Assembly: GCF_000737575.1 (NCBI RefSeq)
Contig: NZ_CP006270.1
Location: 623,163 to 687,162, forward strand
Source: Synechococcus sp. KORDI-49
Lineage (GTDB): Bacteria; Cyanobacteriota; Cyanobacteriia; PCC-6307; Cyanobiaceae
Reading direction: 5' to 3'
Length of the DNA: 64,000 nt
A model generated the notes under the pieces. The model was not told where the DNA came from. It worked only from the letters and a program-made list of their open reading frames with translations, and made no database searches. Positions 1 through 64,000 of the stretch are shown in pieces. Each line of letters begins with the position of its first letter. Within the stretch, counting starts at the first letter, position 1. The position numbers were made by a program, and so were the translations under genes.

Positions 1-424
1 GGCAGTTGAACACCTGCCAGCAGGCGTCATAGAACTTGCGGATGCCCTCCGCTTCATGCGGAAAACGGCTGGAGAGATCGGCGATGAACTGCTCGTAATC
101 GCGATCCACGGCGATCTGCAGCCCACCGGGCATGTGGTACTCCAGCTGGGCTGGATCCGGGATGGTGTCGCAACGCTCCCCCACATCCGCCAGAGCCCTG
201 GTGAGCAGGTTGGTGTAACCCTTCTCACCGAAGCCGAAGATCATCGAAGCCCCCACATCAAAGGTGTAACCCTTGCGTCGGAAGGCACCACCACTGCCAC
301 CGGGGATCAGGTAGCGCTCCAGCACAAGCACCTTCGCCCCCTTGGCCGCCAATTGACTGGCGGTCACCAGACCACCGATGCCGGCGCCGATCACCACGGC
401 ATCCCAGTGCTGCTGCTCGCTCAT
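1..424 (-). CDS. crtH: Carotenoid (prolycopene) isomerase CrtH, N-terminal part
   Basis: Only the first 141 residues are inside the window; the gene runs off the left edge. The protein starts MSEQQHWDAVVIGAGIGGLV, giving the dinucleotide-binding GxGxxG motif at residues 12-17, followed by an ERYLIPGGSGGAFRRKGYTF segment typical of the CrtI/CrtH/CRTISO desaturase-isomerase family. CrtH converts poly-cis lycopene to all-trans lycopene in carotenoid synthesis at the thylakoid membrane. The GASMIFGFGEKGYTNLL stretch favours CrtH over phytoene desaturase. It is followed upstream (on the same strand) by the cation transporter gene with a 23-bp gap, so the two may be co-transcribed. Confidence 0.85.
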   Translation of the reverse strand, partial: MSEQQHWDAVVIGAGIGGLVTASQLAAKGAKVLVLERYLIPGGSGGAFRRKGYTFDVGASMIFGFGEKGYTNLLTRALADVGERCDTIPDPAQLEYHMPGGLQIAVDRDYEQFIADLSSRFPHEAEGIRKFYDACWQVFNC

Positions 425-447
425 GACACCGCTTCGACCGCCTGACG

Positions 448-1413
448 CTAGGGGGCGGGCTGCTGCTCAGGGTCGCTCCGGTGGATCGGAGGCATCACCG
501 TGAGAATCACCTCAGCGCGCACCGGCCGTCCCAGTTCGTTGCTGCAGCGCGCATCGATGTGATGGCGGAGCCCGTCCACCGTGGCACTGTCCAGTGGCTC
601 CAGGGGGTTGATGTACACCACCACGAAGGCGGTGCGGCCCAGCTGCTGCACGGTGAAATCCATCATCTGCAGCGAAAGCCCGGAGAGTTCCTGCATCAGC
701 ACCTGTCGGGTGCGCTGCAGCACCCCAGGATCGGCCGCCTTACCGGCAGCCTGGCTCAGAGCATCCCGCAGCGCCTGCAGCGGCTCCCTCAGCAGCACCC
801 CACTCACCGCCAGCACCAGCAGCGCATCGGTGATCGGAGCCAGCGGAGCCAGAAGCGTGGTCTGAAGCAACGGCGTCGCCAGCAGTGCCAGACCTGTGGA
901 AGCTGTGATCAGCGCATCGATGCGGGCATTGCGCGCTTCCGTGAGAAGCAGCAGCGAGATGCGACCGGTGCGCCGCCAGTCACGGAAATGCCGCCAGGAC
1001 AGCAGCCAGCAGAGGCCCGTCACCGCGACGGTGTAAGCGGCCACCGGCTCGAGGGTGAGTGGAGGAATCTCTGCACCCCGCCACCAGTCGATAAGGGTGC
1101 CGCAGGAGCTGCTGAGCCCGAAGCCGATCACTCCCAGCAACACCAGGGAGCGGAACAGCACATACAGAGCTTCCTGACCTTCATAGCCATAGGGCCAGGC
1201 GCGATCCGGCGGCCGCACCACGTTGCGGCTGATGCGGCTGGCGATCAGCGAGGAGCCCACCAACACCGCCGAATAGAGGCCATCCAGCAGCAGGGCTGAG
1301 GATCCGGTGAGCACGTGAGCCACAAAACCGGCCAGGGTCATCACCGCGTTGGCGCCGATGCCGAAGCGCAGGGAGCGCTGTTCGATGCGGCGGGCCAGCG
1401 CGTCGTCGCTCAT
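448..1413 (-). CDS. Cation diffusion facilitator (CDF) family transporter
   Basis: A 321-residue membrane protein starting [20 protein letters not shown]. It has about six hydrophobic segments and the CDF pattern of an early [19 protein letters not shown] segment, whose Ser/Asp positions correspond to the metal site of helix II, and a soluble C-terminal domain ([20 protein letters not shown]). CDF proteins export divalent metals such as Zn, Fe or Mn by proton antiport; the substrate cannot be told here. I chose the ATG at 1413 because it overlaps the trmFO stop as ATGA, which implies translational coupling with trmFO. An open frame continues upstream inside trmFO but is not meaningful. Confidence 0.75.
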
Positions 1414-2783
1414 GCCAGGAGGGGATGCAGCAACTGGGACTGAACCCGTTCCAGATCCGCGAGAGCCCGATCCCGGTACGCGCCGTAACGGGCCCGCTTG
1501 TCGCGGATCCGTTCCGGCAGATCCGGCAGCAAACCGAAATTGGGGGGCATCGGCTGAAACTTCGCCGTCGGCGCTTCGCTCACGAAGTGGGTGAGTGCAC
1601 CGCTCATGGTGGTGGGCGGCAGATCGATCGTCTCCAGACCGCGGGCCAGACGGGCGGCATTGGTGCCCGCCAGCCAACCGCCGGCAACGGCGGCGGCATA
1701 GCCCTCTGTGCCGGTGATCTGGCCTGCCGCGAGCAACGATGGCCTGCTGCGGAACTGCAGGGTGGGCGTCAGCAGCTGCGGAGATTCCAGAAAGGTGTTG
1801 CGGTGCATCACCCCGAAGCGAACGAATTCGGCCTGTTCAAGTCCAGGGATCATCTGCAACACCCGCTTCTGTTCCCCCCACTTGAGGTTGGTCTGGAACC
1901 CCACCAGATTCCACAGGCGTCCGTCCTTGTCCTCCTGACGCAGCTGAACCACGCCGTAGGCCCGCTTGGCTCGCCGCACATCCCGATCGTTCACATCGCC
2001 CCAGCGGGGATCCCACAACCCGATCGGCTTGAGGGGGCCATAGCGCATCGTGTCTTCACCGCGCCGGGCCAGCTCCTCAATCGGCAGACATCCCTCGAAG
2101 AAGGTGGCCTCCTCCTTGTCGAAATCCTTGAGCTCAGCCTGCTCCGCCCCCAGCAGCGCCTCGCGGAAGGCGAGGTACTGCTCCTTGTCCATGGGGCAGT
2201 TGATGTAGTCGGCATCGCCCTTGTCGTAGCGACTGGCGCGGAAGGCGACGGTGAGATCGATGCTGTCGCCGTGGACGATCGGGCTGGCGGCATCAAAGAA
2301 ATGACAGTCGGCGCGGCCGGTGAACGACCTCAGATCCTGCGCCAGCGGTTCACTGGTGAGCGGACCGGTGGCAATCACCGTGATCTCGCCATCGGCTGGG
2401 AGAGCCTGCTGCTCCCTCCGTTCGATGGTCACCAGAGGATGCTGATCCAGGGCCTCCGTGAGCGCCGCGCTGTACCGGCCGCGATCCACCGCAAGAGCTC
2501 CTCCGGCTGGAACCGCATGGGCATCGGCTGTGCCGATCACGAGCGAGCCCAGACGCCTGAGCTCTTCCTGAAGCAGGCCTGCGGCACGATCGCTGCTGAG
2601 CGCACCAAAGCTGTTGCTGCAGACCAGCTCGGCGAAATCGCTGCTGTGATGGGCCGGTGATCGTCGGATCGGCCGCATTTCGACCAACCGCACAGGAACA
2701 CCTGCAGCGGCGACCTGCCAGGCCGCTTCGGTGCCGGCCAGACCAGCCCCGAGAACGGTGATCACGGCTGGCTGATCAGTCAA
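1410..2783 (-). CDS. trmFO: Methylenetetrahydrofolate-tRNA-(uracil-5-)-methyltransferase TrmFO
   Basis: A 457-residue FAD protein with the family's usual length. The N-terminus has the Rossmann motif [12 protein letters not shown] at about residue 12, followed by the family signature around [20 protein letters not shown]. Downstream blocks such as [13 protein letters not shown] and the C-terminal [15 protein letters not shown] are also typical of TrmFO (Gid). The enzyme uses methylene-THF and FADH2 to make m5U54 in the tRNA T-loop. It heads a likely operon with the CDF gene, which it overlaps by 4 bp. Confidence 0.93.
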
Positions 2784-2816
2784 GCGGCTGAATTCTTTCA
2801 GCCTTCACCCTAAGGA

Positions 2817-3035
2817 TCAGGCGCGGCTGCGCTTGAGCAACAGCTGCAGCTGACCGACGGCGGCACGGCCGATGTTGAAGGCCGCCCAGCCCACGGCGGC
2901 GAGAACCGGTGCCACCACCAGGAACAGACGCGCGTCGATGCCCAGCACCTGACCGGTGGTGATCACGCTGAAGGCGGAGTAGCCGACGATCGCGAGGATC
3001 AGGACCAGGCCGATGGCGACTCGGACGAAGCTCAT
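2817..3035 (-). CDS. psbY: Photosystem II protein PsbY, with N-terminal extension
   Basis: A 72-residue protein whose C-terminal 40 residues match PsbY: IDARLFLVVAPVLAAVGWAA, then FNIGRAAVGQLQ. PsbY is a small one-helix subunit at the cytochrome b559 side of photosystem II. Usual cyanobacterial PsbY has about 40 residues; here the only ATG lies about 32 codons earlier and adds a second hydrophobic helix (VRVAIGLVLILAIVGYSAFS). A GTG start just before LGIDARL would give a normal-length PsbY, so the start is uncertain. It lies between trmFO and the gamma-carbonic-anhydrase-like gene on the same strand. Confidence 0.75.
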   Translation of the reverse strand: MSFVRVAIGLVLILAIVGYSAFSVITTGQVLGIDARLFLVVAPVLAAVGWAAFNIGRAAVGQLQLLLKRSRA

Positions 3036-3120
3036 GAGTGGGGCTAGATGCCCGGCGATCTTACGGACCGTGAACGGATTGCGGGCGCTCCTGGAAGGAA
3101 GCTGATCGATTTCGCAGCAA

Positions 3121-3627
3121 TCAACCCTGAAGCGCGGCATGGCGGCCGGCCAGCTCGGCGTAGCGGCGCGCATGGGCCCGCTGCTCCGCCACAGCCTCAT
3201 CCGCCAGTTCCCGCTTGGCCTGAGCCGGAATACCCACCACCATCGTGCGGGCCGGAACATCCTTGGTCACCACGGAACCGGCTGCCACCAGGGCACCGGC
3301 GCCGACGGTCACACCGTTGAGCACCACAGCACCGATGCCCACCAGACATCCATCCTCGAGGGTGGCACCGTGAATCACAGCCCGATGGCCCACGGTCACC
3401 TCCGCTCCAATGACCACGGGTTGACCTGGATCGCCATGCAGCACGGCACCGTCCTGCACATTGCTGTAGGCACCGATGCGGATGACCTCCAGGTCACCGC
3501 GTGCGACGGCTGTCGGCCAGAGGCTGCTGCCGGCTGCCATCTCCACATCGCCGATCACCACAGCTGACGCCGCCACCCAGGCCCCTGGGTCGATCCTCGG
3601 TGCCGGCCAGGGAGAGGAGACGGTCAT
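3121..3627 (-). CDS. Gamma carbonic anhydrase-like hexapeptide-repeat protein
   Basis: A 168-residue left-handed beta-helix protein of the YrdA/PaaY/gamma-CA family. The regular hexapeptide repeats run through residues 15-135. The three metal-ligand histidines of the family are visible: one in VLHGDPGQ and two in VGHRAVIHG. The family binds Zn/Fe and includes carbonic anhydrases and proteins of unproven activity; it is shorter than carboxysomal CcmM and lacks RbcS-like domains. The tail (ADEAVAEQRAHARRYAEL) is a helix. It is the last of the minus-strand genes before tRNA-Lys. Confidence 0.85.
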   Translation of the reverse strand: MTVSSPWPAPRIDPGAWVAASAVVIGDVEMAAGSSLWPTAVARGDLEVIRIGAYSNVQDGAVLHGDPGQPVVIGAEVTVGHRAVIHGATLEDGCLVGIGAVVLNGVTVGAGALVAAGSVVTKDVPARTMVVGIPAQAKRELADEAVAEQRAHARRYAELAGRHAALQG

Positions 3628-3711
3628 GAACGCTCAAGGGACAAGCCCCAGTCTCCCGGTAGCCACGGTGATAATGTCCATTGGTGCCTGAAATGGCATT
3701 CCCCAGAGGGC

Positions 3712-3783
3712 GGGTCGCTAGCTCAGCGGTAGAGCATCCGGCTTTTAACCGGCTGGTCCTGAGTTCGAATCTCAGGCGACCCA
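3712..3783 (+). tRNA. tRNA-Lys (anticodon TTT)
   Basis: A 72-nt cloverleaf: acceptor GGGTCGC pairs with GCGACCC, the D arm is GCTCAGCGGTAGAGC, the anticodon arm CCGGCTTTTAACCGG carries TTT, and the T arm CCTGAGTTCGAATCTCAGG is complete. The 3' CCA is not encoded. Confidence 0.95.
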
Positions 3784-4144
3784 TGCATTTCCGCATGATC
3801 GAGCAGAAGGCCTCCGTCCGCCTGACGGAACGGCGTTTCGCGATCATGTCCCGGATGGAGCCGGCTTGCCCGGGATGATCTGCCCCAACTGATGCGAGAT
3901 CAATAAGCGTGAATCACCGATGGCGGGCCTGTTGATCGCTATCGATAACGACCCGGAAGCCACTGGCTCGGTTCACGAACGTGCGCTGGGAAAGGTTTTC
4001 GGTGATCGTGCCGGTGATGCTGACGACGGTGACGATGAAGGAATGCGTCTCCGGCGGTGATCGCCGGCAGCTGATCCGACCTTGCAGGCCAACGATCCGC
4101 TGTTATGACACACGAGCATTTGTACCCATCGCAGGGTCTGCCGG
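3784..4144. other. Intergenic region downstream of tRNA-Lys; no convincing gene
   Basis: About 360 bp with no supported ORF. The first part contains a nested inverted repeat: CATGATCG (3794-3801) can pair with CGATCATG (3841-3848), enclosing CCGTC/GACGG at 3814-3828. No T-run follows, so it is not an obvious terminator. Confidence 0.4.
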
Positions 4145-4237
4145 ATGGCTTACTTCATCTTCTTTGGACTGACTCTGCTGCTGGCCCTGTTGGGGGGTCT
4201 GTTTTCCCGTGTAGCGGCCGAGAAGTACTGGATGTGA
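4145..4237 (+). CDS. Putative 30-residue single-helix membrane peptide
   Basis: An ATG-started frame of 30 codons begins MAYFIFFGLTLLLALLGGLF and ends with a polar tail VAAEKYWM. The hydrophobic stretch fits one transmembrane helix, like the small subunits of cyanobacterial photosynthetic complexes, but I cannot match it to a named one (PsaM, PsbM, PetL, PetN and Psb30 were considered). It ends 4 bp before the start of the renalase-like gene, which supports a shared transcript. No strong ribosome-binding site is seen. Confidence 0.45.
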   Translation: MAYFIFFGLTLLLALLGGLFSRVAAEKYWM

Positions 4238-4241
4238 CCTG

Positions 4242-5396
4242 ATGCCAGACCGGTCGAAGGTTGATCTGGCCGTCATCGGTGCGGGGCTGGCGGGATCTGC
4301 CTGTCTGGCAAGGCTGCATCAGCAGGGATTTGAAGGGACAACCGCCGTAGTGGAGGCCGGGCGAGGACCCGGCGGTCGGATGGCCACCCGTCGTCGCCGA
4401 GAGAACCCCGCCTGGCGACTCGACCATGGCGCTCCCGGGCTGCAGCTGTCGGAGCACCTGCCCGATGGGGTGGAACAGCTGTTGCGGCCATTGCGGGAGC
4501 AAGGCACGCTGCGCCGCGAATGGGGATGGATCACAGGACTGGATGCCACCGGCCAGATGGTGGATGCTCCCGAGGAGCACAGCGACAAAGGCGCCTGGCA
4601 TCGGGGACAGCCCACGATGGCCCACCTCTGCGAGGGGCTGCTGGATCAGGCAAGTCCAAGCCTCGAGCGCAACTTCGGGTTTCGGGTGCGCTGGCTGCAG
4701 CACACCGGCGGCCACTGGCTGCTGATGGACGACACACGACAGACAGCGGTGGAGGCGCGCATCCTGGTGATGAGCGGAACGCTGCTGGCCCACCCCCGTT
4801 CTCTTGCGATGCTCGCCTGGCCGGATGTGCCGCTGCGTTCCGCCATCCCGGCCCATCAGGATCCGGATCTGGATCGGGTGCTTCAACAGCTGGCAGGCAG
4901 CCGCGCGGCCGTGCGCTGGAACCTGATGCTGGAACTTCCTGGAGAGGATGATCGCAACGCCCCCCTGCCCCGCCAGATCCTGCTGACACCGGAGGCACAA
5001 CGCCGCTGGCAGGTGGAACGCGTTGTGGTGCATCCGCAGAGCGATGGAGGTCTCGGCGTTGTGGTGCACGGCCTGGATTCCGGCGAGCCGATCACGCCGT
5101 CCAGTCAGCCGGCACTGTTGAAACGAGAGGAACACCGGCTGATGGAGCTGCTGCCCGAACTCCTGAAAGCCTTTCCTGCGCTGATGCGTCAGTGGCCTCA
5201 GGCCAGAAGCCTGGGCGTGATGCGCTGGGGTGCGTCGCAGCCCTTGAACCATCCGCTGCCGACATCGCTGCAGTGGTGCATGGCAAGCAACATTGGATTC
5301 TGCGGTGACTGGATTGAAGGAGCCGGATTCGGCCGGGCGGAGGGGGCTCTCCGCAGCGGCGTGGCACTGGCGGAACTCCTGCAGCCGGGAGCCTGA
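4242..5396 (+). CDS. NAD(P)/FAD-dependent oxidoreductase, renalase-like
   Basis: A 384-residue flavoprotein. The N-terminus has the FAD-binding VDLAVIGAGLAGSACLARLH motif, then AGRGPGGRMATRRRRE, the GG-R-x-A-T signature of renalase-like amine-oxidase proteins (residues 45-55). The C-terminus NIGFCGDWIEGAGFGRAEGA is the second FAD-contact block with the conserved GD. Substrate is unknown; bacterial relatives are annotated as monoamine or dihydronicotinamide oxidases. It follows the small membrane peptide and precedes tRNA-Pro. Confidence 0.8.
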   Translation: MPDRSKVDLAVIGAGLAGSACLARLHQQGFEGTTAVVEAGRGPGGRMATRRRRENPAWRLDHGAPGLQLSEHLPDGVEQLLRPLREQGTLRREWGWITGLDATGQMVDAPEEHSDKGAWHRGQPTMAHLCEGLLDQASPSLERNFGFRVRWLQHTGGHWLLMDDTRQTAVEARILVMSGTLLAHPRSLAMLAWPDVPLRSAIPAHQDPDLDRVLQQLAGSRAAVRWNLMLELPGEDDRNAPLPRQILLTPEAQRRWQVERVVVHPQSDGGLGVVVHGLDSGEPITPSSQPALLKREEHRLMELLPELLKAFPALMRQWPQARSLGVMRWGASQPLNHPLPTSLQWCMASNIGFCGDWIEGAGFGRAEGALRSGVALAELLQPGA

Positions 5397-5426
5397 TCGC
5401 CACTGACACTTACAATGGAAAAGCGC

Positions 5427-5500
5427 CGGGGAGTGGCGCAGTTTGGTAGCGCGCTTGCTTTGGGAGCAAGATGCCGCAGGTTCGAATCCTGTCTCCCCGA
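5427..5500 (+). tRNA. tRNA-Pro (anticodon TGG)
   Basis: A 74-nt cloverleaf with acceptor CGGGGAG/CTCCCCG, anticodon arm CTTGCTTTGGGAGCAAG carrying TGG, and T arm CAGGTTCGAATCCTG. CCA is not encoded. Its 3' 45 bases form the left copy of a 46-bp repeat found again at 15350-15395; integration leaves the tRNA intact. Confidence 0.96.
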
Positions 5501-5501
5501 T
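5456..5501 (+). repeat. attL: left 46-bp attachment repeat (3' part of tRNA-Pro)
   Basis: Begins TGCTTTGGGAGCAAG and ends CTGTCTCCCCGAT. It is identical to 15350-15395 over 46 bp and diverges on both sides, as expected for an attachment site made by site-specific recombination in the anticodon/T-arm part of a tRNA. Confidence 0.93.
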
Positions 5502-5535
5502 GCCTAATGAAGTCAGTCCCCAGCTGACATCTTCG

Positions 5536-5560
5536 CCGCCCCTAGTGGGGCGGTTTTTTA
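5536..5560 (+). terminator. Rho-independent terminator for tRNA-Pro, supplied by the element
   Basis: CCGCCCC-TAGT-GGGGCGG followed by TTTTTT. It lies 36 bp downstream of the tRNA, inside the element, and replaces the host terminator that now sits beyond attR. Confidence 0.85.
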
Positions 5561-5575
5561 TTGAAAAGCCACGGA

Positions 5576-5628
5576 TGTGTGCAAAATGTGTGCATAGATC
5601 ACGGCGCCAACAGGGTTTTGCACACAAC
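5576..5628. promoter_or_regulatory. Left integrase arm-type repeats (TGTGTGCAAAA)
   Basis: TGTGTGCAAAA at 5576-5586 is followed at an 11-bp step by TGTGTGCATAG, and an inverted copy GTTTTGCACACAA lies at 5616-5628. The 19-bp string 5576-5594 recurs exactly at 15225-15243 next to the integrase start. Paired short repeats near both attachment sites are the usual layout of tyrosine-integrase arm sites. Confidence 0.65.
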
Positions 5629-5931
5629 TTTGCGGGCAGCAGGTAGGACCTCTTGACAGAATCGGAAAGCGTGTAAGGCTCTTTTCAAGCATTGCTGGAA
5701 TTTCTGACTATTCAGTTCACGCTGGGTTAAGGCTCTTGTTGGCCTCCCGGTAGGAATGCAAACCGCGGGGTCTGACTGTGCCCCCGTGACCCTGACAAGA
5801 GGGAGAGCAGTCACAGAGCAGATTCGGACGTGACGAGTCCCTGTCCTGAGGAGAATTGTCAGTCAGAAAGGACGGTTAAACCAGTGGGCGAGAACTGGGG
5901 TTCCGACTGGGTTTGCTCCTCTTTCAGCAAG

Positions 5932-6246
5932 ATGACTCATTTTGAGGAATGGGTGCATGAGCCCGAAGCAGCAAAGTTGCTATCGGTCAAACAAAGCACC
6001 CTTCGTAGCATGCGCCGTCAGCGCAGGCTGGACCCTGGAACGCACTGGATTTACGCGACGGGGGCAATTGGTGGGCCAGTCATTTACAACATTCCATCAA
6101 TTCGAGAGATGCAGCGACGCCGCACTCTTGAGGCTGTCAAATCGGAAGATGAGCGCCGAGAAGAACTACTCAAACGGCGCAGTCAAACAATTGAAAGCTA
6201 CAGAGACAACTACCGGAACCAAATCATCAAAGAGGTGCAGGCATGA
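5932..6246 (+). CDS. Putative HTH DNA-binding/excisionase-like protein
   Basis: A 104-residue basic protein starting MTHFEEWVHEPEAAKLLSVK. The segment EPEAAKLLSVKQSTLRSMRR (residues 10-29) looks like a winged-helix/MerR-type helix-turn-helix of the excisionase class, followed by a charged helical tail (DERREELLKRRSQTIESYRD). An upstream GTG at 5830 extends the frame, but the ATG at 5932 gives the more natural N-terminus. Its stop overlaps the next start as ATGA, so it heads a three-gene operon with the RepA-like gene. Role as excisionase or as regulator of the element is inference. Confidence 0.6.
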   Translation: MTHFEEWVHEPEAAKLLSVKQSTLRSMRRQRRLDPGTHWIYATGAIGGPVIYNIPSIREMQRRRTLEAVKSEDERREELLKRRSQTIESYRDNYRNQIIKEVQA

Positions 6247-6518
6247 AAAAACCCCCTGCATCAACAGGGGGCCAAGCACAAAACGATCTACTGAATGTTA
6301 CAGCCGAGTCCAGAAACGGACAAGCTGCGTCCATTCAGTCCAGAGAAACTTGGCCCTGGCAAGACATTGATGTCTCCAATACCAGTGCCCTGCTGAGGCA
6401 GGGCCGAGAGCAAGGCTGGTCAGCCGAGCATTACCAGCGAATTGCAGAAGCACACGATTGTCGGTTCCCTATGGCTGCCCTGATCTGGGAACAGTGCGCG
6501 CGGAGGGTTCAGAAATGA
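6243..6518 (+). CDS. Small element protein of unknown function
   Basis: A 91-residue protein with a polar N-terminus and a C-terminal helical part (ALLRQGREQGWSAEHYQRIA). No family recognised. The start overlaps the stop of the upstream gene and its own stop overlaps the start of the ATPase gene (ATGA at 6515-6518), which strongly suggests a translated operon member. It may be an accessory to the replication ATPase; there is no direct evidence. Confidence 0.6.
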   Translation: MKKPPASTGGQAQNDLLNVTAESRNGQAASIQSRETWPWQDIDVSNTSALLRQGREQGWSAEHYQRIAEAHDCRFPMAALIWEQCARRVQK

Positions 6519-8017
6519 ACACTCCAATTTTCAGCACCAAAGAAGAACAAGTGGCGTTCCAAGAGGGCATCGCAATGGAACGCGCTCGGCAGGCCACACA
6601 GCAGAACAACAGATCAGCTGATCCTGCTGCTGATCTAAAGATGCTCCGCGCAAGGGCAATGGAAATCGTCCAGGACGAAGAGATCACCTCACAAGATCGC
6701 CTCGCGCATCTCAGGGCATTAAGCGACAACCAAGCTATTCATCGGTTCCAAGAAGCAGAGCTTCGGCGAATGTTATGGGATGCGCGCCGCGCACTGAATA
6801 GTCCTGCCGGTCCAATCGAGCAAGGAGGCCAGCTTCACATCAGTGATGCCCCTTGGCTGTGGAATGGTGTGTTCATTCGCGGTGTAACAAACCTGATCAC
6901 CGCAGCACCAAAGCTAGGCAAGACCAGATTGGTGACATCACTGTTCGGAGCATTGGCACATGGTCGAGACGAGTTTCTTGGCCGACGGCTTCACCGCGGA
7001 GAGCCACCAAAGTTTCTGATCGTCGGGTCTGATCAACCCGAACGTGACTGGGCCAAGTGCCTGAAACTCGCGGGCCTCCTCACCTGTGACAACCATATGT
7101 GGGACTGCATTGTGGCGCTGTTTCACAAAGGTGCTCCCCTGCACCTTGACGACGAGGGCATCGAAACTATCGCCGGTTACTGCAGAAAGCATCCCAACTT
7201 GATTGTTGGAATCGACAGCTATCACGCCTGTACGGCTCAGATGGGCCTGCAGGAGAAGGATGCATCTTTCGCCGATCCACTGCTTGACCTGCAAGAGGCG
7301 ACGGCTTGTTATCACCCGACCATTGCCCTCATCCATCACAGCAAAAAGGGTGGTGGCACTAGAGCTTCAGAAGCCAGCCGCGGCAGCAATGCACTTCCTG
7401 GGGCTGTGTCTCAGACCATCACATTGAATTGGTGCCAAGACAACAGCGGCAACCCGCTGGCACCGCGGGACAACCGTTTGAAGCTCAGCACCGAGGGCAG
7501 AGAGGACATGCCTCTCGACATGGTGATTGAGCAGACCGATGCGGGCTGGATTTGCCATGGCAGCGGCGAGGAGGTGGCTCAGGCCCAAGCCATCCAAGAG
7601 GTGATCGACAAGCTGGAAGACCGACAACACCAAGCTTTGCGGGATATGGCACATCACTGGAAAGCCACCCACCGCGGCATGGATGCAGTTCACCTCGCAG
7701 ACGCATTGGACTGCATGCCGAACCGAGCGGCAGAGACGATCACCGCTCTGGATCGCAAGCACCTACTGCAGCGCGCTGGTGAGCGACCCGCCGGACCCAA
7801 GGGAGGCAAGCCAGCGAAGCTCTACCGCCCGGTAGATATCGTACTGCCCTTATTCCCATTGAAATCGGAGATTTCGGAAGAACCGGTTGTTGACGTTGAA
7901 GCCACGCCAGCCGCACCAGAATCAATCACCGGTTTGACCGGTAAAACTGACAACCTGGTTGATCGGGTAACGCAAGCCAAGATTGAACCCAGCCGTGTAC
8001 CGAAAGCGTCGGTCTAA
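6515..8017 (+). CDS. RepA-like AAA/RecA-fold replication helicase ATPase
   Basis: A 500-residue protein. An N-terminal helical region is followed by a RecA-fold NTPase: Walker A NLITAAPKLGKTRLVTSLFG at about residue 125, Walker B with LIVGIDSYHA near residue 228, and the ALIHHSKKGGG loop near residue 273, which is typical of RepA/AAA_25 hexameric helicases of plasmids and phages. The C-terminal 120 residues are compatible with a winged-helix module. It probably unwinds the element's origin or drives its replication after excision. The start was chosen at the ATGA overlap with the gene before. Iteron-like repeats lie in and just after its 3' end. Confidence 0.75.
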   Translation: MNTPIFSTKEEQVAFQEGIAMERARQATQQNNRSADPAADLKMLRARAMEIVQDEEITSQDRLAHLRALSDNQAIHRFQEAELRRMLWDARRALNSPAGPIEQGGQLHISDAPWLWNGVFIRGVTNLITAAPKLGKTRLVTSLFGALAHGRDEFLGRRLHRGEPPKFLIVGSDQPERDWAKCLKLAGLLTCDNHMWDCIVALFHKGAPLHLDDEGIETIAGYCRKHPNLIVGIDSYHACTAQMGLQEKDASFADPLLDLQEATACYHPTIALIHHSKKGGGTRASEASRGSNALPGAVSQTITLNWCQDNSGNPLAPRDNRLKLSTEGREDMPLDMVIEQTDAGWICHGSGEEVAQAQAIQEVIDKLEDRQHQALRDMAHHWKATHRGMDAVHLADALDCMPNRAAETITALDRKHLLQRAGERPAGPKGGKPAKLYRPVDIVLPLFPLKSEISEEPVVDVEATPAAPESITGLTGKTDNLVDRVTQAKIEPSRVPKASV

Positions 8018-8031
8018 CCGGTACAACCGGT
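7928..8031. repeat. Iteron-like pairs ACCGGT-N3-ACCGGT
   Basis: Two pairs of ACCGGT with exactly 3 bp between half-sites: 7928-7942 (spacer TTG) and 8017-8031 (spacer ACA), 89 bp apart, the first inside the RepA-like gene and the second starting at its stop codon. The arrangement could be a replication origin or an operator. Confidence 0.5.
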
Positions 8032-8139
8032 TGTTGAAAGGAGAAATCTCCCAGACATGGCAGACTCACCGCATCTGGAAGCTCAATTCTGCCGCTGAAT
8101 TGGGCTCTGCAAACAAGATCTTGAAGTACCTCCTCATTT

Positions 8140-11100
8140 TTATACCTGAACTGAGGAAACAAGTTCGTGCAAACCAACAATTGCCCGCAGGATTGTAATT
8201 GCATCCGAGACCCCTACCTGACCATTGCCATCAACATCCATTAGAGTGATCGGATCAACTCCTGGAAATTCAGCGAGGCGATCTTCAAGCCCAACAATAT
8301 GTCGTAAAACCATAATCGCATCTGAAACCTCATGCTGCCCACTACCATTAATATCGCCAATCAATACATCTCTTGACTGAAAAGATCCTATTGAAATCTG
8401 ATCGTTGCCGGTAAAACCAAATTCGTTTTGGCTTCCAGTCGGATTTACCACCTCGTCAGCTCGTCCTTGGACCCTGAATGTTATCGAGCCCTCATCGCTC
8501 CTGTTAAAGCTATCAGTAACAATGAATCCAACAACGACATCAATAACTTCTCCCTCGTTCAGACTCTGATAGGGAGCACCTCTCGTATCTATCGTGACGA
8601 GACCATCTGCAGAAAAACTGATTCCAGCCTGCTCCGCAGTCAGCAGAGCCTCTGATTCACCTAATGAGACAGTTTTCAAGAGAAAGCTAGATGCGTCAAA
8701 CTCGGAGTCAGGATAGCCCTTATACTTAACCAGTTCGGAATAAATATCCCCGAAGATTTTTCCACTATATATTTCATCCTCTCTTATAGGCGGTGCAGCG
8801 GAAACATAGTTCTTGGCAATTGGCCCGGGCAATGTGGTCGTCTGCCTTATTGAAAATGAAGCCCCTTCTGGAAAGGCTGAATACGGAATGTCATCTTTAT
8901 GATGATATGGCAGTTCAACTGAAGCAATAGGATTGCCTTTAAAAGCGTTGTCACCAATCGAAAGAGTTGAGTCGGGAATCACGACTCTCGTTAATCCATT
9001 ACCTACGAATGCATTGTCACCAATCGAGACGACGGAGTTCGGGATTGATACCTCTATTAGGCTATTCTCTGCAAATGCGTAATCACCAATATTAATAACG
9101 GATTCTGGAATAGCGAGCCGCAAAAGCTCATTGCTTTCAAACGCGGAATTGCCTATCGCCAATACCGAGCTAGGTATATCAACTTCTTTTAAATTGTTAC
9201 CGTAAAAAGTGTAGTCACCTATCGAAACGACAGAGTCGGGAATGTCGAGAGATGTTATTAAATTATGAGCAAATGCGCCCATTGACATCCAAGTGTCGGG
9301 GATAAAAAATTGGGCGAGCTCATTCCACTTATCACTAGAATCAATCTCTCCAATGGTACTAATAGAGTCTGGAATGACAACCTCCTTTAGGTGGTTTCCT
9401 GCAAAAGAGCCAATGCCAATTGATGATATGGAATCTGGAATGGTGACCTTATCTAGGCCACTTTTATAAAAAGCATAATTATCCACTATCTCCATGGAAC
9501 CCGGGATGGCTAGTTTTTTTAATTCACCTCCTTCAAAGGCGCCCATGCCGACAAAGGTGACAGAACTGGGTAAATCAATTTCCGTCAAATCGTTGCCCTT
9601 AAAGGCAGAATGGCCAATTGATCTAACTGAATTAGGGAGTGTTATTGCTATCAAGCTGTTTCCTTCAAAGGCAGAATTCCCGATCGACACAACGGAGTCT
9701 GAAATAAAAGCTTGCTCTAGGTTATTCCAATAAAATGCTTGATCACCAATCGATATGACATTTTCAGGAATACGGATCTCAGACAGGTCATTGTATTTAA
9801 ATGCATTGTCTCCAATAGATATTACGGAGCTTGGAATCAGAGCATTTGTCAATTGATTGCCTTCGAAGGCAGAATCGCCAATCGAGATTAAGCTGTCGGG
9901 AAGGCTTATATTGAAAATATTTTTGTATTTAAATCTCCCATCAGACGGTATCTCAGTCGAACCTTCATAGACATACAAGTAATTATTCCACAATTCATAT
10001 TTAAACTCGGGGAGAGGAGTAGGGGTTTGGACAGGAATTGGCGCTGGGCTTGGGCTTGGCGCTGGGCTTGGGCTTGGCGCTGGGATTGGGCTTGGCGCTG
10101 GAGGCCAGGTGTCCACTGCCATTGCTACTGAGACTTCAACAGCGCTGGCATGTCCGACTGAGTCAGTGAAAGCCCCTGCTGCAACTGAAATCACACCATC
10201 AGCGCTGCTGTTGCGTGTCGGCGTGAAGGTTGCTGTGTAGGAAGCCCCTGTGCCCGCAAAATTACTGAGGGCGCCGCCGCTGGCAGTCACATCCTCGAGT
10301 GCGAAATCTGTGGACGCTTCCGATAGGTTGAAACTGATTTCGGCCGTTTCACCAAACGTCAGTGACGTGTCGTCGCTTGTGATGGTGATGGTTGGAGCTG
10401 CTGTGTCCACCGTCATGGTCACCGAGCCAGCGCTGCTGGCATTACCAGCTGCGTCGGTGAAAGCTTCGGCTGCAACTGAAATCACACCATCAGCGGTGCT
10501 GTTGGCTGCCGGCGTGAAGGTCGCTGTGTAGGCAGCCCCTGTGCCAGCAAAATCGCTAAGGGCACCGCCGCTGGCATTCACGTCTCCCACAGCGAAATCT
10601 GTGGCAGCTTCCGAGAGGGTGAAGTTGATGCCAGCAGTTTCACCTGCGATCAACGAATCATCACTTGTGGTGATTTCAATGGTTGGTGCTGTGGTGTCCG
10701 GCGGGATCGTGTTCACGCTGTAGGTGATGCTCTCCACTCCGGTGTTCTTGTTGCCAGCGGCATCCGTGAAGCTGTCAGCAGCCACGGAGACAACACCATC
10801 CGTGGTGCTGTTAGCCGTTGGCGTGAAGGTTGCTGTGTAAGACGTCCCGCTTCCTTCAAAATTGCTCAGCTCACCACCGCTCACGGTCACATCTTCTGCC
10901 GTGAAGTCAGATGATGCATCCGAGAGAGTAAATGTGACGGTTGCCGTCTGACCCACGCCCAGTTGCTGAGTGTTGGTGGATATCGTCACCGTTGGTGCGG
11001 TGCGATCGACCGTGTCGATCCGCATAGAGACTGACGCACCGTCGCTGTTGACGTTGCCAGCAGAGTCGGAGAAACTTCCGGCTGCCACAGCGACCATACC

Positions 11101-11889
11101 AGTGGTAACGCTTTGCTCTGCCGGCACGAAAACAGCCGTGTACTCCGTGGGGCTGTTGGTGGTGAAGTTAATCATCTCACCACCGCTTACGGTTAGATCC
11201 TCCAGCGTAAAGTTCTCGGAATTCTCTGACAGTGTGAAGGTGATAGTTTCAGTGGTTCCTGGCGTCAGGATGTTGTTGTGCCAGCTTGTTGAAAGAGCAA
11301 TTGTTGGCGCCTGTGTATCGACCGTAATAGCAATGTTGGCGCCTTGACTGTTAGCTATACCAGCAGAATCTTTAAAAGTGTCGGCAGCGACGGAGATAAC
11401 ACCTTGACTGGTGCTGTTCGCAGTAGGCGTGAATGTTGCTGTGTAGGAATTACCGCTGCCTTCAAAGTTACTCAGAGCGCCACCACTGGAGGAGATATCT
11501 TCGACGCTAAAATCAGTGGAGGCGTCCGATAGAGTGAAGGTGATTACGGCTGTTTCATCAATTCCTAGAGTGATATCATCGCTGGCTATCGCAACTCTCG
11601 GCGAAGAAGTTTCTGATGCAACTGCATCAATATGGTCAGCAACTTGTTCAGGTAAATTGCCATTTTCTAATTGTAAGGATACATTATTTGCGTGCCCAAG
11701 GAGCAAGATATCACTATCACTGTTCTTGGCTGCTATATCTAGATCGCTATATGCACAATCCGCTATGCAGGGCGAAGCATGGGAGGCAGAATTTGCATAG
11801 CCACTCCACTCAGAGATTCTAAAAACTAGATTCCACCATGGAATCGAATCTATTAGATGCACTGATTTTCTTGCTGAATTTTTAGCCAT
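8140..11889 (-). CDS. Large surface protein: Ig-like repeats, LRR_5 (BspA-type) repeats, dockerin-like tail
   Basis: A 1249-residue protein. After about 90 unassigned N-terminal residues come five Ig-like repeats of 95-105 residues (about 95-590), each with a SYTATFTP-N-V-VAAxxFxDxAG pattern. A Pro/Ser/Ala linker at about 593-625 follows. Then about 14 LRR_5/BspA-type repeats of about 23 residues (about 640-1020), with units like IPDSVVSIGDYTFYGNNLKE. The last 75 residues hold two dockerin-like Ca-binding loops (IGDINGSGQHEVSDAI and MDVDGNGQVGVSDAI). No clear signal peptide is seen from the ATG at 11889; a TTG start lies 7 codons earlier. Base composition is more AT-rich than the neighbouring genes. 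It is likely a cell-surface or secreted adhesion/defence protein carried as cargo. Confidence 0.8.
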   Translation of the reverse strand: MAKNSARKSVHLIDSIPWWNLVFRISEWSGYANSASHASPCIADCAYSDLDIAAKNSDSDILLLGHANNVSLQLENGNLPEQVADHIDAVASETSSPRVAIASDDITLGIDETAVITFTLSDASTDFSVEDISSSGGALSNFEGSGNSYTATFTPTANSTSQGVISVAADTFKDSAGIANSQGANIAITVDTQAPTIALSTSWHNNILTPGTTETITFTLSENSENFTLEDLTVSGGEMINFTTNSPTEYTAVFVPAEQSVTTGMVAVAAGSFSDSAGNVNSDGASVSMRIDTVDRTAPTVTISTNTQQLGVGQTATVTFTLSDASSDFTAEDVTVSGGELSNFEGSGTSYTATFTPTANSTTDGVVSVAADSFTDAAGNKNTGVESITYSVNTIPPDTTAPTIEITTSDDSLIAGETAGINFTLSEAATDFAVGDVNASGGALSDFAGTGAAYTATFTPAANSTADGVISVAAEAFTDAAGNASSAGSVTMTVDTAAPTITITSDDTSLTFGETAEISFNLSEASTDFALEDVTASGGALSNFAGTGASYTATFTPTRNSSADGVISVAAGAFTDSVGHASAVEVSVAMAVDTWPPAPSPIPAPSPSPAPSPSPAPIPVQTPTPLPEFKYELWNNYLYVYEGSTEIPSDGRFKYKNIFNISLPDSLISIGDSAFEGNQLTNALIPSSVISIGDNAFKYNDLSEIRIPENVISIGDQAFYWNNLEQAFISDSVVSIGNSAFEGNSLIAITLPNSVRSIGHSAFKGNDLTEIDLPSSVTFVGMGAFEGGELKKLAIPGSMEIVDNYAFYKSGLDKVTIPDSISSIGIGSFAGNHLKEVVIPDSISTIGEIDSSDKWNELAQFFIPDTWMSMGAFAHNLITSLDIPDSVVSIGDYTFYGNNLKEVDIPSSVLAIGNSAFESNELLRLAIPESVINIGDYAFAENSLIEVSIPNSVVSIGDNAFVGNGLTRVVIPDSTLSIGDNAFKGNPIASVELPYHHKDDIPYSAFPEGASFSIRQTTTLPGPIAKNYVSAAPPIREDEIYSGKIFGDIYSELVKYKGYPDSEFDASSFLLKTVSLGESEALLTAEQAGISFSADGLVTIDTRGAPYQSLNEGEVIDVVVGFIVTDSFNRSDEGSITFRVQGRADEVVNPTGSQNEFGFTGNDQISIGSFQSRDVLIGDINGSGQHEVSDAIMVLRHIVGLEDRLAEFPGVDPITLMDVDGNGQVGVSDAITILRAIVGLHELVSSVQV

Positions 11890-12232
11890 GAAACACTGAG
11901 CCCTGCGCAAGTCTCGAGAATTCGAAAGCTGGAAGATCCAGTATATCTCTACATTTTGTCGATTTCCATAAAGCGAATACTATTATTTTCGCGCGAGTCG
12001 TGACTCACTGTCAAGTATCTCAGATGATCCAATTGAGGCTTGCTTCACCAGCAAGGGCCCCTGGGTAGATTGGCCTCCCTTATCTTGCAAAACCAACACA
12101 AAAACCGCATGTACTGCAGCACTGGTGAAGCAGTAAGACGCAGCAGATCGCTCAGAAACTGAGAAGCTGTTATCGGGAATCCTTGAGCAGCTGCATCATT
12201 TTGTTCTGCCTAGCTTTCGTGATTAAGATTGT
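11890..12232. other. AT-rich intergenic region inside the element
   Basis: About 340 bp between two minus-strand genes. It should hold the promoter of the large surface protein gene. I see no ORF, tRNA or clear terminator in it. Confidence 0.4.
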
Positions 12233-12790
12233 CTACGGTATAATTGCTGGGAAACCGTTGAATCTCACCTGTCTTTCTATGTCTTCAAGCCTGCGTTGAG
12301 TTTCCATGTTTCTAATATTTTCCTGAAAGCTCTCAAGCTGTCTAGCGCGCAATGACTCTGCCTCATAATCACTGAGGCAAATCTCTTTGCCTTTTATCAA
12401 GCCAAACAAAGCTGTTTTTCGATACACCCTTTTTCCTGGTGGGCATTGATTTGAATTCCAACTGTTGTCACCTCCCTTCTGAAGGGAGCGGGTATTTAGT
12501 GTTTCTAATTTCAAGGACTGCAATCTTTTGAATTGATTGTTGTAATACCTGAAACCGGCCCGGTTCATTGGGACGGTAAGTTTTTCATTGGGTTTCATTC
12601 CCGTTGTCCCCGGTGGTGTCTTTGCCGCTTCTGAGACCGTCATCACATTTTCTGTGCCGTCAGTAATTACAAGGTCAGCTGAACCGTCATTTCTTCCGGT
12701 AACAGTGCGCGCAAATAAATCGGCGTAGATGCTCGCCTCAACTGGTTGAGCTGCTGCCAGCAGCGGCAATAGCAACAGGAGGCGTTTCAT
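12233..12790 (-). CDS. Exported protein of unknown function
   Basis: A 185-residue protein with a clear Sec signal peptide (MKRLLLLLPLLAAAQPVEAS, probable cleavage after VEA). The mature part has two cysteines (QCPPGKRVY and KGKEICLSDY), which may pair, and a charged helical C-terminus (ESFQENIRNMETQRRLEDIE) that may form a coiled coil. No family recognised. It sits on the same strand as, and upstream of, the large surface protein gene, so it may be related to surface display; that is inference only. Confidence 0.7.
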   Translation of the reverse strand: MKRLLLLLPLLAAAQPVEASIYADLFARTVTGRNDGSADLVITDGTENVMTVSEAAKTPPGTTGMKPNEKLTVPMNRAGFRYYNNQFKRLQSLKLETLNTRSLQKGGDNSWNSNQCPPGKRVYRKTALFGLIKGKEICLSDYEAESLRARQLESFQENIRNMETQRRLEDIERQVRFNGFPAIIP

Positions 12791-12836
12791 GCCCCAAGTA
12801 TGGATCGCAGCTCTGCTTCCCTCAACTGACGGATGA

Positions 12837-13109
12837 CTACCGCACAGGCGGTCTGCACCGGACCCAGCCTGTTTTGATCATCGTCTCCCATGCCTCGATC
12901 GCGTTATGCCGCAGCATCCGTCTGCGCGTCATCGGTTCGGGTGGCCTGGGTGGCACCCATCTGTAGGTGCGCACGGCAACCCACTGTGCATGAGCGGTCG
13001 CTGAATCGGGCTTGAACTGAACGAGCTTCTGCTGATCAGCATTCGCCAGCCATCCTTCGCCACCGGGCTTCTCCGGGGGGTCATGCGTGGCACGATCCTT
13101 GCTCGGCAT
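12837..13109 (-). CDS. DUF1651 domain protein
   Basis: A 90-residue protein with the DUF1651 pattern, a family common and multicopy in marine Synechococcus and Prochlorococcus: GGEGWLANADQQKLVQFKPD early, then TRRRMLRHNAIEAWETMIKT and a final GW. Function unknown. I chose the ATG at 13109; an upstream start at 13130 is possible. Its presence inside the element shows that DUF1651 genes can travel as cargo. Confidence 0.75.
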   Translation of the reverse strand: MPSKDRATHDPPEKPGGEGWLANADQQKLVQFKPDSATAHAQWVAVRTYRWVPPRPPEPMTRRRMLRHNAIEAWETMIKTGWVRCRPPVR

Positions 13110-13184
13110 GGGATGAAGTCTGGCCAACACGGCTACCTGTGCTGGGGACGGATTTCACGACCGCCACACTCCCCCTTTCAGGGG

Positions 13185-13874
13185 ATGTGGTCTGAGCTGA
13201 TCAGTCCCATTCTCTTGTTGGAGCAGTTTTATGCCGGGGCTTTGGAAAATTACTGGTATTGCAAACAGTGGAAAGACCCCGCGAATCAGTCCAAGGGAAC
13301 GGTGTGGACGTACTGGAAAGCCGATGCGTTTAGACATGCTGGAGTCCCTCGCTTAGAGGAGGGGATGGACTGCCTGATGGGCGGGCATCATCCGAGGGAA
13401 TGCAGGCGGGGCACGAAGTGGACAGCGACGTGGGAAGACGGAACTTCATTCACGATTCGCTCCAGCCCCCAAGCAACAAAGCCACTCATGGCATCCATTG
13501 CGCAGCGCTGGGGGAACCCGCCTCGAATCCTTAAGCGTGAAGGGGGGCAAGCATTCGCAGTCGAATCCCTTGAGATACGGCGAGATTCATTTGTTTATCT
13601 CGTCCGGCTGCTCACGTTCGAGGAGACCGCGAGCGGTGCTGGCTTCTTCAAGATCGGCAAGGCCTCATCAATCCCAAACCGAATCAAGCAGTTCGGACCC
13701 TGTGAGCTGATCGCTCATGAAGCCCATCAGGATGGACCGGCAGCTCTGCATCGGGAGAAAGAGCTACACAAGCAATTTGCTGCTTACAGGCGGCCTGGAA
13801 CTGAGATTTTCATCCTGAGACCAGCAGAGCTGCAGCAAGTGGTGGCTTCCATGGCGAAATCCGACAAGCGGTGA
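13185..13874 (+). CDS. T5orf172 / GIY-YIG-like domain protein
   Basis: A 229-residue protein if started at the ATG at 13185 (frames from 13083 are also open but overlap the DUF1651 gene). Residues 137-222 form a T5orf172-type GIY-YIG fold: FVYLVRLL, then GFFKIGKASS, an LHREKELHKQFAAYR helix and the FILRPAEL strand. Such domains are nuclease-like and frequent in phages and mobile elements. The N-terminal 135 residues are Trp-rich and unassigned. It could act in DNA cleavage or defence; activity is not shown. Confidence 0.65.
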   Translation: MWSELISPILLLEQFYAGALENYWYCKQWKDPANQSKGTVWTYWKADAFRHAGVPRLEEGMDCLMGGHHPRECRRGTKWTATWEDGTSFTIRSSPQATKPLMASIAQRWGNPPRILKREGGQAFAVESLEIRRDSFVYLVRLLTFEETASGAGFFKIGKASSIPNRIKQFGPCELIAHEAHQDGPAALHREKELHKQFAAYRRPGTEIFILRPAELQQVVASMAKSDKR

Positions 13875-13965
13875 GCGAACCCCACCGGCTTGGGTCCTTT
13901 CTGGCCAAAACGGCCATGGGTCATCCTGCGGCACGGTTTTCAACTAGCGTCGCTTATTGAGAGTT

Positions 13966-14030
13966 GTTAACCGGGTTAACAATCTGCTGCCAGTTAACGG
14001 CGAGTTGATTGACGTGCAGAGTCATTAACG
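13966..14030. repeat. Cluster of GTTAAC sites at the integrase 3' end
   Basis: GTTAACCGGGTTAAC at 13966-13980 is a near-palindrome. A further GTTAACGG at 13993 and ATTAACGG at 14024 follow, the last one overlapping the integrase stop codon. Possible protein-binding sites; no function assigned. Confidence 0.3.
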
Positions 14031-15197
14031 GTTGACCGCCGCAAAATTTGCTGCCGTCGCATCTGGCTTGAAACGTGCATACGACTTCAGATGCACCTCG
14101 ATGGTGTGGCCCATCGCCTCGCTGATCTCTGCAACGGCAAGCCGTGCCGCGTGAGCCTGTTTGGCATATCGATGGCGAAAGCTGTACGGCGTCAGCTGTT
14201 CGCCCTGGTGCTCGGCTTCATCACGCAGCGCCATCCAGAACGCACGACGGCGCAGGTACTGATTCAGCGCCTGCCCACCATCGCCGTTGCGGTTTAACGG
14301 CGGGAGCTGCTCACCGACCTGCAGGCGTGCCTGGAGATTCCAATCGATGGCAGTGCCATCGGCATCACGCAGAAGCAGCGGGTGCAGCCTGCGGGGTTCC
14401 GTCTTGGCTCCTTTAGTGCCGCCCATCGATTTCTGATAGATCGTCCACAGCTCCGGTCCGTCTGCCCCGTCCTTGATGCGGAGGTGGCGTAGCTCTTCAG
14501 GACGGAGCCCATAAACAGCACAGAGCTGAATAGCGAACCGCCAGCGGTCATGCACTTCGCCTTTGGGGAGGTTGTCCAGCAGCTGGAGGATCTGAGCATC
14601 ACTGAGGGGGTATCCGATGCGCTTGGCCTTCAGCACCTCTGGAAGCGCCGCAGGCGGGCTGTAAATGGGCTTGAGGTGTCCGCGCTGCACCGCCCAGTTC
14701 AGGAAGCCGTACAGCTTCTGACGAGACGTCTGACGCATGCGTGAGCCCTGCTCCCATTGCGCAAGGCATTGCATCGCCAACGCCTCGCCGTCCACGGGTG
14801 GTTTGCCTTCGAATGCCTTGGTGCAGTTACGCAGGACTGGCAGATAGAACGTCTTCCAGGTGGTATCACCAGCGTTAGGGACAAACTGCCGATATTTTTC
14901 GATCAACTGGCTGCAATCCAGCTGCTGATGGCTGCTGGCGGTGTTGGCGTTCTGCGCTGCAGCGGCAAGGGTGATCTGTCCACCAGCCCACCGCTTGAAG
15001 ATCTGCTGAATGCGGGGCAGGGCCTGAGTGGAGCCCTCAAGGGTCCAGGCATAAGGCAGAGAAACGCTGCCAACGTCCTGAACTTGCAAACGCATCCGAC
15101 CACGGCTGTTGAGCACCTTCCAGCCCGATCCACATGACACACGCACTTGATCGCGAAAGGGCTTGACCCAGGGCTCGCTGAAGGAGATGGCTGGCAT
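14025..15197 (-). CDS. int: Tyrosine recombinase (integrase) of the element
   Basis: A 390-residue phage-type integrase. The C-terminal catalytic domain has the first Arg in VYGLRPEELRHL (about residue 232), box II in LTPYSFRHRYAKQ (about residue 340) and the nucleophile region MGHTIEVHLKSYARF with Tyr near residue 373. A SAM-like core-binding domain covers about 90-185. It probably recombines the 46-bp tRNA-Pro repeats. The gene points inward from the right end, and its promoter region holds the right arm-type repeats, so it may repress itself. Confidence 0.92.
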   Translation of the reverse strand: MPAISFSEPWVKPFRDQVRVSCGSGWKVLNSRGRMRLQVQDVGSVSLPYAWTLEGSTQALPRIQQIFKRWAGGQITLAAAAQNANTASSHQQLDCSQLIEKYRQFVPNAGDTTWKTFYLPVLRNCTKAFEGKPPVDGEALAMQCLAQWEQGSRMRQTSRQKLYGFLNWAVQRGHLKPIYSPPAALPEVLKAKRIGYPLSDAQILQLLDNLPKGEVHDRWRFAIQLCAVYGLRPEELRHLRIKDGADGPELWTIYQKSMGGTKGAKTEPRRLHPLLLRDADGTAIDWNLQARLQVGEQLPPLNRNGDGGQALNQYLRRRAFWMALRDEAEHQGEQLTPYSFRHRYAKQAHAARLAVAEISEAMGHTIEVHLKSYARFKPDATAANFAAVNR

Positions 15198-15224
15198 CCC
15201 GGGAGAGGCATGTTGCTACCAAAG

Positions 15225-15247
15225 TGTGTGCAAAATGTGTGCAAAAC
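15225..15247. promoter_or_regulatory. Right integrase arm-type repeats (TGTGTGCAAAA x2)
   Basis: TGTGTGCAAAA at 15225-15235 and again at 15236-15246, in direct tandem at an 11-bp step, 28 bp upstream of the integrase start. The 19-bp core is identical to 5576-5594 at the other end of the element. Confidence 0.65.
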
Positions 15248-15349
15248 GTCAAGCAGCTAGTGACAGCAGGTGACACCTCATGGCAGCCAAACCCAGTCAG
15301 AACTCGCATCACGACTGGAGTAAACGAGTCAGACGCGAAACAGGGGTGC

Positions 15350-15395
15350 TGCTTTGGGAGCAAGATGCCGCAGGTTCGAATCCTGTCTCCCCGAT
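15350..15395 (+). repeat. attR: right 46-bp attachment repeat
   Basis: An exact copy of 5456-5501. It holds only the anticodon-loop to 3'-end part of tRNA-Pro; the 5' half of a tRNA is missing, so it is not a second tRNA gene. Confidence 0.93.
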
Positions 15396-15430
15396 TGCCA
15401 TCTGAGCGGTGCCCCAAACCGCTTACGCGA

Positions 15431-15459
15431 ACCCGGTGCCGTCGGCATCGGGTTTTTTA
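15431..15459 (+). terminator. Original host terminator of tRNA-Pro, now beyond attR
   Basis: ACCCGGTGCC-GTC-GGCATCGGGT followed by TTTTTT. It lies 36 bp after the tRNA-like end of attR, as a tRNA terminator would, and was separated from tRNA-Pro by the insertion. Confidence 0.8.
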
Positions 15460-15561
15460 TCGCCAGGGTGAGATCATCACGATGCGCGGATCGTCCTGCC
15501 GTGAGCTCAACCTCTCTCTTCCTGCGGGTGATTGGGGAGATGTCCAATCAGCGCTTCTGCC

Positions 15562-15804
15562 ATGGCACGAAATCAGCAGGGCTCCGACAGATCCCTCCAA
15601 TCTCAAATCACGGTGAATGGTCAGATCATCAAGCTGAGCGTTCCCAGTGATCAGGCCGTTGTTGAGCGTGTTGCCGCCTTGATCGACCGCAGGGTGGCGG
15701 AAGATGATTGGCGACCGCACAGCTCCAGAGAAGCGGCGCTGAATTGCTGGGCAAAGCTCGGCGGCATCCGGGTCGCAGTGCTGAAAGCCAAAGGCCTGCT
15801 CTGA
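15562..15804 (+). CDS. Conserved small protein of unknown function
   Basis: An 80-residue protein starting MARNQQGSDRSLQSQITVNG. The middle has a predicted beta strand then the helix SDQAVVERVAALIDRRVAED. No family recognised. Codon use fits the backbone. It is the first host gene after the element. Confidence 0.6.
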   Translation: MARNQQGSDRSLQSQITVNGQIIKLSVPSDQAVVERVAALIDRRVAEDDWRPHSSREAALNCWAKLGGIRVAVLKAKGLL

Positions 15805-15846
15805 CCTCGATGGATGGAATTCGCCCAGCGGCCGTGACTCTCGACG

Positions 15847-16092
15847 TCAGCCCGCCTCGGCTGCCCAGCCGGCTTCTCCCTGCTCTGAAAAACGAACAGC
15901 CCAAAGCTCTTCACTGGTGACTCGTCCGTTTTGATCCAGCAATTCCGGATGAACAGTTTGCAACCCTGTTCTGTCCGATGGCGCCGATGACGCTGAGTTG
16001 GCAGACACTCTCATCATTCGAAAGGCCTGCAGGAGCAAACAAATGAACACAACGGCGTAGGCCAACGGAAAAAGAATTCCGAGCATCTGCAT
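15847..16092 (-). CDS. DUF2973 family small membrane protein
   Basis: An 81-residue protein with one N-terminal transmembrane helix (LFPLAYAVVFICLLLQAFRM) and a cytosolic tail with the DUF2973 signature HPELLDQNGRVTSEELWAVR. The family is restricted to cyanobacteria and has no known role. Confidence 0.8.
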   Translation of the reverse strand: MQMLGILFPLAYAVVFICLLLQAFRMMRVSANSASSAPSDRTGLQTVHPELLDQNGRVTSEELWAVRFSEQGEAGWAAEAG

Positions 16093-16194
16093 CGCAAATA
16101 TTATGAAGAAACGTTAACGGCTGCGGCCGCCCAGCGCGTTCATGTTGTTTTGACAGACGGTCACGGGCTGAACACCTCGCTCACAGTCACCGGA

Positions 16195-16344
16195 ATGGCC
16201 GATCATCGTGGATTGATGAAAGATGAAATCAAGCTGGTCACAACGTTTCTGCTGCTGAATTTCTCTGTCGTCGCTCTGGCTGTCGCCGGGTATCAGAAGG
16301 CAGGCATGAACCTCAGCGCCGTGGTGAGCCACCTCGGGGGCTGA
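16195..16344 (+). CDS. Putative small single-helix membrane protein
   Basis: A 49-residue frame from the ATG at 16195, or 42 residues from 16216. It contains one hydrophobic helix (TTFLLLNFSVVALAVAGYQK). Nothing else is recognisable. It is divergent from the DUF2973 gene. Confidence 0.45.
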   Translation: MADHRGLMKDEIKLVTTFLLLNFSVVALAVAGYQKAGMNLSAVVSHLGG

Positions 16345-16485
16345 TGGCAATTGCTTGGCAAGGCATCCCGCTGCCGGCACCACCCCGACACGACCCTGAC
16401 ACGTCCTGCTCGCCTGCAAAGCTGCCTTCATAGACACAAGGCGGAGAATGCTGCCGCGTTAGAAGGCCTGCGTTGCCCGCAAACG

Positions 16486-16677
16486 ATGCCTCTGTTCCGA
16501 TGCCATGGCTGCAACATGCGCATTGAACGATCCATGGCGACCTACTGGCGCCACAAAGGCAAGCTGCTGTGTTCCTCCTGCCTGGACAGCCAGGACACGA
16601 TCGGGGCATCGCCACAGCCACGTCCACTTGATCCAATCCAGGACAAACAGGAGAACGACGAACACCATTCCTGCTGA
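16486..16677 (+). CDS. Small zinc-ribbon-like protein
   Basis: A 63-residue protein whose first part has two CxxC pairs: MPLFRCHGCNMRIERS and, 20 residues later, KLLCSSCLDSQ. This spacing fits a single zinc ribbon. The tail is polar and disordered. The ATG at 16486 is taken because the frame before it has no protein-like pattern. Confidence 0.55.
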   Translation: MPLFRCHGCNMRIERSMATYWRHKGKLLCSSCLDSQDTIGASPQPRPLDPIQDKQENDEHHSC

Positions 16678-16832
16678 CGCCCACAACCTCCCACGGCTGC
16701 CGTGGACAGCGAAGGCCAGCCGGACTACAACGGTTTTGTAGCAACAGCTACCCATCGTTCACTCCGCCACCCGGGGAGCGCAGCTCGATCCAAGCCAGGG
16801 AACGGGGGCTTGGGCATCGATGTTGAGTGATC

Positions 16833-17009
16833 ATGACGTCACTGTTCTGGAACGGCTCAGCATTCGTTCCGCGCGATCGAACATCGGCGAAGCGCGAGGC
16901 CGTTGTCCTGCGACTCGAGGCATCTCTGGCAGCCCCGGATGCCAAATCCACGCCCAGGCGCAGAGCTGCCGCTTATCTTCGGCGAAATGGGTTTCATTCG
17001 GCCCCTTGA
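16833..17009 (+). CDS. Small Arg-rich protein, tentative
   Basis: A 58-residue frame starting MTSLFWNGSAFVPRDRTSAK with a strongly basic helical second half (TPRRRAAAYLRRNGF). No family recognised. It precedes a small membrane protein gene on the same strand by about 50 bp. Confidence 0.4.
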   Translation: MTSLFWNGSAFVPRDRTSAKREAVVLRLEASLAAPDAKSTPRRRAAAYLRRNGFHSAP

Positions 17010-17057
17010 TCCATCGAGCAGATGGGGGCCACAAGCAACAACGCCCACCACACAGTC

Positions 17058-17315
17058 ATGACCGACCACAGCAACAGCCCGCTGTCTGTCCGCGAGATGG
17101 TCCGCGCCCATGCCTATCCGGTCCTTTCCGCTCTCTGCACCTTGAGTCTGATCAGCATCGGAGTGCTGCTCGTGCCACAGGCGGTCAGGCACCATCGTTT
17201 CAATCGCTGCGTCGATGCGCAGATTCAGATGCGCAACGCCATCAATCCCGAGAGCCAGCAAGGCCCCGGCAAGGTCAATTACTTAAAAGCTGTCGAGCAT
17301 TGTGAAGGCCGTTAA
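17058..17315 (+). CDS. Small membrane-anchored protein, paralogue of 17467-17715
   Basis: An 85-residue protein: N-terminal MTDHSNSPLSVREMVRAHAY, one transmembrane helix (ALCTLSLISIGVLLVPQAV), then an outer domain with NRCVDAQIQM and a final EHCEGR. The two cysteines likely form a disulfide. It shares the pattern AHxxPxL, one helix, NxCV and a C-terminal CxG with the next gene. Confidence 0.6.
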   Translation: MTDHSNSPLSVREMVRAHAYPVLSALCTLSLISIGVLLVPQAVRHHRFNRCVDAQIQMRNAINPESQQGPGKVNYLKAVEHCEGR

Positions 17316-17466
17316 GCAACAACCACACAGACAAAGCATTTCCTTCCTGTCAGCACGTTGGGAAAAACAGGTTCATCCGTCGTAGCGTGAGAAGCCGAAC
17401 AGAGAGCAATGGAGCTGAACACAGCCATTGCGATGGCGTTAGAACCAGGAGAGAAGCACAACATCA

Positions 17467-17715
17467 ATGTCAAAAACGCGCGACCTTCTCAATGCACACT
17501 TGCTGCCACTCCTGGCGACAGTCTCAACAGGAACGCTGGTCGGCATCCTGCTCATCGTCGATGCCGGCCTGTCCAACCTTGCACAGAATTCTCAACAAGC
17601 CAAAAACCACAACGCATGCGTCTACACAATCATGAACATTCCAGCCAACCAAAGGCCGGGATCCATTGAATTGAATGGAATGGCCGGTGCCGTTCGATAT
17701 TGCAATGGCGGCTGA
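17467..17715 (+). CDS. Small membrane-anchored protein, paralogue of 17058-17315
   Basis: An 82-residue protein: MSKTRDLLNAHLLPLLATVS, one transmembrane helix, then NHNACVYTIMNIPANQRPG and a final RYCNGG. It has the same layout and conserved cysteines as the neighbouring gene 150 bp upstream, so the two probably arose by duplication. Function unknown. Confidence 0.6.
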   Translation: MSKTRDLLNAHLLPLLATVSTGTLVGILLIVDAGLSNLAQNSQQAKNHNACVYTIMNIPANQRPGSIELNGMAGAVRYCNGG

Positions 17716-17902
17716 CAAGCCCCGTCTCGCAGGAGGTGACACCTGCCTGAAACAGGATCCTGCCGAATGGGAGTTGGCATTGAGAACACACGCAGCAGAT
17801 TGCTAGCCAGATCCGATTAAAAAAGTGGCGCTCTCCCACGGCAAGGATTTTTTCGCCCCAACTTTCTAAATTGTCAGCAGTTCATGCCACCACAAACGCC
17901 TG

Positions 17903-18349
17903 ATGACTGCGCTATCGCACTCCTCGGTTGTAAGCACTACACCATACGTCTGGTCACTTGTCCTTTCACTCGGCACGCTGCTGATCAGCATCATTCTGAT
18001 CTATATCGCTCGCTTTCAAGCAAAGCTTGAAATCAAGGATCTGGCTGCGCTTCGCACAATGTTTGATCGGTACCCTGCCTGGGGGAAACGTGCTAGCTGG
18101 GCACAGCAAAATAGTTTTGAATCGTTCACGATCCACGCACCAGCAACACTGCTGGCCGTGATTGCAAGCTTCAACGGTCAGACGCTTCCCGTGATCACCC
18201 TGTATGCCGCTTTGGCACACCCATTGTTTCGAGTGGCCTATATCAGCGCCTATGTGTTCAACGTGCCACTCGCCAGATCAGTGTTTTGGATGCTCGGCCT
18301 GGTTTGCAGTGGAATTCTGTACTTCACAGGATTCAATGCGCTGATGTGA
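17903..18349 (+). CDS. MAPEG family membrane protein
   Basis: A 148-residue protein with four transmembrane segments. The central block RASWAQQNSFESFTIHAPAT is the MAPEG signature (R-A-x-x-N-x-x-E) that binds glutathione or lipid in microsomal glutathione transferase-like enzymes; FRVAYISAYVFNVPLARSVF in the third/fourth helix is also typical. Bacterial members are poorly characterised; a glutathione-dependent detoxifying role is possible. Confidence 0.8.
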   Translation: MTALSHSSVVSTTPYVWSLVLSLGTLLISIILIYIARFQAKLEIKDLAALRTMFDRYPAWGKRASWAQQNSFESFTIHAPATLLAVIASFNGQTLPVITLYAALAHPLFRVAYISAYVFNVPLARSVFWMLGLVCSGILYFTGFNALM

Positions 18350-18388
18350 TGGGTCCAGGCAATCCAGCGTGATGAACGATCGGAAAGC

Positions 18389-18415
18389 AAAAAAAGCCGC
18401 CCCAGGAGGAGCGGC
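18389..18415 (-). terminator. Rho-independent terminator on the minus strand
   Basis: Read on the minus strand: GCCGCTCC-TCCT-GGGGCGGC then TTTTTTT. It begins 8 bp after the stop of the 31-codon minus-strand frame at 18423-18518, which supports that frame being a gene. Confidence 0.75.
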
Positions 18416-18422
18416 TGCAGTG

Positions 18423-18518
18423 TCACTTTTTAAGTGACGTCCTGGCCATCAGCTTCTGAGCGGCAGCAAGACGTTGCGCACGCAGAAGACGAGCCTGGAT
18501 CAGAGGGAGAGGAGACAT
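18423..18518 (-). CDS. Putative 31-residue basic peptide
   Basis: Starts MSPLPLIQARLLRAQRLAAA and ends in TSLKK; it looks like one amphipathic basic helix. A GGAG ribosome-binding site lies 7 bp before the ATG, and a strong terminator lies just after the stop. No family recognised; a longer frame exists upstream but lacks a better start. Confidence 0.5.
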   Translation of the reverse strand: MSPLPLIQARLLRAQRLAAAQKLMARTSLKK

Positions 18519-18653
18519 AACGTCGCTCCACAGCGCCCAAGCCCCCGTTGCATGGCTTGAGACGAACTGCACCCGGGAATCCCAGGCCAACGATTTGAAT
18601 ACTTTACCAAGAATCTGTATCGGTTGTGACTGCCGGACCGATGGGCCAGTGAA

Positions 18654-18971
18654 GTGGCCCCGATCAAGCGGATTAGGCTCCTGACTGAGTCCATTGCATC
18701 GCATCAGCCATTGCTTTCCATCCTTGCCCTTGGTTTGATGTTGCCCGCGGCTGCTCAGGCGGGCACATGCATGAGCTACGAAGCTGCTTACCAGCTTGAG
18801 AGCTTGCTGGCAGAGGGAATGCGCTGGAGAAATGCACTCCAGACTGTCATTGACGAAGGGTATTCCGACGGATCACATGCATGCTTGAAAGCAATCAAGC
18901 AGCAGGTCAATCAGTCTCCCTACGCATTTCCAGAGATTGAACAGGCTGTGTACAGACGAAGCGTTCGGTAG
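18654..18971 (+). CDS. Small exported protein of unknown function
   Basis: A 105-residue protein with a signal peptide (LLSILALGLMLPAAAQAGTC, probable cleavage after AQA). The mature part is helical with two cysteines (GTCMSYEAAY and SHACLKAIKQ) and may be disulfide-linked. The only start that includes the signal peptide is the GTG at 18654. Confidence 0.55.
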   Translation: MAPIKRIRLLTESIASHQPLLSILALGLMLPAAAQAGTCMSYEAAYQLESLLAEGMRWRNALQTVIDEGYSDGSHACLKAIKQQVNQSPYAFPEIEQAVYRRSVR

Positions 18972-19076
18972 GCGACAAGCTCTCCGCACTTCCCCATGGA
19001 CGACCAACAGACACCCTGTTCCTCATGGGAATGCATGCAGGCTTGCTGAGGTTGGTGCGAACACCTTGCCCGGAGC

Positions 19077-19193
19077 TCAAGAGGCATCTTCCGCTTCAGA
19101 ACGGAGAAAGCGTTTGCGCTGAGCCGATTCGTAACCGGTCAGTTCAACCTGTTTTTTGCTTTTGTTCTTACGAATGGTCTTGGCCAAACCCAT
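19077..19193 (-). CDS. Putative 38-residue basic protein
   Basis: An ATG-started frame beginning MGLAKTIRKNKSKKQVELTG and ending SEAEDAS. Very Lys/Arg-rich, with host-like codons. No family recognised; it could be nucleic-acid binding. No strong ribosome-binding site. Confidence 0.4.
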   Translation of the reverse strand: MGLAKTIRKNKSKKQVELTGYESAQRKRFLRSEAEDAS

Positions 19194-19443
19194 CAGAAAT
19201 GGTTGGAGTCCTTTCTTGCTCACTTGGTCTGCTCCGTTATCTGGATCGCGCGTTGTGGTCTCTTGGCCATTCGCGTTTATTGATTATCTCACAGACACAC
19301 AAATATCAGGATTTGTGTTGCGGAATGCAAATCCACCCAACCCTCGACGACCTCGGCCATGAGCCCAGGCATCGGTTGGTGGCATCTGGCACATCTCCTG
19401 CTGCGGGTCAGGAGTCATGGTTTGTGCATCCAGGACATCTCTC

Positions 19444-19587
19444 ATGGACTCCCAAAACAGGCAATGCCAGGACTTGAGCAATCAGCTCGCCGTCTATCGA
19501 GCATTCAACAACCGCAGCGCCACGGCAGCTGTTCTGCGACAAATGGCCAGTGCCCAATGCCCGATCGGAGCCTCCAAGCTCCATTGA
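19444..19587 (+). CDS. Putative small protein, 47 residues
   Basis: Begins MDSQNRQCQDLSNQLAVYRA and ends SAQCPIGASKLH; two cysteines flank a helical stretch. The frame remains open to an in-frame ATG at 19417 preceded by GGAG. No family recognised; supported only by protein-like composition and isolation between other genes. Confidence 0.4.
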   Translation: MDSQNRQCQDLSNQLAVYRAFNNRSATAAVLRQMASAQCPIGASKLH

Positions 19588-19638
19588 CAGCCCGCATCAG
19601 GAGTCGGAGGCTTGAGAGGCAGACGGCTTCAGCGAACA

Positions 19639-19839
19639 CTAACCCTGAGCAATCCAGGCGCTGGAGCCCGTTGCATGATTCAGCGCATTGCCAAGGCCTT
19701 CGCCAAAGCCTTCCACTGACACCAGCTCGCCACCCATGTTGCAGAGCTGGAACGTGAGATCGGCAATCTCAGCCGGTGCAGTGATCGGTAAACCGGCAGC
19801 TTGCTCGATCAATGAGATGCAGCTGTGGATCTCAGACAA
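19639..19839 (-). CDS. Small acidic protein of unknown function
   Basis: A 66-residue frame from a TTG at 19839: MSEIHSCISLIEQAAGLPIT, then EIADLTFQLCNMGGELVSVE and EGFGEGLGNALNHATG. The alternation of helix and Gly-rich turns looks protein-like. No ATG is available in frame. Unknown family. Confidence 0.5.
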   Translation of the reverse strand: MSEIHSCISLIEQAAGLPITAPAEIADLTFQLCNMGGELVSVEGFGEGLGNALNHATGSSAWIAQG

Positions 19840-20021
19840 CGGTTCATGAACCAGCTGGAGCCCTCATAACTCCCCTGAACCTGATTGTTCAAGGCTCAGC
19901 TGCTACCAAAGTCACAACCACCTTGCGCCGATCCAGAACCTTCATCACCCCAGGGGTGACGCGAATGGATGACACGAGGCTGGTTGAACAACAACCACGG
20001 CTCTCATCAAGTTCAAAAGGG

Positions 20022-20192
20022 CTAAGCCGCATCAATCTCTGCTTCGTCGTACAGGGCTTTGAGTTGATCCAACTCAGAAATCAGGTATTGGATCTCGAGC
20101 CAGTCCGTCGACAAGTCAATGGCGATTTCCAGGCGTTCAATCTGACGCTTCAGGAGCTCGGGCATCACGCGGGATATCTGTATTTCAATCAT
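20022..20192 (-). CDS. Small helical (coiled-coil) protein
   Basis: A 56-residue frame starting MIEIQISRVMPELLKRQIER with heptad-like hydrophobic spacing through IEIQYL and ELDQLKALYDEAEIDAA. It is acidic and probably one long helix or helical hairpin. Not recognised. Good codon use and a proper ATG support it. Confidence 0.55.
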   Translation of the reverse strand: MIEIQISRVMPELLKRQIERLEIAIDLSTDWLEIQYLISELDQLKALYDEAEIDAA

Positions 20193-20412
20193 GAAACCGC
20201 GTTCCGATAGGAATGCAATCCGCTGGGTGCTGATCAGGATTGATCGAAGATTCTCTGCAGCACATTCCGTTCACCCTGGAGTGAGTTCGCTCTCATTGGC
20301 TTGCCTAGCGGTCTGGGCTGCCTTGGACGAGCCAGAAAAACCCTGCCGAGCCACCAAGCCTGAAGACCGAGGAACGCGATACCGAGGAGCACCAGCTCAG
20401 TGGCTCCCAGCA

Positions 20413-20628
20413 TCAGTGGTACTCGCCCGGGTGATCCGGCTTCACCACAGTGACCGTTCCAACTTTCTGCCCATTGAACCGCAGCAGCTCATCGCCACTG
20501 AACTCAAAACCCAGCCCGTCGGCGATTTTGGCGACATCATCCGCTGTCGATGCCGCCAAAACGGCTTGCTTGAGGGCGTCGTCAGCCTGCATTTTCAGGA
20601 TGAACGCCTTGAGCTGATCCAGGGCCAT
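20413..20628 (-). CDS. Nif11-type leader-like small protein
   Basis: A 71-residue protein with the Nif11 (TIGR03798/PF07862) pattern: LDQLKAFILKMQADDALKQA, then STADDVAKIADGLGFEFSGD. In picocyanobacteria Nif11 domains serve as leaders of prochlorosin-type lanthipeptide precursors. Here no GG/GA cleavage motif and no Cys-containing core follow; the tail is a short polar stretch ending HPGEYH. It is therefore probably a stand-alone Nif11 protein rather than a lanthipeptide precursor. Confidence 0.75.
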   Translation of the reverse strand: MALDQLKAFILKMQADDALKQAVLAASTADDVAKIADGLGFEFSGDELLRFNGQKVGTVTVVKPDHPGEYH

Positions 20629-20747
20629 GGCACACCCACACGAGGTGGCCAGTGTGGCACTGCTAGAACCTACGGAACGACGGCTCGTCCGGGGCCAATG
20701 AAAACGTGCCCGGCAGCAGTAGACTGATAGTAAATCGATAATTCAAC

Positions 20748-20918
20748 ATGACCACGACAAGTCCGTGTGCCTGCCTGAAGTGCACATGCCAAGTTGAAGA
20801 AGCCAAGGCTGTCGTTGTTGGAGGCAAAGTCTTTTGCTCAGAAGCCTGTTCGACAGGACACCTGAATCATGAACCTTGCCATGGGGCAGGATCGTGCGGA
20901 TGTTCTTGCGGTGACTGA
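20748..20918 (+). CDS. smtA: Bacterial metallothionein (SmtA-like)
   Basis: A 56-residue protein, the usual SmtA length, with nine cysteines: CACLKCTC near the N-terminus, FCSEACSTGH in the middle and CHGAGSCGCSCGD at the end. This is the bacterial metallothionein layout that binds Zn/Cd through Cys and His. It detoxifies or buffers Zn and related metals in the cytosol. In model cyanobacteria smtA is repressed by SmtB; no smtB gene or clear SmtB operator is seen next to it. Confidence 0.88.
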   Translation: MTTTSPCACLKCTCQVEEAKAVVVGGKVFCSEACSTGHLNHEPCHGAGSCGCSCGD

Positions 20919-21176
20919 AGCCCCACGTTCAATCTCAGGTGTTTGATACCCCACGGCAATGCCTCAAGGCAGACCCATTAGGGCCAGGCGATATCGATGT
21001 TTCTAGCCTGTGGGGAGGAACAACACGGAAACTCACCAAGACTGTCAGAAGTGTCAACCCCTACCCAGTTCGTTAAACGCCAATACAAAAGAGAATGATT
21101 CGTAATCGCACTCGCACGCTGAGCCTGATAAACCGTCAAGGCCTTTCAGCGCTGCGCCGTGAGCGAATCAAGCCGA

Positions 21177-21386
21177 ATGCAAGACGAAGCTGTCGCACGA
21201 TCTGTCATGTATCTGGTCGCAGCAGTGCTTGTGATCGTCATGTTTTCGCTAGTTGGCATCTTTCTCCAAGCGGAGCTGAACGAGCAGGCGAAACTCAAAG
21301 CGCAGAACGAGGGACCAATCATGGTTCACTCCACTCCCACACCCCAATCACCACATGGTTTCTGGGGTCGTTCTGACAAGACATGA
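21177..21386 (+). CDS. Small single-helix membrane protein
   Basis: A 69-residue protein from the ATG at 21177 (a GTG at 21159 is possible). One transmembrane helix (YLVAAVLVIVMFSLVGIFLQ) is followed by a polar tail rich in Pro, Ser and His. Unknown family. Confidence 0.5.
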   Translation: MQDEAVARSVMYLVAAVLVIVMFSLVGIFLQAELNEQAKLKAQNEGPIMVHSTPTPQSPHGFWGRSDKT

Positions 21387-21605
21387 CCCACACCCGTCAC
21401 GCCTGGGAGACCATTGTGAACGCCGGCCAGAGAAGACTTCGACTCACCTCGTAACAGACGATGGAGAGATTATCCGATTGATCTGACTGAGTTGAGATTG
21501 ATCACACGTTGATCACAAACTTTCCATTTATTCATCAAAACAATCATCAAAGTTTCTGGCCGACTCAGCAATTGGCTGGAAGAAAGAGGTGATTGGTTCT
21601 GACAA

Positions 21606-21797
21606 CTACTTCACGGCTGATGACACCTTCATCACAGCAAGGCAGTCCAGCACACTCCTATTGCCCATCCCATAGACGAACGTGGTGAATGACTCCTTGA
21701 TGCACTGGTCACTGGCCTGCTGATGCAAGGGTCTGCACATCAACCTGATGAGTTCATCACGTTCAGCCTTCAATTTCAGTTGTGGAAGAACAACCAC
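21606..21797 (-). CDS. Putative small protein with GTG start
   Basis: A 63-residue frame with a GAGG ribosome-binding site before the GTG at 21797. It holds KAERDELIRLMCRPLHQQAS and three cysteines in total. Protein-like but not recognised. Confidence 0.4.
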   Translation of the reverse strand: MVVLPQLKLKAERDELIRLMCRPLHQQASDQCIKESFTTFVYGMGNRSVLDCLAVMKVSSAVK

Positions 21798-21842
21798 GGC
21801 ACCTCACAGTCGTGAGCTCAAGTTTTGTTCAAAGAAACGGAT

Positions 21843-21870
21843 CCGACATCCCCCAATTAGGGGATGTCGG
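21843..21870. repeat. Perfect 11-bp inverted repeat
   Basis: CCGACATCCCC - CAATTA - GGGGATGTCGG. No T-run follows on either strand. It lies in a stretch of about 340 bp (21798-22134) without a supported gene. Confidence 0.6.
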
Positions 21871-22134
21871 ACTTTGCTTCAATCCCTCAGTTGGAGGATG
21901 TGATTTCAGATCCAACAGATGAAGCCAAGCCAAGGTCCGGATTGAATGAACAAGTCCAGTCATCGAAAGCATTGAAGATCTGTTATTGCTTTGATGCGGA
22001 TCCAGAAACTGGGGATTGAGCCGAGATAAGGAATCAACCTTGTCGATTGGCTCATCCTTGATGAACTGAGTACGGCAAACCGTCCTGAAGATCTGTGAAA
22101 TTTTCGATAGACCATCGGCATTCAAAGATTTTCG

Positions 22135-22314
22135 ATGACCCTTCATTTATCCAACGGATCCGCGGTCGGAACCATCGTTGATGATGGCACCCACCGTCCA
22201 TGTCGTGCTTTGGCCTGTCGGCTGAGCATCTTTACTGATTCTGCTGGATCCTCGCTGGATTCCGCTCAACGTCGGCGTGCTCACAAAGAAGAGCTTCTGG
22301 ATCTGTTCTCTTGA
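22135..22314 (+). CDS. Putative 59-residue protein
   Basis: An ATG-started frame beginning MTLHLSNGSAVGTIVDDGTH and ending in a charged helix RRRAHKEELLDLFS. Composition is protein-like and the surrounding frames are not. Unknown family. Confidence 0.4.
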   Translation: MTLHLSNGSAVGTIVDDGTHRPCRALACRLSIFTDSAGSSLDSAQRRRAHKEELLDLFS

Positions 22315-22454
22315 CTGGACTGCAGCGGCCCGGTCACGGGCTGGTCCTGCCTTCCTCTGATCAGATGCTTCCGATTGCAGGCCACCACCCATCGTTCTCG
22401 AGGCTGACCTGGCGTCGTCGCACTCAAAAACACCACACATGGTGTCCGACCAAT

Positions 22455-22479
22455 AAAAAAGCCTGCCTCTGGGGCAGGC
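22455..22479 (-). terminator. Rho-independent terminator, minus strand, next to repeat copy A
   Basis: On the minus strand GCCTGCC...GGCAGGC then TTTTTT. It directly follows the 16-base motif at 22478-22493. No obvious protein gene lies upstream, so a short RNA may end here. Confidence 0.65.
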
Positions 22480-22493
22480 CGGGTGATGGGGAT
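22478..22493 (-). repeat. Motif ATCCCCATCACCCGGC, copy A
   Basis: An exact 16-base match to copies B and C. On this strand it is followed at once by a terminator hairpin and TTTTTT. Confidence 0.7.
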
Positions 22494-22652
22494 ACCTAAC
22501 TTACCCCCCCTAAGCCACCAGATCTAGTGCTGCAGTGATACACGACACAGAACAAACCAAACTCAACAAACTCCTTGAGGAAATCTTGACGCCCCATATC
22601 TGTGGTACATCTCGTACTACAATCGTCTCGACACCTCAAGATGTGGTGGTGT

Positions 22653-22668
22653 GCCGGGTGATGGGGAT
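22653..22668 (-). repeat. Motif ATCCCCATCACCCGGC, copy B
   Basis: Exact 16-base match to copies A and C. No terminator follows on the minus strand; a plus-strand terminator lies 18 bp to its right. Confidence 0.7.
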
Positions 22669-22685
22669 TACTACGGCCAAGACTC

Positions 22686-22712
22686 CCGCTCCACCTCTGG
22701 AGCGGTTTTTTT
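22686..22712 (+). terminator. Rho-independent terminator, plus strand
   Basis: CCGCTCC-ACCTCT-GGAGCGG then TTTTTTT. An open frame (22535-22759) reads through it, which argues against that frame being a real gene and in favour of a short RNA ending here. Confidence 0.75.
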
Positions 22713-22818
22713 GTGCTCACCACACCATTCGCGCCAACCGCAAGCATGGGAGCTGGTGACTTGCGCGAACTGGTCCGAGAAGCTTGGATGACGTTGTCGA
22801 CACCCGGGAGTCCCCGCC

Positions 22819-22956
22819 GTGATCGGTTTAACCAGGCTGTATTGCTACAAGGGCGAGCTGTTTCGCCTCGTGGATGTTTGCTCTCGCGATGCGTCTGACG
22901 CAGCCGATGCGCTGACCAAGGAAGGATGGACCATCGAAGCGGAGATCCCTGTGTGA
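22819..22956 (+). CDS. Small protein of unknown function (GTG start)
   Basis: A 45-residue frame, MIGLTRLYCYKGELFRLVDV then DASDAADALTKEGWTIEAEI, with a GGGAG ribosome-binding site 9 bp before the GTG. The pattern of strands and a helix looks like a compact alpha/beta domain. An overlapping frame from 22746 (MGAGDLRELVREAW...) is also protein-like and cannot be excluded. Confidence 0.5.
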   Translation: MIGLTRLYCYKGELFRLVDVCSRDASDAADALTKEGWTIEAEIPV

Positions 22957-22976
22957 TCCAGGTGGAATCCCGTCAG

Positions 22977-23183
22977 TCAGATGGAGCTAAGCCAGTGCGC
23001 AAACAGCTTCCTTGCCGTGACCTCATCCGTCAGTTCACCATCAATCGAAGCCAATAAAGCGCCTGGGTGCCTGCGTTCCATCTCCCGACAGGCCTCGTAG
23101 GCATCCGACGCGATGACGGGCTCAAACCCTGCGTTTCCGTCAGGCTGCTCGCAGTAGAAAACCTGATAACGATGCATGGACAT
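22977..23183 (-). CDS. Conserved small protein of unknown function
   Basis: A 68-residue protein starting MSMHRYQVFYCEQPDGNAGF, then VIASDAYEACREMERRHPGA and SIDGELTDEV. It reads as a compact beta-alpha-beta fold. No named family recalled. The 15-bp inverted repeat at 23239-23281 lies upstream of its start. Confidence 0.6.
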   Translation of the reverse strand: MSMHRYQVFYCEQPDGNAGFEPVIASDAYEACREMERRHPGALLASIDGELTDEVTARKLFAHWLSSI

Positions 23184-23238
23184 GAAGTACTTTCAGAACA
23201 ACAACGTCGGCAATCGTGGCCAGCGGCTGATACAGAAA

Positions 23239-23281
23239 ATCAGCATGATCAGCACTGACATCGAGAGCTGATCATGCTGAT
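23239..23281. repeat. Perfect 15-bp inverted repeat
   Basis: ATCAGCATGATCAGC (23239-23253) and GCTGATCATGCTGAT (23267-23281) are exact reverse complements around a 13-base loop. It lies in the gap between two minus-strand genes and has no T-run. Confidence 0.7.
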
Positions 23282-23313
23282 GAAATGAACAATCCCTGAA
23301 CAGTTTTAAACCA

Positions 23314-23333
23314 GGAGGGGCCGAAGCCCCTCC
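23314..23333 (-). terminator. Terminator hairpin after the secreted-protein gene
   Basis: GGAGGGGC-TTCG-GCCCCTCC on the minus strand, followed by TGGTTTAAAA. Tetraloop stem is strong but the U-run is short. It lies 26 bp after the 23359 stop. Confidence 0.65.
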
Positions 23334-23358
23334 CAAATCAATCGAACTTGCGATTTGA

Positions 23359-24531
23359 TCAATTGGCAGCGAAGGCCTGCATGAAGGCGGACGCGGTGCG
23401 CTGGTTGTTCTGAGTCGCGAAGGAGTTGGTGGACAACGTCGCTGTGGCAGAACCGTTGGCTGTCGCAGATGAATTGGTCTGCGTGCCTGTGGACTTGAAC
23501 GCTTCCAGGCGATCCAGATTCACGGTGAAACTGGAATTTTCGTCGGAATTCACACTGGCGATGGCACCCAGGCCTTCGATGGAAACCTGACTGTCACTGA
23601 CAGTGCTAGTCGAACCGACGGACTGCTGATAGCCAGCCTCATACGCTGCGTTGAAGGCAGCGGTCCAGGATGATGAGCCAACGTCAGCTCCGGTGCTGGT
23701 CGCTGCTGCCAAGGCAGAGCTCACGATGGCACCCAACTGCCCTTCCTGACCGATGGCGGTGACGGAGTCTTCCGTGGTGAGAAATTCACCCTTGATGATG
23801 CCAGTCGCTGATGACTCGCTTGCGGAAGAGGAACTGTTGGTGATGACGTTGTTGTAAGCAGAGCTGTAGCTGGAGTTGTAGTTCTGGTTGTAGGACGTGG
23901 TGTAGGCGTTCTTGAACTCGTTGAAGTTGCTCTGCTCGGTTTCGTAAGCGGTCTGGCCTGAAGTCCCATAGGAAGCCTGCTGCGCAGCAGTCAGATCCCC
24001 CCAAGAGGTGTCGTAATCAGCAGTCCACTCCCACTCGCCCTCACGGTTGTAGCTGCCGTAGTTGCCGGTCTCCGTGGAGGACAGGTTCGTTGCCGTCGTG
24101 GCTGATTCCCAGCCCGTGCTGTGAGATTCACGCATGGCCGTTTCCGTTGCAACCGAGTTGGCAGCAGAGGAAGCAGCCTGGGTGGCAGCAGCGGAGGAGG
24201 AGGTGCCGTTGGTCTGCATCAGGCTGCTGCCTGCCCCCATCTGCATCACACCGTTGGACAAGCCATCAAATTCCTGAGTGGCCGACACGCTTCCGTTCAC
24301 ACCGATGCTGGTGTTGGAGCCGACGTTGAACTGGTTGGAGGTGCCGACGGCATTGTTGAAGGTGGCTGTGCCGGCACCGGAGAAGGTCAGTCCGCCAGGC
24401 GTGGTGGCATTGATGATGAACATGCGCTGGGTGGAGCCCTCCATGTTCGGGTCATCCGAGCCGGCGACGCTTGCATGAACAGCCGCTGGAGCCGCCAGGA
24501 GAAGCGCAGTTAGGAGCAGAGGTGTTTTCAT
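23359..24531 (-). CDS. Secreted low-complexity Ser/Thr/Ala/Asn-rich protein
   Basis: A 390-residue protein with a Sec signal peptide (MKTPLLLTALLLAAPAAVHA). The mature chain is dominated by Ser, Thr, Ala, Asn, Gln and Gly, with almost no Lys, Arg or Cys. Blocks include an Ala/Ser helix-like stretch (about 110-135), a Tyr/Asn-rich segment YNQNYNSSYSSAYNNV and a Ser run. This composition suits an extracellular fibre, sheath or amyloid-like protein. No known domain. Upstream is a leader of about 100 nt with an AGGA ribosome-binding site and TATA-like sequence, and a terminator follows, so it is a single-gene unit. Confidence 0.7.
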   Translation of the reverse strand: MKTPLLLTALLLAAPAAVHASVAGSDDPNMEGSTQRMFIINATTPGGLTFSGAGTATFNNAVGTSNQFNVGSNTSIGVNGSVSATQEFDGLSNGVMQMGAGSSLMQTNGTSSSAAATQAASSAANSVATETAMRESHSTGWESATTATNLSSTETGNYGSYNREGEWEWTADYDTSWGDLTAAQQASYGTSGQTAYETEQSNFNEFKNAYTTSYNQNYNSSYSSAYNNVITNSSSSASESSATGIIKGEFLTTEDSVTAIGQEGQLGAIVSSALAAATSTGADVGSSSWTAAFNAAYEAGYQQSVGSTSTVSDSQVSIEGLGAIASVNSDENSSFTVNLDRLEAFKSTGTQTNSSATANGSATATLSTNSFATQNNQRTASAFMQAFAAN

Positions 24532-24734
24532 TTTTCCTAAATAAGAAAAACTTTGTGAAGGTGGACTCCCACACCGTGGCTCCTGCTACGGAGCGACCTG
24601 AGCCGTTTATAAGGTTTTCTTCCGTTTTTATTTTTTCTACTGATTTAACCCACGGAAGTCTTTGGACTTCAGGTAACAACTCTTTAAATAACCTCTCTTG
24701 CCGGAAAATAAAATGTGGCTATCAGCGGCTTGCC

Positions 24735-24905
24735 TCAAGGAAGGCTGCAGACCTTCTTGATCGAATACTCCACACGGTCATCCGAACAACAGAGACCGGC
24801 ATAAAAGCGTTCCAGTTCGTCGTAGGCCTCGTCGTAACTGCCGAAGCGCAGGCGCGTGATGGCGTCCTCCTCGCTGTCATCGCGAACGATGCGGAAGTTC
24901 GTCAA
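24735..24905 (-). CDS. Small conserved protein (TTG start)
   Basis: A 56-residue frame: MTNFRIVRDDSEEDAITRLR, then GSYDEAYDELERFYAGLCCS and EYSIKKVCSL. The strand-helix-strand pattern and acidic helix look like a genuine small alpha/beta protein. TTG at 24905 is the only usable start before an upstream stop. Confidence 0.6.
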   Translation of the reverse strand: MTNFRIVRDDSEEDAITRLRFGSYDEAYDELERFYAGLCCSDDRVEYSIKKVCSLP

Positions 24906-25022
24906 GGCCAGGGTCCATGAGCATCAAAGTCTGGCCTGAAGCGGCAACGTCTGATCGGACAGATCAACCGATCGACGTCCCATCCATCACGATCGTGGAG
25001 TCCATCCGCTCACAGCATCTCT

Positions 25023-25250
25023 GTGACATGGAAACCGGCCTTGGCGTGGACCAGCCGCCATCCCCGCGAGGGGCGACGCCATTTCAGGTTGGTGCTGCAG
25101 GGGGGGCGTGGCTCAGGGCGCTGGGTGGAACTGGTTTCAGTGCTCACGCCAGAAGTAAGGCTGAGACAGAGTTTTCAGGAACTGCAGGACCGAACGCAGT
25201 GGCAGAGCGGCTGGCAGACGATTCCACCGGACGAACCTGAAAACGCTTGA
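25023..25250 (+). CDS. TIGR02450 family Trp-rich protein
   Basis: A 75-residue protein with the family pattern: WTSRHPREGRRHFRLVLQGG, then RWVELVSVLTPEVRLRQSFQ, DRTQWQSGWQ. TIGR02450 (DUF2389) proteins occur across cyanobacteria and some proteobacteria; function unknown. GTG at 25023 gives the expected N-terminus MTWKPALAW. Confidence 0.8.
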   Translation: MTWKPALAWTSRHPREGRRHFRLVLQGGRGSGRWVELVSVLTPEVRLRQSFQELQDRTQWQSGWQTIPPDEPENA

Positions 25251-25333
25251 CAACTCACGAAACAGAGCGGCCGGGATGGGGAGAGGGAAAGAGCTCCGAC
25301 GTGGTCGCCCGGAGCTGATGATCGACGCGGGTG

Positions 25334-25349
25334 ATCCCCATCACCCGGC
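25334..25349 (+). repeat. Motif ATCCCCATCACCCGGC, copy C
   Basis: Exact 16-base match to copies A and B. Here it is preceded by GGGTGAT, so GGGTGAT-CCCC-ATCACCC can form a 7-bp hairpin. Confidence 0.7.
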
Positions 25350-25469
25350 ATGGGCTGACACTAATCAGGAGAAACCCCGGCGCCAGCACACGCTTCACCA
25401 ATAGGTCTGGTGTCACTCATTTGGCAATCACCAGATATGGCGTTGACCCGACAATGCAGAATAAAGTTG

Positions 25470-25484
25470 TCCCCATCACCCGGC
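25470..25484 (+). repeat. Motif TCCCCATCACCCGGC, copy D
   Basis: Exact 15-base match to the other three copies; the base before it differs (G instead of A). A terminator hairpin and TTTTTT follow at once, as in copy A. Confidence 0.7.
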
Positions 25485-25509
25485 CCCGTGCGACGCATGG
25501 GGCTTTTTT
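25483..25509 (+). terminator. Rho-independent terminator next to motif copy D
   Basis: GCCCC...GGGGC with a stem that can extend through GTGCG/CGCAT, followed by TTTTTT. Confidence 0.75.
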
Positions 25510-25618
25510 GTGCCCCATATGTGGCGTAGACAGATGCCTGATTGTCATAGCGGTGCAGGGGTATGACGCTTGACGCTCGGAAACTCACTCCCTAGCGTCG
25601 CCCTCTTTCAGACGCACG

Positions 25619-25906
25619 ATGCGATCGATTCTGGCCGCAACACTGACTCTGGCGGCTGTGGCACAGCCTGCAGCGGCGGGGATCTTCACTGTGAAACCGG
25701 GAACGATCTTCTACTCCCAGCCGGAGAAATCAGCCCGGTTCCAGCTGGATCTTCCAGAAGTACGGGTTCATGTCCCGCCTCTGAAAGACACACAGGGCTT
25801 CTGCCAGTTCAAGCTGATGTACAAGATCGCCGATCGCGACAACCCGAAGCTGCCCAAAACAGCCTGGACGCGTTGCGTGGCCACGGACACTGTGATCCTC
25901 AACTGA
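25619..25906 (+). CDS. Small exported protein of unknown function
   Basis: A 95-residue protein with a signal peptide (MRSILAATLTLAAVAQPAAA). The mature part is beta-rich with two cysteines (GFCQFKLMY and TRCVATDT) that may pair. The stop overlaps the start of the next gene by one base, so the two exported proteins are a coupled pair. Confidence 0.7.
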   Translation: MRSILAATLTLAAVAQPAAAGIFTVKPGTIFYSQPEKSARFQLDLPEVRVHVPPLKDTQGFCQFKLMYKIADRDNPKLPKTAWTRCVATDTVILN

Positions 25907-26277
25907 TGGGCCGTTCCCGACGACTGACGCTGGCTGGCTGGATCAGCCTGATGATCACAACGCTTCCCGCCACAGCCGAACCATCCAGGGAGGCACGGAC
26001 CACCCAGTGCGTCATCAACGCAGTGGCTCAAGCCTGTGAGGTCCTGCAGACCCCGGACACTCTGGAGCTGAGCCTGGAGGACGGAAGGACCATCGCCGCC
26101 CGTCGCCTCGGACGCTGGCGAAGCGACGGCAAGGGAGCGACAGCTGTGGACAGCTGCAATGTGAAGATCACCCTGCAGAACGACACGGCCTATGGGCTGC
26201 TGGTGCGCAGCGCAGAGCAGGGGACCACGCTCACCTGGCCGCAGCTGCAGATCGGGATGCCGGAGTTGCGGCCCTGA
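25906..26277 (+). CDS. Exported protein of unknown function
   Basis: A 123-residue protein with a signal peptide (LAGWISLMITTLPATAEPSR). The mature part begins with a Cys pair (TTQCVINAVAQACEVLQ) and has a beta-rich core ending in DSCNVKITLQND. Start taken at the ATG overlapping the previous stop. No family recognised. Confidence 0.7.
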   Translation: MGRSRRLTLAGWISLMITTLPATAEPSREARTTQCVINAVAQACEVLQTPDTLELSLEDGRTIAARRLGRWRSDGKGATAVDSCNVKITLQNDTAYGLLVRSAEQGTTLTWPQLQIGMPELRP

Positions 26278-26398
26278 ACCTCAATCCGAGGTTTTGGTCG
26301 CACCTGGACACAGTCCAGCCATTCTGTTTCACATTTGAGCCGATCAGTGGAGGTCAGAATGGCCGCAGGGGCTTGAGACACCCCTCACACGGACGTGA

Positions 26399-26427
26399 GG
26401 CTCCCGGCATTCGCCAGGAGCCTTTTT
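26399..26427 (+). terminator. Rho-independent terminator preceded by a second hairpin
   Basis: GGCTCC...GGAGCC then TTTTT. Directly before it CCTCAC-ACGGAC-GTGAGG (26383-26400) forms a further perfect 6-bp stem. It ends the exported-protein pair or a short RNA starting near 26340. Confidence 0.75.
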
Positions 26428-26484
26428 CTTTGGAAGGTGCTGCGGGGAGCGTGGCAGAGTTAAAAGAGGCTTAAGGAACGGCCG

Positions 26485-26736
26485 ATGCGGCGTTTCATCA
26501 CATCCCTTAGCGAACAGCAGATCCGGCACGGCTATTCCCTGCTCGCACTGATGGAACATCTCGACCGCGAGCTGGATCTGCTCAATCAGCGCCGGCTGTC
26601 AGCCGGGCTCGGCAGCACAGAAGGCAAGCGACTTGGCAGCATCAAGCGAAGCCACCTGAACAAGATCCGCGACTGCATCAGCGAGCTGGAAACCAGCGGC
26701 TTCAATGCCTGGCTGATGGAGCGCCGCTCGGCTTAA
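26485..26736 (+). CDS. Conserved small helical protein
   Basis: An 83-residue basic protein, mostly helical (QQIRHGYSLLALMEHLDREL, then KRSHLNKIRDCISELE). A good AAGGA ribosome-binding site precedes the ATG. No family recognised. Confidence 0.65.
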   Translation: MRRFITSLSEQQIRHGYSLLALMEHLDRELDLLNQRRLSAGLGSTEGKRLGSIKRSHLNKIRDCISELETSGFNAWLMERRSA

Positions 26737-26819
26737 GACGCATCGGCCTTCAACCGGCCTCGATCGAAGGCTCCGCCATCCAGCATCAACAGGCATTCAC
26801 GGCCACAAGGTCCGTTCCT

Positions 26820-27734
26820 GTGCCCATCCCTGTCGTCTATCACCCGCTCTATTCGGCGCCGCTGCCATCCACCCATCGGTTTCCGATGGCGAAGTTCCGG
26901 ATGCTGCACGACCTTCTGCTGGCGCAGGGTGTGATCAGCCACTCACAACTTCACCGACCGGTGAGTGTGGCGCGGCGGGATCTCGAACGGGTTCATTCGC
27001 GCCGCTACCACGAAGCCTTCAGCGGCGACCGGCTGACACGTCCGGAGCAGCGACGCATCGGACTCCCGCCCACACGGCCGCTGGTGCAGCGCACCTGGCT
27101 GGCCGTTGGAGGCACGCTGCTCTGCGCCCGGCTGGCCCTGCGTCATGGCCTGGCCTGCCATCTCGCAGGCGGAACACACCATGCCCATCCGGACTTCGGT
27201 AGTGGCTTCTGCATCTTCAACGACTGCGCCGTCACAGCCAGGGTGCTGCTGGAGAGGAACGAGCTGCAGAGCGTGCTGGTGCTGGATCTGGACGTGCATC
27301 AGGGGGATGGCACCGCCGCCTGTTTCGCCGATGACCCCCGGGTCGTGACCGTGTCGGTTCACGCGGCAAGCAATTTCCCACTGCGCAAGGTGGCCAGTGA
27401 TCATGACCTGCCCCTTGCCGATGCCACCGGCGATCAGGAATACCTAGCCGTGATCGGTGACAGGCTGCCCGGGCTGCTGGATGAGATCCGCCCCCAGCTG
27501 GTGCTCTACAACGCCGGTGTCGATGCCCACCGGGATGATCGGCTGGGTCGACTCGACCTCAGCGATGAGGGTCTGATGCAGCGCGACAGACTGGTGCTGG
27601 ATGCCTGCCTGAGGCGCCGCCTTCCGGTCGCGACCGTGATCGGCGGGGGGTACGACACGCTTCAGCCACTGGTGAGGCGACACGCCATCGTCGTGCGTGC
27701 CGCCGTCGAACAGGCGCGGCTTTATGGACTCTGA
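26820..27734 (+). CDS. Histone deacetylase family protein (AcuC/HDAC-like)
   Basis: A 304-residue zinc amidohydrolase of the arginase/deacetylase fold. Active-site features are present: LAGGTHHAHPDFGSGFCIFN (tandem His and the FN-D loop), LVLDLDVHQGDGTAACF with the Asp/His zinc ligands, and a later YNAGVDAHRDD with the second ligand Asp. Bacterial members remove acetyl groups from proteins or small amines such as polyamines. GTG at 26820 gives the usual N-terminus VVYHPLYSAPLP. It is followed by the PPOX gene after 6 bp, so probably one operon. Confidence 0.88.
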   Translation: MPIPVVYHPLYSAPLPSTHRFPMAKFRMLHDLLLAQGVISHSQLHRPVSVARRDLERVHSRRYHEAFSGDRLTRPEQRRIGLPPTRPLVQRTWLAVGGTLLCARLALRHGLACHLAGGTHHAHPDFGSGFCIFNDCAVTARVLLERNELQSVLVLDLDVHQGDGTAACFADDPRVVTVSVHAASNFPLRKVASDHDLPLADATGDQEYLAVIGDRLPGLLDEIRPQLVLYNAGVDAHRDDRLGRLDLSDEGLMQRDRLVLDACLRRRLPVATVIGGGYDTLQPLVRRHAIVVRAAVEQARLYGL

Positions 27735-27740
27735 ATCGTC

Positions 27741-28301
27741 ATGACCCTGCCCCCCTGGCGGCCTCTGCTGCGCAGCGCCCTGCAGCGCGAAGGCCGCACA
27801 CCGGCAGCACGCTGGCTGCAACTGGCCACCACGGCAGCGGATGGAACGCCACGGGTCCGCACCCTGGTGTTCCGCGGCTGGGATGCGCAGAGCCGGATGC
27901 TGCTCTACACCGACGGGCGCAGCAGCAAGACCGCCGAACTCACCCATCAACCGGCCGTGGAGACCTGCTGGCTGCTGCCGAAGGCCAAACAGCAATACCG
28001 GTTCCGCGGAGCCATCGAACTGTGTTCCATCGCGCAGGACCCCGACCATTGCCGCAACCACTGGAAACAGCTCTCTCCTGGCGGTCGGGCGCTGTGGGCC
28101 TGGCCGGAGCCGGGTCAGCCCTTCAACGCCGGGGTGGAGTATCCGGTCGAGATCGAGGAAACGACTCCACCACCTCAGCATTTTTTGGTGCTGACGCTCA
28201 CCATTGAGCGTGTGGAGCTGCTGGATCTCGGCCATCACCCCCACCGAAGGCTGACCTGGTCCCTGGCGCAGCGGTGGGCCGAACAGCGGCTCAACCCCTG
28301 A
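27741..28301 (+). CDS. Pyridoxamine 5'-phosphate oxidase-like FMN-binding protein (Alr4036 type)
   Basis: A 186-residue split-barrel protein. WLQLATTAADGTPRVRTLVF followed by DGRSSKTAEL is the FMN-phosphate binding pattern of PNPOx-like proteins, and QYRFRGAIEL and WPEPGQPFNAG are typical of the Alr4036 subgroup. True PdxH lacks such a C-terminus, so the substrate is unknown. It follows the deacetylase gene in the same operon. Confidence 0.8.
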   Translation: MTLPPWRPLLRSALQREGRTPAARWLQLATTAADGTPRVRTLVFRGWDAQSRMLLYTDGRSSKTAELTHQPAVETCWLLPKAKQQYRFRGAIELCSIAQDPDHCRNHWKQLSPGGRALWAWPEPGQPFNAGVEYPVEIEETTPPPQHFLVLTLTIERVELLDLGHHPHRRLTWSLAQRWAEQRLNP

Positions 28302-28634
28302 TCACCACCAGCGCTCCACACGCCCGACCGACGGCCTGCCCGGACTGGACGGCACCGTCACCACCGACAGCCGCTGAGAATCCCGCACGTAGTCGAAACG
28401 GCAGAAACCGGCACCGGTTCCGGAGCAGGTGCTGAGACTCTTCAACGGCACCTTGGACCACTCCCGCTCCGCCGCGGACGGCTGCTGCTGCGGTGATGGT
28501 CGCCAGCCGGCTGCCACCAGAGAGCGATCGGCATCCAGGATGGACTGACGCGCGATGAGCTCCTGCACTGGAGCAGCTTGAGCCACAGACCCCAGCAGTG
28601 AGACGAGAACGAGAGGAAGAAGCGAGCGTCCCAT
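28302..28634 (-). CDS. Small exported protein
   Basis: A 110-residue protein with a signal peptide (LLPLVLVSLLGSVAQAAPVQ). The mature part is beta-rich with two cysteines (STCSGTGAGFCRFDYVRDSQ). Unknown. It converges directly on the PPOX gene with no gap. Confidence 0.65.
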   Translation of the reverse strand: MGRSLLPLVLVSLLGSVAQAAPVQELIARQSILDADRSLVAAGWRPSPQQQPSAAEREWSKVPLKSLSTCSGTGAGFCRFDYVRDSQRLSVVTVPSSPGRPSVGRVERWW

Positions 28635-28686
28635 GACGGGTCTGGACTTCCCTCTCCCTAGCTATGCACTCTCGCCAAGGAGTGAT

Positions 28687-29124
28687 TCAACAGATTTTTC
28701 TCGACTCGCGCGCCGACCGGAGCAGATCCTCCGCGTAACGGATGGTGAGACCCATCTGCCCATCCCAGGCAACGGCATAGCTCCAGTGACCGGCGCGCAG
28801 GTCTCCACCGGGGAGCCGAACCGCATCGGTCCACTGCTTGGGTTCCGGTGCGATCACCCCGAAACGCCCACCGCTGTTGTTGCTCACCCGATCGCCCACC
28901 CGGAACCGGGCTGCCGGCCGCGGCTGCCGTCGCAGATGCTCAAGCTCAGGATCGGATGCAGGATCACCAGCACCTTCCTCCTCCAGGACATCAATCCCCC
29001 CCGTGACCGCCGACTCCGTATCGCCATGCCCCGGCAAGGCGAGATCATGGGGAACCCAGCTGGGATCGGGAAGGGCTCCCTTGAGAAGATGGCCGATGGC
29101 CTTGCCCCGGCCGATGCCGTACAT
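28687..29124 (-). CDS. Ribbon-helix-helix-like protein; true start upstream of the first ATG
   Basis: From the ATG at 29124 the protein has 145 residues. The same frame reads upstream without a stop, and residues just before the ATG (KARAVQVWLKPDVLQRLDAY) are clearly coding and complete a ribbon-helix-helix motif with AMYGIGRGKAIGHLL. So translation must start upstream, yet no ATG, GTG or TTG exists in frame before the stop; a CTG at 29253 is the nearest candidate. The C-terminal part (ARFRVGDRVSNNSGGRFGVI and SYAVAWDGQMGLT) looks like a small SH3-type barrel. Likely a DNA-binding regulator. Confidence 0.55.
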   Translation of the reverse strand: MYGIGRGKAIGHLLKGALPDPSWVPHDLALPGHGDTESAVTGGIDVLEEEGAGDPASDPELEHLRRQPRPAARFRVGDRVSNNSGGRFGVIAPEPKQWTDAVRLPGGDLRAGHWSYAVAWDGQMGLTIRYAEDLLRSARESRKIC

Positions 29125-29385
29125 CGCGCAGTAAGCGTCAAGCCTCTGGAGAACATCGGGCTTGAGCCAGACCTGAACGGCCCTCGCTTTGGGAGCACCG
29201 CTGGATCGGAAGCGGCCGCTGTGATCGCGCGGGTGGGAGTGTGAGCTTGTCAGTGCAGTGATGAACGAATTGACGCCATTTCGCCGAAATGGGCAGCGAT
29301 GGTCAAGCTTTGCCCACTTAATTATTCCTTAAACTATAACGCGTGGTCGAGCTGCCCGGTGGCCGCACCGAGCAGCTCTTCTGGA

Positions 29386-30378
29386 TCAACCGACACTCAG
29401 GAGGGGCTGAATGCCGAGGGCGATCACCAGGCTGACCACCACACCGATGAAGGCCTTCCACAGATCGCTTCCGATGATCTTGCCCAGATTGCCGCTCTCT
29501 CGATTGGTGAAGGTGTACTCGAATTCCTGCTCCTTGATGCGCAGAGCGATTTCACGGCCACCCAGCAATCCGAGGAACACCCAGGTGGTGCTGAGCGGAA
29601 AGGTGGAGAGAAAGGCCTTGTAAAGAAGGCAGAGACCGAAGAAGAAGTCGATCACCGTTGCCGAGCGGAGGTCGGAGGTGTTGGTCTTCGATCGCAAGAC
29701 CGCCTGAATCGGGCCACCACCACTGGCGACAAGGAAGCAGAGACCCACGCAAAGAACGGCCGTGCAGATGGCCATCGGGAAGACATCCAGCTTGCGGGGC
29801 AGAAACACAAAGATGTTGGCCAGGTCCTGCACCAGCCACATGCTCCAGAGGAAGCCGGTGGAGACCCACTGCAGGCCGTACCAGACCCTGTTGAAATCCT
29901 TTCCTTCCTGGGTGCGGCGGAACACCCAGCGCTCCAGCAGCCACATGCCGAGGCCATAGCCGGCCAGTCCCAACGCAAAGGCGAGGAAGTAACCACTCAG
30001 GGAGCTGCCCAGCAGCTTGCCGATGTTGGCCGGTTTGAAGGAGGAGAGCACCAGGAAGGAGGTGCTCACCGGAGCTCCCCACTGCGTCAGGGCCAGAACC
30101 GCAATGGGTGGAATCACATAAACCCAGCCGAACGGCTCAGGCAGCTCGAACTTCTCAAGCCGGCCCCAGGCCGGATCACCATCGTTGAGAAAAAAGCCCA
30201 GCATCAGCACGATGACGGTGACGGTGACGGAGCAGATGAAGCCCATCTGCACCACCTTCGGGGTGCGGGTCTTGTTCGAGGAGATGTAGGTACCCAGCGT
30301 CTGCAGAGAGTCGTTGGCCACCACGGAATACGCCGCCAGCAGGAAGCCGACGATCATCCAGATGTTCACGTCGCCCAT
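29386..30378 (-). CDS. PiT-like inorganic ion (phosphate/sulfate) permease
   Basis: A 330-residue protein with about nine hydrophobic segments. Near the N-terminus VVANDSLQTLGTYISSNKT resembles the PiT family signature (GANDVANAFGT), and the second half repeats a similar element (FPLSTTWVFLGLLGGREIAL). Internal duplication is typical of PiT carriers. Phosphate is the most likely substrate but sulfate or another anion is possible. It stands alone; about 260 bp upstream of the RHH gene and with no clear partner. Confidence 0.6.
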   Translation of the reverse strand: MGDVNIWMIVGFLLAAYSVVANDSLQTLGTYISSNKTRTPKVVQMGFICSVTVTVIVLMLGFFLNDGDPAWGRLEKFELPEPFGWVYVIPPIAVLALTQWGAPVSTSFLVLSSFKPANIGKLLGSSLSGYFLAFALGLAGYGLGMWLLERWVFRRTQEGKDFNRVWYGLQWVSTGFLWSMWLVQDLANIFVFLPRKLDVFPMAICTAVLCVGLCFLVASGGGPIQAVLRSKTNTSDLRSATVIDFFFGLCLLYKAFLSTFPLSTTWVFLGLLGGREIALRIKEQEFEYTFTNRESGNLGKIIGSDLWKAFIGVVVSLVIALGIQPLLSVG

Positions 30379-30472
30379 GAATCCGTTCCGGGGAGTGGGT
30401 TCACAGTGTTTTTAGAGATGAAATCCCTCAGATGGCGTGCTGCAGTTGACCTCAGGCTGTGATCTGTTTGGT

Positions 30473-31000
30473 TCAGTTGATCACGGTCAGAGTGCGGATT
30501 TCGCCGCGTTTGACCCAGGCCGCAAGGGCATTGATATCCGCACGGCTTGGGATGCAGATGCAACCGGTGCCGGGATAACAGTGATGGATGCCCAGGGCGC
30601 TGCGTGTGGTCTTGAAACGCGGCTGCAGATCGAACCAGAGATCCGCGCCCCATGGCTCAGGCGGTCCGAGGCGGTAGCGGCCGGCTGGCAGAGGTGCCGC
30701 ATTGCCTGGGCTCCAGAGCCGGTCGGCATCCTGGCGCTGAGCGATGCCGCTGACCGCATCCCAGCTGGCCAGCAGCAGCCCATCGCGCCGCAGGTCCAGC
30801 TTCCAGATCCGGTTGCCATCGGGGAAACGCGCACGCGTGCGTCGTGTGGTGAGCGTCAGGGACCCTCCCTGCAACAGCTCGGCGGTCGGGCCACGCTGAC
30901 CGGGCGGTGAGCTGTCAACCTTCAGGGGTTGAGCCGTTCGCCCAGCCTGCAGAGAGCTGCTGAGCAGCACGACCAGGGTCAGCAGCACGGCAGCAGCCAT
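30473..31000 (-). CDS. L,D-transpeptidase (YkuD)-like exported protein
   Basis: A 175-residue protein with an N-terminal hydrophobic anchor (MAAAVLLTLVVLLSSSLQAG). The C-terminus has the YkuD active-site pattern: SALGIHHCYPGTGCICIPSR with His and the catalytic Cys; the usual SHGC is GTGC here. Such enzymes make 3-3 cross-links in peptidoglycan or attach proteins to it. The ATG at 31000 was taken because a longer frame overlaps the divergent oxygenase gene. Confidence 0.7.
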   Translation of the reverse strand: MAAAVLLTLVVLLSSSLQAGRTAQPLKVDSSPPGQRGPTAELLQGGSLTLTTRRTRARFPDGNRIWKLDLRRDGLLLASWDAVSGIAQRQDADRLWSPGNAAPLPAGRYRLGPPEPWGADLWFDLQPRFKTTRSALGIHHCYPGTGCICIPSRADINALAAWVKRGEIRTLTVIN

Positions 31001-31067
31001 GGGGATCGTGGTGGACAGAGCCTTCACTCTGGCGCTGTCAGGATGTCCTGCAGCTGCGGGCGCATGC

Positions 31068-31715
31068 GTGGAAGTTCTTGACCTCTTCCCTCGCTCGATT
31101 CTCAAGGGAACACTGCCGGCTCCTCTGCAATCAACACTGATGCAGCTGAGCGAGTCGGTTCTGAGCAATCCGCAGGCCAGTCCGGATGCATCGCCGAAAC
31201 TCGCCGGTCAGCTCAGCCAGCAACGCCAGTTGATGCCGAACCAGCCCGGTGTCCAGGAGCTGGCTGATCAGCATCTGCTGCCGGCCTGCGACCGCTGGAT
31301 CCGTCACGTCGTGGACCGTGAACCACCCCAGGGGCGTGGTCCCTGGGTTCAGGGTGGCTACGGACTGCAGATGATCGATCTCTGGTTGAACTGCCAGCGG
31401 GCAGGTGATTACAACCCGATGCATACCCATGGAGGCAGCTTCTCGGGTGTGATCTTCCTGAAGGTGCCGAATCAGATCAGTGGAGACAGCTTCGATGGAC
31501 AGCTCTGTTTTCACGGCCCGGAGGAATGGCATCTCCAGTCATTCCGCACAGGCATGGCTCACTATGTGTTGCCCATTCCCGGAGAGTTCTATGTGTTTCC
31601 CGCCTGGCAGCCGCACTCGGTGATGCCCTTCCGCGGAGACGGTGAACGCTGGTCACTTGCCTTCAACGTCGTTGCCGTTCCCGGCCAGAGGCGTCCGCCG
31701 GCGATCCGCTTCTGA
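31068..31715 (+). CDS. Putative 2OG-Fe(II) oxygenase
   Basis: A 215-residue protein of the TIGR02466-like group. The double-stranded beta-helix has the iron ligands in NPMHTHGGSFSGVIFLKVP (His) and VFPAWQPHSVMPF (His), with the 2OG-binding Arg probably in GDGERWSLAFN. Substrate unknown; relatives are common in marine cyanobacteria and their phages. GTG at 31068 gives the N-terminus VEVLDLFPRSILKG typical of the group. Confidence 0.75.
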   Translation: MEVLDLFPRSILKGTLPAPLQSTLMQLSESVLSNPQASPDASPKLAGQLSQQRQLMPNQPGVQELADQHLLPACDRWIRHVVDREPPQGRGPWVQGGYGLQMIDLWLNCQRAGDYNPMHTHGGSFSGVIFLKVPNQISGDSFDGQLCFHGPEEWHLQSFRTGMAHYVLPIPGEFYVFPAWQPHSVMPFRGDGERWSLAFNVVAVPGQRRPPAIRF

Positions 31716-31758
31716 CCAACGACTGGCAGAGTTCGTTGGACCAGCTCCGGGGGATCCG

Positions 31759-32010
31759 ATGGAGTCGACCAGTCCGCTCGATCAGGCCCGGGCTCTCACC
31801 GAGGCGATCGAACGAATCGCCGCTGACCTGACGCCCGATGTGATCCGGGCAGCCCGTGAGACCCAGGAGGGGCGCAGAGACCTGGATCGGATGGAATATG
31901 CCCTTGGAACGATCGGCAAGGCCCTGGTGCTGACCGACTACTCGATCGACCACGAGAAGGACATGGACAAACTCAAGGCGTTCCGGGCTGCGCAGGGCCA
32001 GGGGAGCTGA
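31759..32010 (+). CDS. Conserved small helical protein
   Basis: An 83-residue, mostly helical, acidic protein (SPLDQARALTEAIERIAADL, then YALGTIGKALVLTDYSIDHE). No family recognised. It follows the oxygenase gene by 43 bp and may share its transcript. Confidence 0.6.
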   Translation: MESTSPLDQARALTEAIERIAADLTPDVIRAARETQEGRRDLDRMEYALGTIGKALVLTDYSIDHEKDMDKLKAFRAAQGQGS

Positions 32011-32012
32011 GA

Positions 32013-32774
32013 TCAGAGCGTCGGCCAGCGCAGCACACGATGGCTGAGCCGACCGCTGGCATCGATCTCAAGCAGCCGACCACCAGGATCTTCAGCCCGG
32101 TTGAGAGGGCAGGGCTGAACGTTCTGAAAACTCTTCAGCGTTGAAGGGGCGCCGAGGAGAGGCACGTCCACGCGATCAGGCCAGCATCCCTCCCAGTGCT
32201 GATGGATGTGACCGAAGACCACCGCCCGCAGAGCCTCAAGCGGGAGGAGCAAGCGGCGAAGCGCCCCATGATCGATCAGGTTCATCGTGTCCATCACCGG
32301 ATGACCGATGGCCATCGGTGGATGGTGCAGCGCCACCACCAGGGGCATCGGATCACCAGCGATCTGCTGAAGGCGTTCGGACAGCCACTGCAACTGACCA
32401 GCCCCCAGGCGACCGGCGGAATGACCGCTCCAATGGCTGTTGAGCACAAGCAGACGCACACCGCTCACGACCAACTCAGCCGGCGCGGTGGTGCAGAACC
32501 GACCCAGGACCGCATCGAGGAGCAACGGATGGTCGTGGTTACCGGGAACCAGGGCGACAGGACAGTTCACACGCAGCTGCAGCGCATCCCTCAGCCGGGC
32601 ATAGCCACCCCAGCTCTCGTCCTGGCAGAGGTCACCGGTCACCACCAGACAATCCGGCTGCAGCAGCTCCACCTGGTCGAGAGCGCGATGCCACAGCGGC
32701 AGGGCAGGGCGATCGCGCACCCGGGCAGCATCTGCGGCCACCAGATGGGGATCGGTGAGCTGCAGGATGCGCAT
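32013..32774 (-). CDS. Metallophosphoesterase (CpdA-like)
   Basis: A 253-residue calcineurin-like phosphoesterase with the metal-binding blocks in order: LTDPHLV (D-x-H), [10 protein letters not shown] (GD), LVPGNHDHP (GNHD), [12 protein letters not shown] (H) and [10 protein letters not shown] (GHxH). This layout fits class III cyclic-nucleotide phosphodiesterases (CpdA/Icc). It converges with the small helical gene with a 2-bp gap and lies upstream of nothing else on its strand but DUF3764. Confidence 0.87.
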
Positions 32775-32793
32775 CTCGCTCAGGCGGATGGGG

Positions 32794-33063
32794 TCAGGCG
32801 TGATCGAGGAACACCTGGGCGGTCGTGCTCTCCAGCACGTGGCCGGAGGAAGCGATCAGCTCAGCGTTGTCGGCAATGAACCGCTCCATCACGCCGGCTT
32901 CCGCCTGCATCACGGCGCAGCATCGGCTCGGGTCGTCCTTGCTGACGCCGCGGTACAGAGAGGTGATGCCTGCGGCCTTCTGCAGATCGGCGGAGCCGTC
33001 GTAGGTCTTCGCCCATTCATCGAAGGGTGTGGTGATCCTGAAGGTGAGCACGTGTGTTTCCAC
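32794..33063 (-). CDS. DUF3764 family protein
   Basis: An 89-residue protein starting at GTG ([20 protein letters not shown]). The pattern [20 protein letters not shown] and [13 protein letters not shown] is that of DUF3764, a ferredoxin-like (dimeric alpha-beta barrel type) family found in cyanobacteria. Function unknown. It precedes the phosphoesterase gene on the same strand by 19 bp. Confidence 0.8.
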
Positions 33064-33164
33064 CAGCAGACAGGGAAAAGGTCGCCCGGAAGGTATCACC
33101 ACCGTCCGCTGAATTCCGTGTTCACGCCAGGAGCATCCGACACGCCTGGTCTCCACTCTCATTA

Positions 33165-33653
33165 GTGGTTACTGTTGAGAACAGCAGCCCGGCAGCGTTG
33201 TCCATACCCCCGCCGTCGATCTCTGAAAGTGGTGCTCTGCAGCAGGGCCTGCATCAGGGTGGCCGTCGGTTGACGCCTCAGCGGAGGCGAGTGCTGGATC
33301 TCTTCGAACGGCTGGGAGCCGGATGCCACCTCAGCGCGGAGGACGTCCATCAGCAGCTGGCCCATCGGGAGATGAAAGTCTCCCTCGCGACCGTGTACCG
33401 CACCCTGCGCCTGCTCGCGGACATGGGCTTTCTTCAGGAGCTGGAGCTGAGTGAGGGAGGACGTCGCTTCGAGCTCACCGGAGCGGACCATCGCGACCAC
33501 CACCACGTGGTCTGCATCCGTTGCGGGCGAACCGAGGAGTTCGAAAGCGAGCCTGTTCTCGCCGCCGGAGCGGCAGCGGCGGATGGATTCGGATTTCAAC
33601 TGATCGAATCCAGCCTCAAGGTCCGCGCCATCTGCCCGGACTGCAAGCCCTGA
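33165..33653 (+). CDS. Fur family transcriptional regulator
   Basis: A 162-residue protein. The winged-helix part (GRRLTPQRRRVLDLFERLGA, VSLATVYRTLRLLADMGFLQ) recognises DNA. The dimerisation domain holds the HHDHH-like ligand cluster DHRDHHHVVCIRCG and a final CPDC pair, that is two CxxC motifs for a structural zinc. It could be Fur, Zur or PerR; the sequence does not decide. GTG at 33165 is the likely start. The smtA-like gene and the metal transporter at 448 are possible targets only by inference. Confidence 0.88.
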   Translation: MVTVENSSPAALSIPPPSISESGALQQGLHQGGRRLTPQRRRVLDLFERLGAGCHLSAEDVHQQLAHREMKVSLATVYRTLRLLADMGFLQELELSEGGRRFELTGADHRDHHHVVCIRCGRTEEFESEPVLAAGAAAADGFGFQLIESSLKVRAICPDCKP

Positions 33654-33671
33654 GCCTCCGGAGGCTTCCGC

Positions 33672-34070
33672 TCAACGGGGATGCTCATCACAGGGCATCC
33701 AGTAGCGATCCCCCATGCGATGCACACCGAGGCAGCCCAGCTTTTTGGCCTGCTCCTCCGCCTGTTCACGGCTGGGGTAGGCCAGATATCGCGGATTGGT
33801 GGTGGAGCGGATCTGGATGAGCCCCATGCTCATCGGGCCGGCCGTGATCACTCCCATGGTGTTGACTCCGACAGCGACAAGACCCATGCCGACAACGGCG
33901 GCATTGATCACCCCCATCGCGACAACGCCGATGGAAACCACTCCCATCGGCACCACACCGATGCAGATGACGCCCATCGGCACGATGCCGATGGAGATGG
34001 TTCCGAGCGGGGCGACACCGACCGCGATCCGTTTCGGCTTGCTTCCGCAGTGACCTGATTCAGCAGTCAT
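33672..34070 (-). CDS. Short-repeat protein with C-terminal DUF3721 domain
   Basis: A 132-residue protein. Residues about 15-85 are a series of roughly ten-residue repeats of the type IGVVPMGVI (such as ISIGIVPMGVICIGVVPMGV), which could form a hydrophobic solenoid or membrane-associated beta structure. The last 45 residues (SREQAEEQAKKLGCLGVHRM, then WMPCDEH) are DUF3721. It stands 3 bp after the next DUF3721 gene on the same strand. Confidence 0.7.
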   Translation of the reverse strand: MTAESGHCGSKPKRIAVGVAPLGTISIGIVPMGVICIGVVPMGVVSIGVVAMGVINAAVVGMGLVAVGVNTMGVITAGPMSMGLIQIRSTTNPRYLAYPSREQAEEQAKKLGCLGVHRMGDRYWMPCDEHPR

Positions 34071-34073
34071 CCG

Positions 34074-34304
34074 TCAGTGGGCCTGCTTGTGTCCGGCATC
34101 GGAATGCTCGGCACAAACCATCCACATCGCTCCCATCTGATGTGCTCCCGTGCAGCCAAATCCAGGTGCCGCCGCTTCGGCCTCAGCCTTGGTTTTGAAC
34201 ATGGCTTGTTTGGGCTGTCCGCCGTGATGGTCTGCCAGGGCAGCCGGACAGCCGAGCCCGAACAACACCATCAGGGTGCTGCCAGCAATCTGCGACTTTT
34301 GCAT
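34074..34304 (-). CDS. Exported DUF3721 protein
   Basis: A 76-residue protein with a signal peptide ending near CPAALA, then DHHGG and the DUF3721 unit KAEAEAAAPGFGCTGAHQMG, WMVCAEH. Two cysteines and several His could bind a metal or pair. The family is found in marine picocyanobacteria and has no known role. Co-directional with the repeat protein, which carries the same domain. Confidence 0.8.
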   Translation of the reverse strand: MQKSQIAGSTLMVLFGLGCPAALADHHGGQPKQAMFKTKAEAEAAAPGFGCTGAHQMGAMWMVCAEHSDAGHKQAH

Positions 34305-34338
34305 CTGGACGTTGTTCCAATCCCACCATCATGGACGC

Positions 34339-34641
34339 ATGTCCTTTTCCCATTCCGACGGCTGGCACGACGTGATCGTGATGACACCTCAGCGCTTTGA
34401 GGAAGGTCTGGAAGCGGTCCTCGCCGTGCGGGACCAGCGAACGGTGCTGCTGAATCTGTCCCGGATGGATCCGGACCAGGCCCAGCGCACCGCCGACTTC
34501 GTCAGCGGAGGCGTTCATGCCCTCGATGGTCACCAGCAGCGGGTGGGCGAGAACGTGCTGCTGTTCGCCCCGGCCTCGATCCGGCTGGACTGGCTTTCGC
34601 GCGCGGACCAGAGCCCCGATCCCGACACCGGTCATCCCTGA
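34339..34641 (+). CDS. Short SepF-like protein
   Basis: A 100-residue protein carrying only the SepF core: VIVMTPQRFEEGLEAVLAVR, VLLNLSRMDPDQAQRTADFV and DGHQQRVGENVLLFAP. SepF links FtsZ to the membrane in division. Normal cyanobacterial SepF is about 190 residues with an N-terminal amphipathic membrane helix and linker; both are missing here, so this is probably a paralogue rather than the main SepF. Its 3' end overlaps arsS by 10 bp in convergent orientation. Confidence 0.75.
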   Translation: MSFSHSDGWHDVIVMTPQRFEEGLEAVLAVRDQRTVLLNLSRMDPDQAQRTADFVSGGVHALDGHQQRVGENVLLFAPASIRLDWLSRADQSPDPDTGHP

Positions 34642-35588
34642 AGGGCCCCACCGCAGCTGGAGCCGGCGCCGGCGGTGCAGCCGAAGCAGTGGCGATCGGT
34701 GTGAATCACCTGGCCAGTGACCACGGTGTCGTCCAGCACCAGATCCTCCAGACGACGGATCCGACCCGACAGCGGCATCTCCAGCTGCTGGTTGAAATCA
34801 CAGTCATAGAGATTGCCCTGCCAGTCGACACTGAGCAGCTCACGGCACATGACCGCCGAGGCGTTGGCAGGGTTGTGAGCCCCCTCGAGCAGGCGCTGAT
34901 AACGCTCCAGTTCCCCGCGCAGGGCCAGATCTCGCGCAAACCTCTTGATCGGCATGTTGGCCAGGGTGAGCAGGCGATCGAAGCGGATCCCAAGAACGGC
35001 CAGCTCTTTTTTGTAAGCCTCCTCCAGTGGAGCCTGAGCCGGAGGCAGTGATGGTCCTTGCGGGTTGTAGACGAGATGCAGCTCCAGGCGGCCATCTCCG
35101 TTGCCGTAGCCAAGAGCATTGAGCTGGCGAAGCCCACTGATGCTGCGTTCAAAGACTCCCTCTCCCCGCTGCTGATCCACATTGGACTCGCTGTAGCAGG
35201 GCAGAGAGGCGATCACCCGCACCCCTTGATCCGCCAGAAAAAGAGCGAGATCCTCCTGTCCCGGCTCGGACAGGATCGTGAGATTGCAGCGGTCGATCAC
35301 GTCGACGCCATCGGCCCGCACCTGCTGAACGAGCTTTCGAAAACCCGGATGCAGCTCCGGCGCTCCACCGGTGAGATCGAGGCAGGAGATGCGCTGCGTC
35401 CGTACCGCCTGGGGAATCAACTGCATCAGAGCGTCGGCCATCATTTCCGTGCGCCAGGGTCCGGCGTCCACATGGCAGTGGCGACAGCTCTGATTGCAGC
35501 GGTAGCCGAGGTTCACCTGAAGGGTGCTCAACCTGCCGCGCTGCAGGGACGGGAACGGCTCGGAACCGGCAGTCAACGTCAACAGCAT
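34632..35588 (-). CDS. arsS: Arsenosugar biosynthesis radical SAM protein ArsS
   Basis: A 318-residue radical SAM enzyme with the cluster motif CNQSCRHCH (residues about 31-39) and TGGAPELHPGFRKLV. The C-terminus has the ArsS/DUF3641 Cys-rich end HCFGCTAGAGSSCGGALQG. ArsS adds the adenosyl group of SAM to dimethylarsenite, making arsenosugar precursors. No arsM or arsR is next to it in this window. Start taken at the ATG at 35588. A strong hairpin sits in the leader. Confidence 0.88.
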   Translation of the reverse strand: MLLTLTAGSEPFPSLQRGRLSTLQVNLGYRCNQSCRHCHVDAGPWRTEMMADALMQLIPQAVRTQRISCLDLTGGAPELHPGFRKLVQQVRADGVDVIDRCNLTILSEPGQEDLALFLADQGVRVIASLPCYSESNVDQQRGEGVFERSISGLRQLNALGYGNGDGRLELHLVYNPQGPSLPPAQAPLEEAYKKELAVLGIRFDRLLTLANMPIKRFARDLALRGELERYQRLLEGAHNPANASAVMCRELLSVDWQGNLYDCDFNQQLEMPLSGRIRRLEDLVLDDTVVTGQVIHTDRHCFGCTAGAGSSCGGALQG

Positions 35589-35597
35589 CCACAACAA

Positions 35598-35621
35598 GGT
35601 CCGATCTTTTCAGATCGGACC
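35598..35621. promoter_or_regulatory. Perfect 9-bp hairpin in the arsS leader
   Basis: GGTCCGATC-TTTTCA-GATCGGACC, starting 10 bp upstream of the arsS ATG. It would overlap the ribosome-binding region, so it could regulate translation, or be an operator. Confidence 0.5.
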
Positions 35622-36079
35622 TCGCGATCCGATGGTCATTGACATCCAGATCGTTGTGATCGAGACAATCAGGCCAGCTGATTGCGAAAAAAGAAATTCA
35701 GTTTTCAGACGGAGTTACTGCCAAGGGCCCTGGGGCCATGACGTCCAAGCATGAAGTCAGATTGCCCGGGGGCACCTGAGACGATGCATCGGGGAACAGG
35801 ACGGATCCAAGACCTTGAAACGGTCTCAGACATCCTGATGACTTCTTTCGTGAATTGAGACTGTTGGAGCAGGGACCTGTACGTCAGCACACTCCGTGTT
35901 GCTGGCGGGGTGGAGTGTCATCCATCTGGGAGCCTCCGAATCCATGCTGTCACTGTCGTGATTGATCACTCATCTGGCAATGTTCTCGAAGAAACATTGA
36001 TGCATTCGTGATGTTGCTTCAACTCTCTTAACTCCTCAGACTGAATGCGTTTCCCGGTCCCACTCCTCCCGGTCCTGCC
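35622..36079. other. Intergenic region between arsS and the polyproline protein gene
   Basis: About 460 bp, more AT-rich than the surroundings, between two divergently transcribed genes. It should hold both promoters. No ORF or further strong repeat is supported. Confidence 0.4.
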
Positions 36080-37039
36080 GTGAGAACCCTGCGTCTGGCC
36101 ACGTGGTGCCTGCTTTCAGCGATGGTGGGGGTCGGCTGTGCCTTGTGGTGGCACGGATGGGAGAACCACCAGGCAGAGCTGCCGGCGGTGATCAGCGACA
36201 TGCTCGCAGAGCCCGAGCCCCCTCCACCTCCACCTCCGCCTCGCGAGGACCTGGTGCGGTTCCACCCGGACCGGAACCTGGACCTGCTTCGGCCGGACGG
36301 CACCAGCGTGAGCATCGGCTACCACAGCGCTGTCGTTGATCCCCGCTGGATCGACGTTGAATTCTTCGGGGGCTGGAACCGGGAGATGGACGCCAACGAA
36401 GACACCGATGCCCTGCTGTTCACGTCGGGGCCGACCTTTGCCCGCGGACGGGGCAACGGCGAGCTGGGGATGCGTCTTCACGGTGACCTGATGCTGGCCA
36501 ACGGCACCTGGCGGGCTGGGAATCTCACAGCAGCCCGGGAACGGGCCTGGATGGGCATCACCCGGGACGGCGCTCTGGAATTCGGGTACGGCCCGCTGAC
36601 CCCCGAGCTGGAACAGAACCTTCGGATGTTCATCGGAGGGCTCCACGCCTTCACCAACACCACCCGGGTCGCTCCCGAGACCTATGAAGGGGTCTACGGC
36701 GAGATGCACCTCGCTGATGTCCGGATCGTCTACGGGCTGCGGGCGGACGGGAAGCTGGAACTGGTGGAAACCGCCGATGGAGTCCACTTCCGGGACCTGA
36801 AGCACTTCGTGGAGCAGAAGGGTTTTCTGGCGGCCTATCTGCCGGATCACGCCTCCAAGTCCCGTCTGATCATTCCCGGGACACGGCCGTGGAGCCAGGA
36901 ACAGGCGGTCTGGGTCAGCGGGGGCAAGCCCTCGATCACCCAGATGCCCTTCCTGCTGCGGGTCATGCCGACCCGGGAGTGGGTCGATCATCAGCTGCCG
37001 ACGAGCAGCGAGCGTGAGCCAGCCGCCCAAACCAACTGA
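36080..37039 (+). CDS. Membrane-anchored protein with polyproline linker, unknown function
   Basis: A 319-residue protein: a signal anchor (RLATWCLLSAMVGVGCALWW), a linker with eight consecutive Pro near residue 47, then a globular domain of about 260 residues with GGWNREMDANEDTDALLFTS and AWMGITRDGALEFGYGPLT. The domain recalls exported phosphodiester-glycosidase-like proteins, but I could not confirm a catalytic site. GTG start at 36080. Its 3' end overlaps the convergent stpA gene by 77 bp. Confidence 0.65.
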   Translation: MRTLRLATWCLLSAMVGVGCALWWHGWENHQAELPAVISDMLAEPEPPPPPPPPREDLVRFHPDRNLDLLRPDGTSVSIGYHSAVVDPRWIDVEFFGGWNREMDANEDTDALLFTSGPTFARGRGNGELGMRLHGDLMLANGTWRAGNLTAARERAWMGITRDGALEFGYGPLTPELEQNLRMFIGGLHAFTNTTRVAPETYEGVYGEMHLADVRIVYGLRADGKLELVETADGVHFRDLKHFVEQKGFLAAYLPDHASKSRLIIPGTRPWSQEQAVWVSGGKPSITQMPFLLRVMPTREWVDHQLPTSSEREPAAQTN

Positions 37040-38237
37040 CATAGGCCGACGGTCCCTCAGGCATCAGCAGATCCAGCCGCAACGGATCCTGCGGATCACT
37101 GATCCCGACCAGTTGCCCATCGGCGAGGCTTGGACGGTCCACCTCACCATGACTGCTATCCACCAGGATCACCCGGTTGTCCTGGCCGCTCCAGGCCCCC
37201 AGCTCCTGCAGCAGAGTCAGAAAGCCGCGGTCGCTGCCACCCCGCAGCCAGCCCGATCCGTCGGGAGAGGCCGTGGACGTCACCGTGTCCCCCACTCCCA
37301 CCAGGAGAGGCATCCGCTCAGGCGGGATCCGGGTCCGTGCCAGCTCGAGCAGTCCTTGATGGTCGCGAGGCGCCGTCCGCACATGGAAGTCATCCCCCAG
37401 GGGTGCCTCCCCCCAACGCGCCGCGATGTGTCGGTTCAGCAGCACCAGCAGCCCCGCTTCCTTCAGGGAACCGGTGAGCATGAACTGGATGTCGGTGGTT
37501 CCGACATCACCACGCTCCGCCGGTTTCAACCGTTCGCGACCAGCCGCATCACGGCCAAGGTTCGGCGCCGCATGCAGGAAGAAAGACCCCGCCAATCCGG
37601 CATCCACCGCCTCGTTCAGCAGCTGTTCCATCAACGCCTCAAGCAGGCTCTGCAGCTGCCGTTGCCGTGGCACGTCGTTCGGGATCAGACCGAACACCGC
37701 ATTGAGGTTGACGGTCGGAGACACCTGGGTGTCCAGCACCGCCACATGGGCAAACCGTTCGAGATCGCCTGAGCCCACCTCGGGCAGAACCGCCGGGAGC
37801 CGTTCCTTCAGCAGCGCTTCCATCCGTGCCGGTGCCGCGGCCAGAAAAGCCATCTCGGCATCGCTCACCCCTGGATGGCTGACGTTGCCGTGGCGATCCT
37901 GCAGCTGCACCCCACCCGCTGCCAGCCCAGGCAGGTACAACCCTTCACGCGCTGGTCGCGTCTGATCCTCAAGTGCCTGTTCAACCAGACGGTTCACACC
38001 ACGGCGCCGCTCGTGTTCGCCGTTGGTGAGCACCACGAAGGCCCCCTCGAGGAGAGCCGCCGCCTCCACGTAGTTGCGATCCATCCGGCGGGTGAGCGGA
38101 TCCTTCACCAACTGCATGCACACACCATCGAGGTCCTGCACGATCAGCAGGTCATCAACGACGGCCAGTTCCTGCAGCAGCTGATCCGGAGTGAGGCGCG
38201 GCATGGCGACGCGGCGGGCCGAAAACCTGGCGATCAT
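36963..38237 (-). CDS. stpA: Glucosylglycerol-3-phosphatase StpA
   Basis: A 424-residue protein. The N-terminus has the family block VVDDLLIVQDLDGVCMQLVK with the DLDG phosphatase motif, and the C-terminal blocks NRVILVDSSHGEVDRP and PLRLDLLMPEGPSAYV are typical of cyanobacterial StpA/GgpP. It removes phosphate from glucosylglycerol-phosphate, the last step in making the compatible solute glucosylglycerol. The ATG at 38237 is chosen because GGAAGGGG lies just before it. The start faces that of the Rieske gene 21 bp away. Confidence 0.85.
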   Translation of the reverse strand: MIARFSARRVAMPRLTPDQLLQELAVVDDLLIVQDLDGVCMQLVKDPLTRRMDRNYVEAAALLEGAFVVLTNGEHERRRGVNRLVEQALEDQTRPAREGLYLPGLAAGGVQLQDRHGNVSHPGVSDAEMAFLAAAPARMEALLKERLPAVLPEVGSGDLERFAHVAVLDTQVSPTVNLNAVFGLIPNDVPRQRQLQSLLEALMEQLLNEAVDAGLAGSFFLHAAPNLGRDAAGRERLKPAERGDVGTTDIQFMLTGSLKEAGLLVLLNRHIAARWGEAPLGDDFHVRTAPRDHQGLLELARTRIPPERMPLLVGVGDTVTSTASPDGSGWLRGGSDRGFLTLLQELGAWSGQDNRVILVDSSHGEVDRPSLADGQLVGISDPQDPLRLDLLMPEGPSAYVSWFGRLAHARCSSAADDRPTPGSA

Positions 38238-38258
38238 GGCCCCTTCCCAAGGCACGTC

Positions 38259-39560
38259 ATGCATCCCACCTGGACCGAGCAGTGGTGGCCCGTCGCCTAC
38301 CTGCAGGACCTCGATCCGGCGAAGCCCAGTCGGTTCACCCTGCTGGAACGCGACCTGGTGATCTGGTGGGACAGCTCCGGAGATCGCTGGCGTGTCTTTC
38401 CCGACGTCTGCCCGCATCGGCTCGTCCCGCTCAGCGAGGGCAGGATCAACAGGGATGGGCAGTTGGAATGCCCATACCACGGCTGGAGTTTCGATGGAGA
38501 CGGACAGTGCCGTCACATCCCGCAGGCCGAGGAGAGCACCCGTCCGGAAGGGCGACGCTCAAGCTGCGCCAGCTTGCCCACGGCCACGGGCCAGGGATTG
38601 CTGTTTGTCTGGACGGGTGCGCCCGAATCCGCAGACCAGGAACGTCTGCCGTTGGTGCCGGCTCTGGAGGAGACCCCGGACAGCTGGACCGTTCAGGACA
38701 CCTTCCGCGACCTGCCGATGGATGCGGTGACCCTGCTGGAGAACGTTCTGGATGTGAGCCATGTGCCCTTCACGCACCACAAGACCGTGGGAAAACGGGA
38801 GAACGCTTCCCCAGTTCAGGCGGTGATCACCCGCGAAGGCGAGGACGGGTTCGAGGCCTTCTGGGAGGAGGGGCCACGCAGGGGAACGCTCGGTTCCCAG
38901 GCCACCAGGTTCGATGCTCCACAACTGATGTGGCACGACCTGACCGCGAAGGGATTCGCACGCATCCTCACGGTGGTCTACGCCGTGCCGATCCGCCGGG
39001 GGGAATGCCGCCTGTTCGCCCGCTTCCCCTTTCAGTTCCAGTCAGCGGTCCCGCGGCTGCTGATCGGATTGCGTCCTCGCTGGCTGCAGCACATCGGCAA
39101 CCACAAGGTTCTCGAAGACGACCAGATCTTTCTGCATTGGCAGGAGCGCGTGCTGGAGCAGGCCGGCGGCAGCGCGGAAGCGGAACGGGCCTTCTTCCTG
39201 CCGACCAGCGCCGATGTTTACGTCACGGCGCTGCATCGCTGGCTGAACGGCAATGGCGGCGGACCCTTCGTCGGGCAACCTCTGCCGCCGCGTCTTGAGA
39301 CCGCAGCGCTGATGGATCGCTATCACAGCCATACGGTGAATTGCCGCAGCTGCTCAACGGCGCTTCGCCGCATCCGGGCCCTGCGTCCTTGGCTCTGGGG
39401 AGTTCTGTGGGGTTCAGCGGCCTTGATCGGCATCAGCCCGTTCAACTGGATTGGCGTGCTCATGGCACTGATCTCAGCTGTGCTGCTCCGGCAGACCGCG
39501 CGCTGGCAGCAGGGACTGCTGGCCGGAGACGGACTGGCGCCTCGGAACAGCTCGAGGTGA
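38259..39560 (+). CDS. Rieske 2Fe-2S / PaO-type oxygenase
   Basis: A 433-residue protein. The Rieske domain has CPHRLVPLSEG and CPYHGWSFDGDG as cluster ligands (residues about 48-75). The catalytic domain has the mononuclear iron site in LLENVLDVSHVPFTHHKTVG, and the pheophorbide a oxygenase (PaO) family end with VNCRSCST. A C-terminal hydrophobic segment may bind a membrane. The family acts in chlorophyll breakdown and related ring oxygenation; in cyanobacteria the substrates are mostly unknown. An AAGG precedes the ATG. Confidence 0.85.
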   Translation: MHPTWTEQWWPVAYLQDLDPAKPSRFTLLERDLVIWWDSSGDRWRVFPDVCPHRLVPLSEGRINRDGQLECPYHGWSFDGDGQCRHIPQAEESTRPEGRRSSCASLPTATGQGLLFVWTGAPESADQERLPLVPALEETPDSWTVQDTFRDLPMDAVTLLENVLDVSHVPFTHHKTVGKRENASPVQAVITREGEDGFEAFWEEGPRRGTLGSQATRFDAPQLMWHDLTAKGFARILTVVYAVPIRRGECRLFARFPFQFQSAVPRLLIGLRPRWLQHIGNHKVLEDDQIFLHWQERVLEQAGGSAEAERAFFLPTSADVYVTALHRWLNGNGGGPFVGQPLPPRLETAALMDRYHSHTVNCRSCSTALRRIRALRPWLWGVLWGSAALIGISPFNWIGVLMALISAVLLRQTARWQQGLLAGDGLAPRNSSR

Positions 39561-39621
39561 TCCAGCACGCGGACAGATCGATCTGCGGTGAACAGCCTTG
39601 GCGCGTGAGCACGCGCAAGTC

Positions 39622-40200
39622 ATGGCCGCGTCCAGCCGTCTGTTCTGGCGTCGTCGCAGCGATGCAGGATTTCAGATCAGATCCCGCATTGCTGCATCCA
39701 CCCTCCCGGGTGCCGGAGACGGTCGTTTCACCCTGGAGCCGCTGAGCAGCGGCCAACTGGTGCGACGCAGCCGAATGCTGCCCTTCACCGACTGCCTCGC
39801 CGCTGGAGGAGCCGATGGCGAAGGGGAGAACATCGTGCTTCTGCTCCGGGATCAGGAAGAGCTGGAGGCACTGATTTTCTACCTGGCCGCGGCCAGGGAG
39901 GAGACCCCGGCGGAGATCGCCCGACACCTCTCCTGGTTCGTGGCCGGAACCGGGGGCATCGCTTACATCAACAGCGTCAGCGCCTATTTCAACCACAACA
40001 TCCCGGCCAACCTGCTGCACCGGCTCGATGGCCCCTGGATGGATCTGATCGCCAGCCGCGAGATCGCCCCAGGGGAGGAGCTGTTCACCGACTACAACCA
40101 CAACGACATCGCTCCGTTCTTCCGGCACTGGTGCGCTGAAGCCGGGCTGACGGATGCACAGACGTTCCCCCGCGCCCTCTCCCGGACGAGCGAGATCTAG
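39622..40200 (+). CDS. SET domain protein
   Basis: A 192-residue protein with the SET blocks: GAGDGRFTLEPLSSGQLVRR at the start, the SAM/substrate block INSVSAYFNHNIPANLLH, and EIAPGEELFTDYNHND near the end. Bacterial SET proteins methylate lysines of proteins. Start at the ATG at 39622; a TTG at 39598 is possible. Its stop overlaps that of the convergent GST gene as CTAG. Confidence 0.78.
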   Translation: MAASSRLFWRRRSDAGFQIRSRIAASTLPGAGDGRFTLEPLSSGQLVRRSRMLPFTDCLAAGGADGEGENIVLLLRDQEELEALIFYLAAAREETPAEIARHLSWFVAGTGGIAYINSVSAYFNHNIPANLLHRLDGPWMDLIASREIAPGEELFTDYNHNDIAPFFRHWCAEAGLTDAQTFPRALSRTSEI

Positions 40201-40781
40201 TCGAGCCCCATCACCCGTCGATAGGCCGGTCGATGTTGCGTCGCTGTGATCAGCTCCTGCACAGCCGGATACGGCGTCAGATCCTCCTGAGGGAAGAACA
40301 TCGGCAGATAGGCCAGGTAAGCGGACACCGCACAGTCCGCTGCCCCCCATCGGTTCCCCACCAGAGGCCCGCCGGAACCCAGCTGATGGTTCAGTTCCTC
40401 CATCAGGCGAGGGAACTCCCGCTCCCGGTTGCTGGGCACGAACAGGGCGATCGCCAGCGTGGCGTTGGCGAACAGCAGCCACTGGCTGGTCAGGCTGCGT
40501 TCAGCAGCGGTGCGATCCTCGCCGCTGTGGTGATCCTCCAGATGCTGCAGGATCGCCCCCGACTCAAACAGCTTCAAAGGCCCACCGTCGGGCGCCTGGA
40601 AGCCGTCGTCCACCAGAGCGGGCAGCTTGCCGAAGGGATTGATCGCCCGGTAGGGGGGCTGACGATGTTCCTGGGCCGCGAGATCCAGCATCACCAGCTC
40701 ATGGGCAATGCCCTTTTCCTCCAGATACCAGCGCGGCATCGAAACGCGTGTGCGGGGAGCGCCGTAGAGGGTCAGGGACAT
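40197..40781 (-). CDS. Glutathione S-transferase family protein
   Basis: A 194-residue protein. The thioredoxin-like N-terminal domain has LTLYGAPRTRVSMPRWYLEE, the cis-Pro block NPFGKLPALVDD and the glutathione-binding LFESGAILQHLED. The helical C-terminal domain has GNRWGAADCAVSAYLAYLP. Role in detoxification is likely but the substrate is unknown. The ATG at 40781 is the natural start. Confidence 0.87.
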   Translation of the reverse strand: MSLTLYGAPRTRVSMPRWYLEEKGIAHELVMLDLAAQEHRQPPYRAINPFGKLPALVDDGFQAPDGGPLKLFESGAILQHLEDHHSGEDRTAAERSLTSQWLLFANATLAIALFVPSNREREFPRLMEELNHQLGSGGPLVGNRWGAADCAVSAYLAYLPMFFPQEDLTPYPAVQELITATQHRPAYRRVMGLD

Positions 40782-40838
40782 CAATGGGAAGCAGCACAAC
40801 GACAGTCTCAGCAGAGGTGGGCTCCGTAGGCTCTCCCC

Positions 40839-42350
40839 ATGCAGAACTCGTTCTTCGATTGCAGTGTCGACGCGGCGTCGATCCGGCGGCGGGTGCTGGA
40901 GCTCGATTCAGCCAAGGTGGGCTTCTACAGCGTTGGCCTGTATCCCGCCTCGCTGGCCTACAACTGCGCGATGCAGAACGCGGCCGGGCGGCTGATGCTC
41001 GCAGCCCGGCCAGGACGGGACCTGCTCGGGGCCTTCAGCCAGGACGCCATCGACAGCATGGACACCGGTCACGTGGAAACGGTGATCGGCATGGGCACCA
41101 GCTCACAGGGTGGCGATCAGGTGCCGAACACCCTCCGGGATCTGATTCAACGCTGCGAACTGGTGGTGCTCAGCGCCAACAGCAACCACGTTGAGGAGGA
41201 CCTGCAGGAAGCCTGCCGGCTGCGCGATGAGCTGGGGCGAGACCAGGTGGTGCTGGCCTGTCTGGCGGGATCCTTCAACCACGACCCGATTTCCAACACC
41301 GCCTATGTGCTGTGTGAGAAGCAGCCGAACCTTGCCTTCTTCTCAGGCTTCCACCGCCATGGAGCTCTGCGCAACCCCTTCGACAGCTTCACCGCCAACT
41401 TCTGCCATCCCAATGCGCTGACGGCGATGCTGGGGGCGCAACTGCTGGATCGCCTCTCCCCGAACATCCAGGTTGCGGCGGGCGTTCACAACGTGGAAGG
41501 CCAGTACATCAAGGCCGCCAAGAACATGGCTTCGGTGTTCGCCGGTTTCGGCTACGCCTACCACCAGGACAACCCCGGCGTGTTGCCGACGCTGCTGACC
41601 CTGCTCCTTGATCAGTGTCTGGATCAGGCCGCCACGGTCTCCATGGCCCGCACCGATCGACAGAAGCTCTACCACCGTCAGCCGATTCCGCTCACGGAGC
41701 TCGGCTACGCCGTTCCCCGGATTGAAGCCACCCTGGTGCGCGACGGTGACTTCGAGAAGGTGCGCGATCACACCTTCTCCCAGCTGACCGCGATGGTGGC
41801 GGATGTCCGCGGCAGCATGATGCTGCCGGTGTCCGGCAGTCCCACCCGCAACTTCCAGGCTGGTCAGGTCCTGGCGGACAAAATGCGGGAATCGGGGCGC
41901 TGCCCCGCCTCCATGGAGGAGCTGGAAGCCTGGTGCGAGCAGGCCGGGCTGCGCAAGGGCGCCCTGGAAGGTCTGAAATCCCTCCGCTACTGGCCCCTGA
42001 TCGCTCGGCAGTACGCCATCCCCATCCATGACGCGTCGATGGTGAACCTGCTTTACATGGCCGTCTACGGCCGTCCGGCCGTCAAGGAGACCGCTTACCG
42101 GGTGATGACAGAAAGCCGCGAACTGTCGAACTACTGCCAGGAGTCGGTCCGTCCCACCCACGCCCGTCGCTACGCCGAGGCGCTCCAGAACCTCGAGGTA
42201 CCCGAAGCCATGGATCTGGTGGTCAACGCTGTGATCGCGGACAACGCACGACGCGCCATGCGCGGCGAGGTCACCCTGGAGGAGGCGAACGCCGGGCTCC
42301 CCGCCTATCTGCAGCTCATGGACGTGATCGAGAGCCAGCTCGACATCTGA
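40839..42350 (+). CDS. Conserved protein with NAD-dependent dehydrogenase-like N-terminus
   Basis: A 503-residue protein. After KVGFYSVGLYPASLAYNCAM (where a Rossmann loop would lie) come a LVVLSANSNH block and an ACLAGSFNHDP block like the NAD-binding folds of glycerol-3-phosphate or opine dehydrogenases, then GVHNVEGQYIKAAKNMASVF with a Lys/Asn pair typical of the catalytic helix of that superfamily. The glycine motif is atypical, so cofactor use is uncertain. The last 150 residues are helical. First gene of a three-gene run with the APH-like and DOMON-like genes. Confidence 0.6.
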   Translation: MQNSFFDCSVDAASIRRRVLELDSAKVGFYSVGLYPASLAYNCAMQNAAGRLMLAARPGRDLLGAFSQDAIDSMDTGHVETVIGMGTSSQGGDQVPNTLRDLIQRCELVVLSANSNHVEEDLQEACRLRDELGRDQVVLACLAGSFNHDPISNTAYVLCEKQPNLAFFSGFHRHGALRNPFDSFTANFCHPNALTAMLGAQLLDRLSPNIQVAAGVHNVEGQYIKAAKNMASVFAGFGYAYHQDNPGVLPTLLTLLLDQCLDQAATVSMARTDRQKLYHRQPIPLTELGYAVPRIEATLVRDGDFEKVRDHTFSQLTAMVADVRGSMMLPVSGSPTRNFQAGQVLADKMRESGRCPASMEELEAWCEQAGLRKGALEGLKSLRYWPLIARQYAIPIHDASMVNLLYMAVYGRPAVKETAYRVMTESRELSNYCQESVRPTHARRYAEALQNLEVPEAMDLVVNAVIADNARRAMRGEVTLEEANAGLPAYLQLMDVIESQLDI

Positions 42351-42418
42351 GTCGGCTGCTTTTCTGCACACCACAGACCGGACTCGCCCAGGAACAGCGC
42401 GATGGTTCGGGTCTGAGT

Positions 42419-43555
42419 GTGCTGCGATCGCTGATGACCGAGGCTGTGGAAGCCATCGCCGATCGCTTCCATCCCCGCGAGCGGATCACCGCGATCAGGG
42501 CCCTTGGCTCCGGCAATGTCAACGAGACCTTTCTGGTGACGCACGACGGGCATGCCCAGGGAGGAGCCTTCGTGCTGCAACGCCTCAACACCACGGTGTT
42601 CGAACGGCCCGATCTGGTGATGCGGAACCTGGTGGCCCTGGGCGATCACGTGCAGCGTCGGCTGGCCTCCCCTCCCCCGGAGCTGAGCGGGCGCCGCTGG
42701 GAGGTTCCCACCGTCGTTCGCTGCCGGGAGGACGCCCACTGGGTGGAGCAGGACGGCCAGTTCTGGAGGTCGATCACCTACATCGGAGCCGCCACGACCT
42801 CTGACGTGATCCGCGATCGCCATCAGGCCAAAGAGGTGGGCTACGGCCTGGGAATGTTTCACAGCCTGATCAGCGACCTGCCGGCCGAACACCTCGCCGA
42901 CACCCTTGAGAATTTTCACGTCACACCGGCATATCTGAAGCACTTCGACTCCGTGGCCAGGCCTGCCTGCCCCGAAGGATCCCTGCTTGCTCAGGCCATC
43001 GCCTTCGTGGACGGACGCCGCGGGGGCATCGACGTGCTCGAGGCCGCACTGGAACGGGGAGAACTCCGGCACCGTCCGATTCACGGGGACCCGAAGATCA
43101 ACAACGTGATGATGGATGAGGCCAGTGGCAAGGCTGTCGGCCTGATCGATCTCGACACCGTCAAACCGGGCCTCGTCCATTACGACATCGGCGACTGCCT
43201 GCGGTCCTGCTGCAATCCCGTCGGCGAGGAGGAAACCAACCTCGACGCCGTGCATTTCGATCTCGGACTCTGCGAAGCGATCCTCGACGGCTACCTGACA
43301 GTCGCCAGAGGCTTCCTGAGCAGATGGGATCTTCACTACCTTCCGGATTGCATCCGTCTGATCCCCCTCGAACTGGGACTGCGATTTCTGACGGACCATC
43401 TGGAGGGGGATGTCTACTTCCGCACCAACCGGCCCGATCACAACCTGCACCGAGCAGCCGTGCAGTTCCGTCTGACGGCCAGCATCGAAGCACAGATGGA
43501 CGCAATCCGGGCCCTGGTGCGGAAGCTCGGAGCCGACATCGGGAACGGACACTGA
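42419..43555 (+). CDS. Aminoglycoside phosphotransferase-like (APH) kinase
   Basis: A 378-residue protein with a protein-kinase-like fold. Motifs: GSGNVNETFLVTHDGH (glycine-rich loop), HRPIHGDPKINNVMMDEAS (catalytic HGDxxxxN) and GLIDLDTVKPG (metal-binding Asp). APH-family proteins of this sort often phosphorylate sugars, choline or amino sugars rather than antibiotics. GTG at 42419 or ATG at 42434 may start it. Next to the dehydrogenase-like gene (69 bp) and 1 bp from the DOMON-like gene. Confidence 0.75.
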   Translation: MLRSLMTEAVEAIADRFHPRERITAIRALGSGNVNETFLVTHDGHAQGGAFVLQRLNTTVFERPDLVMRNLVALGDHVQRRLASPPPELSGRRWEVPTVVRCREDAHWVEQDGQFWRSITYIGAATTSDVIRDRHQAKEVGYGLGMFHSLISDLPAEHLADTLENFHVTPAYLKHFDSVARPACPEGSLLAQAIAFVDGRRGGIDVLEAALERGELRHRPIHGDPKINNVMMDEASGKAVGLIDLDTVKPGLVHYDIGDCLRSCCNPVGEEETNLDAVHFDLGLCEAILDGYLTVARGFLSRWDLHYLPDCIRLIPLELGLRFLTDHLEGDVYFRTNRPDHNLHRAAVQFRLTASIEAQMDAIRALVRKLGADIGNGH

Positions 43556-43556
43556 G

Positions 43557-44138
43557 ATGCCTCGCCCTGCCGTGATGCTGCGCCAGGCCTCGCGCCTGGT
43601 CCCCTTCGAGGGGGGGCTTCCCTCCGGACTGAAGGTGAGTGCAGAGATGATCTGGAGCCGGGATGGATGGCTTGAGCTCAGCTATGGCGTGCTCACGACC
43701 GCCTCCTCCGGTCTGGCGGATCTCGTGACTCCGGATGGGCTCATCGACGGACTGCAGACGAACGGTGAACGCCGTGATGGTCTCTGGACCACCACCTGTT
43801 TCGAAGCCTTCTTGGCTCTCCCGGGATGCCCGGACTACTGGGAGATCAATCTCTCGGCGAGCGGCGACTGGGCCCTTTACCGCTTCGATGCCTACCGGCA
43901 GGGACAGCACCCCCAGGACCTGGCGGAAGCCCCTCTGATCCGCCTGCGCCGCTGGCACCATCAGTTGCGGCTGGACGCAAGATTTCCACTGACTCCCTGG
44001 TGGCCTGAGCAGATCTGTCCTGACCTGGCCCTGAGCTGCGTGCTCGACCGAGGCGAGGCCGGGCTTAGTCACTGGGCTTTACGCCATCCGCAGCACCAGG
44101 CCGATTTTCACGACCGCAGCACATTCCTTCAGGCCTGA
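43557..44138 (+). CDS. DOMON-like domain protein
   Basis: A 193-residue beta-sandwich protein with FEGGLPSGLKVSAEMIWSRD, then LWTTTCFEAFLALPGCPDYW and LSASGDWALYRFDAYR, the pattern of the DOMON-like type-9 domain that binds sugar or heme in other proteins. It has no signal peptide and starts one base after the kinase gene, so it is the last member of the operon. Confidence 0.7.
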   Translation: MPRPAVMLRQASRLVPFEGGLPSGLKVSAEMIWSRDGWLELSYGVLTTASSGLADLVTPDGLIDGLQTNGERRDGLWTTTCFEAFLALPGCPDYWEINLSASGDWALYRFDAYRQGQHPQDLAEAPLIRLRRWHHQLRLDARFPLTPWWPEQICPDLALSCVLDRGEAGLSHWALRHPQHQADFHDRSTFLQA

Positions 44139-44176
44139 TCTTCGCCGTAAGGTCCAGTCGTCACGCACAAGCGGTC

Positions 44177-45136
44177 ATGCGACTCCGCCCAGCCCTGCTG
44201 CTCCCAGTGGTGCTAGCCAGTCTCGGCCTGACCATCACCGCTCTGGGGAACCAGAACAGAGCCGGCGACTCCGCTGCCTCCACACCGGCACCGGCCACAG
44301 AACCGATCGTGGCGTCGGCCCCCACCCCCCCCGAGCGTCGTTACCCGCGGGTGCCTGCGGATGATCAAGCGGCAGCCGAGCTGCTCCTGAGCGTGGAGTC
44401 GGCTCTGCGGGATCCGGCCACGCCTGCCGATGCCCTGCCCGACCTCGGCCACCAGCAGCAGGTCATCTATCGGGTGCTGTCCAAGGACCGTCCGCGCTCG
44501 CAGAGGGTTGTGGCGGCTCTGCCCGCACGCTGGCGGAGCATCGCGGAACGGCATCTGGCGGCACGGCGGGAATTCCTGCGCATGAGCAGGGGCACAGGGC
44601 CCTCCTCGCTTCCGGCCTGGCGGATCATCCAGCCCGAACCAGCCGAACAGCTGATCGCCTATTACCGCAAAGCGGAGGCGGCCACCGGCATCGAGTGGGA
44701 GGTGCTCGCAGCCGTGAACCTCGTGGAAACGGGCATGGGACGCATTGACGGCATCTCGGTGGCGAACGCCCGTGGACCGATGCAGTTTCTTCCCACCACC
44801 TGGGCGGAACCCGGCATCGGCGCTGGGGACATCCGCGATCCCCATGATGCGATCCAGGCAGCCGCCCGCTATCTGGTGAGACGGGGAGGCCTCAAGGACA
44901 TCCGTCGCGGCCTCTGGGGCTACAACAACAGCGACTACTACGGCAAAGCGGTCCTGCTCTACGCCTCTCTGATCCGTGAGGATCCGCGTGCGTACACAGG
45001 CCTGTATCACTGGGAAATCCACTTCAATGCCGACGCAGGCGATCTGTGGTTGCCGGTGGGTTACAACGAATCGCGCCGCGTGCCGGTGCAGGACTACCTG
45101 CGCCGACATCCGCAGAGCGCACCACCGGCCGACTGA
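44177..45136 (+). CDS. Lytic transglycosylase (SLT) domain protein
   Basis: A 319-residue exported protein with a signal peptide (ALLLPVVLASLGLTITALGN) and a Pro/Ala-rich linker. The catalytic domain has VLAAVNLVETGMGRIDGISV (Glu of the catalytic E-x-x) then ARGPMQFLPTTW and a YNNSDYYGKAVLLYASLI block. It cleaves peptidoglycan glycan strands in the periplasm. Confidence 0.85.
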   Translation: MRLRPALLLPVVLASLGLTITALGNQNRAGDSAASTPAPATEPIVASAPTPPERRYPRVPADDQAAAELLLSVESALRDPATPADALPDLGHQQQVIYRVLSKDRPRSQRVVAALPARWRSIAERHLAARREFLRMSRGTGPSSLPAWRIIQPEPAEQLIAYYRKAEAATGIEWEVLAAVNLVETGMGRIDGISVANARGPMQFLPTTWAEPGIGAGDIRDPHDAIQAAARYLVRRGGLKDIRRGLWGYNNSDYYGKAVLLYASLIREDPRAYTGLYHWEIHFNADAGDLWLPVGYNESRRVPVQDYLRRHPQSAPPAD

Positions 45137-45177
45137 GCATCGCCACCTACGCTGACAACGAGCTTGAAGAGCAGCGC

Positions 45178-47203
<2,026 letters not shown>

Positions 47204-47220
47204 ATGCCGATGACAGCCCC

Positions 47221-48114
47221 ATGGCACTGATTCTTCCCCGCAGTTATCACAAGATCGGTGCGGTGGAACGCAACCGGATCTCCTGGATCGAGCCCGAGCA
47301 GGCGGAACGCCAGGACATCCGGGCTTTGCGGATCGGAATCCTGAACATCATGCCTCTGGGCAAGCAGTACGAATTCAACCTGCTGCATCCCCTGGGGCTT
47401 TCCGTGCTCCAGATCGAACCGATCTGGATCCGTCTGCGTTCACACGCCTACCGCAGCTGGGACCAGGAACACCTGGATCAGCTTTACGTCACCTGGGAGG
47501 AAGCCCTGGCGCAGGGCCCTCTGGATGGTCTGATCATCACCGGGGCTCCGGTGGAGCATCTGCCCTTCGAGCAGGTGACCTACTGGAGCGAGCTGGTGGA
47601 GCTGGTGGGAGAGGCCCGCAGCAGCTGTGCCAGCACCCTGGGACTCTGCTGGGCGGGATTCGCTCTCGCTTATCTCGCCGGGGTCGACAAGATCCCCTTC
47701 GAGCGCAAGCTGTTCGGGATCTACCCGATGCGAAGCCTGGTTCCGGGCCATCCGCTGATGGGGACGCAGGATGATCGCTTCTTCTGTCCGCAGAGTCGCC
47801 ATGCCGGCCTCTCCGATGCAGCGATGGAATCAGCCCAGCGTCAGGGACGCCTTCGCCTGCTCTCCCATGGCGAGCGGGTTGGATACACGATCTTTGAAAC
47901 CCCGGATCAGCGACAGCTGATGCATCTCGGCCACCCGGAATACAACGTGGGACGCATTCTGGGAGAGATGGAACGAGACCGGGCTCGGGGCGATGTACCG
48001 CCTCCGGAGAACTTCGATGCGGATCATCCCCAGACGCTCTGGCGGTCGCATCGCAACCTGCTGTTTCAGCAGTGGCTCTGGTTCTGTTATCAGCGGGTGA
48101 GTCTGACCGCCTGA
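47221..48114 (+). CDS. metA: Homoserine O-acyltransferase MetA
   Basis: A 297-residue protein with the MetA pattern: LRIGILNIMPLGKQYEFNLL, the catalytic Cys in STLGLCWAGFALAY, the His in CPQSRHAG and LGHPEYN. It acylates homoserine with acetyl- or succinyl-CoA; the acetyl form would fit MetY. Its 3' end overlaps the convergent DUF723-like gene by 25 bp. Confidence 0.92.
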   Translation: MALILPRSYHKIGAVERNRISWIEPEQAERQDIRALRIGILNIMPLGKQYEFNLLHPLGLSVLQIEPIWIRLRSHAYRSWDQEHLDQLYVTWEEALAQGPLDGLIITGAPVEHLPFEQVTYWSELVELVGEARSSCASTLGLCWAGFALAYLAGVDKIPFERKLFGIYPMRSLVPGHPLMGTQDDRFFCPQSRHAGLSDAAMESAQRQGRLRLLSHGERVGYTIFETPDQRQLMHLGHPEYNVGRILGEMERDRARGDVPPPENFDADHPQTLWRSHRNLLFQQWLWFCYQRVSLTA

Positions 48115-48395
48115 GGCTGAAGGGCCAGGCTCTCGGAACGCTCCGGAGCAGCCTTGCGGTTCAGTTCCCGCTCAAGCGTGGCGATGCGACGTTCCCTCAG
48201 GCAATGTCGACAGCCCCCCAGGGTCTGGAGGTGCTTTTCCGGGGTGATGCAGATCAGCTGAACCGGATGGCGTCGGCAGCGGATCTTGACCGGGCTCTTG
48301 TAGCTGCGCCAGCGCATTTCGCTGTAGTCGAACTGATCGCCGAAGCGTTGCTCCGCCCGCTTGAGGAATTCGGTTTCGGTGATGCGTGCCGCCAT
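48090..48395 (-). CDS. DUF723 (zinc-ribbon/HNH-associated) protein
   Basis: A 101-residue protein: ITETEFLKRAEQRFGDQFDY, then PVKIRCRRHPVQLICITPEK and GGCRHCLRERR. The C/H pattern (CRRH...CRHC) and the layout match DUF723, a zinc-binding domain found in homing-endonuclease-like and phage proteins. Function unknown. Start is the ATG at 48395. Confidence 0.7.
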   Translation of the reverse strand: MAARITETEFLKRAEQRFGDQFDYSEMRWRSYKSPVKIRCRRHPVQLICITPEKHLQTLGGCRHCLRERRIATLERELNRKAAPERSESLALQPQAVRLTR

Positions 48396-48555
48396 CACGG
48401 AACTGTATGGGCTGGTTGCCGCAGACCGAGCAGGCCTGTCATCCCCCTTCACGGAGCCGGCAGCCCCGGAGGCAGGGCGATGAGGGGCTGTGCCTGCAAC
48501 ACGAGACGGTCCTGAATCATTCAGGCTGGCGCCATCGACAACCAGGGTGGATGTC

Positions 48556-49155
48556 ATGAACAGTCCGGACATGGCACCGCCTGTGTGCCCGAGCCGGCAG
48601 CCCTGGACGCTGCACCGAGGCTGGTTGCCGCCGGAGCGGAGCAACGTTTGGCAGCGCACCATCACGCAGGAGATGGCATGGCAGCAGCCGATGGTCCAGG
48701 TGTACGGCCGCCGACACGCCGTGCCTCGCCTGACGGGGTTCCTGGCCAGCGAAGGACTGCGTTACCGATACAGCGGCACGACCCACTGCGGTGAGGGCTG
48801 GCCCAGCTGGTTCGAGCTGCTGCGGCAGCAGGTGAACGAAGCCTGCGGAACGTGCTTCAACGGATGCCTGCTCAACCTCTACCGAAACGGTGAGGACCGC
48901 ATGGGGTGGCATGCCGATGACGAACAGGAGATTGACCAGACCCGGCCGATCGCCTCACTGTCGCTGGGGGCAACCCGCGATTTCTGCCTGCGCCATCGCC
49001 AGGACCCTATGCGGAGGGAGACCCTTGCCCTGGCGGACGGCGACCTGCTGGTCATGCATCCCGGATGCCAGCAGCAATGGATGCATGGGGTTCCGAGCCG
49101 GCGTCGAATCAGGACATCACGCGTGAACCTGACCTTTCGCTGTTTTCTTCCCTGA
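48556..49155 (+). CDS. alkB: AlkB-like 2OG-Fe(II) dioxygenase
   Basis: A 199-residue protein with the AlkB fold: VPRLTGFLASEGLRYRYSGT, CLLNLYRNGEDRMGWHADDE (H-x-D iron ligands), then QWMHGVP and the 2OG-binding SRVNLTFR end. It probably repairs alkylated bases in DNA or RNA. Confidence 0.88.
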   Translation: MNSPDMAPPVCPSRQPWTLHRGWLPPERSNVWQRTITQEMAWQQPMVQVYGRRHAVPRLTGFLASEGLRYRYSGTTHCGEGWPSWFELLRQQVNEACGTCFNGCLLNLYRNGEDRMGWHADDEQEIDQTRPIASLSLGATRDFCLRHRQDPMRRETLALADGDLLVMHPGCQQQWMHGVPSRRRIRTSRVNLTFRCFLP

Positions 49156-49375
49156 ACGTTCCGGGAAGTCAGCAATGTTGCAACAGTTTCCGCCAGTGGA
49201 TTGATCTGCCGTGTGCACCTGGGGAGCTGAGCATTGGATGAGCTCAACGGCAACGATCAGCGCAGGCTTGCAGTAAGACAGCACGCATCAATCACTTGTA
49301 TCTGACAACACATCAAACAACAGGAAATCCTGCAGCAACCGAGGATCCAGAGGGTCTAGGCAGAAGTACAGGACT

Positions 49376-49474
49376 TCACACCACCTGATTGATGCGGTAG
49401 CCGATCACGGTCAGGACTGTGATCAAGAACACCAGAACAACGGACCCAACGAGATCAACCTCTCCCATCGACAT
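49376..49474 (-). CDS. Putative 30-32-residue single-helix membrane peptide
   Basis: A small frame that reads MSMGEVDLVGSVVLVFLITV and ends GYRINQVV. It is one hydrophobic helix with a basic end. A GGAG lies 6 bp before the second ATG (49468), which makes that the likely start. It is isolated by about 220 bp on its left and 150 bp on its right. Not matched to any named photosystem subunit. Confidence 0.45.
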   Translation of the reverse strand: MSMGEVDLVGSVVLVFLITVLTVIGYRINQVV

Positions 49475-49626
49475 CTCCGACGAAACCCACAGCTCCAATG
49501 TAACGACGATCCATCAACCGTCACAAGGCGGAATCCCGCCCCGCCGACGCGCTCTTAACAAAACGTAGGAAGAAAGATGAATATTTTTGAGCGGCACTTT
49601 GTTGATCACTGCCGCACTTCAAATCA

Positions 49627-50535
49627 TCACGCCTGATTGAACAGAATGGTGACCAGAACACCCCAGATCGGGGCTGTCAGCGCAGCACAGACCGTGCTCC
49701 ACAGCACAAGCCCGGCCGCAAGGTCCTGATCCCGTCCTGCGGACTCGGCGATCAACAGCAGGGAGATGGCCGCCGGAGCAGCACCCTGAAGCGTCAGGGC
49801 CTGAATCATCAAGGGATCAAGCCGCAGCAGCAGACCGATGCTCAGCAGCAGCAGCGGGTAACCGATCAGCTTGGCCAGCAGCACCGGAGCCACGGAAGCC
49901 GCCAGAGGCCCCGGCGCCCGACGATCACGGGCGATGCTGCCAAGACGCAGACCCACCACCGCCAAAGCGAGAAGAATGACCACCTGCGAGGGGATCCACA
50001 TCGCCTCGGCGACCCCTGCACGCCACGGGGTCCATTGAACGAGCAGAGCTCCGGCCAGCCCCCTCACCGCCGGGCTGGCGGTGAGGCTCATGAGCAGCCT
50101 GATCGCCCTGCCGCCCTCTCGGGGAGAAGGCGCCGCGATCAGCATTGGACCGACACTCCAGGTGAGCAGCGTCGCTCCGAGGTCGTAGCCGATGCTGATC
50201 GGCAGAGCCGAGGCGGGCAGAAACGCCAGCGCCAGGGGAATGCCCACATAGGCCGTATTGCCGACGCAACTTCCGAGCCTGCTGCAGGGACCGGGAAGCA
50301 GGCGACGCAGCGGCGGGACCCTGGCGCCGACCACGAGCACCACCCCGATCGCCGCGGCCGCCAGCAGCGCCGCCTGCAGCATCTGGCCGCTCAAGCCGCC
50401 CTTGAGCAACAGACCCATCACGCTGAGCGGCACACCGAAACGCACCAGAGGCAACGCCAGGCGACCCGAGAGATCGGGATGGCGTCCTCCGATCCAGAAC
50501 CCGACCAGAAGACAGGGGATCAGGCTCAGCAGCAT
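49627..50535 (-). CDS. AEC family transporter (auxin-efflux-carrier-like)
   Basis: A 302-residue protein with about ten transmembrane helices and the AEC pattern of two internally related halves: LVRFGVPLSVMGLLLKGGLS in the first half and a VGNTAYVGIPLALAFLPASA re-entrant-type block, then QGAAPAAISLLLIAESAG in the second. Bacterial members export organic acids or small metabolites; substrate unknown. Start at the ATG at 50535. Confidence 0.82.
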   Translation of the reverse strand: MLLSLIPCLLVGFWIGGRHPDLSGRLALPLVRFGVPLSVMGLLLKGGLSGQMLQAALLAAAAIGVVLVVGARVPPLRRLLPGPCSRLGSCVGNTAYVGIPLALAFLPASALPISIGYDLGATLLTWSVGPMLIAAPSPREGGRAIRLLMSLTASPAVRGLAGALLVQWTPWRAGVAEAMWIPSQVVILLALAVVGLRLGSIARDRRAPGPLAASVAPVLLAKLIGYPLLLLSIGLLLRLDPLMIQALTLQGAAPAAISLLLIAESAGRDQDLAAGLVLWSTVCAALTAPIWGVLVTILFNQA

Positions 50536-50615
50536 GGCGTGAAGGTTTCCAAGGACCGCCGGCACGACCGCACCACCCCTGTGCCAGGGTGGCAACCGTC
50601 CATCGACTGACCGCC

Positions 50616-50777
50616 ATGCTCCGTCGAACTCTGCAGCGGCGTTTTGAACAACTCAGGCTGCGACTGTCCGAACAGGTGCAGACCCTGCCCCTCGGCAACG
50701 ACAGCTGGCTGGACACCGAGCGGGAACTGATGGCCGTTGAACGAGCGCTGGCACGGATGCCGCTCTGCGAGAGCTGA
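50616..50777 (+). CDS. Small helical protein of unknown function
   Basis: A 53-residue helical basic protein (MLRRTLQRRFEQLRLRLSEQ...ERELMAVERALARM). It lies in the 275-bp gap between the AEC gene and the amino-acid transporter operon, on the opposite strand. Confidence 0.5.
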   Translation: MLRRTLQRRFEQLRLRLSEQVQTLPLGNDSWLDTERELMAVERALARMPLCES

Positions 50778-50809
50778 AGGAAGCGGCGGCCGGAGGCGCA
50801 TCGCGTAGG

Positions 50810-51550
50810 TCACATCATCTGTCGCAGAAACCGGCGGCTGCGCTCTTCCTTTGCATTGCTAAAGAAGGTCTCCGGGTCGGAGGTCTCCACCACCTTGCCC
50901 TGATCCATGAACATCACCCGGTCCGCCACCTCCCGGGCGAAACCGAGTTCATGGGTGACCACCACCATCGTCATGCCGCCAGCCGCCAGCTGACGCATGG
51001 CATCCAGCACCTCCTTCACACGCTCGGGGTCCAGAGCGCTGGTGGGTTCATCGAAGAGCATCACCTCCGGATCGAGGGCCAGGGCACGGGCGATCGCCAC
51101 GCGCTGCTGCTGGCCGCCACTCAGCTGGGCCGGATATTTCCTGGCCTGCTCGGCGATCCCCATCTGCTCGAGAAGATCAACCGCCCGCTGCTCCGCCAGC
51201 GACGGAGACATCTTCTTGACCTTGATCGGAGCCAGGGTGATGTTGTCGAGAATCGACAGATGCGGGAAGAGATTGAACTGCTGGAACACCATTCCCACTC
51301 GCTGCCGGATCGCCCGCACCTCCCGTTCGTCGTGGCTCGCATCCAGGCGCATCCCGAGCACATCCAGCCGGCCCGAATCCAGCGTCTCCAGACCGTTGAA
51401 GGTTCGGATGAGAGTGCTTTTGCCGGATCCGGAGGGGCCCATCACCACCAGAACCTCTCCGCTGATCACCTCGAGGCCCACCCCATCGAGAGCCCGCTGG
51501 CCTGGGGTGTAGCTCTTCACCAGATCGATGGCTCGGATGGCGACGGTCAT
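50810..51550 (-). CDS. aapP: Amino acid ABC transporter, ATP-binding subunit
   Basis: A 246-residue ABC ATPase with Walker [18 protein letters not shown]-loop [12 protein letters not shown], the signature [17 protein letters not shown] and Walker [14 protein letters not shown]. The GlnQ/HisP/AapP subgroup pattern LTLDHELGFA (here [16 protein letters not shown]) fits polar amino acid import. Last gene of the four-gene operon; its start overlaps the permease stop as ATGA at 51550. Confidence 0.92.
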
Positions 51551-52524
51551 CAGGAGGAACGGAGGGGGTCGAGCTGGATCTCCAGATGGCGGGCCAGCAG
51601 CGCCATGGCGGTGCAGGCCAGCCAGTAAACCGCAGCCAGCCACACATACACCTCGAGGTAGCGGCCGATGAACGCCGGATTGGCCAGCAGGCTGCGGCTG
51701 ATTCCCAGCAGTTCGACGAGGCCGAGAATCGCCATCAGGCTTGTGTTCTGAAGCAACCCCACCGCCTGATTGGTCAGGGCGGGCAGAGCGATGCGCAGCG
51801 CCTGGGGCAGCACCACCAGTCGCAGGCTCTGGAACGGCGAGAGTCCCAGAACCGCGGCCGCTTCCGTCTGCGTGGGTGGGATCGCCTGCAACCCACCACG
51901 CACGTCCTCAGCGATGTATGCCGCAGCGAAGAGAGCGAAGGCGATCACGGCTCTCAACACCCGGTTCAGTTCCAGCCCCGGAGGCAGAAACAGGGGAATG
52001 AGCAGCTGTCCGAAGAACAGCACAGCGATCAATGGCACCGCCCGCATCACCTCGATGTAAGCGGTGCTGGCCACACGCAGCACCGGCAGTTCGCTGCGCC
52101 GTCCAAGCGCGAGCAGAACCCCCGCCGGAAGACTCAGCAGGGCGCTGCAGACGGTGAGCAGCAGCGTGAGGCTGAAGCCGCCCCACTCACGGGTGGGCAC
52201 TGGCTGAAGACCCAGTCCACCGGCGAGAAGCACCACTCCCAGCGGAACCATCAGGCTCCAGAGCGCCGGAAGCCCCCGACGCAGCCAGCCGCGTCGGGGG
52301 CCCATCAGCGTGATTGCGGTCATCAGGATCAGCAGAGCGATCCACACAAGGGGCCGCCAACGCTGATCCGGTGGATACCCCCCCACCGCGTACAAGGGCA
52401 GATTGGCCGTGACCACCGTCCAGTCGGCGGCGAACAGCAGCCAGTGCACCCCGCTGAAACCGGCCCATCCGAGCAGGGCCAGCATCAGGAGCGTCAGCAG
52501 TCGATCGATGACGCGGTTCATCAA
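51550..52524 (-). CDS. aapM: Amino acid ABC transporter permease (AapM-like)
   Basis: A 324-residue permease with about eight membrane helices. The EAA-type loop is seen in [20 protein letters not shown] and the family end [20 protein letters not shown]. It is longer than HisM because of an extra N-terminal helix region, as in AapM. Overlaps both neighbours by a few bases. Confidence 0.88.
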
Positions 52525-53408
52525 CGGCTCCCCTTCAGACGTCCAAGCACCAGACCGTTGAGCACGGCCATGCCGCTGCTGATCAGCAGATTGAGCAGCA
52601 GAAAGCTCAGCAGCAGCAGCAGAAAGCCCTCGATCGCACGGCCCGTCTGAGTGATCGTCGTGTCGCTGACGGCGTAGAGGTCAGCGAAGCCGACGGCGAT
52701 CGCCAGGGTGCTGTTCTTGGCCAGGTTCAGGTACTGGCTGGTGAGGGCCGGAAGAATCGCCGGAAGCGCCTGAGGCAGAACGATCCGCCGCATCCCCAGC
52801 CCCTCACCGAGGCCGAGACTGCGGAAGGCCTCCCACTGCCCTCTCGGCACGGAATTGATCCCACCTCGCACGATCTCGGCGATGGAGGCACCGGTGAACA
52901 CCGCCAGACCGGTGAGCACGGCGCAGAACTCGACACTCAGATCCAGCCCCAGAAGACGGATGCCCTGGTTGGACAACCCGATCAACCCGCCGACAGGAGT
53001 CTCCGGAAGCCCCAGAAACCCAACGAAGTACCAGAACATCAGCTGAAGCAGCAGCGGCACCTGACGGATCAGGGCCACATAAGCCGCCGCCAACCGGCGG
53101 AGAAGGCGGTTGCCACTGCTGCGGGCAGCCCCTGCTGCAACACCCAGGAGTGTGGCCAGCACGAGGCCGCTGAGGATGACCTTGAGGCTGTTCAGCCAGC
53201 CGATGGTGAGAGCCCAGGCGTAGCTGTCCGAGGGGCTGTACGGCAGAGCCGTCTCTGCGAGAGCGAAACCGGCAGGACGCGCAAGCCAGCCGAAGCTCAG
53301 ACCCAGTCCGGTGCGGATCAGGTTCACGGCGAGATTGTTGATCAGGACCGCGGCCAGACCGAGGAGCAGTGCCGCGGCAGCGATCTGAATCCAGAGTCGG
53401 CGATGCAT
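52521..53408 (-). CDS. aapQ: Amino acid ABC transporter permease (AapQ-like)
   Basis: A 295-residue permease with the EAA loop in WEAFRSLGLGEGLGMRRIVL and the end LTSQYLNLAKNSTLAIAVGF. The N-terminal extension with LIRTGLGLSFGWLARPAGFA matches AapQ. With AapM it forms the heterodimeric channel. Overlaps aapM by 4 bp (ATGA). Confidence 0.88.
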   Translation of the reverse strand: MHRRLWIQIAAAALLLGLAAVLINNLAVNLIRTGLGLSFGWLARPAGFALAETALPYSPSDSYAWALTIGWLNSLKVILSGLVLATLLGVAAGAARSSGNRLLRRLAAAYVALIRQVPLLLQLMFWYFVGFLGLPETPVGGLIGLSNQGIRLLGLDLSVEFCAVLTGLAVFTGASIAEIVRGGINSVPRGQWEAFRSLGLGEGLGMRRIVLPQALPAILPALTSQYLNLAKNSTLAIAVGFADLYAVSDTTITQTGRAIEGFLLLLLSFLLLNLLISSGMAVLNGLVLGRLKGSR

Positions 53409-53421
53409 CGCGGCAGGTCCG

Positions 53422-54489
53422 TCAGGAGAAGGGAGGGGAAACCATCAGGCCGCCGTCGCCAGCCAGACGGTTCACACTCCGGGGAATCGTCACCGCACTG
53501 TCGCGACCGAGATGACGGTCGTAGATCTCGCCGTAATGACCGGTCGCTCTGATCACCTGAACCACGAAATCATCGGGCAGTCCCAGCTTGCTGCCGAGCC
53601 CACCGTCCACCCCGAGGAAGCGGCGAAGGGCCGCCTGGCTCGGATCTGCCTGCGCCGTCTTCAACACCTCATCGACATTGGCCTGGGTGATGCCGCGTTC
53701 CTCCGCCTCGATCAGAGCGAAGACCACCCAGCGCATCGCATCGGCCATGCGCTGGTCGCCTCCCACCACCGCGGGAGCCATCGGCTCCTTGCTCAGCCGC
53801 TCCTCGAGGATCGTGTGCTGCTCGGGATCCGGAAACCCTGAGCGGGCGGCGGCCAGCTGCGTGAGATCCGAGGTCATGCCGGCGCAGCGCCCCTGCAGAT
53901 AGCCGCCCACCACCTGATTCAGATCCTGGTACTTGATCGGGGTGTACGGCAGCTGACGCGTTTCGAAGACGTCGTTGAGGTTCTGCTCGGTGGTGGTGCC
54001 TGAGCCCACACAGATGGCCTTGCCTGACAGCTGCTCGAGAGACGTGACGCCACTGCCGGTCTTGACCATCAAACCCTGACCGTCATGGAAGACGATCGGC
54101 CCGAAACTGAGTCCGTTGCCTCCGGAGGCATCCCGGCTCAGGTTGAAAGTGGTGTTGCGGGAGAGCAGATCGATCTCCCCGGAGCGCAGGGCTGTAAAGC
54201 GTTCCGGGGCCGTCAGCGGCCTGTACTGGATGCTGTCCGGATCTCCGAGGAACGCCGCAGCCATGGCTCGGCAGATATCGATATCGAAGCCTTCGTAGCC
54301 GCCGTCCGGCCGCAGAAAACTCATGCCCGGAATCTTGCCGCTGACGCCGCAGATCAGCTCACCGCGCTGCTTCACGAGATCCAGACGCGTGCTGTCGGCA
54401 CTGCCGAGGGAGGCACAGGAACTGAGCAGCGTCGCCAGGCCCCCGAGGGCGCCGATCACAACGCGGATTCCGGATCGGGTCATGGCCAT
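53422..54489 (-). CDS. aapJ: Amino acid ABC transporter substrate-binding protein (AapJ-like)
   Basis: A 355-residue periplasmic binding protein. A lipoprotein-type N-terminus (LATLLSSCASLGSADST) precedes LVKQRGELICGVSGKIPGMS and the type-II binding domain block GYEGFDIDICRAMAAAFLGD. The ligand region SGEIDLLSRNTTFNLSRDAS is AapJ-like. First gene of the operon, 13 bp before aapQ. Start at the ATG at 54489. Confidence 0.9.
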   Translation of the reverse strand: MAMTRSGIRVVIGALGGLATLLSSCASLGSADSTRLDLVKQRGELICGVSGKIPGMSFLRPDGGYEGFDIDICRAMAAAFLGDPDSIQYRPLTAPERFTALRSGEIDLLSRNTTFNLSRDASGGNGLSFGPIVFHDGQGLMVKTGSGVTSLEQLSGKAICVGSGTTTEQNLNDVFETRQLPYTPIKYQDLNQVVGGYLQGRCAGMTSDLTQLAAARSGFPDPEQHTILEERLSKEPMAPAVVGGDQRMADAMRWVVFALIEAEERGITQANVDEVLKTAQADPSQAALRRFLGVDGGLGSKLGLPDDFVVQVIRATGHYGEIYDRHLGRDSAVTIPRSVNRLAGDGGLMVSPPFS

Positions 54490-54573
54490 GGGACAGATCG
54501 GGTGGGATTGTCCCAGATCCGGGCTGAACCCCATTGAAGCCTCTAGGTTCTGCAGATCCTCAGTTCCTTCTTC

Positions 54574-54897
54574 ATGCCCGCCATCCGGTGGCTGGTGGCA
54601 CCCTTGATCAGCCTGCTCTTGCAGATGCCTGCGATGGCCTGGGAGGAAGGCGACCGACAGGCTTACAACAACAAGATGGCTCTGCTGAAGGTGCTGGTGG
54701 ATGGTGCCAAGGATCGCGCCACCAGCAGCGGCGACCTGGAGACCCTCTGCATCCTGATGAGCATCGGCAATGACGTGACGCTGCGTTACGTGCAGCTCAA
54801 CCCCGCGGATCAGGTGATTCAGACGCGATTGGCCGGGATGCGCACCGATCTGACGAGCTGCCTGGCCGTTCTCTACAACCCTCTGGCCTCCCGCTGA
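54574..54897 (+). CDS. Small exported protein of unknown function
   Basis: A 107-residue protein with a signal peptide (RWLVAPLISLLLQMPAMAWE). The mature part is helical with two cysteines (LETLCILMSIGND and LTSCLAVLYN). Divergent from the aap operon with an 84-bp gap that must hold both promoters. Confidence 0.7.
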   Translation: MPAIRWLVAPLISLLLQMPAMAWEEGDRQAYNNKMALLKVLVDGAKDRATSSGDLETLCILMSIGNDVTLRYVQLNPADQVIQTRLAGMRTDLTSCLAVLYNPLASR

Positions 54898-54929
54898 GCC
54901 GCCATGATGCGGTCATCCGAGAACGCCTG

Positions 54930-55040
54930 ATGGACACCGACCTTCTGCTTCCGTTGATCGGTGGTGGCGTGCTGATCCTGTTGATCGTGGGAGGCACGAT
55001 CGTCATCGTCCTGCGCCCGAGTGACACCCCCCAACGCTGA
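54930..55040 (+). CDS. Putative 36-residue single-helix membrane protein
   Basis: Begins MDTDLLLPLIGGGVLILLIV and ends IVLRPSDTPQR: one Gly/Ile-rich helix with an acidic start and a polar end. It sits 32 bp after the exported-protein gene on the same strand and ends one base before the convergent SulP stop, which leaves little space unexplained. Not matched to a named family. Confidence 0.5.
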   Translation: MDTDLLLPLIGGGVLILLIVGGTIVIVLRPSDTPQR

Positions 55041-56591
55041 TCAGGCGTGAGCACTCTCCTGACCACCGATCCGCTCGAACAGATCGAGGCTTTCCTCGTT
55101 GAGACCGACCACCGAGACCGCTGAACCGCCGACGCGGAACTTGCGGATCACCTGGTCGAGAGCCGCCACGCCACTCTGATCCCAGATGTGAGCGGAGGAC
55201 ATGTCGATGCTGATCCTGGCCGGGTGATCGTGCAGATCGAATCCCTGCACGAAATAGATCTTGCTGACGAAGAACAACTGTCCCTTGACGCGGTAAAGCC
55301 GCTCGTCGTCGCTGAGATCGACCGTTTCCACCTGAATCACCTTGGCCACCTTGCGGCTGAACAGGATCCCCGCCAGAGCGACGCCGGCCAGCACACCAAG
55401 GGCAAGGTTGTGGGGGGTGGTGAGCATCGTCACCGCAAACGTCATCAGCATCACGGAGGTATCGCTCTTCGGAATGCGGCGGATGTTGCGCAGTCCGTTG
55501 AGATCCGCCGTGCTGACGGCGATGCTGATCATCACGGCCACGAGAGCCGCCATCGGGATCTGCTTCAGCCAGGGGCCGGCCAGCAGGATCATCGCCAGAA
55601 GGCTCACACCGGAAAAGAACGTGGAGAGCCGCGTGCGCCCGCCGTTGTCGACGTTCATCACCGACTGACCCACCAGCGCGCAGCCCGCCATGCCACCGAA
55701 CAGGGAGGAGACGATGTTGGCGATGCCCTGCCCGCGGGCCTCGACGTTTTTGTCCGTGGTGGTGTCGGTCTTGTCGTCGAGGATGTCCTGGGTCAGGAAG
55801 GTTTCCATCAGACCCACCAGGGAGATCGCCAGCGCCGTGGGAAGCACCATCCCGAGCGTGTCGAGATTGAAGGGGACGCCCCCCTCCCCGAACGGCAGGC
55901 TGAAGGAGGGAAGTCCGGAAGGCAGCGCCCCAAGGCTGCTGACGGTTGGAATCTCGAAGCCGAACCCGATGCTGATGGCGGTCAGCACGATGATCGCCAC
56001 GAGCTGAGAGGGCACCACCCGCGTCAGTCGCGGCAGGCCATAGATGATCAGCAGTCCGATCAGCACGAGCACGAGCACGATCGGGATCTGCCCCCCGTGG
56101 GGAAGTCCGGCAGTGGCCTCACCGTGATGAACATCCAGCCCAAGCTGCGGGAGCTGCGCCTGGAAGATCAGCAGCGCGAGCGCATTCACGAAACCGCTGA
56201 GAACACCCTGAGGAACGAATCGCATCTGATAGGCCAGACGCAGATAGGCCCACAGGAACTGCAGGACTCCAGTCAGCAACCCAGCCACCATCAGGTACTG
56301 CACACCCAGACCGGCCCCCCTGGCCTCCCCGGTGGCCACCAGACCGGTCATCAGCAGCGCGGTGGAGCCGGTGGCGGAGGTGATCATCGCCATGCGCCCC
56401 CCCACCACCGCGATGGTGAGCGAGAGACAGAACGCACCGAACAATCCGACGGCGGGATCCACCCCGGCGATGCCGGAGAAGGCGATCGCCTCCGGAATCA
56501 TCGCGAACGCCACCACAAGACCGGAAAGGAGATCCCTGCTCGGATTGGCGAACCATTGATTCACCAGCGAAGGACTGGAGCGTTGGGCCAT
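55041..56591 (-). CDS. SulP family inorganic anion transporter with STAS domain
   Basis: A 516-residue protein with about eleven helices. The start [20 protein letters not shown] and [15 protein letters not shown] are SulP patterns, and the C-terminal 95 residues ([37 protein letters not shown]) form the cytosolic STAS domain. Substrate may be sulfate or bicarbonate; it is not close to BicA of coastal Synechococcus in the regions I can compare, so I leave it open. Confidence 0.85.
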
Positions 56592-56625
56592 GCTCTGTGA
56601 CGCCGCGGGCAGCGGCGACCGTAGA

Positions 56626-57807
56626 TCACAGCTGAGGCAGGTTGCCGGCGGGATCCAGACGTGCCTTCAGCAGCCGCAACTCCGACAGCCAGGGACCGAA
56701 GGCAAGCTCCAGTTCCCGTTGGTGAAAAGGCAGATGGTCATGCAGCTGGGCCAGGTGAACACCGGGACAGACTGTCTGGAGCAGCGCCCAGACCTCCTCG
56801 AGCCAGGCCAGGCTTCGCTCACGCGCCTCGGAATCGCCGGCCGACCAGACCGCCGTGATCCAGGGTTTCCAGACCGCATCGCGGTGCCGGAACGCCGAGG
56901 CATCGACCGGCACTCTCGCGGTGGCTCCACCGAGCTGCTGGGCCGACAGGCTGCAGAAACCGTCCGGGCTCCGGCGCATCAGCCTGGTCAGATCCGGCAC
57001 CAGACGCCCCCAGCCCGCAGCAGCTGCCGGACCCAGCAGACCGACGACCTCACCATGGCGACGGTTTCCATCAACCGGAGACGATGCCAGCGAGGGCAGC
57101 TGATGCTGGCCGGCGATGGGCACTCCCCCCTCAAACGGCTCCAGGCTCACCTGCAGCCCCTGCACCTCGGATCCGCGCCAGCACCACTGAAGCGATTGCA
57201 CATCGGGCCAGGACTCCGCCTCGGCGATCCACTCCCCCAGCTGTTCCGGCGGACCGGAACGCCGTGCCACCCATAGCGGAGTCAGCGGCAGGCAGGCCAG
57301 CGTGACGTCGGTGACGATCGCCAGAAACGGTGCTGCACCGCACAGGGCCCGCCACTCCGGATGATCTGACGGCTGCAGCGCGAAGCAGCGGCCGTTGCCC
57401 CAGACGCCGCGGATCTCGCTGAGCTGGTCGATGGCGAGTCCCCGGCGACGACTCAGAGGTCCCATGCCTCCGGTCAGCACATACCCCATGCCGGGATGCC
57501 CCGACAGGCCGGCCGTGATCGTGAGACCCTCAGCCGCCAGCACCTCGAGCAGCGACCCCATGGTCCGCCCCGCACCGACCCGCACCGTCGTGCGATCAGG
57601 GGACAGCGTGAGGTCCTGGAATCCAGGACGCAGATCGAGACTCCAGCAGCCGTCGACAGCGCAGCGGGAACTGGTGCCGCCACTGCAGACCCTCAGCGGA
57701 CGGGGGCCACTCCAGGCCTGCAGCAGGGACGGCAAGTCGTCTGCCTGCGGAGAGATCACACCGGCGATGGCCGCATCAGCCGCCTGGAGATTGAACAGAT
57801 CCGACAT
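56626..57807 (-). CDS. FAD-linked oxidase (GlcE/FAD_binding_4 type)
   Basis: A 393-residue protein with the vanillyl-alcohol-oxidase-type FAD-binding pattern: RPLRVCSGGTSSRCAVDGCW, then VRVGAGRTMGSLLEVLAAEG and GHPGMGYVLTGGMGPLSRRR. The layout resembles the glycolate oxidase subunit GlcE. The C-terminal substrate-binding domain ends in ARLDPAGNLPQL. In Synechococcus this may be part of a glycolate dehydrogenase; a partner subunit is not seen here. Confidence 0.75.
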   Translation of the reverse strand: MSDLFNLQAADAAIAGVISPQADDLPSLLQAWSGPRPLRVCSGGTSSRCAVDGCWSLDLRPGFQDLTLSPDRTTVRVGAGRTMGSLLEVLAAEGLTITAGLSGHPGMGYVLTGGMGPLSRRRGLAIDQLSEIRGVWGNGRCFALQPSDHPEWRALCGAAPFLAIVTDVTLACLPLTPLWVARRSGPPEQLGEWIAEAESWPDVQSLQWCWRGSEVQGLQVSLEPFEGGVPIAGQHQLPSLASSPVDGNRRHGEVVGLLGPAAAAGWGRLVPDLTRLMRRSPDGFCSLSAQQLGGATARVPVDASAFRHRDAVWKPWITAVWSAGDSEARERSLAWLEEVWALLQTVCPGVHLAQLHDHLPFHQRELELAFGPWLSELRLLKARLDPAGNLPQL

Positions 57808-57867
57808 GCACAGCTGGCCCCGCTTCGGCGAATAGGGTCAACCCATTCGATCAGTGGACCCAACGTC

Positions 57868-58956
57868 TTGACGGATCTCAGCACCGCAGGCTCCGAGGAC
57901 AAGCTCGGGGTGCTGATCTGCGGCCATGGCAGCCGCAACCGTCTGGCGGTGGAGGAATTCGCCGGAATGGTCGAACAGCTGCGGCCTCGGCTGGCCCCGA
58001 TGCCTGTCGAACACGGCTATCTCGAATTCGCCCGCCCGATCCTGCGCGACGGCCTTGAGGCGCTCAGGCAGCAAGGGGTGAACCGCATCCTGGCGATCCC
58101 GGCGATGCTCTTCGCGGCAGGGCATGCCAAGAACGACATCCCTTCGGTGCTCAACACCTACACGGCGGAAACCGGCCTTCCGATCGATTACGGGCGAGAG
58201 CTCGGTGTCGATCGCCTGATGGTGGCGGCAGCGGGAGCCAGGGTCCGAGAGGCGATCGAGCGTCAGAGCGATGACGTACCGCTCTCGGAAACGCTTCTGG
58301 TGGTTGTCGGACGGGGGTCCTCCGATCCCGATGCCAACTCCAATGTGGCCAAGGTGACGCGAATGCTTGTTGAGGGCTTCGGTTTCGGCTGGGGGGAAAC
58401 GGTGTATTCAGGGGTGACCTTTCCGCTCGTGGAGCCCGGACTGCGCCACGTCGTCAGGCTCGGCTTCCGCCGCATCGTGGTCGTGCCCTACTTCCTGTTC
58501 TCCGGTGTCCTGGTGAGCCGCATCCGTCAGCACACCGAACGGGTGGCCCAGGACCACCCGGGGATCAACTTCATCTCCGCCGGGTATCTGGGTGACCACC
58601 CCCTGGTGCTGGAGACTTTCCGCGAGCGGGTGGACGATGTTCTCCGAGGTGACACCGCCATGAACTGCTCGCTCTGCAAGTACAGAGCACAGGTGCTGGG
58701 CTTTGAACAGGACGTCGGTCGGGTTCAGGAGAGTCACCATCACCACGTGGAGGGACTGGCGGAGAGCTGCACCCTCTGCGAACGGGAGTGCACCGGCGCC
58801 TGCCAGCCGGATGGAACCCCGATCGCTCACACCCATGCGCACGGTCACGACCATGAGCACGGACACGACCATGCGCATCACCCCCCTTATCCCCACAGCG
58901 GCCACCCCCTCGGCCCGGCGAGTCTCGAACGTTCCGATTCCTCACAGAAGTCTTAA
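57868..58956 (+). CDS. cbiX: Sirohydrochlorin chelatase CbiX (long form)
   Basis: A 362-residue protein of the class II chelatase family with two related halves: ICGHGSRNRLAVEEFAGMVE, LAIPAMLFAAGHAKNDIPSV and VVGRGSSDPDANSNVAKVTR, VVPYFLFSGVLVSRIRQHTE. The C-terminus has an MNCSLCKYRAQVLGF motif, a second CTLCERECTGAC cluster and a His-rich tail (HTHAHGHDHEHGHDHAHH), as in long CbiX proteins with an Fe-S site. It inserts Co or Fe into sirohydrochlorin. TTG at 57868 is the only start that fits after the divergent FAD gene. Confidence 0.85.
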   Translation: MTDLSTAGSEDKLGVLICGHGSRNRLAVEEFAGMVEQLRPRLAPMPVEHGYLEFARPILRDGLEALRQQGVNRILAIPAMLFAAGHAKNDIPSVLNTYTAETGLPIDYGRELGVDRLMVAAAGARVREAIERQSDDVPLSETLLVVVGRGSSDPDANSNVAKVTRMLVEGFGFGWGETVYSGVTFPLVEPGLRHVVRLGFRRIVVVPYFLFSGVLVSRIRQHTERVAQDHPGINFISAGYLGDHPLVLETFRERVDDVLRGDTAMNCSLCKYRAQVLGFEQDVGRVQESHHHHVEGLAESCTLCERECTGACQPDGTPIAHTHAHGHDHEHGHDHAHHPPYPHSGHPLGPASLERSDSSQKS

Positions 58957-59380
58957 GAGATAACCCTGGTCCGGACGCACGGATCGGCCGGTTCTCGCGG
59001 GGGACAGCTTGGATTTTTCCGCCGATGAGATTTTCTGATCAGTCCATGGCAGCCGGCGTTGTCCCCGCCTTTTCCACAGGCTGCTGAACAGCAGCCTCCC
59101 CGGGCTCCAGTGATGCCAGCCATCTCGTCCGGCGCTGTGGGGAAGCCTCTTAACCCTCCGGAAAGGTTGACAAGTGCTGAGATGGTGCTCAACCGCGGAT
59201 CAGCCGCGGGCCCTGGCAACAAGACCCCTATCCGTCACTGCTGTCTCATACAGTCTCAAGCGAATTTCCCAATTCGCTCACCCTTTTGACGCAGGACGGC
59301 CCGATGTGGCTTTCTTATTCGCAGTACGGGTTGAGCGACCTGCCTTGATGGACAGAAATCACCTTGAGCGATGCCATGAC
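58957..59380. other. Intergenic region before the DUF2811 gene
   Basis: About 420 bp. Open frames on both strands are weak. An ATG at 59348 could start the DUF2811 protein 11 codons earlier. I see no tRNA, terminator or convincing extra gene. Confidence 0.4.
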
Positions 59381-59614
59381 ATGGGATTGGCCGCGACGAC
59401 GACAGAGACAGTTCCGGCGTACGTGAGTCTCGAAACAGAGATCCCGGAAGTCCTCTACCGAGGGATGAAGGAGTTCATCGGAGGCCACCCCCACTGGGAT
59501 CAGTACCGCGTGATGAGTTCCGCGCTCGCCCATTTTCTGTTTCAGAACGGCTGCGAGGACCATGCCGTGATGGAGCGCTACCTGGACGACCTGTTCAGCC
59601 GTCCCGAGAGCTGA
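59381..59614 (+). CDS. DUF2811 family protein
   Basis: A 77-residue protein with the family pattern: VSLETEIPEVLYRGMKEFIG, HWDQYRVMSSALAHFLFQNG and AVMERYLDDLF. DUF2811 occurs throughout cyanobacteria with unknown role. The ATG at 59381 is chosen; 59348 is possible. It overlaps the convergent GMC gene by 20 bp. Confidence 0.82.
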   Translation: MGLAATTTETVPAYVSLETEIPEVLYRGMKEFIGGHPHWDQYRVMSSALAHFLFQNGCEDHAVMERYLDDLFSRPES

Positions 59615-61238
59615 GAGCTCTGCTGCAGGCGCGCCGGGCGATGGCCATCATCGTCAGGGTCGGGCTCTGCCAGGCCGAGGTCGGCCAGCAGGCTCCATCC
59701 ACCACCAGCACATTCCGACATCCCCAGAGCCGGTTGTCCGGGTCCACGACACTCTCGGAGGCCTGCTTCCCCATGGCGGCTCCACCCACTTCGTGGATGT
59801 AGTAACCCGGAGGAGCTGCCTGCTTCGACAGGGCGACAGCGCCGCCGAGAAGCGGTTCCACGAAAGGAAGGTGAAACAGTTCCCGGATCTCCAGCGCCTG
59901 CCCGTCGGCGGCTTCGATGCACTCCGCCATCGTCCGCTGCATATGCGTCACCATCGCCCGTTCCGACTCGCCCCAGCGACAGTCGATGTGGGGCACCGTC
60001 ACCCCCCATCGATCGGTTCTGTCGCTCAGCGTCACACGGTTCTCAAGCCGCGGTTCCACTTCACCGTGGCCGATCAGGAAGCCGGTGACCGTGCCGGGAC
60101 GCCGCTGCAACCACGTCGGCGGATCGAAACGGCCGATGCCTCCCCAGAGTCCGTAACCGCCCTGAAACGACGCTTGGGAGAGATGACGCCCGAACGGCAG
60201 AAAGAAGCTTCCAGCTCCGCTGAGAGGCGGTTGCGGCCGCTCCCCGGAACCCGGCATGGCGAAGAACTGACTGGTGGAGACATGGTCCATCAGACGGGTC
60301 CCGAGCCGCCCTGAGGGATCCACCGCAGCACCTCCTGATGAGAACTGACGTGTCCGCAGCAGGATGGACAGGGTCTGAATCGTCGAGGCGCACAGGATGA
60401 CGAGATCAGCACTCAGCGTTCTGCGCTCGCCGTTGGTCTGGTCAACGGCGACCACCGCGGTCGCCGTTGACGCATCCGCACTCAGACAGAGCCGCTCGAC
60501 CATCTGATCGGCCATGACTTCAACGCGTCCGGTGGCGATCGCCCGCTGCAGCGTGCTGCCTCGGCTGCTGGAAGCTGGCCAGTCATCCGTCCGCTGCGGA
60601 GCATGAGGCGCGAATCCCCGCGACTGAATCACGGCATGGCCAAGACGTTCGCGGACCGCCTCAGCGAAGCGCAGCTCGGCGTCGGTGCTCGGCAGCGCAT
60701 CTGACATGACACCGTCGGGAAGCTGAGCCAACCCATCCCTGGCACCGAAGACCCCGAGCTGCCGCTCCAGATCGCTGTAGTGCTGCTCCAGATCAGCAAA
60801 GCCGATCGGCCAGCGGATCACGCCTTCCTTGCTGCGGATCCCCGCGAAATCCTCGTCCGAGAGCCGCAGAGTGATGCCCCCCCAGGTGAGGCTGCGGCCT
60901 CCCACCTGCCAACCCCGGGTCCACAGGAACGGGCGCTCGACAGGGTGCTCATAGGGATGACGGCGTTCATCCGCATACAGCTCCGGGTTGGCCTTCCAGT
61001 AGCCGGGATGCTGCGCCTGACGGCGATGCCGGCCGCTGCTGATCCCCGCGAGCCGACGCAGCATGTTTCCGACCGGGGTTCCGAAGGCCACCGCACGGCT
61101 CAGATCCGGACCTGCCTCCAGCACCAGCACCCTGGCGCCCCCCTCGGCGAGGGTCATGGCAGCGACACCACCGCTCGCTCCGGAGCCGACGACGATCGCA
61201 TCCCAGCTGGCGTTGACGTGCTCAGAAGAAGAGCTCAC
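59595..61238 (-). CDS. GMC family oxidoreductase
   Basis: A 547-residue flavoprotein. It has the FAD motif IVVGSGASGGVAAMTLAEGG at residue 15, RGWQVGGRSLTWGGITLRLS, and the C-terminal active-site block HEVGGAAMGKQASESVVDPD then WQSPTLTMMAIARRA. The His and Asn/His pair of the catalytic site are in GGAAMG and SPTLTMM regions as in the glucose-methanol-choline family. Substrate unknown. No ATG is available; GTG at 61238 (or TTG at 61244) is the start. Confidence 0.85.
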   Translation of the reverse strand: MSSSSEHVNASWDAIVVGSGASGGVAAMTLAEGGARVLVLEAGPDLSRAVAFGTPVGNMLRRLAGISSGRHRRQAQHPGYWKANPELYADERRHPYEHPVERPFLWTRGWQVGGRSLTWGGITLRLSDEDFAGIRSKEGVIRWPIGFADLEQHYSDLERQLGVFGARDGLAQLPDGVMSDALPSTDAELRFAEAVRERLGHAVIQSRGFAPHAPQRTDDWPASSSRGSTLQRAIATGRVEVMADQMVERLCLSADASTATAVVAVDQTNGERRTLSADLVILCASTIQTLSILLRTRQFSSGGAAVDPSGRLGTRLMDHVSTSQFFAMPGSGERPQPPLSGAGSFFLPFGRHLSQASFQGGYGLWGGIGRFDPPTWLQRRPGTVTGFLIGHGEVEPRLENRVTLSDRTDRWGVTVPHIDCRWGESERAMVTHMQRTMAECIEAADGQALEIRELFHLPFVEPLLGGAVALSKQAAPPGYYIHEVGGAAMGKQASESVVDPDNRLWGCRNVLVVDGACWPTSAWQSPTLTMMAIARRACSRALSSRDG

Positions 61239-61256
61239 AGGCAACGGATCCGGTAC

Positions 61257-61280
61257 AAAAAAAGATCCCCGAAGGGATCT
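61257..61280 (-). terminator. Rho-independent terminator after tRNA-fMet
   Basis: On the minus strand AGATCCC-TTCG-GGGATCT followed by TTTTTTT, 16 bp after the encoded CCA of the tRNA. Confidence 0.85.
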
Positions 61281-61296
61281 TCAATCCAAACAGAAG

Positions 61297-61373
<77 letters not shown>

Positions 61374-61421
61374 TTGCCCTCTGAAATCATACACATCGGT
61401 GTCGCCGGACACAGAATCCTT

Positions 61422-62399
61422 TCAGCTTTGCTGGAACTGCAGAGAACCGTTCACCTCGAGGTGCACGCCGGGATTCAGGATCAGAACCTGCTCTTCGAGC
61501 TCCTGAAGGCTCATGGGCGTGAGCCATTCCAACTGACGCAGCAGATGCAGCGCCACAGCCTGTTTGGCACGTCTTGAGCCGTCTTCCACCTTGATGGCGA
61601 CCCCAAGGCCCTCACCGATGCGGCTGAGGCACTGAATTCCCTCGGCGCCTCCCTTGGAGAGCACCTGACCATGGCTTCGTCCCATCAACTCGGTGTCGAA
61701 GCGGCCGGCACCGGCCACAAGATCAGAATGCGCCAGCATCGCCCGGCTGATCTGCTCCAGTTCCGCATGGCGCGAAGCCCCGAGATGGGCATAGAGAAGC
61801 GCCATCTGCGCCAGCTGCAGTCGCAGGGTCGGAGCACCGCAGTCATCCCGTGCCGCCACCAGCTCCGCTGCCGGCAGCCCCAGCAGTTCCGCCACCCTCC
61901 GGTTCACCTCCTTCTGCAGCGGATGGTCGCTCTGCAGGTAGCTGTCGAGGGGCCAGGCCATTTTTCGACTCGTGGCCAGGAAGGCGGCGTGTTTGCCGGA
62001 GCAGTTGTGCTGCAACGGGCTGTCGGACCCTTCAGGAACGGGGCACTGCAGATGGGAGGCCTCCAGCTCAGCATTCCAGAGCAGCCTGAACGCCTCACGG
62101 GCATGCTCATTGCTGCCGGAGTGGGACGCGCAGCTGATGGCGATGCCCCGATCACCGGCCTCCATCTGGGCAGCGGCCCCACTGCTGAGAAACGGCAGGG
62201 CCTGGAACGGTTTCAGAGCGGAGCGGATGAAAGTCTCGTAGCCGGGATCACCGGCAGACATCAGAACCCGTCCGCGCCCGTCACAGACAACTGCGTGCAC
62301 CCTGTGCTTTGACTCGCCGATGCAGCCGCGGCAGAGGGTCACCTCCAATGGCGCAGTCCCGGAGCGTGATGCGCCGCTGAAACCGGAGGAGAGGGGCAT
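61422..62399 (-). CDS. Asparaginase (type II family, PF06089)
   Basis: A 325-residue protein of the PF06089 type: LPFLSSGAAAQMEAGDRGIA, SCASHSGSNEHAREAFRLLW, the Ser/Lys block QHNCSGKHAAFLATSRKMAW and DLVAGAGRFDTELM. This is the rhizobial/plant-like asparaginase family without similarity to E. coli AnsA. It removes the amide of L-asparagine. Same strand and 19 bp from CGLD27. Confidence 0.85.
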   Translation of the reverse strand: MPLSSGFSGASRSGTAPLEVTLCRGCIGESKHRVHAVVCDGRGRVLMSAGDPGYETFIRSALKPFQALPFLSSGAAAQMEAGDRGIAISCASHSGSNEHAREAFRLLWNAELEASHLQCPVPEGSDSPLQHNCSGKHAAFLATSRKMAWPLDSYLQSDHPLQKEVNRRVAELLGLPAAELVAARDDCGAPTLRLQLAQMALLYAHLGASRHAELEQISRAMLAHSDLVAGAGRFDTELMGRSHGQVLSKGGAEGIQCLSRIGEGLGVAIKVEDGSRRAKQAVALHLLRQLEWLTPMSLQELEEQVLILNPGVHLEVNGSLQFQQS

Positions 62400-62417
62400 C
62401 CTCGAACGAGCCTCGTT

Positions 62418-62912
62418 TCAGAGAGCCTGACAGAGGCTCGCCCCCCCCAGCATGAGTGCGGCGGCCAGGGCCATGGCACGTGCCAGCCGACCCAGGATCG
62501 GCCTCACCTCATGCCGGGCCACGAGCTGATCCTTCTCACGCCAGGACACGGGCTTCTCCCACGTCTGCCCGTCGTACCAGCCTGACTCCTCGTAATCCAC
62601 CGATTCAGCCAGCAGGCGGCGCATCACGTAGGTCCAGCCAAGCCACTGGCGCATCAGCAGAAACAGAGGCAGAACCAGCGCTGCCACGGAAGCTGCCATC
62701 ACCAGCCGCGGTGGGTCGCCACGCAGCGTCCAACTGCCGCTGGCGATCAGCGTGCACACGGGAAGCATCAGCAACCATGCCGTTGCCAGACGCCAGCGCA
62801 GCCGTGGGTTAGCCCCGGCAGGCCAGGAGAAGAACCAGGATTCCGTCAACTGCTGGAACTCCTCCAGTGGACGCTGCTCGGGAGGAACCGGACAGGCGAC
62901 GGACTCGGTCAT
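62418..62912 (-). CDS. CGLD27/Ycf36 (DUF1230) family membrane protein
   Basis: A 164-residue protein with the conserved start PVPPEQRPLEEFQQLTESWF and two central transmembrane helices, then WYDGQTWEKPVSWREKDQLV. Found in cyanobacteria and plastids; plant CGLD27 is linked to iron/photosynthesis acclimation. Overlaps rsfS by 4 bp. Confidence 0.85.
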   Translation of the reverse strand: MTESVACPVPPEQRPLEEFQQLTESWFFSWPAGANPRLRWRLATAWLLMLPVCTLIASGSWTLRGDPPRLVMAASVAALVLPLFLLMRQWLGWTYVMRRLLAESVDYEESGWYDGQTWEKPVSWREKDQLVARHEVRPILGRLARAMALAAALMLGGASLCQAL

Positions 62913-63283
62913 GACCCCGCAGGAACATCCTGCGGCGAACCTAGAAACACCCGGGTCTCGCCGTGGCTCCAGAAGGCCTCGAGGTCGTAATACCCCCGCT
63001 CATCGGGCATGAGCACATGAACGATGAGTTCGCCGTAATCGAGCAGCGCCCATCGCCCCTCATTCAAACCTTCCTTTCGCAGCGGGAGTCGCTCCGCTTC
63101 GGTCTCCAGCCGGTCCTCGACCGAGCGAGCGATCGCCCGCACCTGCACATCCGACTGTCCCCCTGCGATCACCAGCCAGTCGGCCAGGCTTGAAACCTCG
63201 TCGACTCGGATCAGACGGATGTCCGTGGCCTTGCGGTCGTCACAGGCATCCGCAGCGAGCTCGGCAAGCTGTTCACTATCCAT
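62909..63283 (-). CDS. rsfS: Ribosome silencing factor RsfS
   Basis: A 124-residue protein with the RsfS/Iojap pattern: LAELAADACDDRKATDIRLI, SLADWLVIAGGQSDVQVRAI and WALLDYGELIVHVLMPDERG then DLEAFW. It binds ribosomal protein uL14 and blocks subunit joining. Overlaps the DUF3318 gene by 8 bp. Confidence 0.92.
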   Translation of the reverse strand: MDSEQLAELAADACDDRKATDIRLIRVDEVSSLADWLVIAGGQSDVQVRAIARSVEDRLETEAERLPLRKEGLNEGRWALLDYGELIVHVLMPDERGYYDLEAFWSHGETRVFLGSPQDVPAGS

Positions 63284-63911
63284 AGACGTTTTCGCTGGTG
63301 ACGGAACTGCGGGATCCCTCCTGCTGCGCCATCTCGGCACGCGCCTTGCTGGCACTCTTACGCAGCGCCTCCAGGCGATCTTCATAGAAGCTGCGACGGC
63401 GCTTCTTGCGGGTCTGTTCCACCAGCTCCTTCAGCGCACCACCCAGACTGCGGTAGGCGTTCGGAACGCTGTATCCGAATCGGCAGGCAAGGTCGATGGC
63501 CCGCTCGTCTGCGGTGATCGCATCCTGCAGACGCTTCTCGGAATTGTTCTTGAGGTAGAGGCGGTAACCGGCGAAACCCGAGAGCCCCAGGGCCATCAAC
63601 AGCAGAAGGCCGTCCTGAACCCAGAGTTCGCCGATGGCACCACCCAAACCGATGGCGAGGGCAGCCATCTCCCAGCCATCCCTGGGGATCGTGTCGTTCT
63701 GAATGCGACCGACCTCATGCCAGAAGAGCAGGTTTCGGTGATCGAGAGCCATGCTGTCCCACTTTTCAAGATCCACCTGGATCTCGACCTCATCGCGGCC
63801 GATCTCTTCAAGGGTGATCAGCGGCGGGTCCACAGCGGCAGCAGACTCGACGAACACCCAGCTCTGCATTTCCGGTGGCAGCAGCCCCTTGAGGCGCTGG
63901 AGCTCACTCAT
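63276..63911 (-). CDS. DUF3318 family membrane protein
   Basis: A 211-residue protein starting MSELQRLKGLLPPEMQSWVF. It has LLFWHEVGRIQND, two closely spaced transmembrane helices (WEMAALAIGLGGAIGELWVQ and LLLLMALGLSGFAGYRLYLK) and a basic C-terminal helix (TRKKRRRSFYEDRLEALRKS). The pattern and position upstream of rsfS are typical of DUF3318 in cyanobacteria. Function unknown. Confidence 0.82.
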   Translation of the reverse strand: MSELQRLKGLLPPEMQSWVFVESAAAVDPPLITLEEIGRDEVEIQVDLEKWDSMALDHRNLLFWHEVGRIQNDTIPRDGWEMAALAIGLGGAIGELWVQDGLLLLMALGLSGFAGYRLYLKNNSEKRLQDAITADERAIDLACRFGYSVPNAYRSLGGALKELVEQTRKKRRRSFYEDRLEALRKSASKARAEMAQQEGSRSSVTSENVYG

Positions 63912-63931
63912 CGCGTCTGGGTTCCTTTGAT

Positions 63932-64000
63932 GTGTCAAAGGTAGCGAGGCCCCGGTCCCTCACCGTTCGTGCCGTGGGGGAACTGCTGCGTGAGAGGCTT
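63932..64000 (+). CDS. Possible start of a plus-strand gene, cut by the right edge
   Basis: From a GTG at 63932 a frame reads SKVARPRSLTVRAVGELLRE to the window end. The segment is protein-like and would be divergent from DUF3318 with a 20-bp gap. Only 23 codons are visible, so this is weak. Confidence 0.3.
   Translation, partial: MSKVARPRSLTVRAVGELLRERL

Follow-up and report, generated by a model that had tools for sequence, protein, structure and literature searches.

The DNA analyzed here, a stretch of 64 kb (hereafter, the window), carries a direct repeat of 46 nt, reported in the initial annotation and re-found in our analysis, whose copies at 5456–5501 and 15350–15395 are 100% identical and spaced 9,894 bp apart. 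An exact 46-bp repeat at that spacing is far beyond chance in 64 kb. Both ARAGORN and Rfam place a tRNA-Pro(TGG) at 5427–5500, so the left copy forms the 3′ part of a tRNA that is intact, and the right copy consists of a 46-bp tRNA fragment. The 9,894 bp of foreign DNA in tRNA-Pro are an intact integrative element of a marine cyanobacterium, with the following features:

5427–5500, plus strand: tRNA-Pro(TGG), the integration target (attB gene), intact at the left end (ARAGORN; Rfam RF00005, 68.6 bits)
5456–5501, plus strand: attL, left att core, 46 bp (exact direct repeat)
5502–5563, plus strand: conserved left end of the element (tRNA and left end 90–92% identical to G004, G151 and G061)
5577–5594, plus strand: left arm-type integrase sites, two tandem copies (GTGTGCAAAAT GTGTGCA; repeat search, exact GTGTGCAAAA count)
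5616–5625, minus strand: left arm-type site, inverted copy (GTGTGCAAAA on the minus strand; exact motif count)
5932–6246, plus strand: HTH_17 protein, 104 aa, a longer GTG start at 5830 being possible (HTH_17, phrog_66, AF2 model)
6243–6518, plus strand: 91-aa ORF of the operon, overlapping each neighbor by 4 nt (weak local match in L153)
6515–8017, plus strand: RepA-like ATPase of the hexameric-helicase type, 500 aa (AAA_25, E = 4e-12; phrog_30286, E = 6e-93)
8140–11910, minus strand: surface protein, cargo, with five Big_12 repeats, LRR_5 (BspA type) and a dockerin-like C-terminus
12233–12790, minus strand: 185-aa cargo ORF with a signal-peptide-like N-terminus, no family
12837–13130, minus strand: DUF1651 protein (E = 2.8e-13)
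13083–13874, plus strand: T5orf172/GIY-YIG-type protein, 263 aa (PF13455, PF10544)
14025–15197, minus strand: tyrosine integrase, 390 aa, catalytic motifs present (PF00589, E = 2.3e-7; phrog_1)
15226–15246, plus strand: right arm-type sites, two tandem copies, directly upstream of the int start codon (exact motif count)
15350–15395, plus strand: attR, right att core, 46 bp, tRNA fragment (exact direct repeat)
15396–25330, no strand: probably older low-GC island material outside the element, from attR to the first core gene (GC, relatives)

From left to right, the element carries an operon of the HTH_17 protein, the 91-aa ORF and the AAA_25 ATPase, then the surface protein on the opposite strand, the 185-aa ORF, the DUF1651 and T5orf172/GIY-YIG genes, and the integrase gene, which faces inward from the right end. 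The integrase next to the right repeat copy and the RepA-like operon at the left end, both named in the initial annotation, were recovered: the integrase gene (14025–15197, minus strand) adjoins the right copy, and the operon starts 0.4 kb inside the left one. The HTH protein matches phrog_66 and, at 21.7 bits (E = 2.4e-4), falls under the Pfam cut-off of 27 for HTH_17 (PF12728); it is 48–63% identical to the HTH proteins of six relatives, and the top PDB match of its AF2 model (pLDDT 85.7) is the putative excisionase 2kvv (E = 2.7e-3). It is probably an excisionase or an AlpA-like activator. The AAA_25 ATPase is, by its sequence, a probable replication protein; it is 34–35% identical to proteins of the Synechococcus siphoviruses S-CBS1 and S-CBS3 (annotated as RepA in S-CBS3), which in addition to this homologous helicase have full sets of virion genes and, in the isolates, lack an integrase (PMC6157547). 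These phage matches point to a marine picocyanobacterium as the host. Its fold matches, KaiC, DnaB and RSF1010 RepA, are of little weight because the model is poor (pLDDT 63), and a profile search against solved structures found RepA only at E = 0.45. The integrase is under purifying selection, with a dN/dS of 0.07–0.12 that reflects old divergence; the substitution ratios of the HTH and RepA genes were near saturation and were left out.

The dockerin-like C-terminal domain of the surface protein also occurs in other surface proteins of the same genome, and these common domains indicate that the element's surface protein is host-type cargo. Large surface proteins with the Ig-like repeats of the element are encoded at 692049, 1512739, 2427840 and 2472865 of the chromosome (G000:C1); one of them has an open frame of 4543 aa, and some also have the element's C-terminal domain. 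DUF1651 recurs near the integrase in relatives. No virion gene was found in the element with Pfam, PHROGs, NCBIfam and a TerS profile, in agreement with the initial annotation. Pfam and NCBIfam revealed no relaxase or conjugation gene among the eight annotated proteins of the element, and PADLOC revealed no defence gene in it, the T5orf172/GIY-YIG protein included.

The motif GTGTGCAAAA is present in exactly four copies in the 64-kb window, all of them just inside the two ends of the element, and tandem 11-bp repeats GTGTGCAAAAT lie inward of the cores, approximately 75 nt from the left one and approximately 125 nt from the right one. Arm-type integrase sites have this layout, which is established for lambda-type integrases. 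Since all four copies are located where the arm sites of an integrase belong, both ends form one recombination unit. Between the left core and its arm sites, a terminator-like hairpin in 5502–5563 stands in place of the tRNA's own downstream sequence.

In G004, G151, G152 and G154 (same genus) and in G075 and G123 (sister genus), att-bounded elements in tRNA-Pro have the HTH gene at one end and an integrase with 70–91% identity at the other, and G156 carries a decayed copy of an element with the same chassis. The replication genes and the cargo of these relatives differ from those of the window element. In place of its RepA-type AAA_25 protein of 500 aa, they carry VapE of 669 aa (G004), a VapE-type protein of 400 aa (G151), a zinc-finger-like protein together with AAA_25 (G152) or with a VapE-type protein (G154), or DUF3854 with AAA_25 of 759 aa (G075 and G123). 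The initial annotation had considered that related strains might all carry the same genes here with no att boundary; their genes differ, and the att boundaries are present. A further genome, G054, encodes at L155:11901-16631 a protein of 1576 aa in which primase-like, RepA-like and DNA polymerase regions are fused; an integrase lies upstream, and the C-terminal part of the protein that follows is TerS-like.

The arm sites also vary among the elements of the relatives, with GTGTGCAAAAT, GTGTGGTGAGC and GTGCGAAAGGC as the motifs of three integrase types (window, G151 and G154, respectively). Among nine non-redundant close integrases, the similarity of the arm sites correlated with the identity of the integrase N-terminal domain (r = 0.79; 0 of 20,000 permutations, a value that is no clean probability because the domain borders and the motif window were set after the sequences had been seen and the integrases are kin by descent), but not with that of the catalytic domain (r = -0.07). 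The raw correlation was weak in a wider set of 18 more distant integrases (r = 0.18, p = 0.057); with the catalytic domain controlled for, the partial correlation was 0.30 (p = 0.002). G075 has arms in common with the window element, with 79% identity in the N-terminal domain and 70% in the catalytic part, whereas G151 has different arms, with 77 and 90% identity, respectively; G152 carries two tandem integrases of different arm classes. These comparisons suggest that the elements have one attB in common but recombine via their own arms. In cluster K mycobacteriophages, which use a tmRNA site, 11-bp arm sites likewise differ between phages along with differences in the N-terminal region of the integrase (PMC3203893), so the principle was already noted there; our case concerns satellite-like elements in tRNA-Pro and adds a quantitative contrast of the domains.

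Six intact relatives carry a terminase gene, represented by an orphan small subunit in four of them and by the large subunit in two. The former is a phrog_34910 protein of 107–111 aa encoded after the replication gene in G004, G151, G075 and G123, and it is homologous to the small subunit of marine siphoviruses. For most of the 38 marine viral ORFs that we inspected, the phrog_34910 gene and the beginning of the gene for the terminase large subunit overlap by 1–4 nt, and portal and head genes come next; the designation TerS is based on this gene order. The large subunit (TerL) was found in G154 and G152; in G152 the profile match runs upstream across stops, so this copy may be damaged. With the TerS profile, no terminase gene was detected in the window element and no TerS in its genome. 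Thus, the description of the element as complete in the initial annotation holds for att, int, xis and rep, but the packaging gene of the six intact relatives is absent here. Of the 34 genomes of the genus, 21 have TerS-like genes and 6 a clear TerL (phrog_2, E below 1e-15), counts that depend on profile sensitivity. With the window's integrase as the query, an integrase was found no more than 20 kb away from 21 of the 35 best TerS places. G147 has a separate RepA-carrying region, with a RepA 50% identical to that of the window and a weaker TerS match. A terminase match at 2518408 in the window's own genome was rejected, as the same match of about 22 bits to a frame of about 345 aa recurs across the genus.

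A search with a RepA alignment revealed RepA of the window type in more than 40 marine viral contigs, although scans of the viral contigs with single RepA and integrase sequences had found nothing; a scan of genome contigs with RepA was also negative. Three temperate-looking IMG/VR contigs (L210, L211 and L228) combine this RepA with an integrase, beside which lies an att-like stretch of 45–46 nt, 89% identical to the att core (L210:4304-4348, L211:2955-3000 and L228:2953-2998), with repeated motifs on both sides. The integrase and the att-like stretch indicate that these apparently temperate phages use the same tRNA type. The motifs beside the stretch differ among the three contigs despite their similar genes. 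In a search for cos or pac sites by DNA similarity, the element shared no DNA with the viral contigs beyond the att core and none with phages, and the phage collection contained no relatives of the integrase or the HTH protein.

Taken together, we consider it moderately probable that the element is a minimal phage satellite of a picocyanobacterium, consisting of int, xis and rep with cargo. As its closest relatives have virus DNA-packaging genes, the element most likely spreads inside cyanobacterial virus particles. The initial annotation had left the choice between a phage satellite and a plasmid-like element; an intact integrative element of this kind is supported, and the terminase genes of relatives with the same integrase and the same tRNA site shift the balance to the satellite. 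For the window element we infer excision, replication, helper dependence and packaging. The integrase would catalyze recombination between a circular attP and the 3′ end of tRNA-Pro(TGG), its N-terminal domain gripping arm sites that are specific to the element and lie inside both of its ends, the HTH protein would direct excision, and RepA would drive replication of the excised circle, the DNA of which a helper siphovirus of an S-CBS1/S-CBS3-like group may package. Since the window copy has no small terminase subunit, packaging would need the helper's own terminase acting on a putative pac- or cos-like site. Several observations speak against a satellite: the element has no terminase gene and the genome no TerS, DNA matches to phages or viral contigs do not extend beyond the att core, and the integrase and the HTH protein are without relatives in the phage collection.

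The missing packaging gene also speaks for an autonomous plasmid-like integrative element, in which RepA maintains the excised circle and no dedicated helper is needed, transfer occurring through transformation, in vesicles or by generalised transduction. The place of RSF1010 RepA among the fold matches of the poorly modeled AAA_25 protein would fit, as would the lack of a conjugation domain in Pfam; however, no match was found among 72,556 plasmids, marine viral contigs and siphoviruses have RepA proteins of this family, and relatives on the same chassis carry terminase genes, so we regard this explanation as unlikely. Alternatively, the element may be a former satellite that has lost its packaging gene and is now a stable cargo island with a surface adhesin, excisable at most. 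TerS or TerL is present in the other intact relatives and neither in the window element, whose surface-protein gene lies directly behind rep, in the position of TerS in G004, G151, G075 and G123. Yet the att core and arm sites are exact, int, HTH and rep are open, and the low dN/dS of the integrase, though a measure of old divergence, points the same way; such a loss seems improbable. An identity with the tycheposons known from Prochlorococcus is compatible with the satellite reading and seems doubtful rather than improbable: by the descriptions available to us (PMC10872708, PMC11389934), the tRNA site, tyrosine recombinase and cargo are alike, the size falls within 4–200 kb (PMC10872708), and tycheposons are listed among proposed phage satellites (PMC11389934).

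Returning to the satellite reading, an orphan TerS, as in the relatives described here, is the packaging strategy of the PICI type. The window element resembles PICI in its int, excisionase-like protein and rep, but PICI come from a different phylum and other gene families; the small terminase subunit, frequent in PICI, is present in G004, G151, G075 and G123 and absent from the window element, and we do not claim PICI membership for it. Closer in build is PICMI of Vibrionaceae (PMC10803314), also small and marine, with an integrase, an HTH/AlpA-type protein and a replication protein and without packaging or capsid-remodelling genes. The PICMI model calls for a tyrosine or serine integrase, which the element has (PF00589, E = 2.3e-7), and for PF05930 or PF12728, to the latter of which the HTH protein, with its excisionase-like fold, scores 21.7 bits against the cut-off of 27. 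PICMI occupy fis and carry a DUF3987/DUF5906 primase, whereas the window element lies in tRNA-Pro of a cyanobacterium and showed only AAA_25 with Pfam; with site and primase differing, membership is not claimed. G004 has a weak DUF5906 match beside VapE. The picocyanobacterial element with integrase cluster158946 (PMC10187409) likewise has a tyrosine integrase in tRNA islands, but in tRNA-Phe or tRNA-Cys and not recognized by PHROGs, whereas the window integrase matches phrog_1. Temperate phages and prophages differ from the window element in their virion and packaging genes, and conjugative or mobilizable elements in their relaxase or conjugation genes, which Pfam and NCBIfam did not find among its eight proteins.

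We tentatively propose, short of considering it probable, a new family of picocyanobacterial satellites that compete for tRNA-Pro(TGG), with one chassis on which replication modules can be exchanged, with orphan terminase genes and with a private code of arm sites created by swaps of the integrase N-terminal domain. If this is true, several elements, and possibly helper phages, use one attB yet excise independently. The code relating arm site and N-terminal domain is simple and testable and could explain the separateness of tandem elements at one tRNA, while the hypervariable tRNA-Pro islands of picocyanobacteria become stacks of identifiable elements. According to a search of the open full-text literature, in which two papers came up and neither had them as its subject by title, phage satellites are thinly documented in marine Synechococcus; the locus provides a defined element, relatives with orphan TerS and culturable candidate helper phages.

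The GC content of the window is 46–58% from 5 to 25 kb and 62–66% outside. This variable low-GC stretch reaches about 25.3 kb, so the boundary given in the initial annotation is correct for the att-bounded element, but the element makes up only the half nearer the tRNA in an island of roughly 20 kb (5.5–25.3 kb). The remainder (15396–25330), probably made of older island layers, contains a weak ZapA-like match (15562–15804), a MAPEG protein (17903–18349) and a 390-aa protein without family (23359–24531); a reading of the last ORF as a second integrase, also 390 aa long, was rejected. The site was compared in 34 genomes of the genus, one per species, 28 of which have the left-flank gene. Between tRNA-Pro and the core gene at window position 26485 lie 0.45 kb in G147, 1.3 kb in G112, 6–12 kb in G131, G153, G168, G172 and G173, 21 kb in the window itself and 38 kb in G061. 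This spread marks tRNA-Pro as an insertion hotspot and G147, in which a core gene homologous to window 25331–25573 begins about 70 bp past the tRNA, as an almost empty site; the initial annotation had allowed for the lack of any such site. G151, with its ZapA-like gene near the tRNA, was rejected as an empty site, as it holds a 13-kb element with its own att repeat. The sequence of attR and the right flank, 110 nt in total, shows 86–89% identity with the left ends found at the tRNA-Pro of G152, G154 and G156, which is consistent with a newer element stacked on an older one or with a common native downstream sequence. In G061, the homologue of the core gene at window 26485 is directly followed by an integrase with 60% identity (L138:3682-5244), which may mark a second integration site, and a terminase large subunit lies about 7 kb further on. 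Within 30 kb downstream of tRNA-Pro, G152 (L256, L257) holds three integrases of the window's family, the third of which is interrupted.
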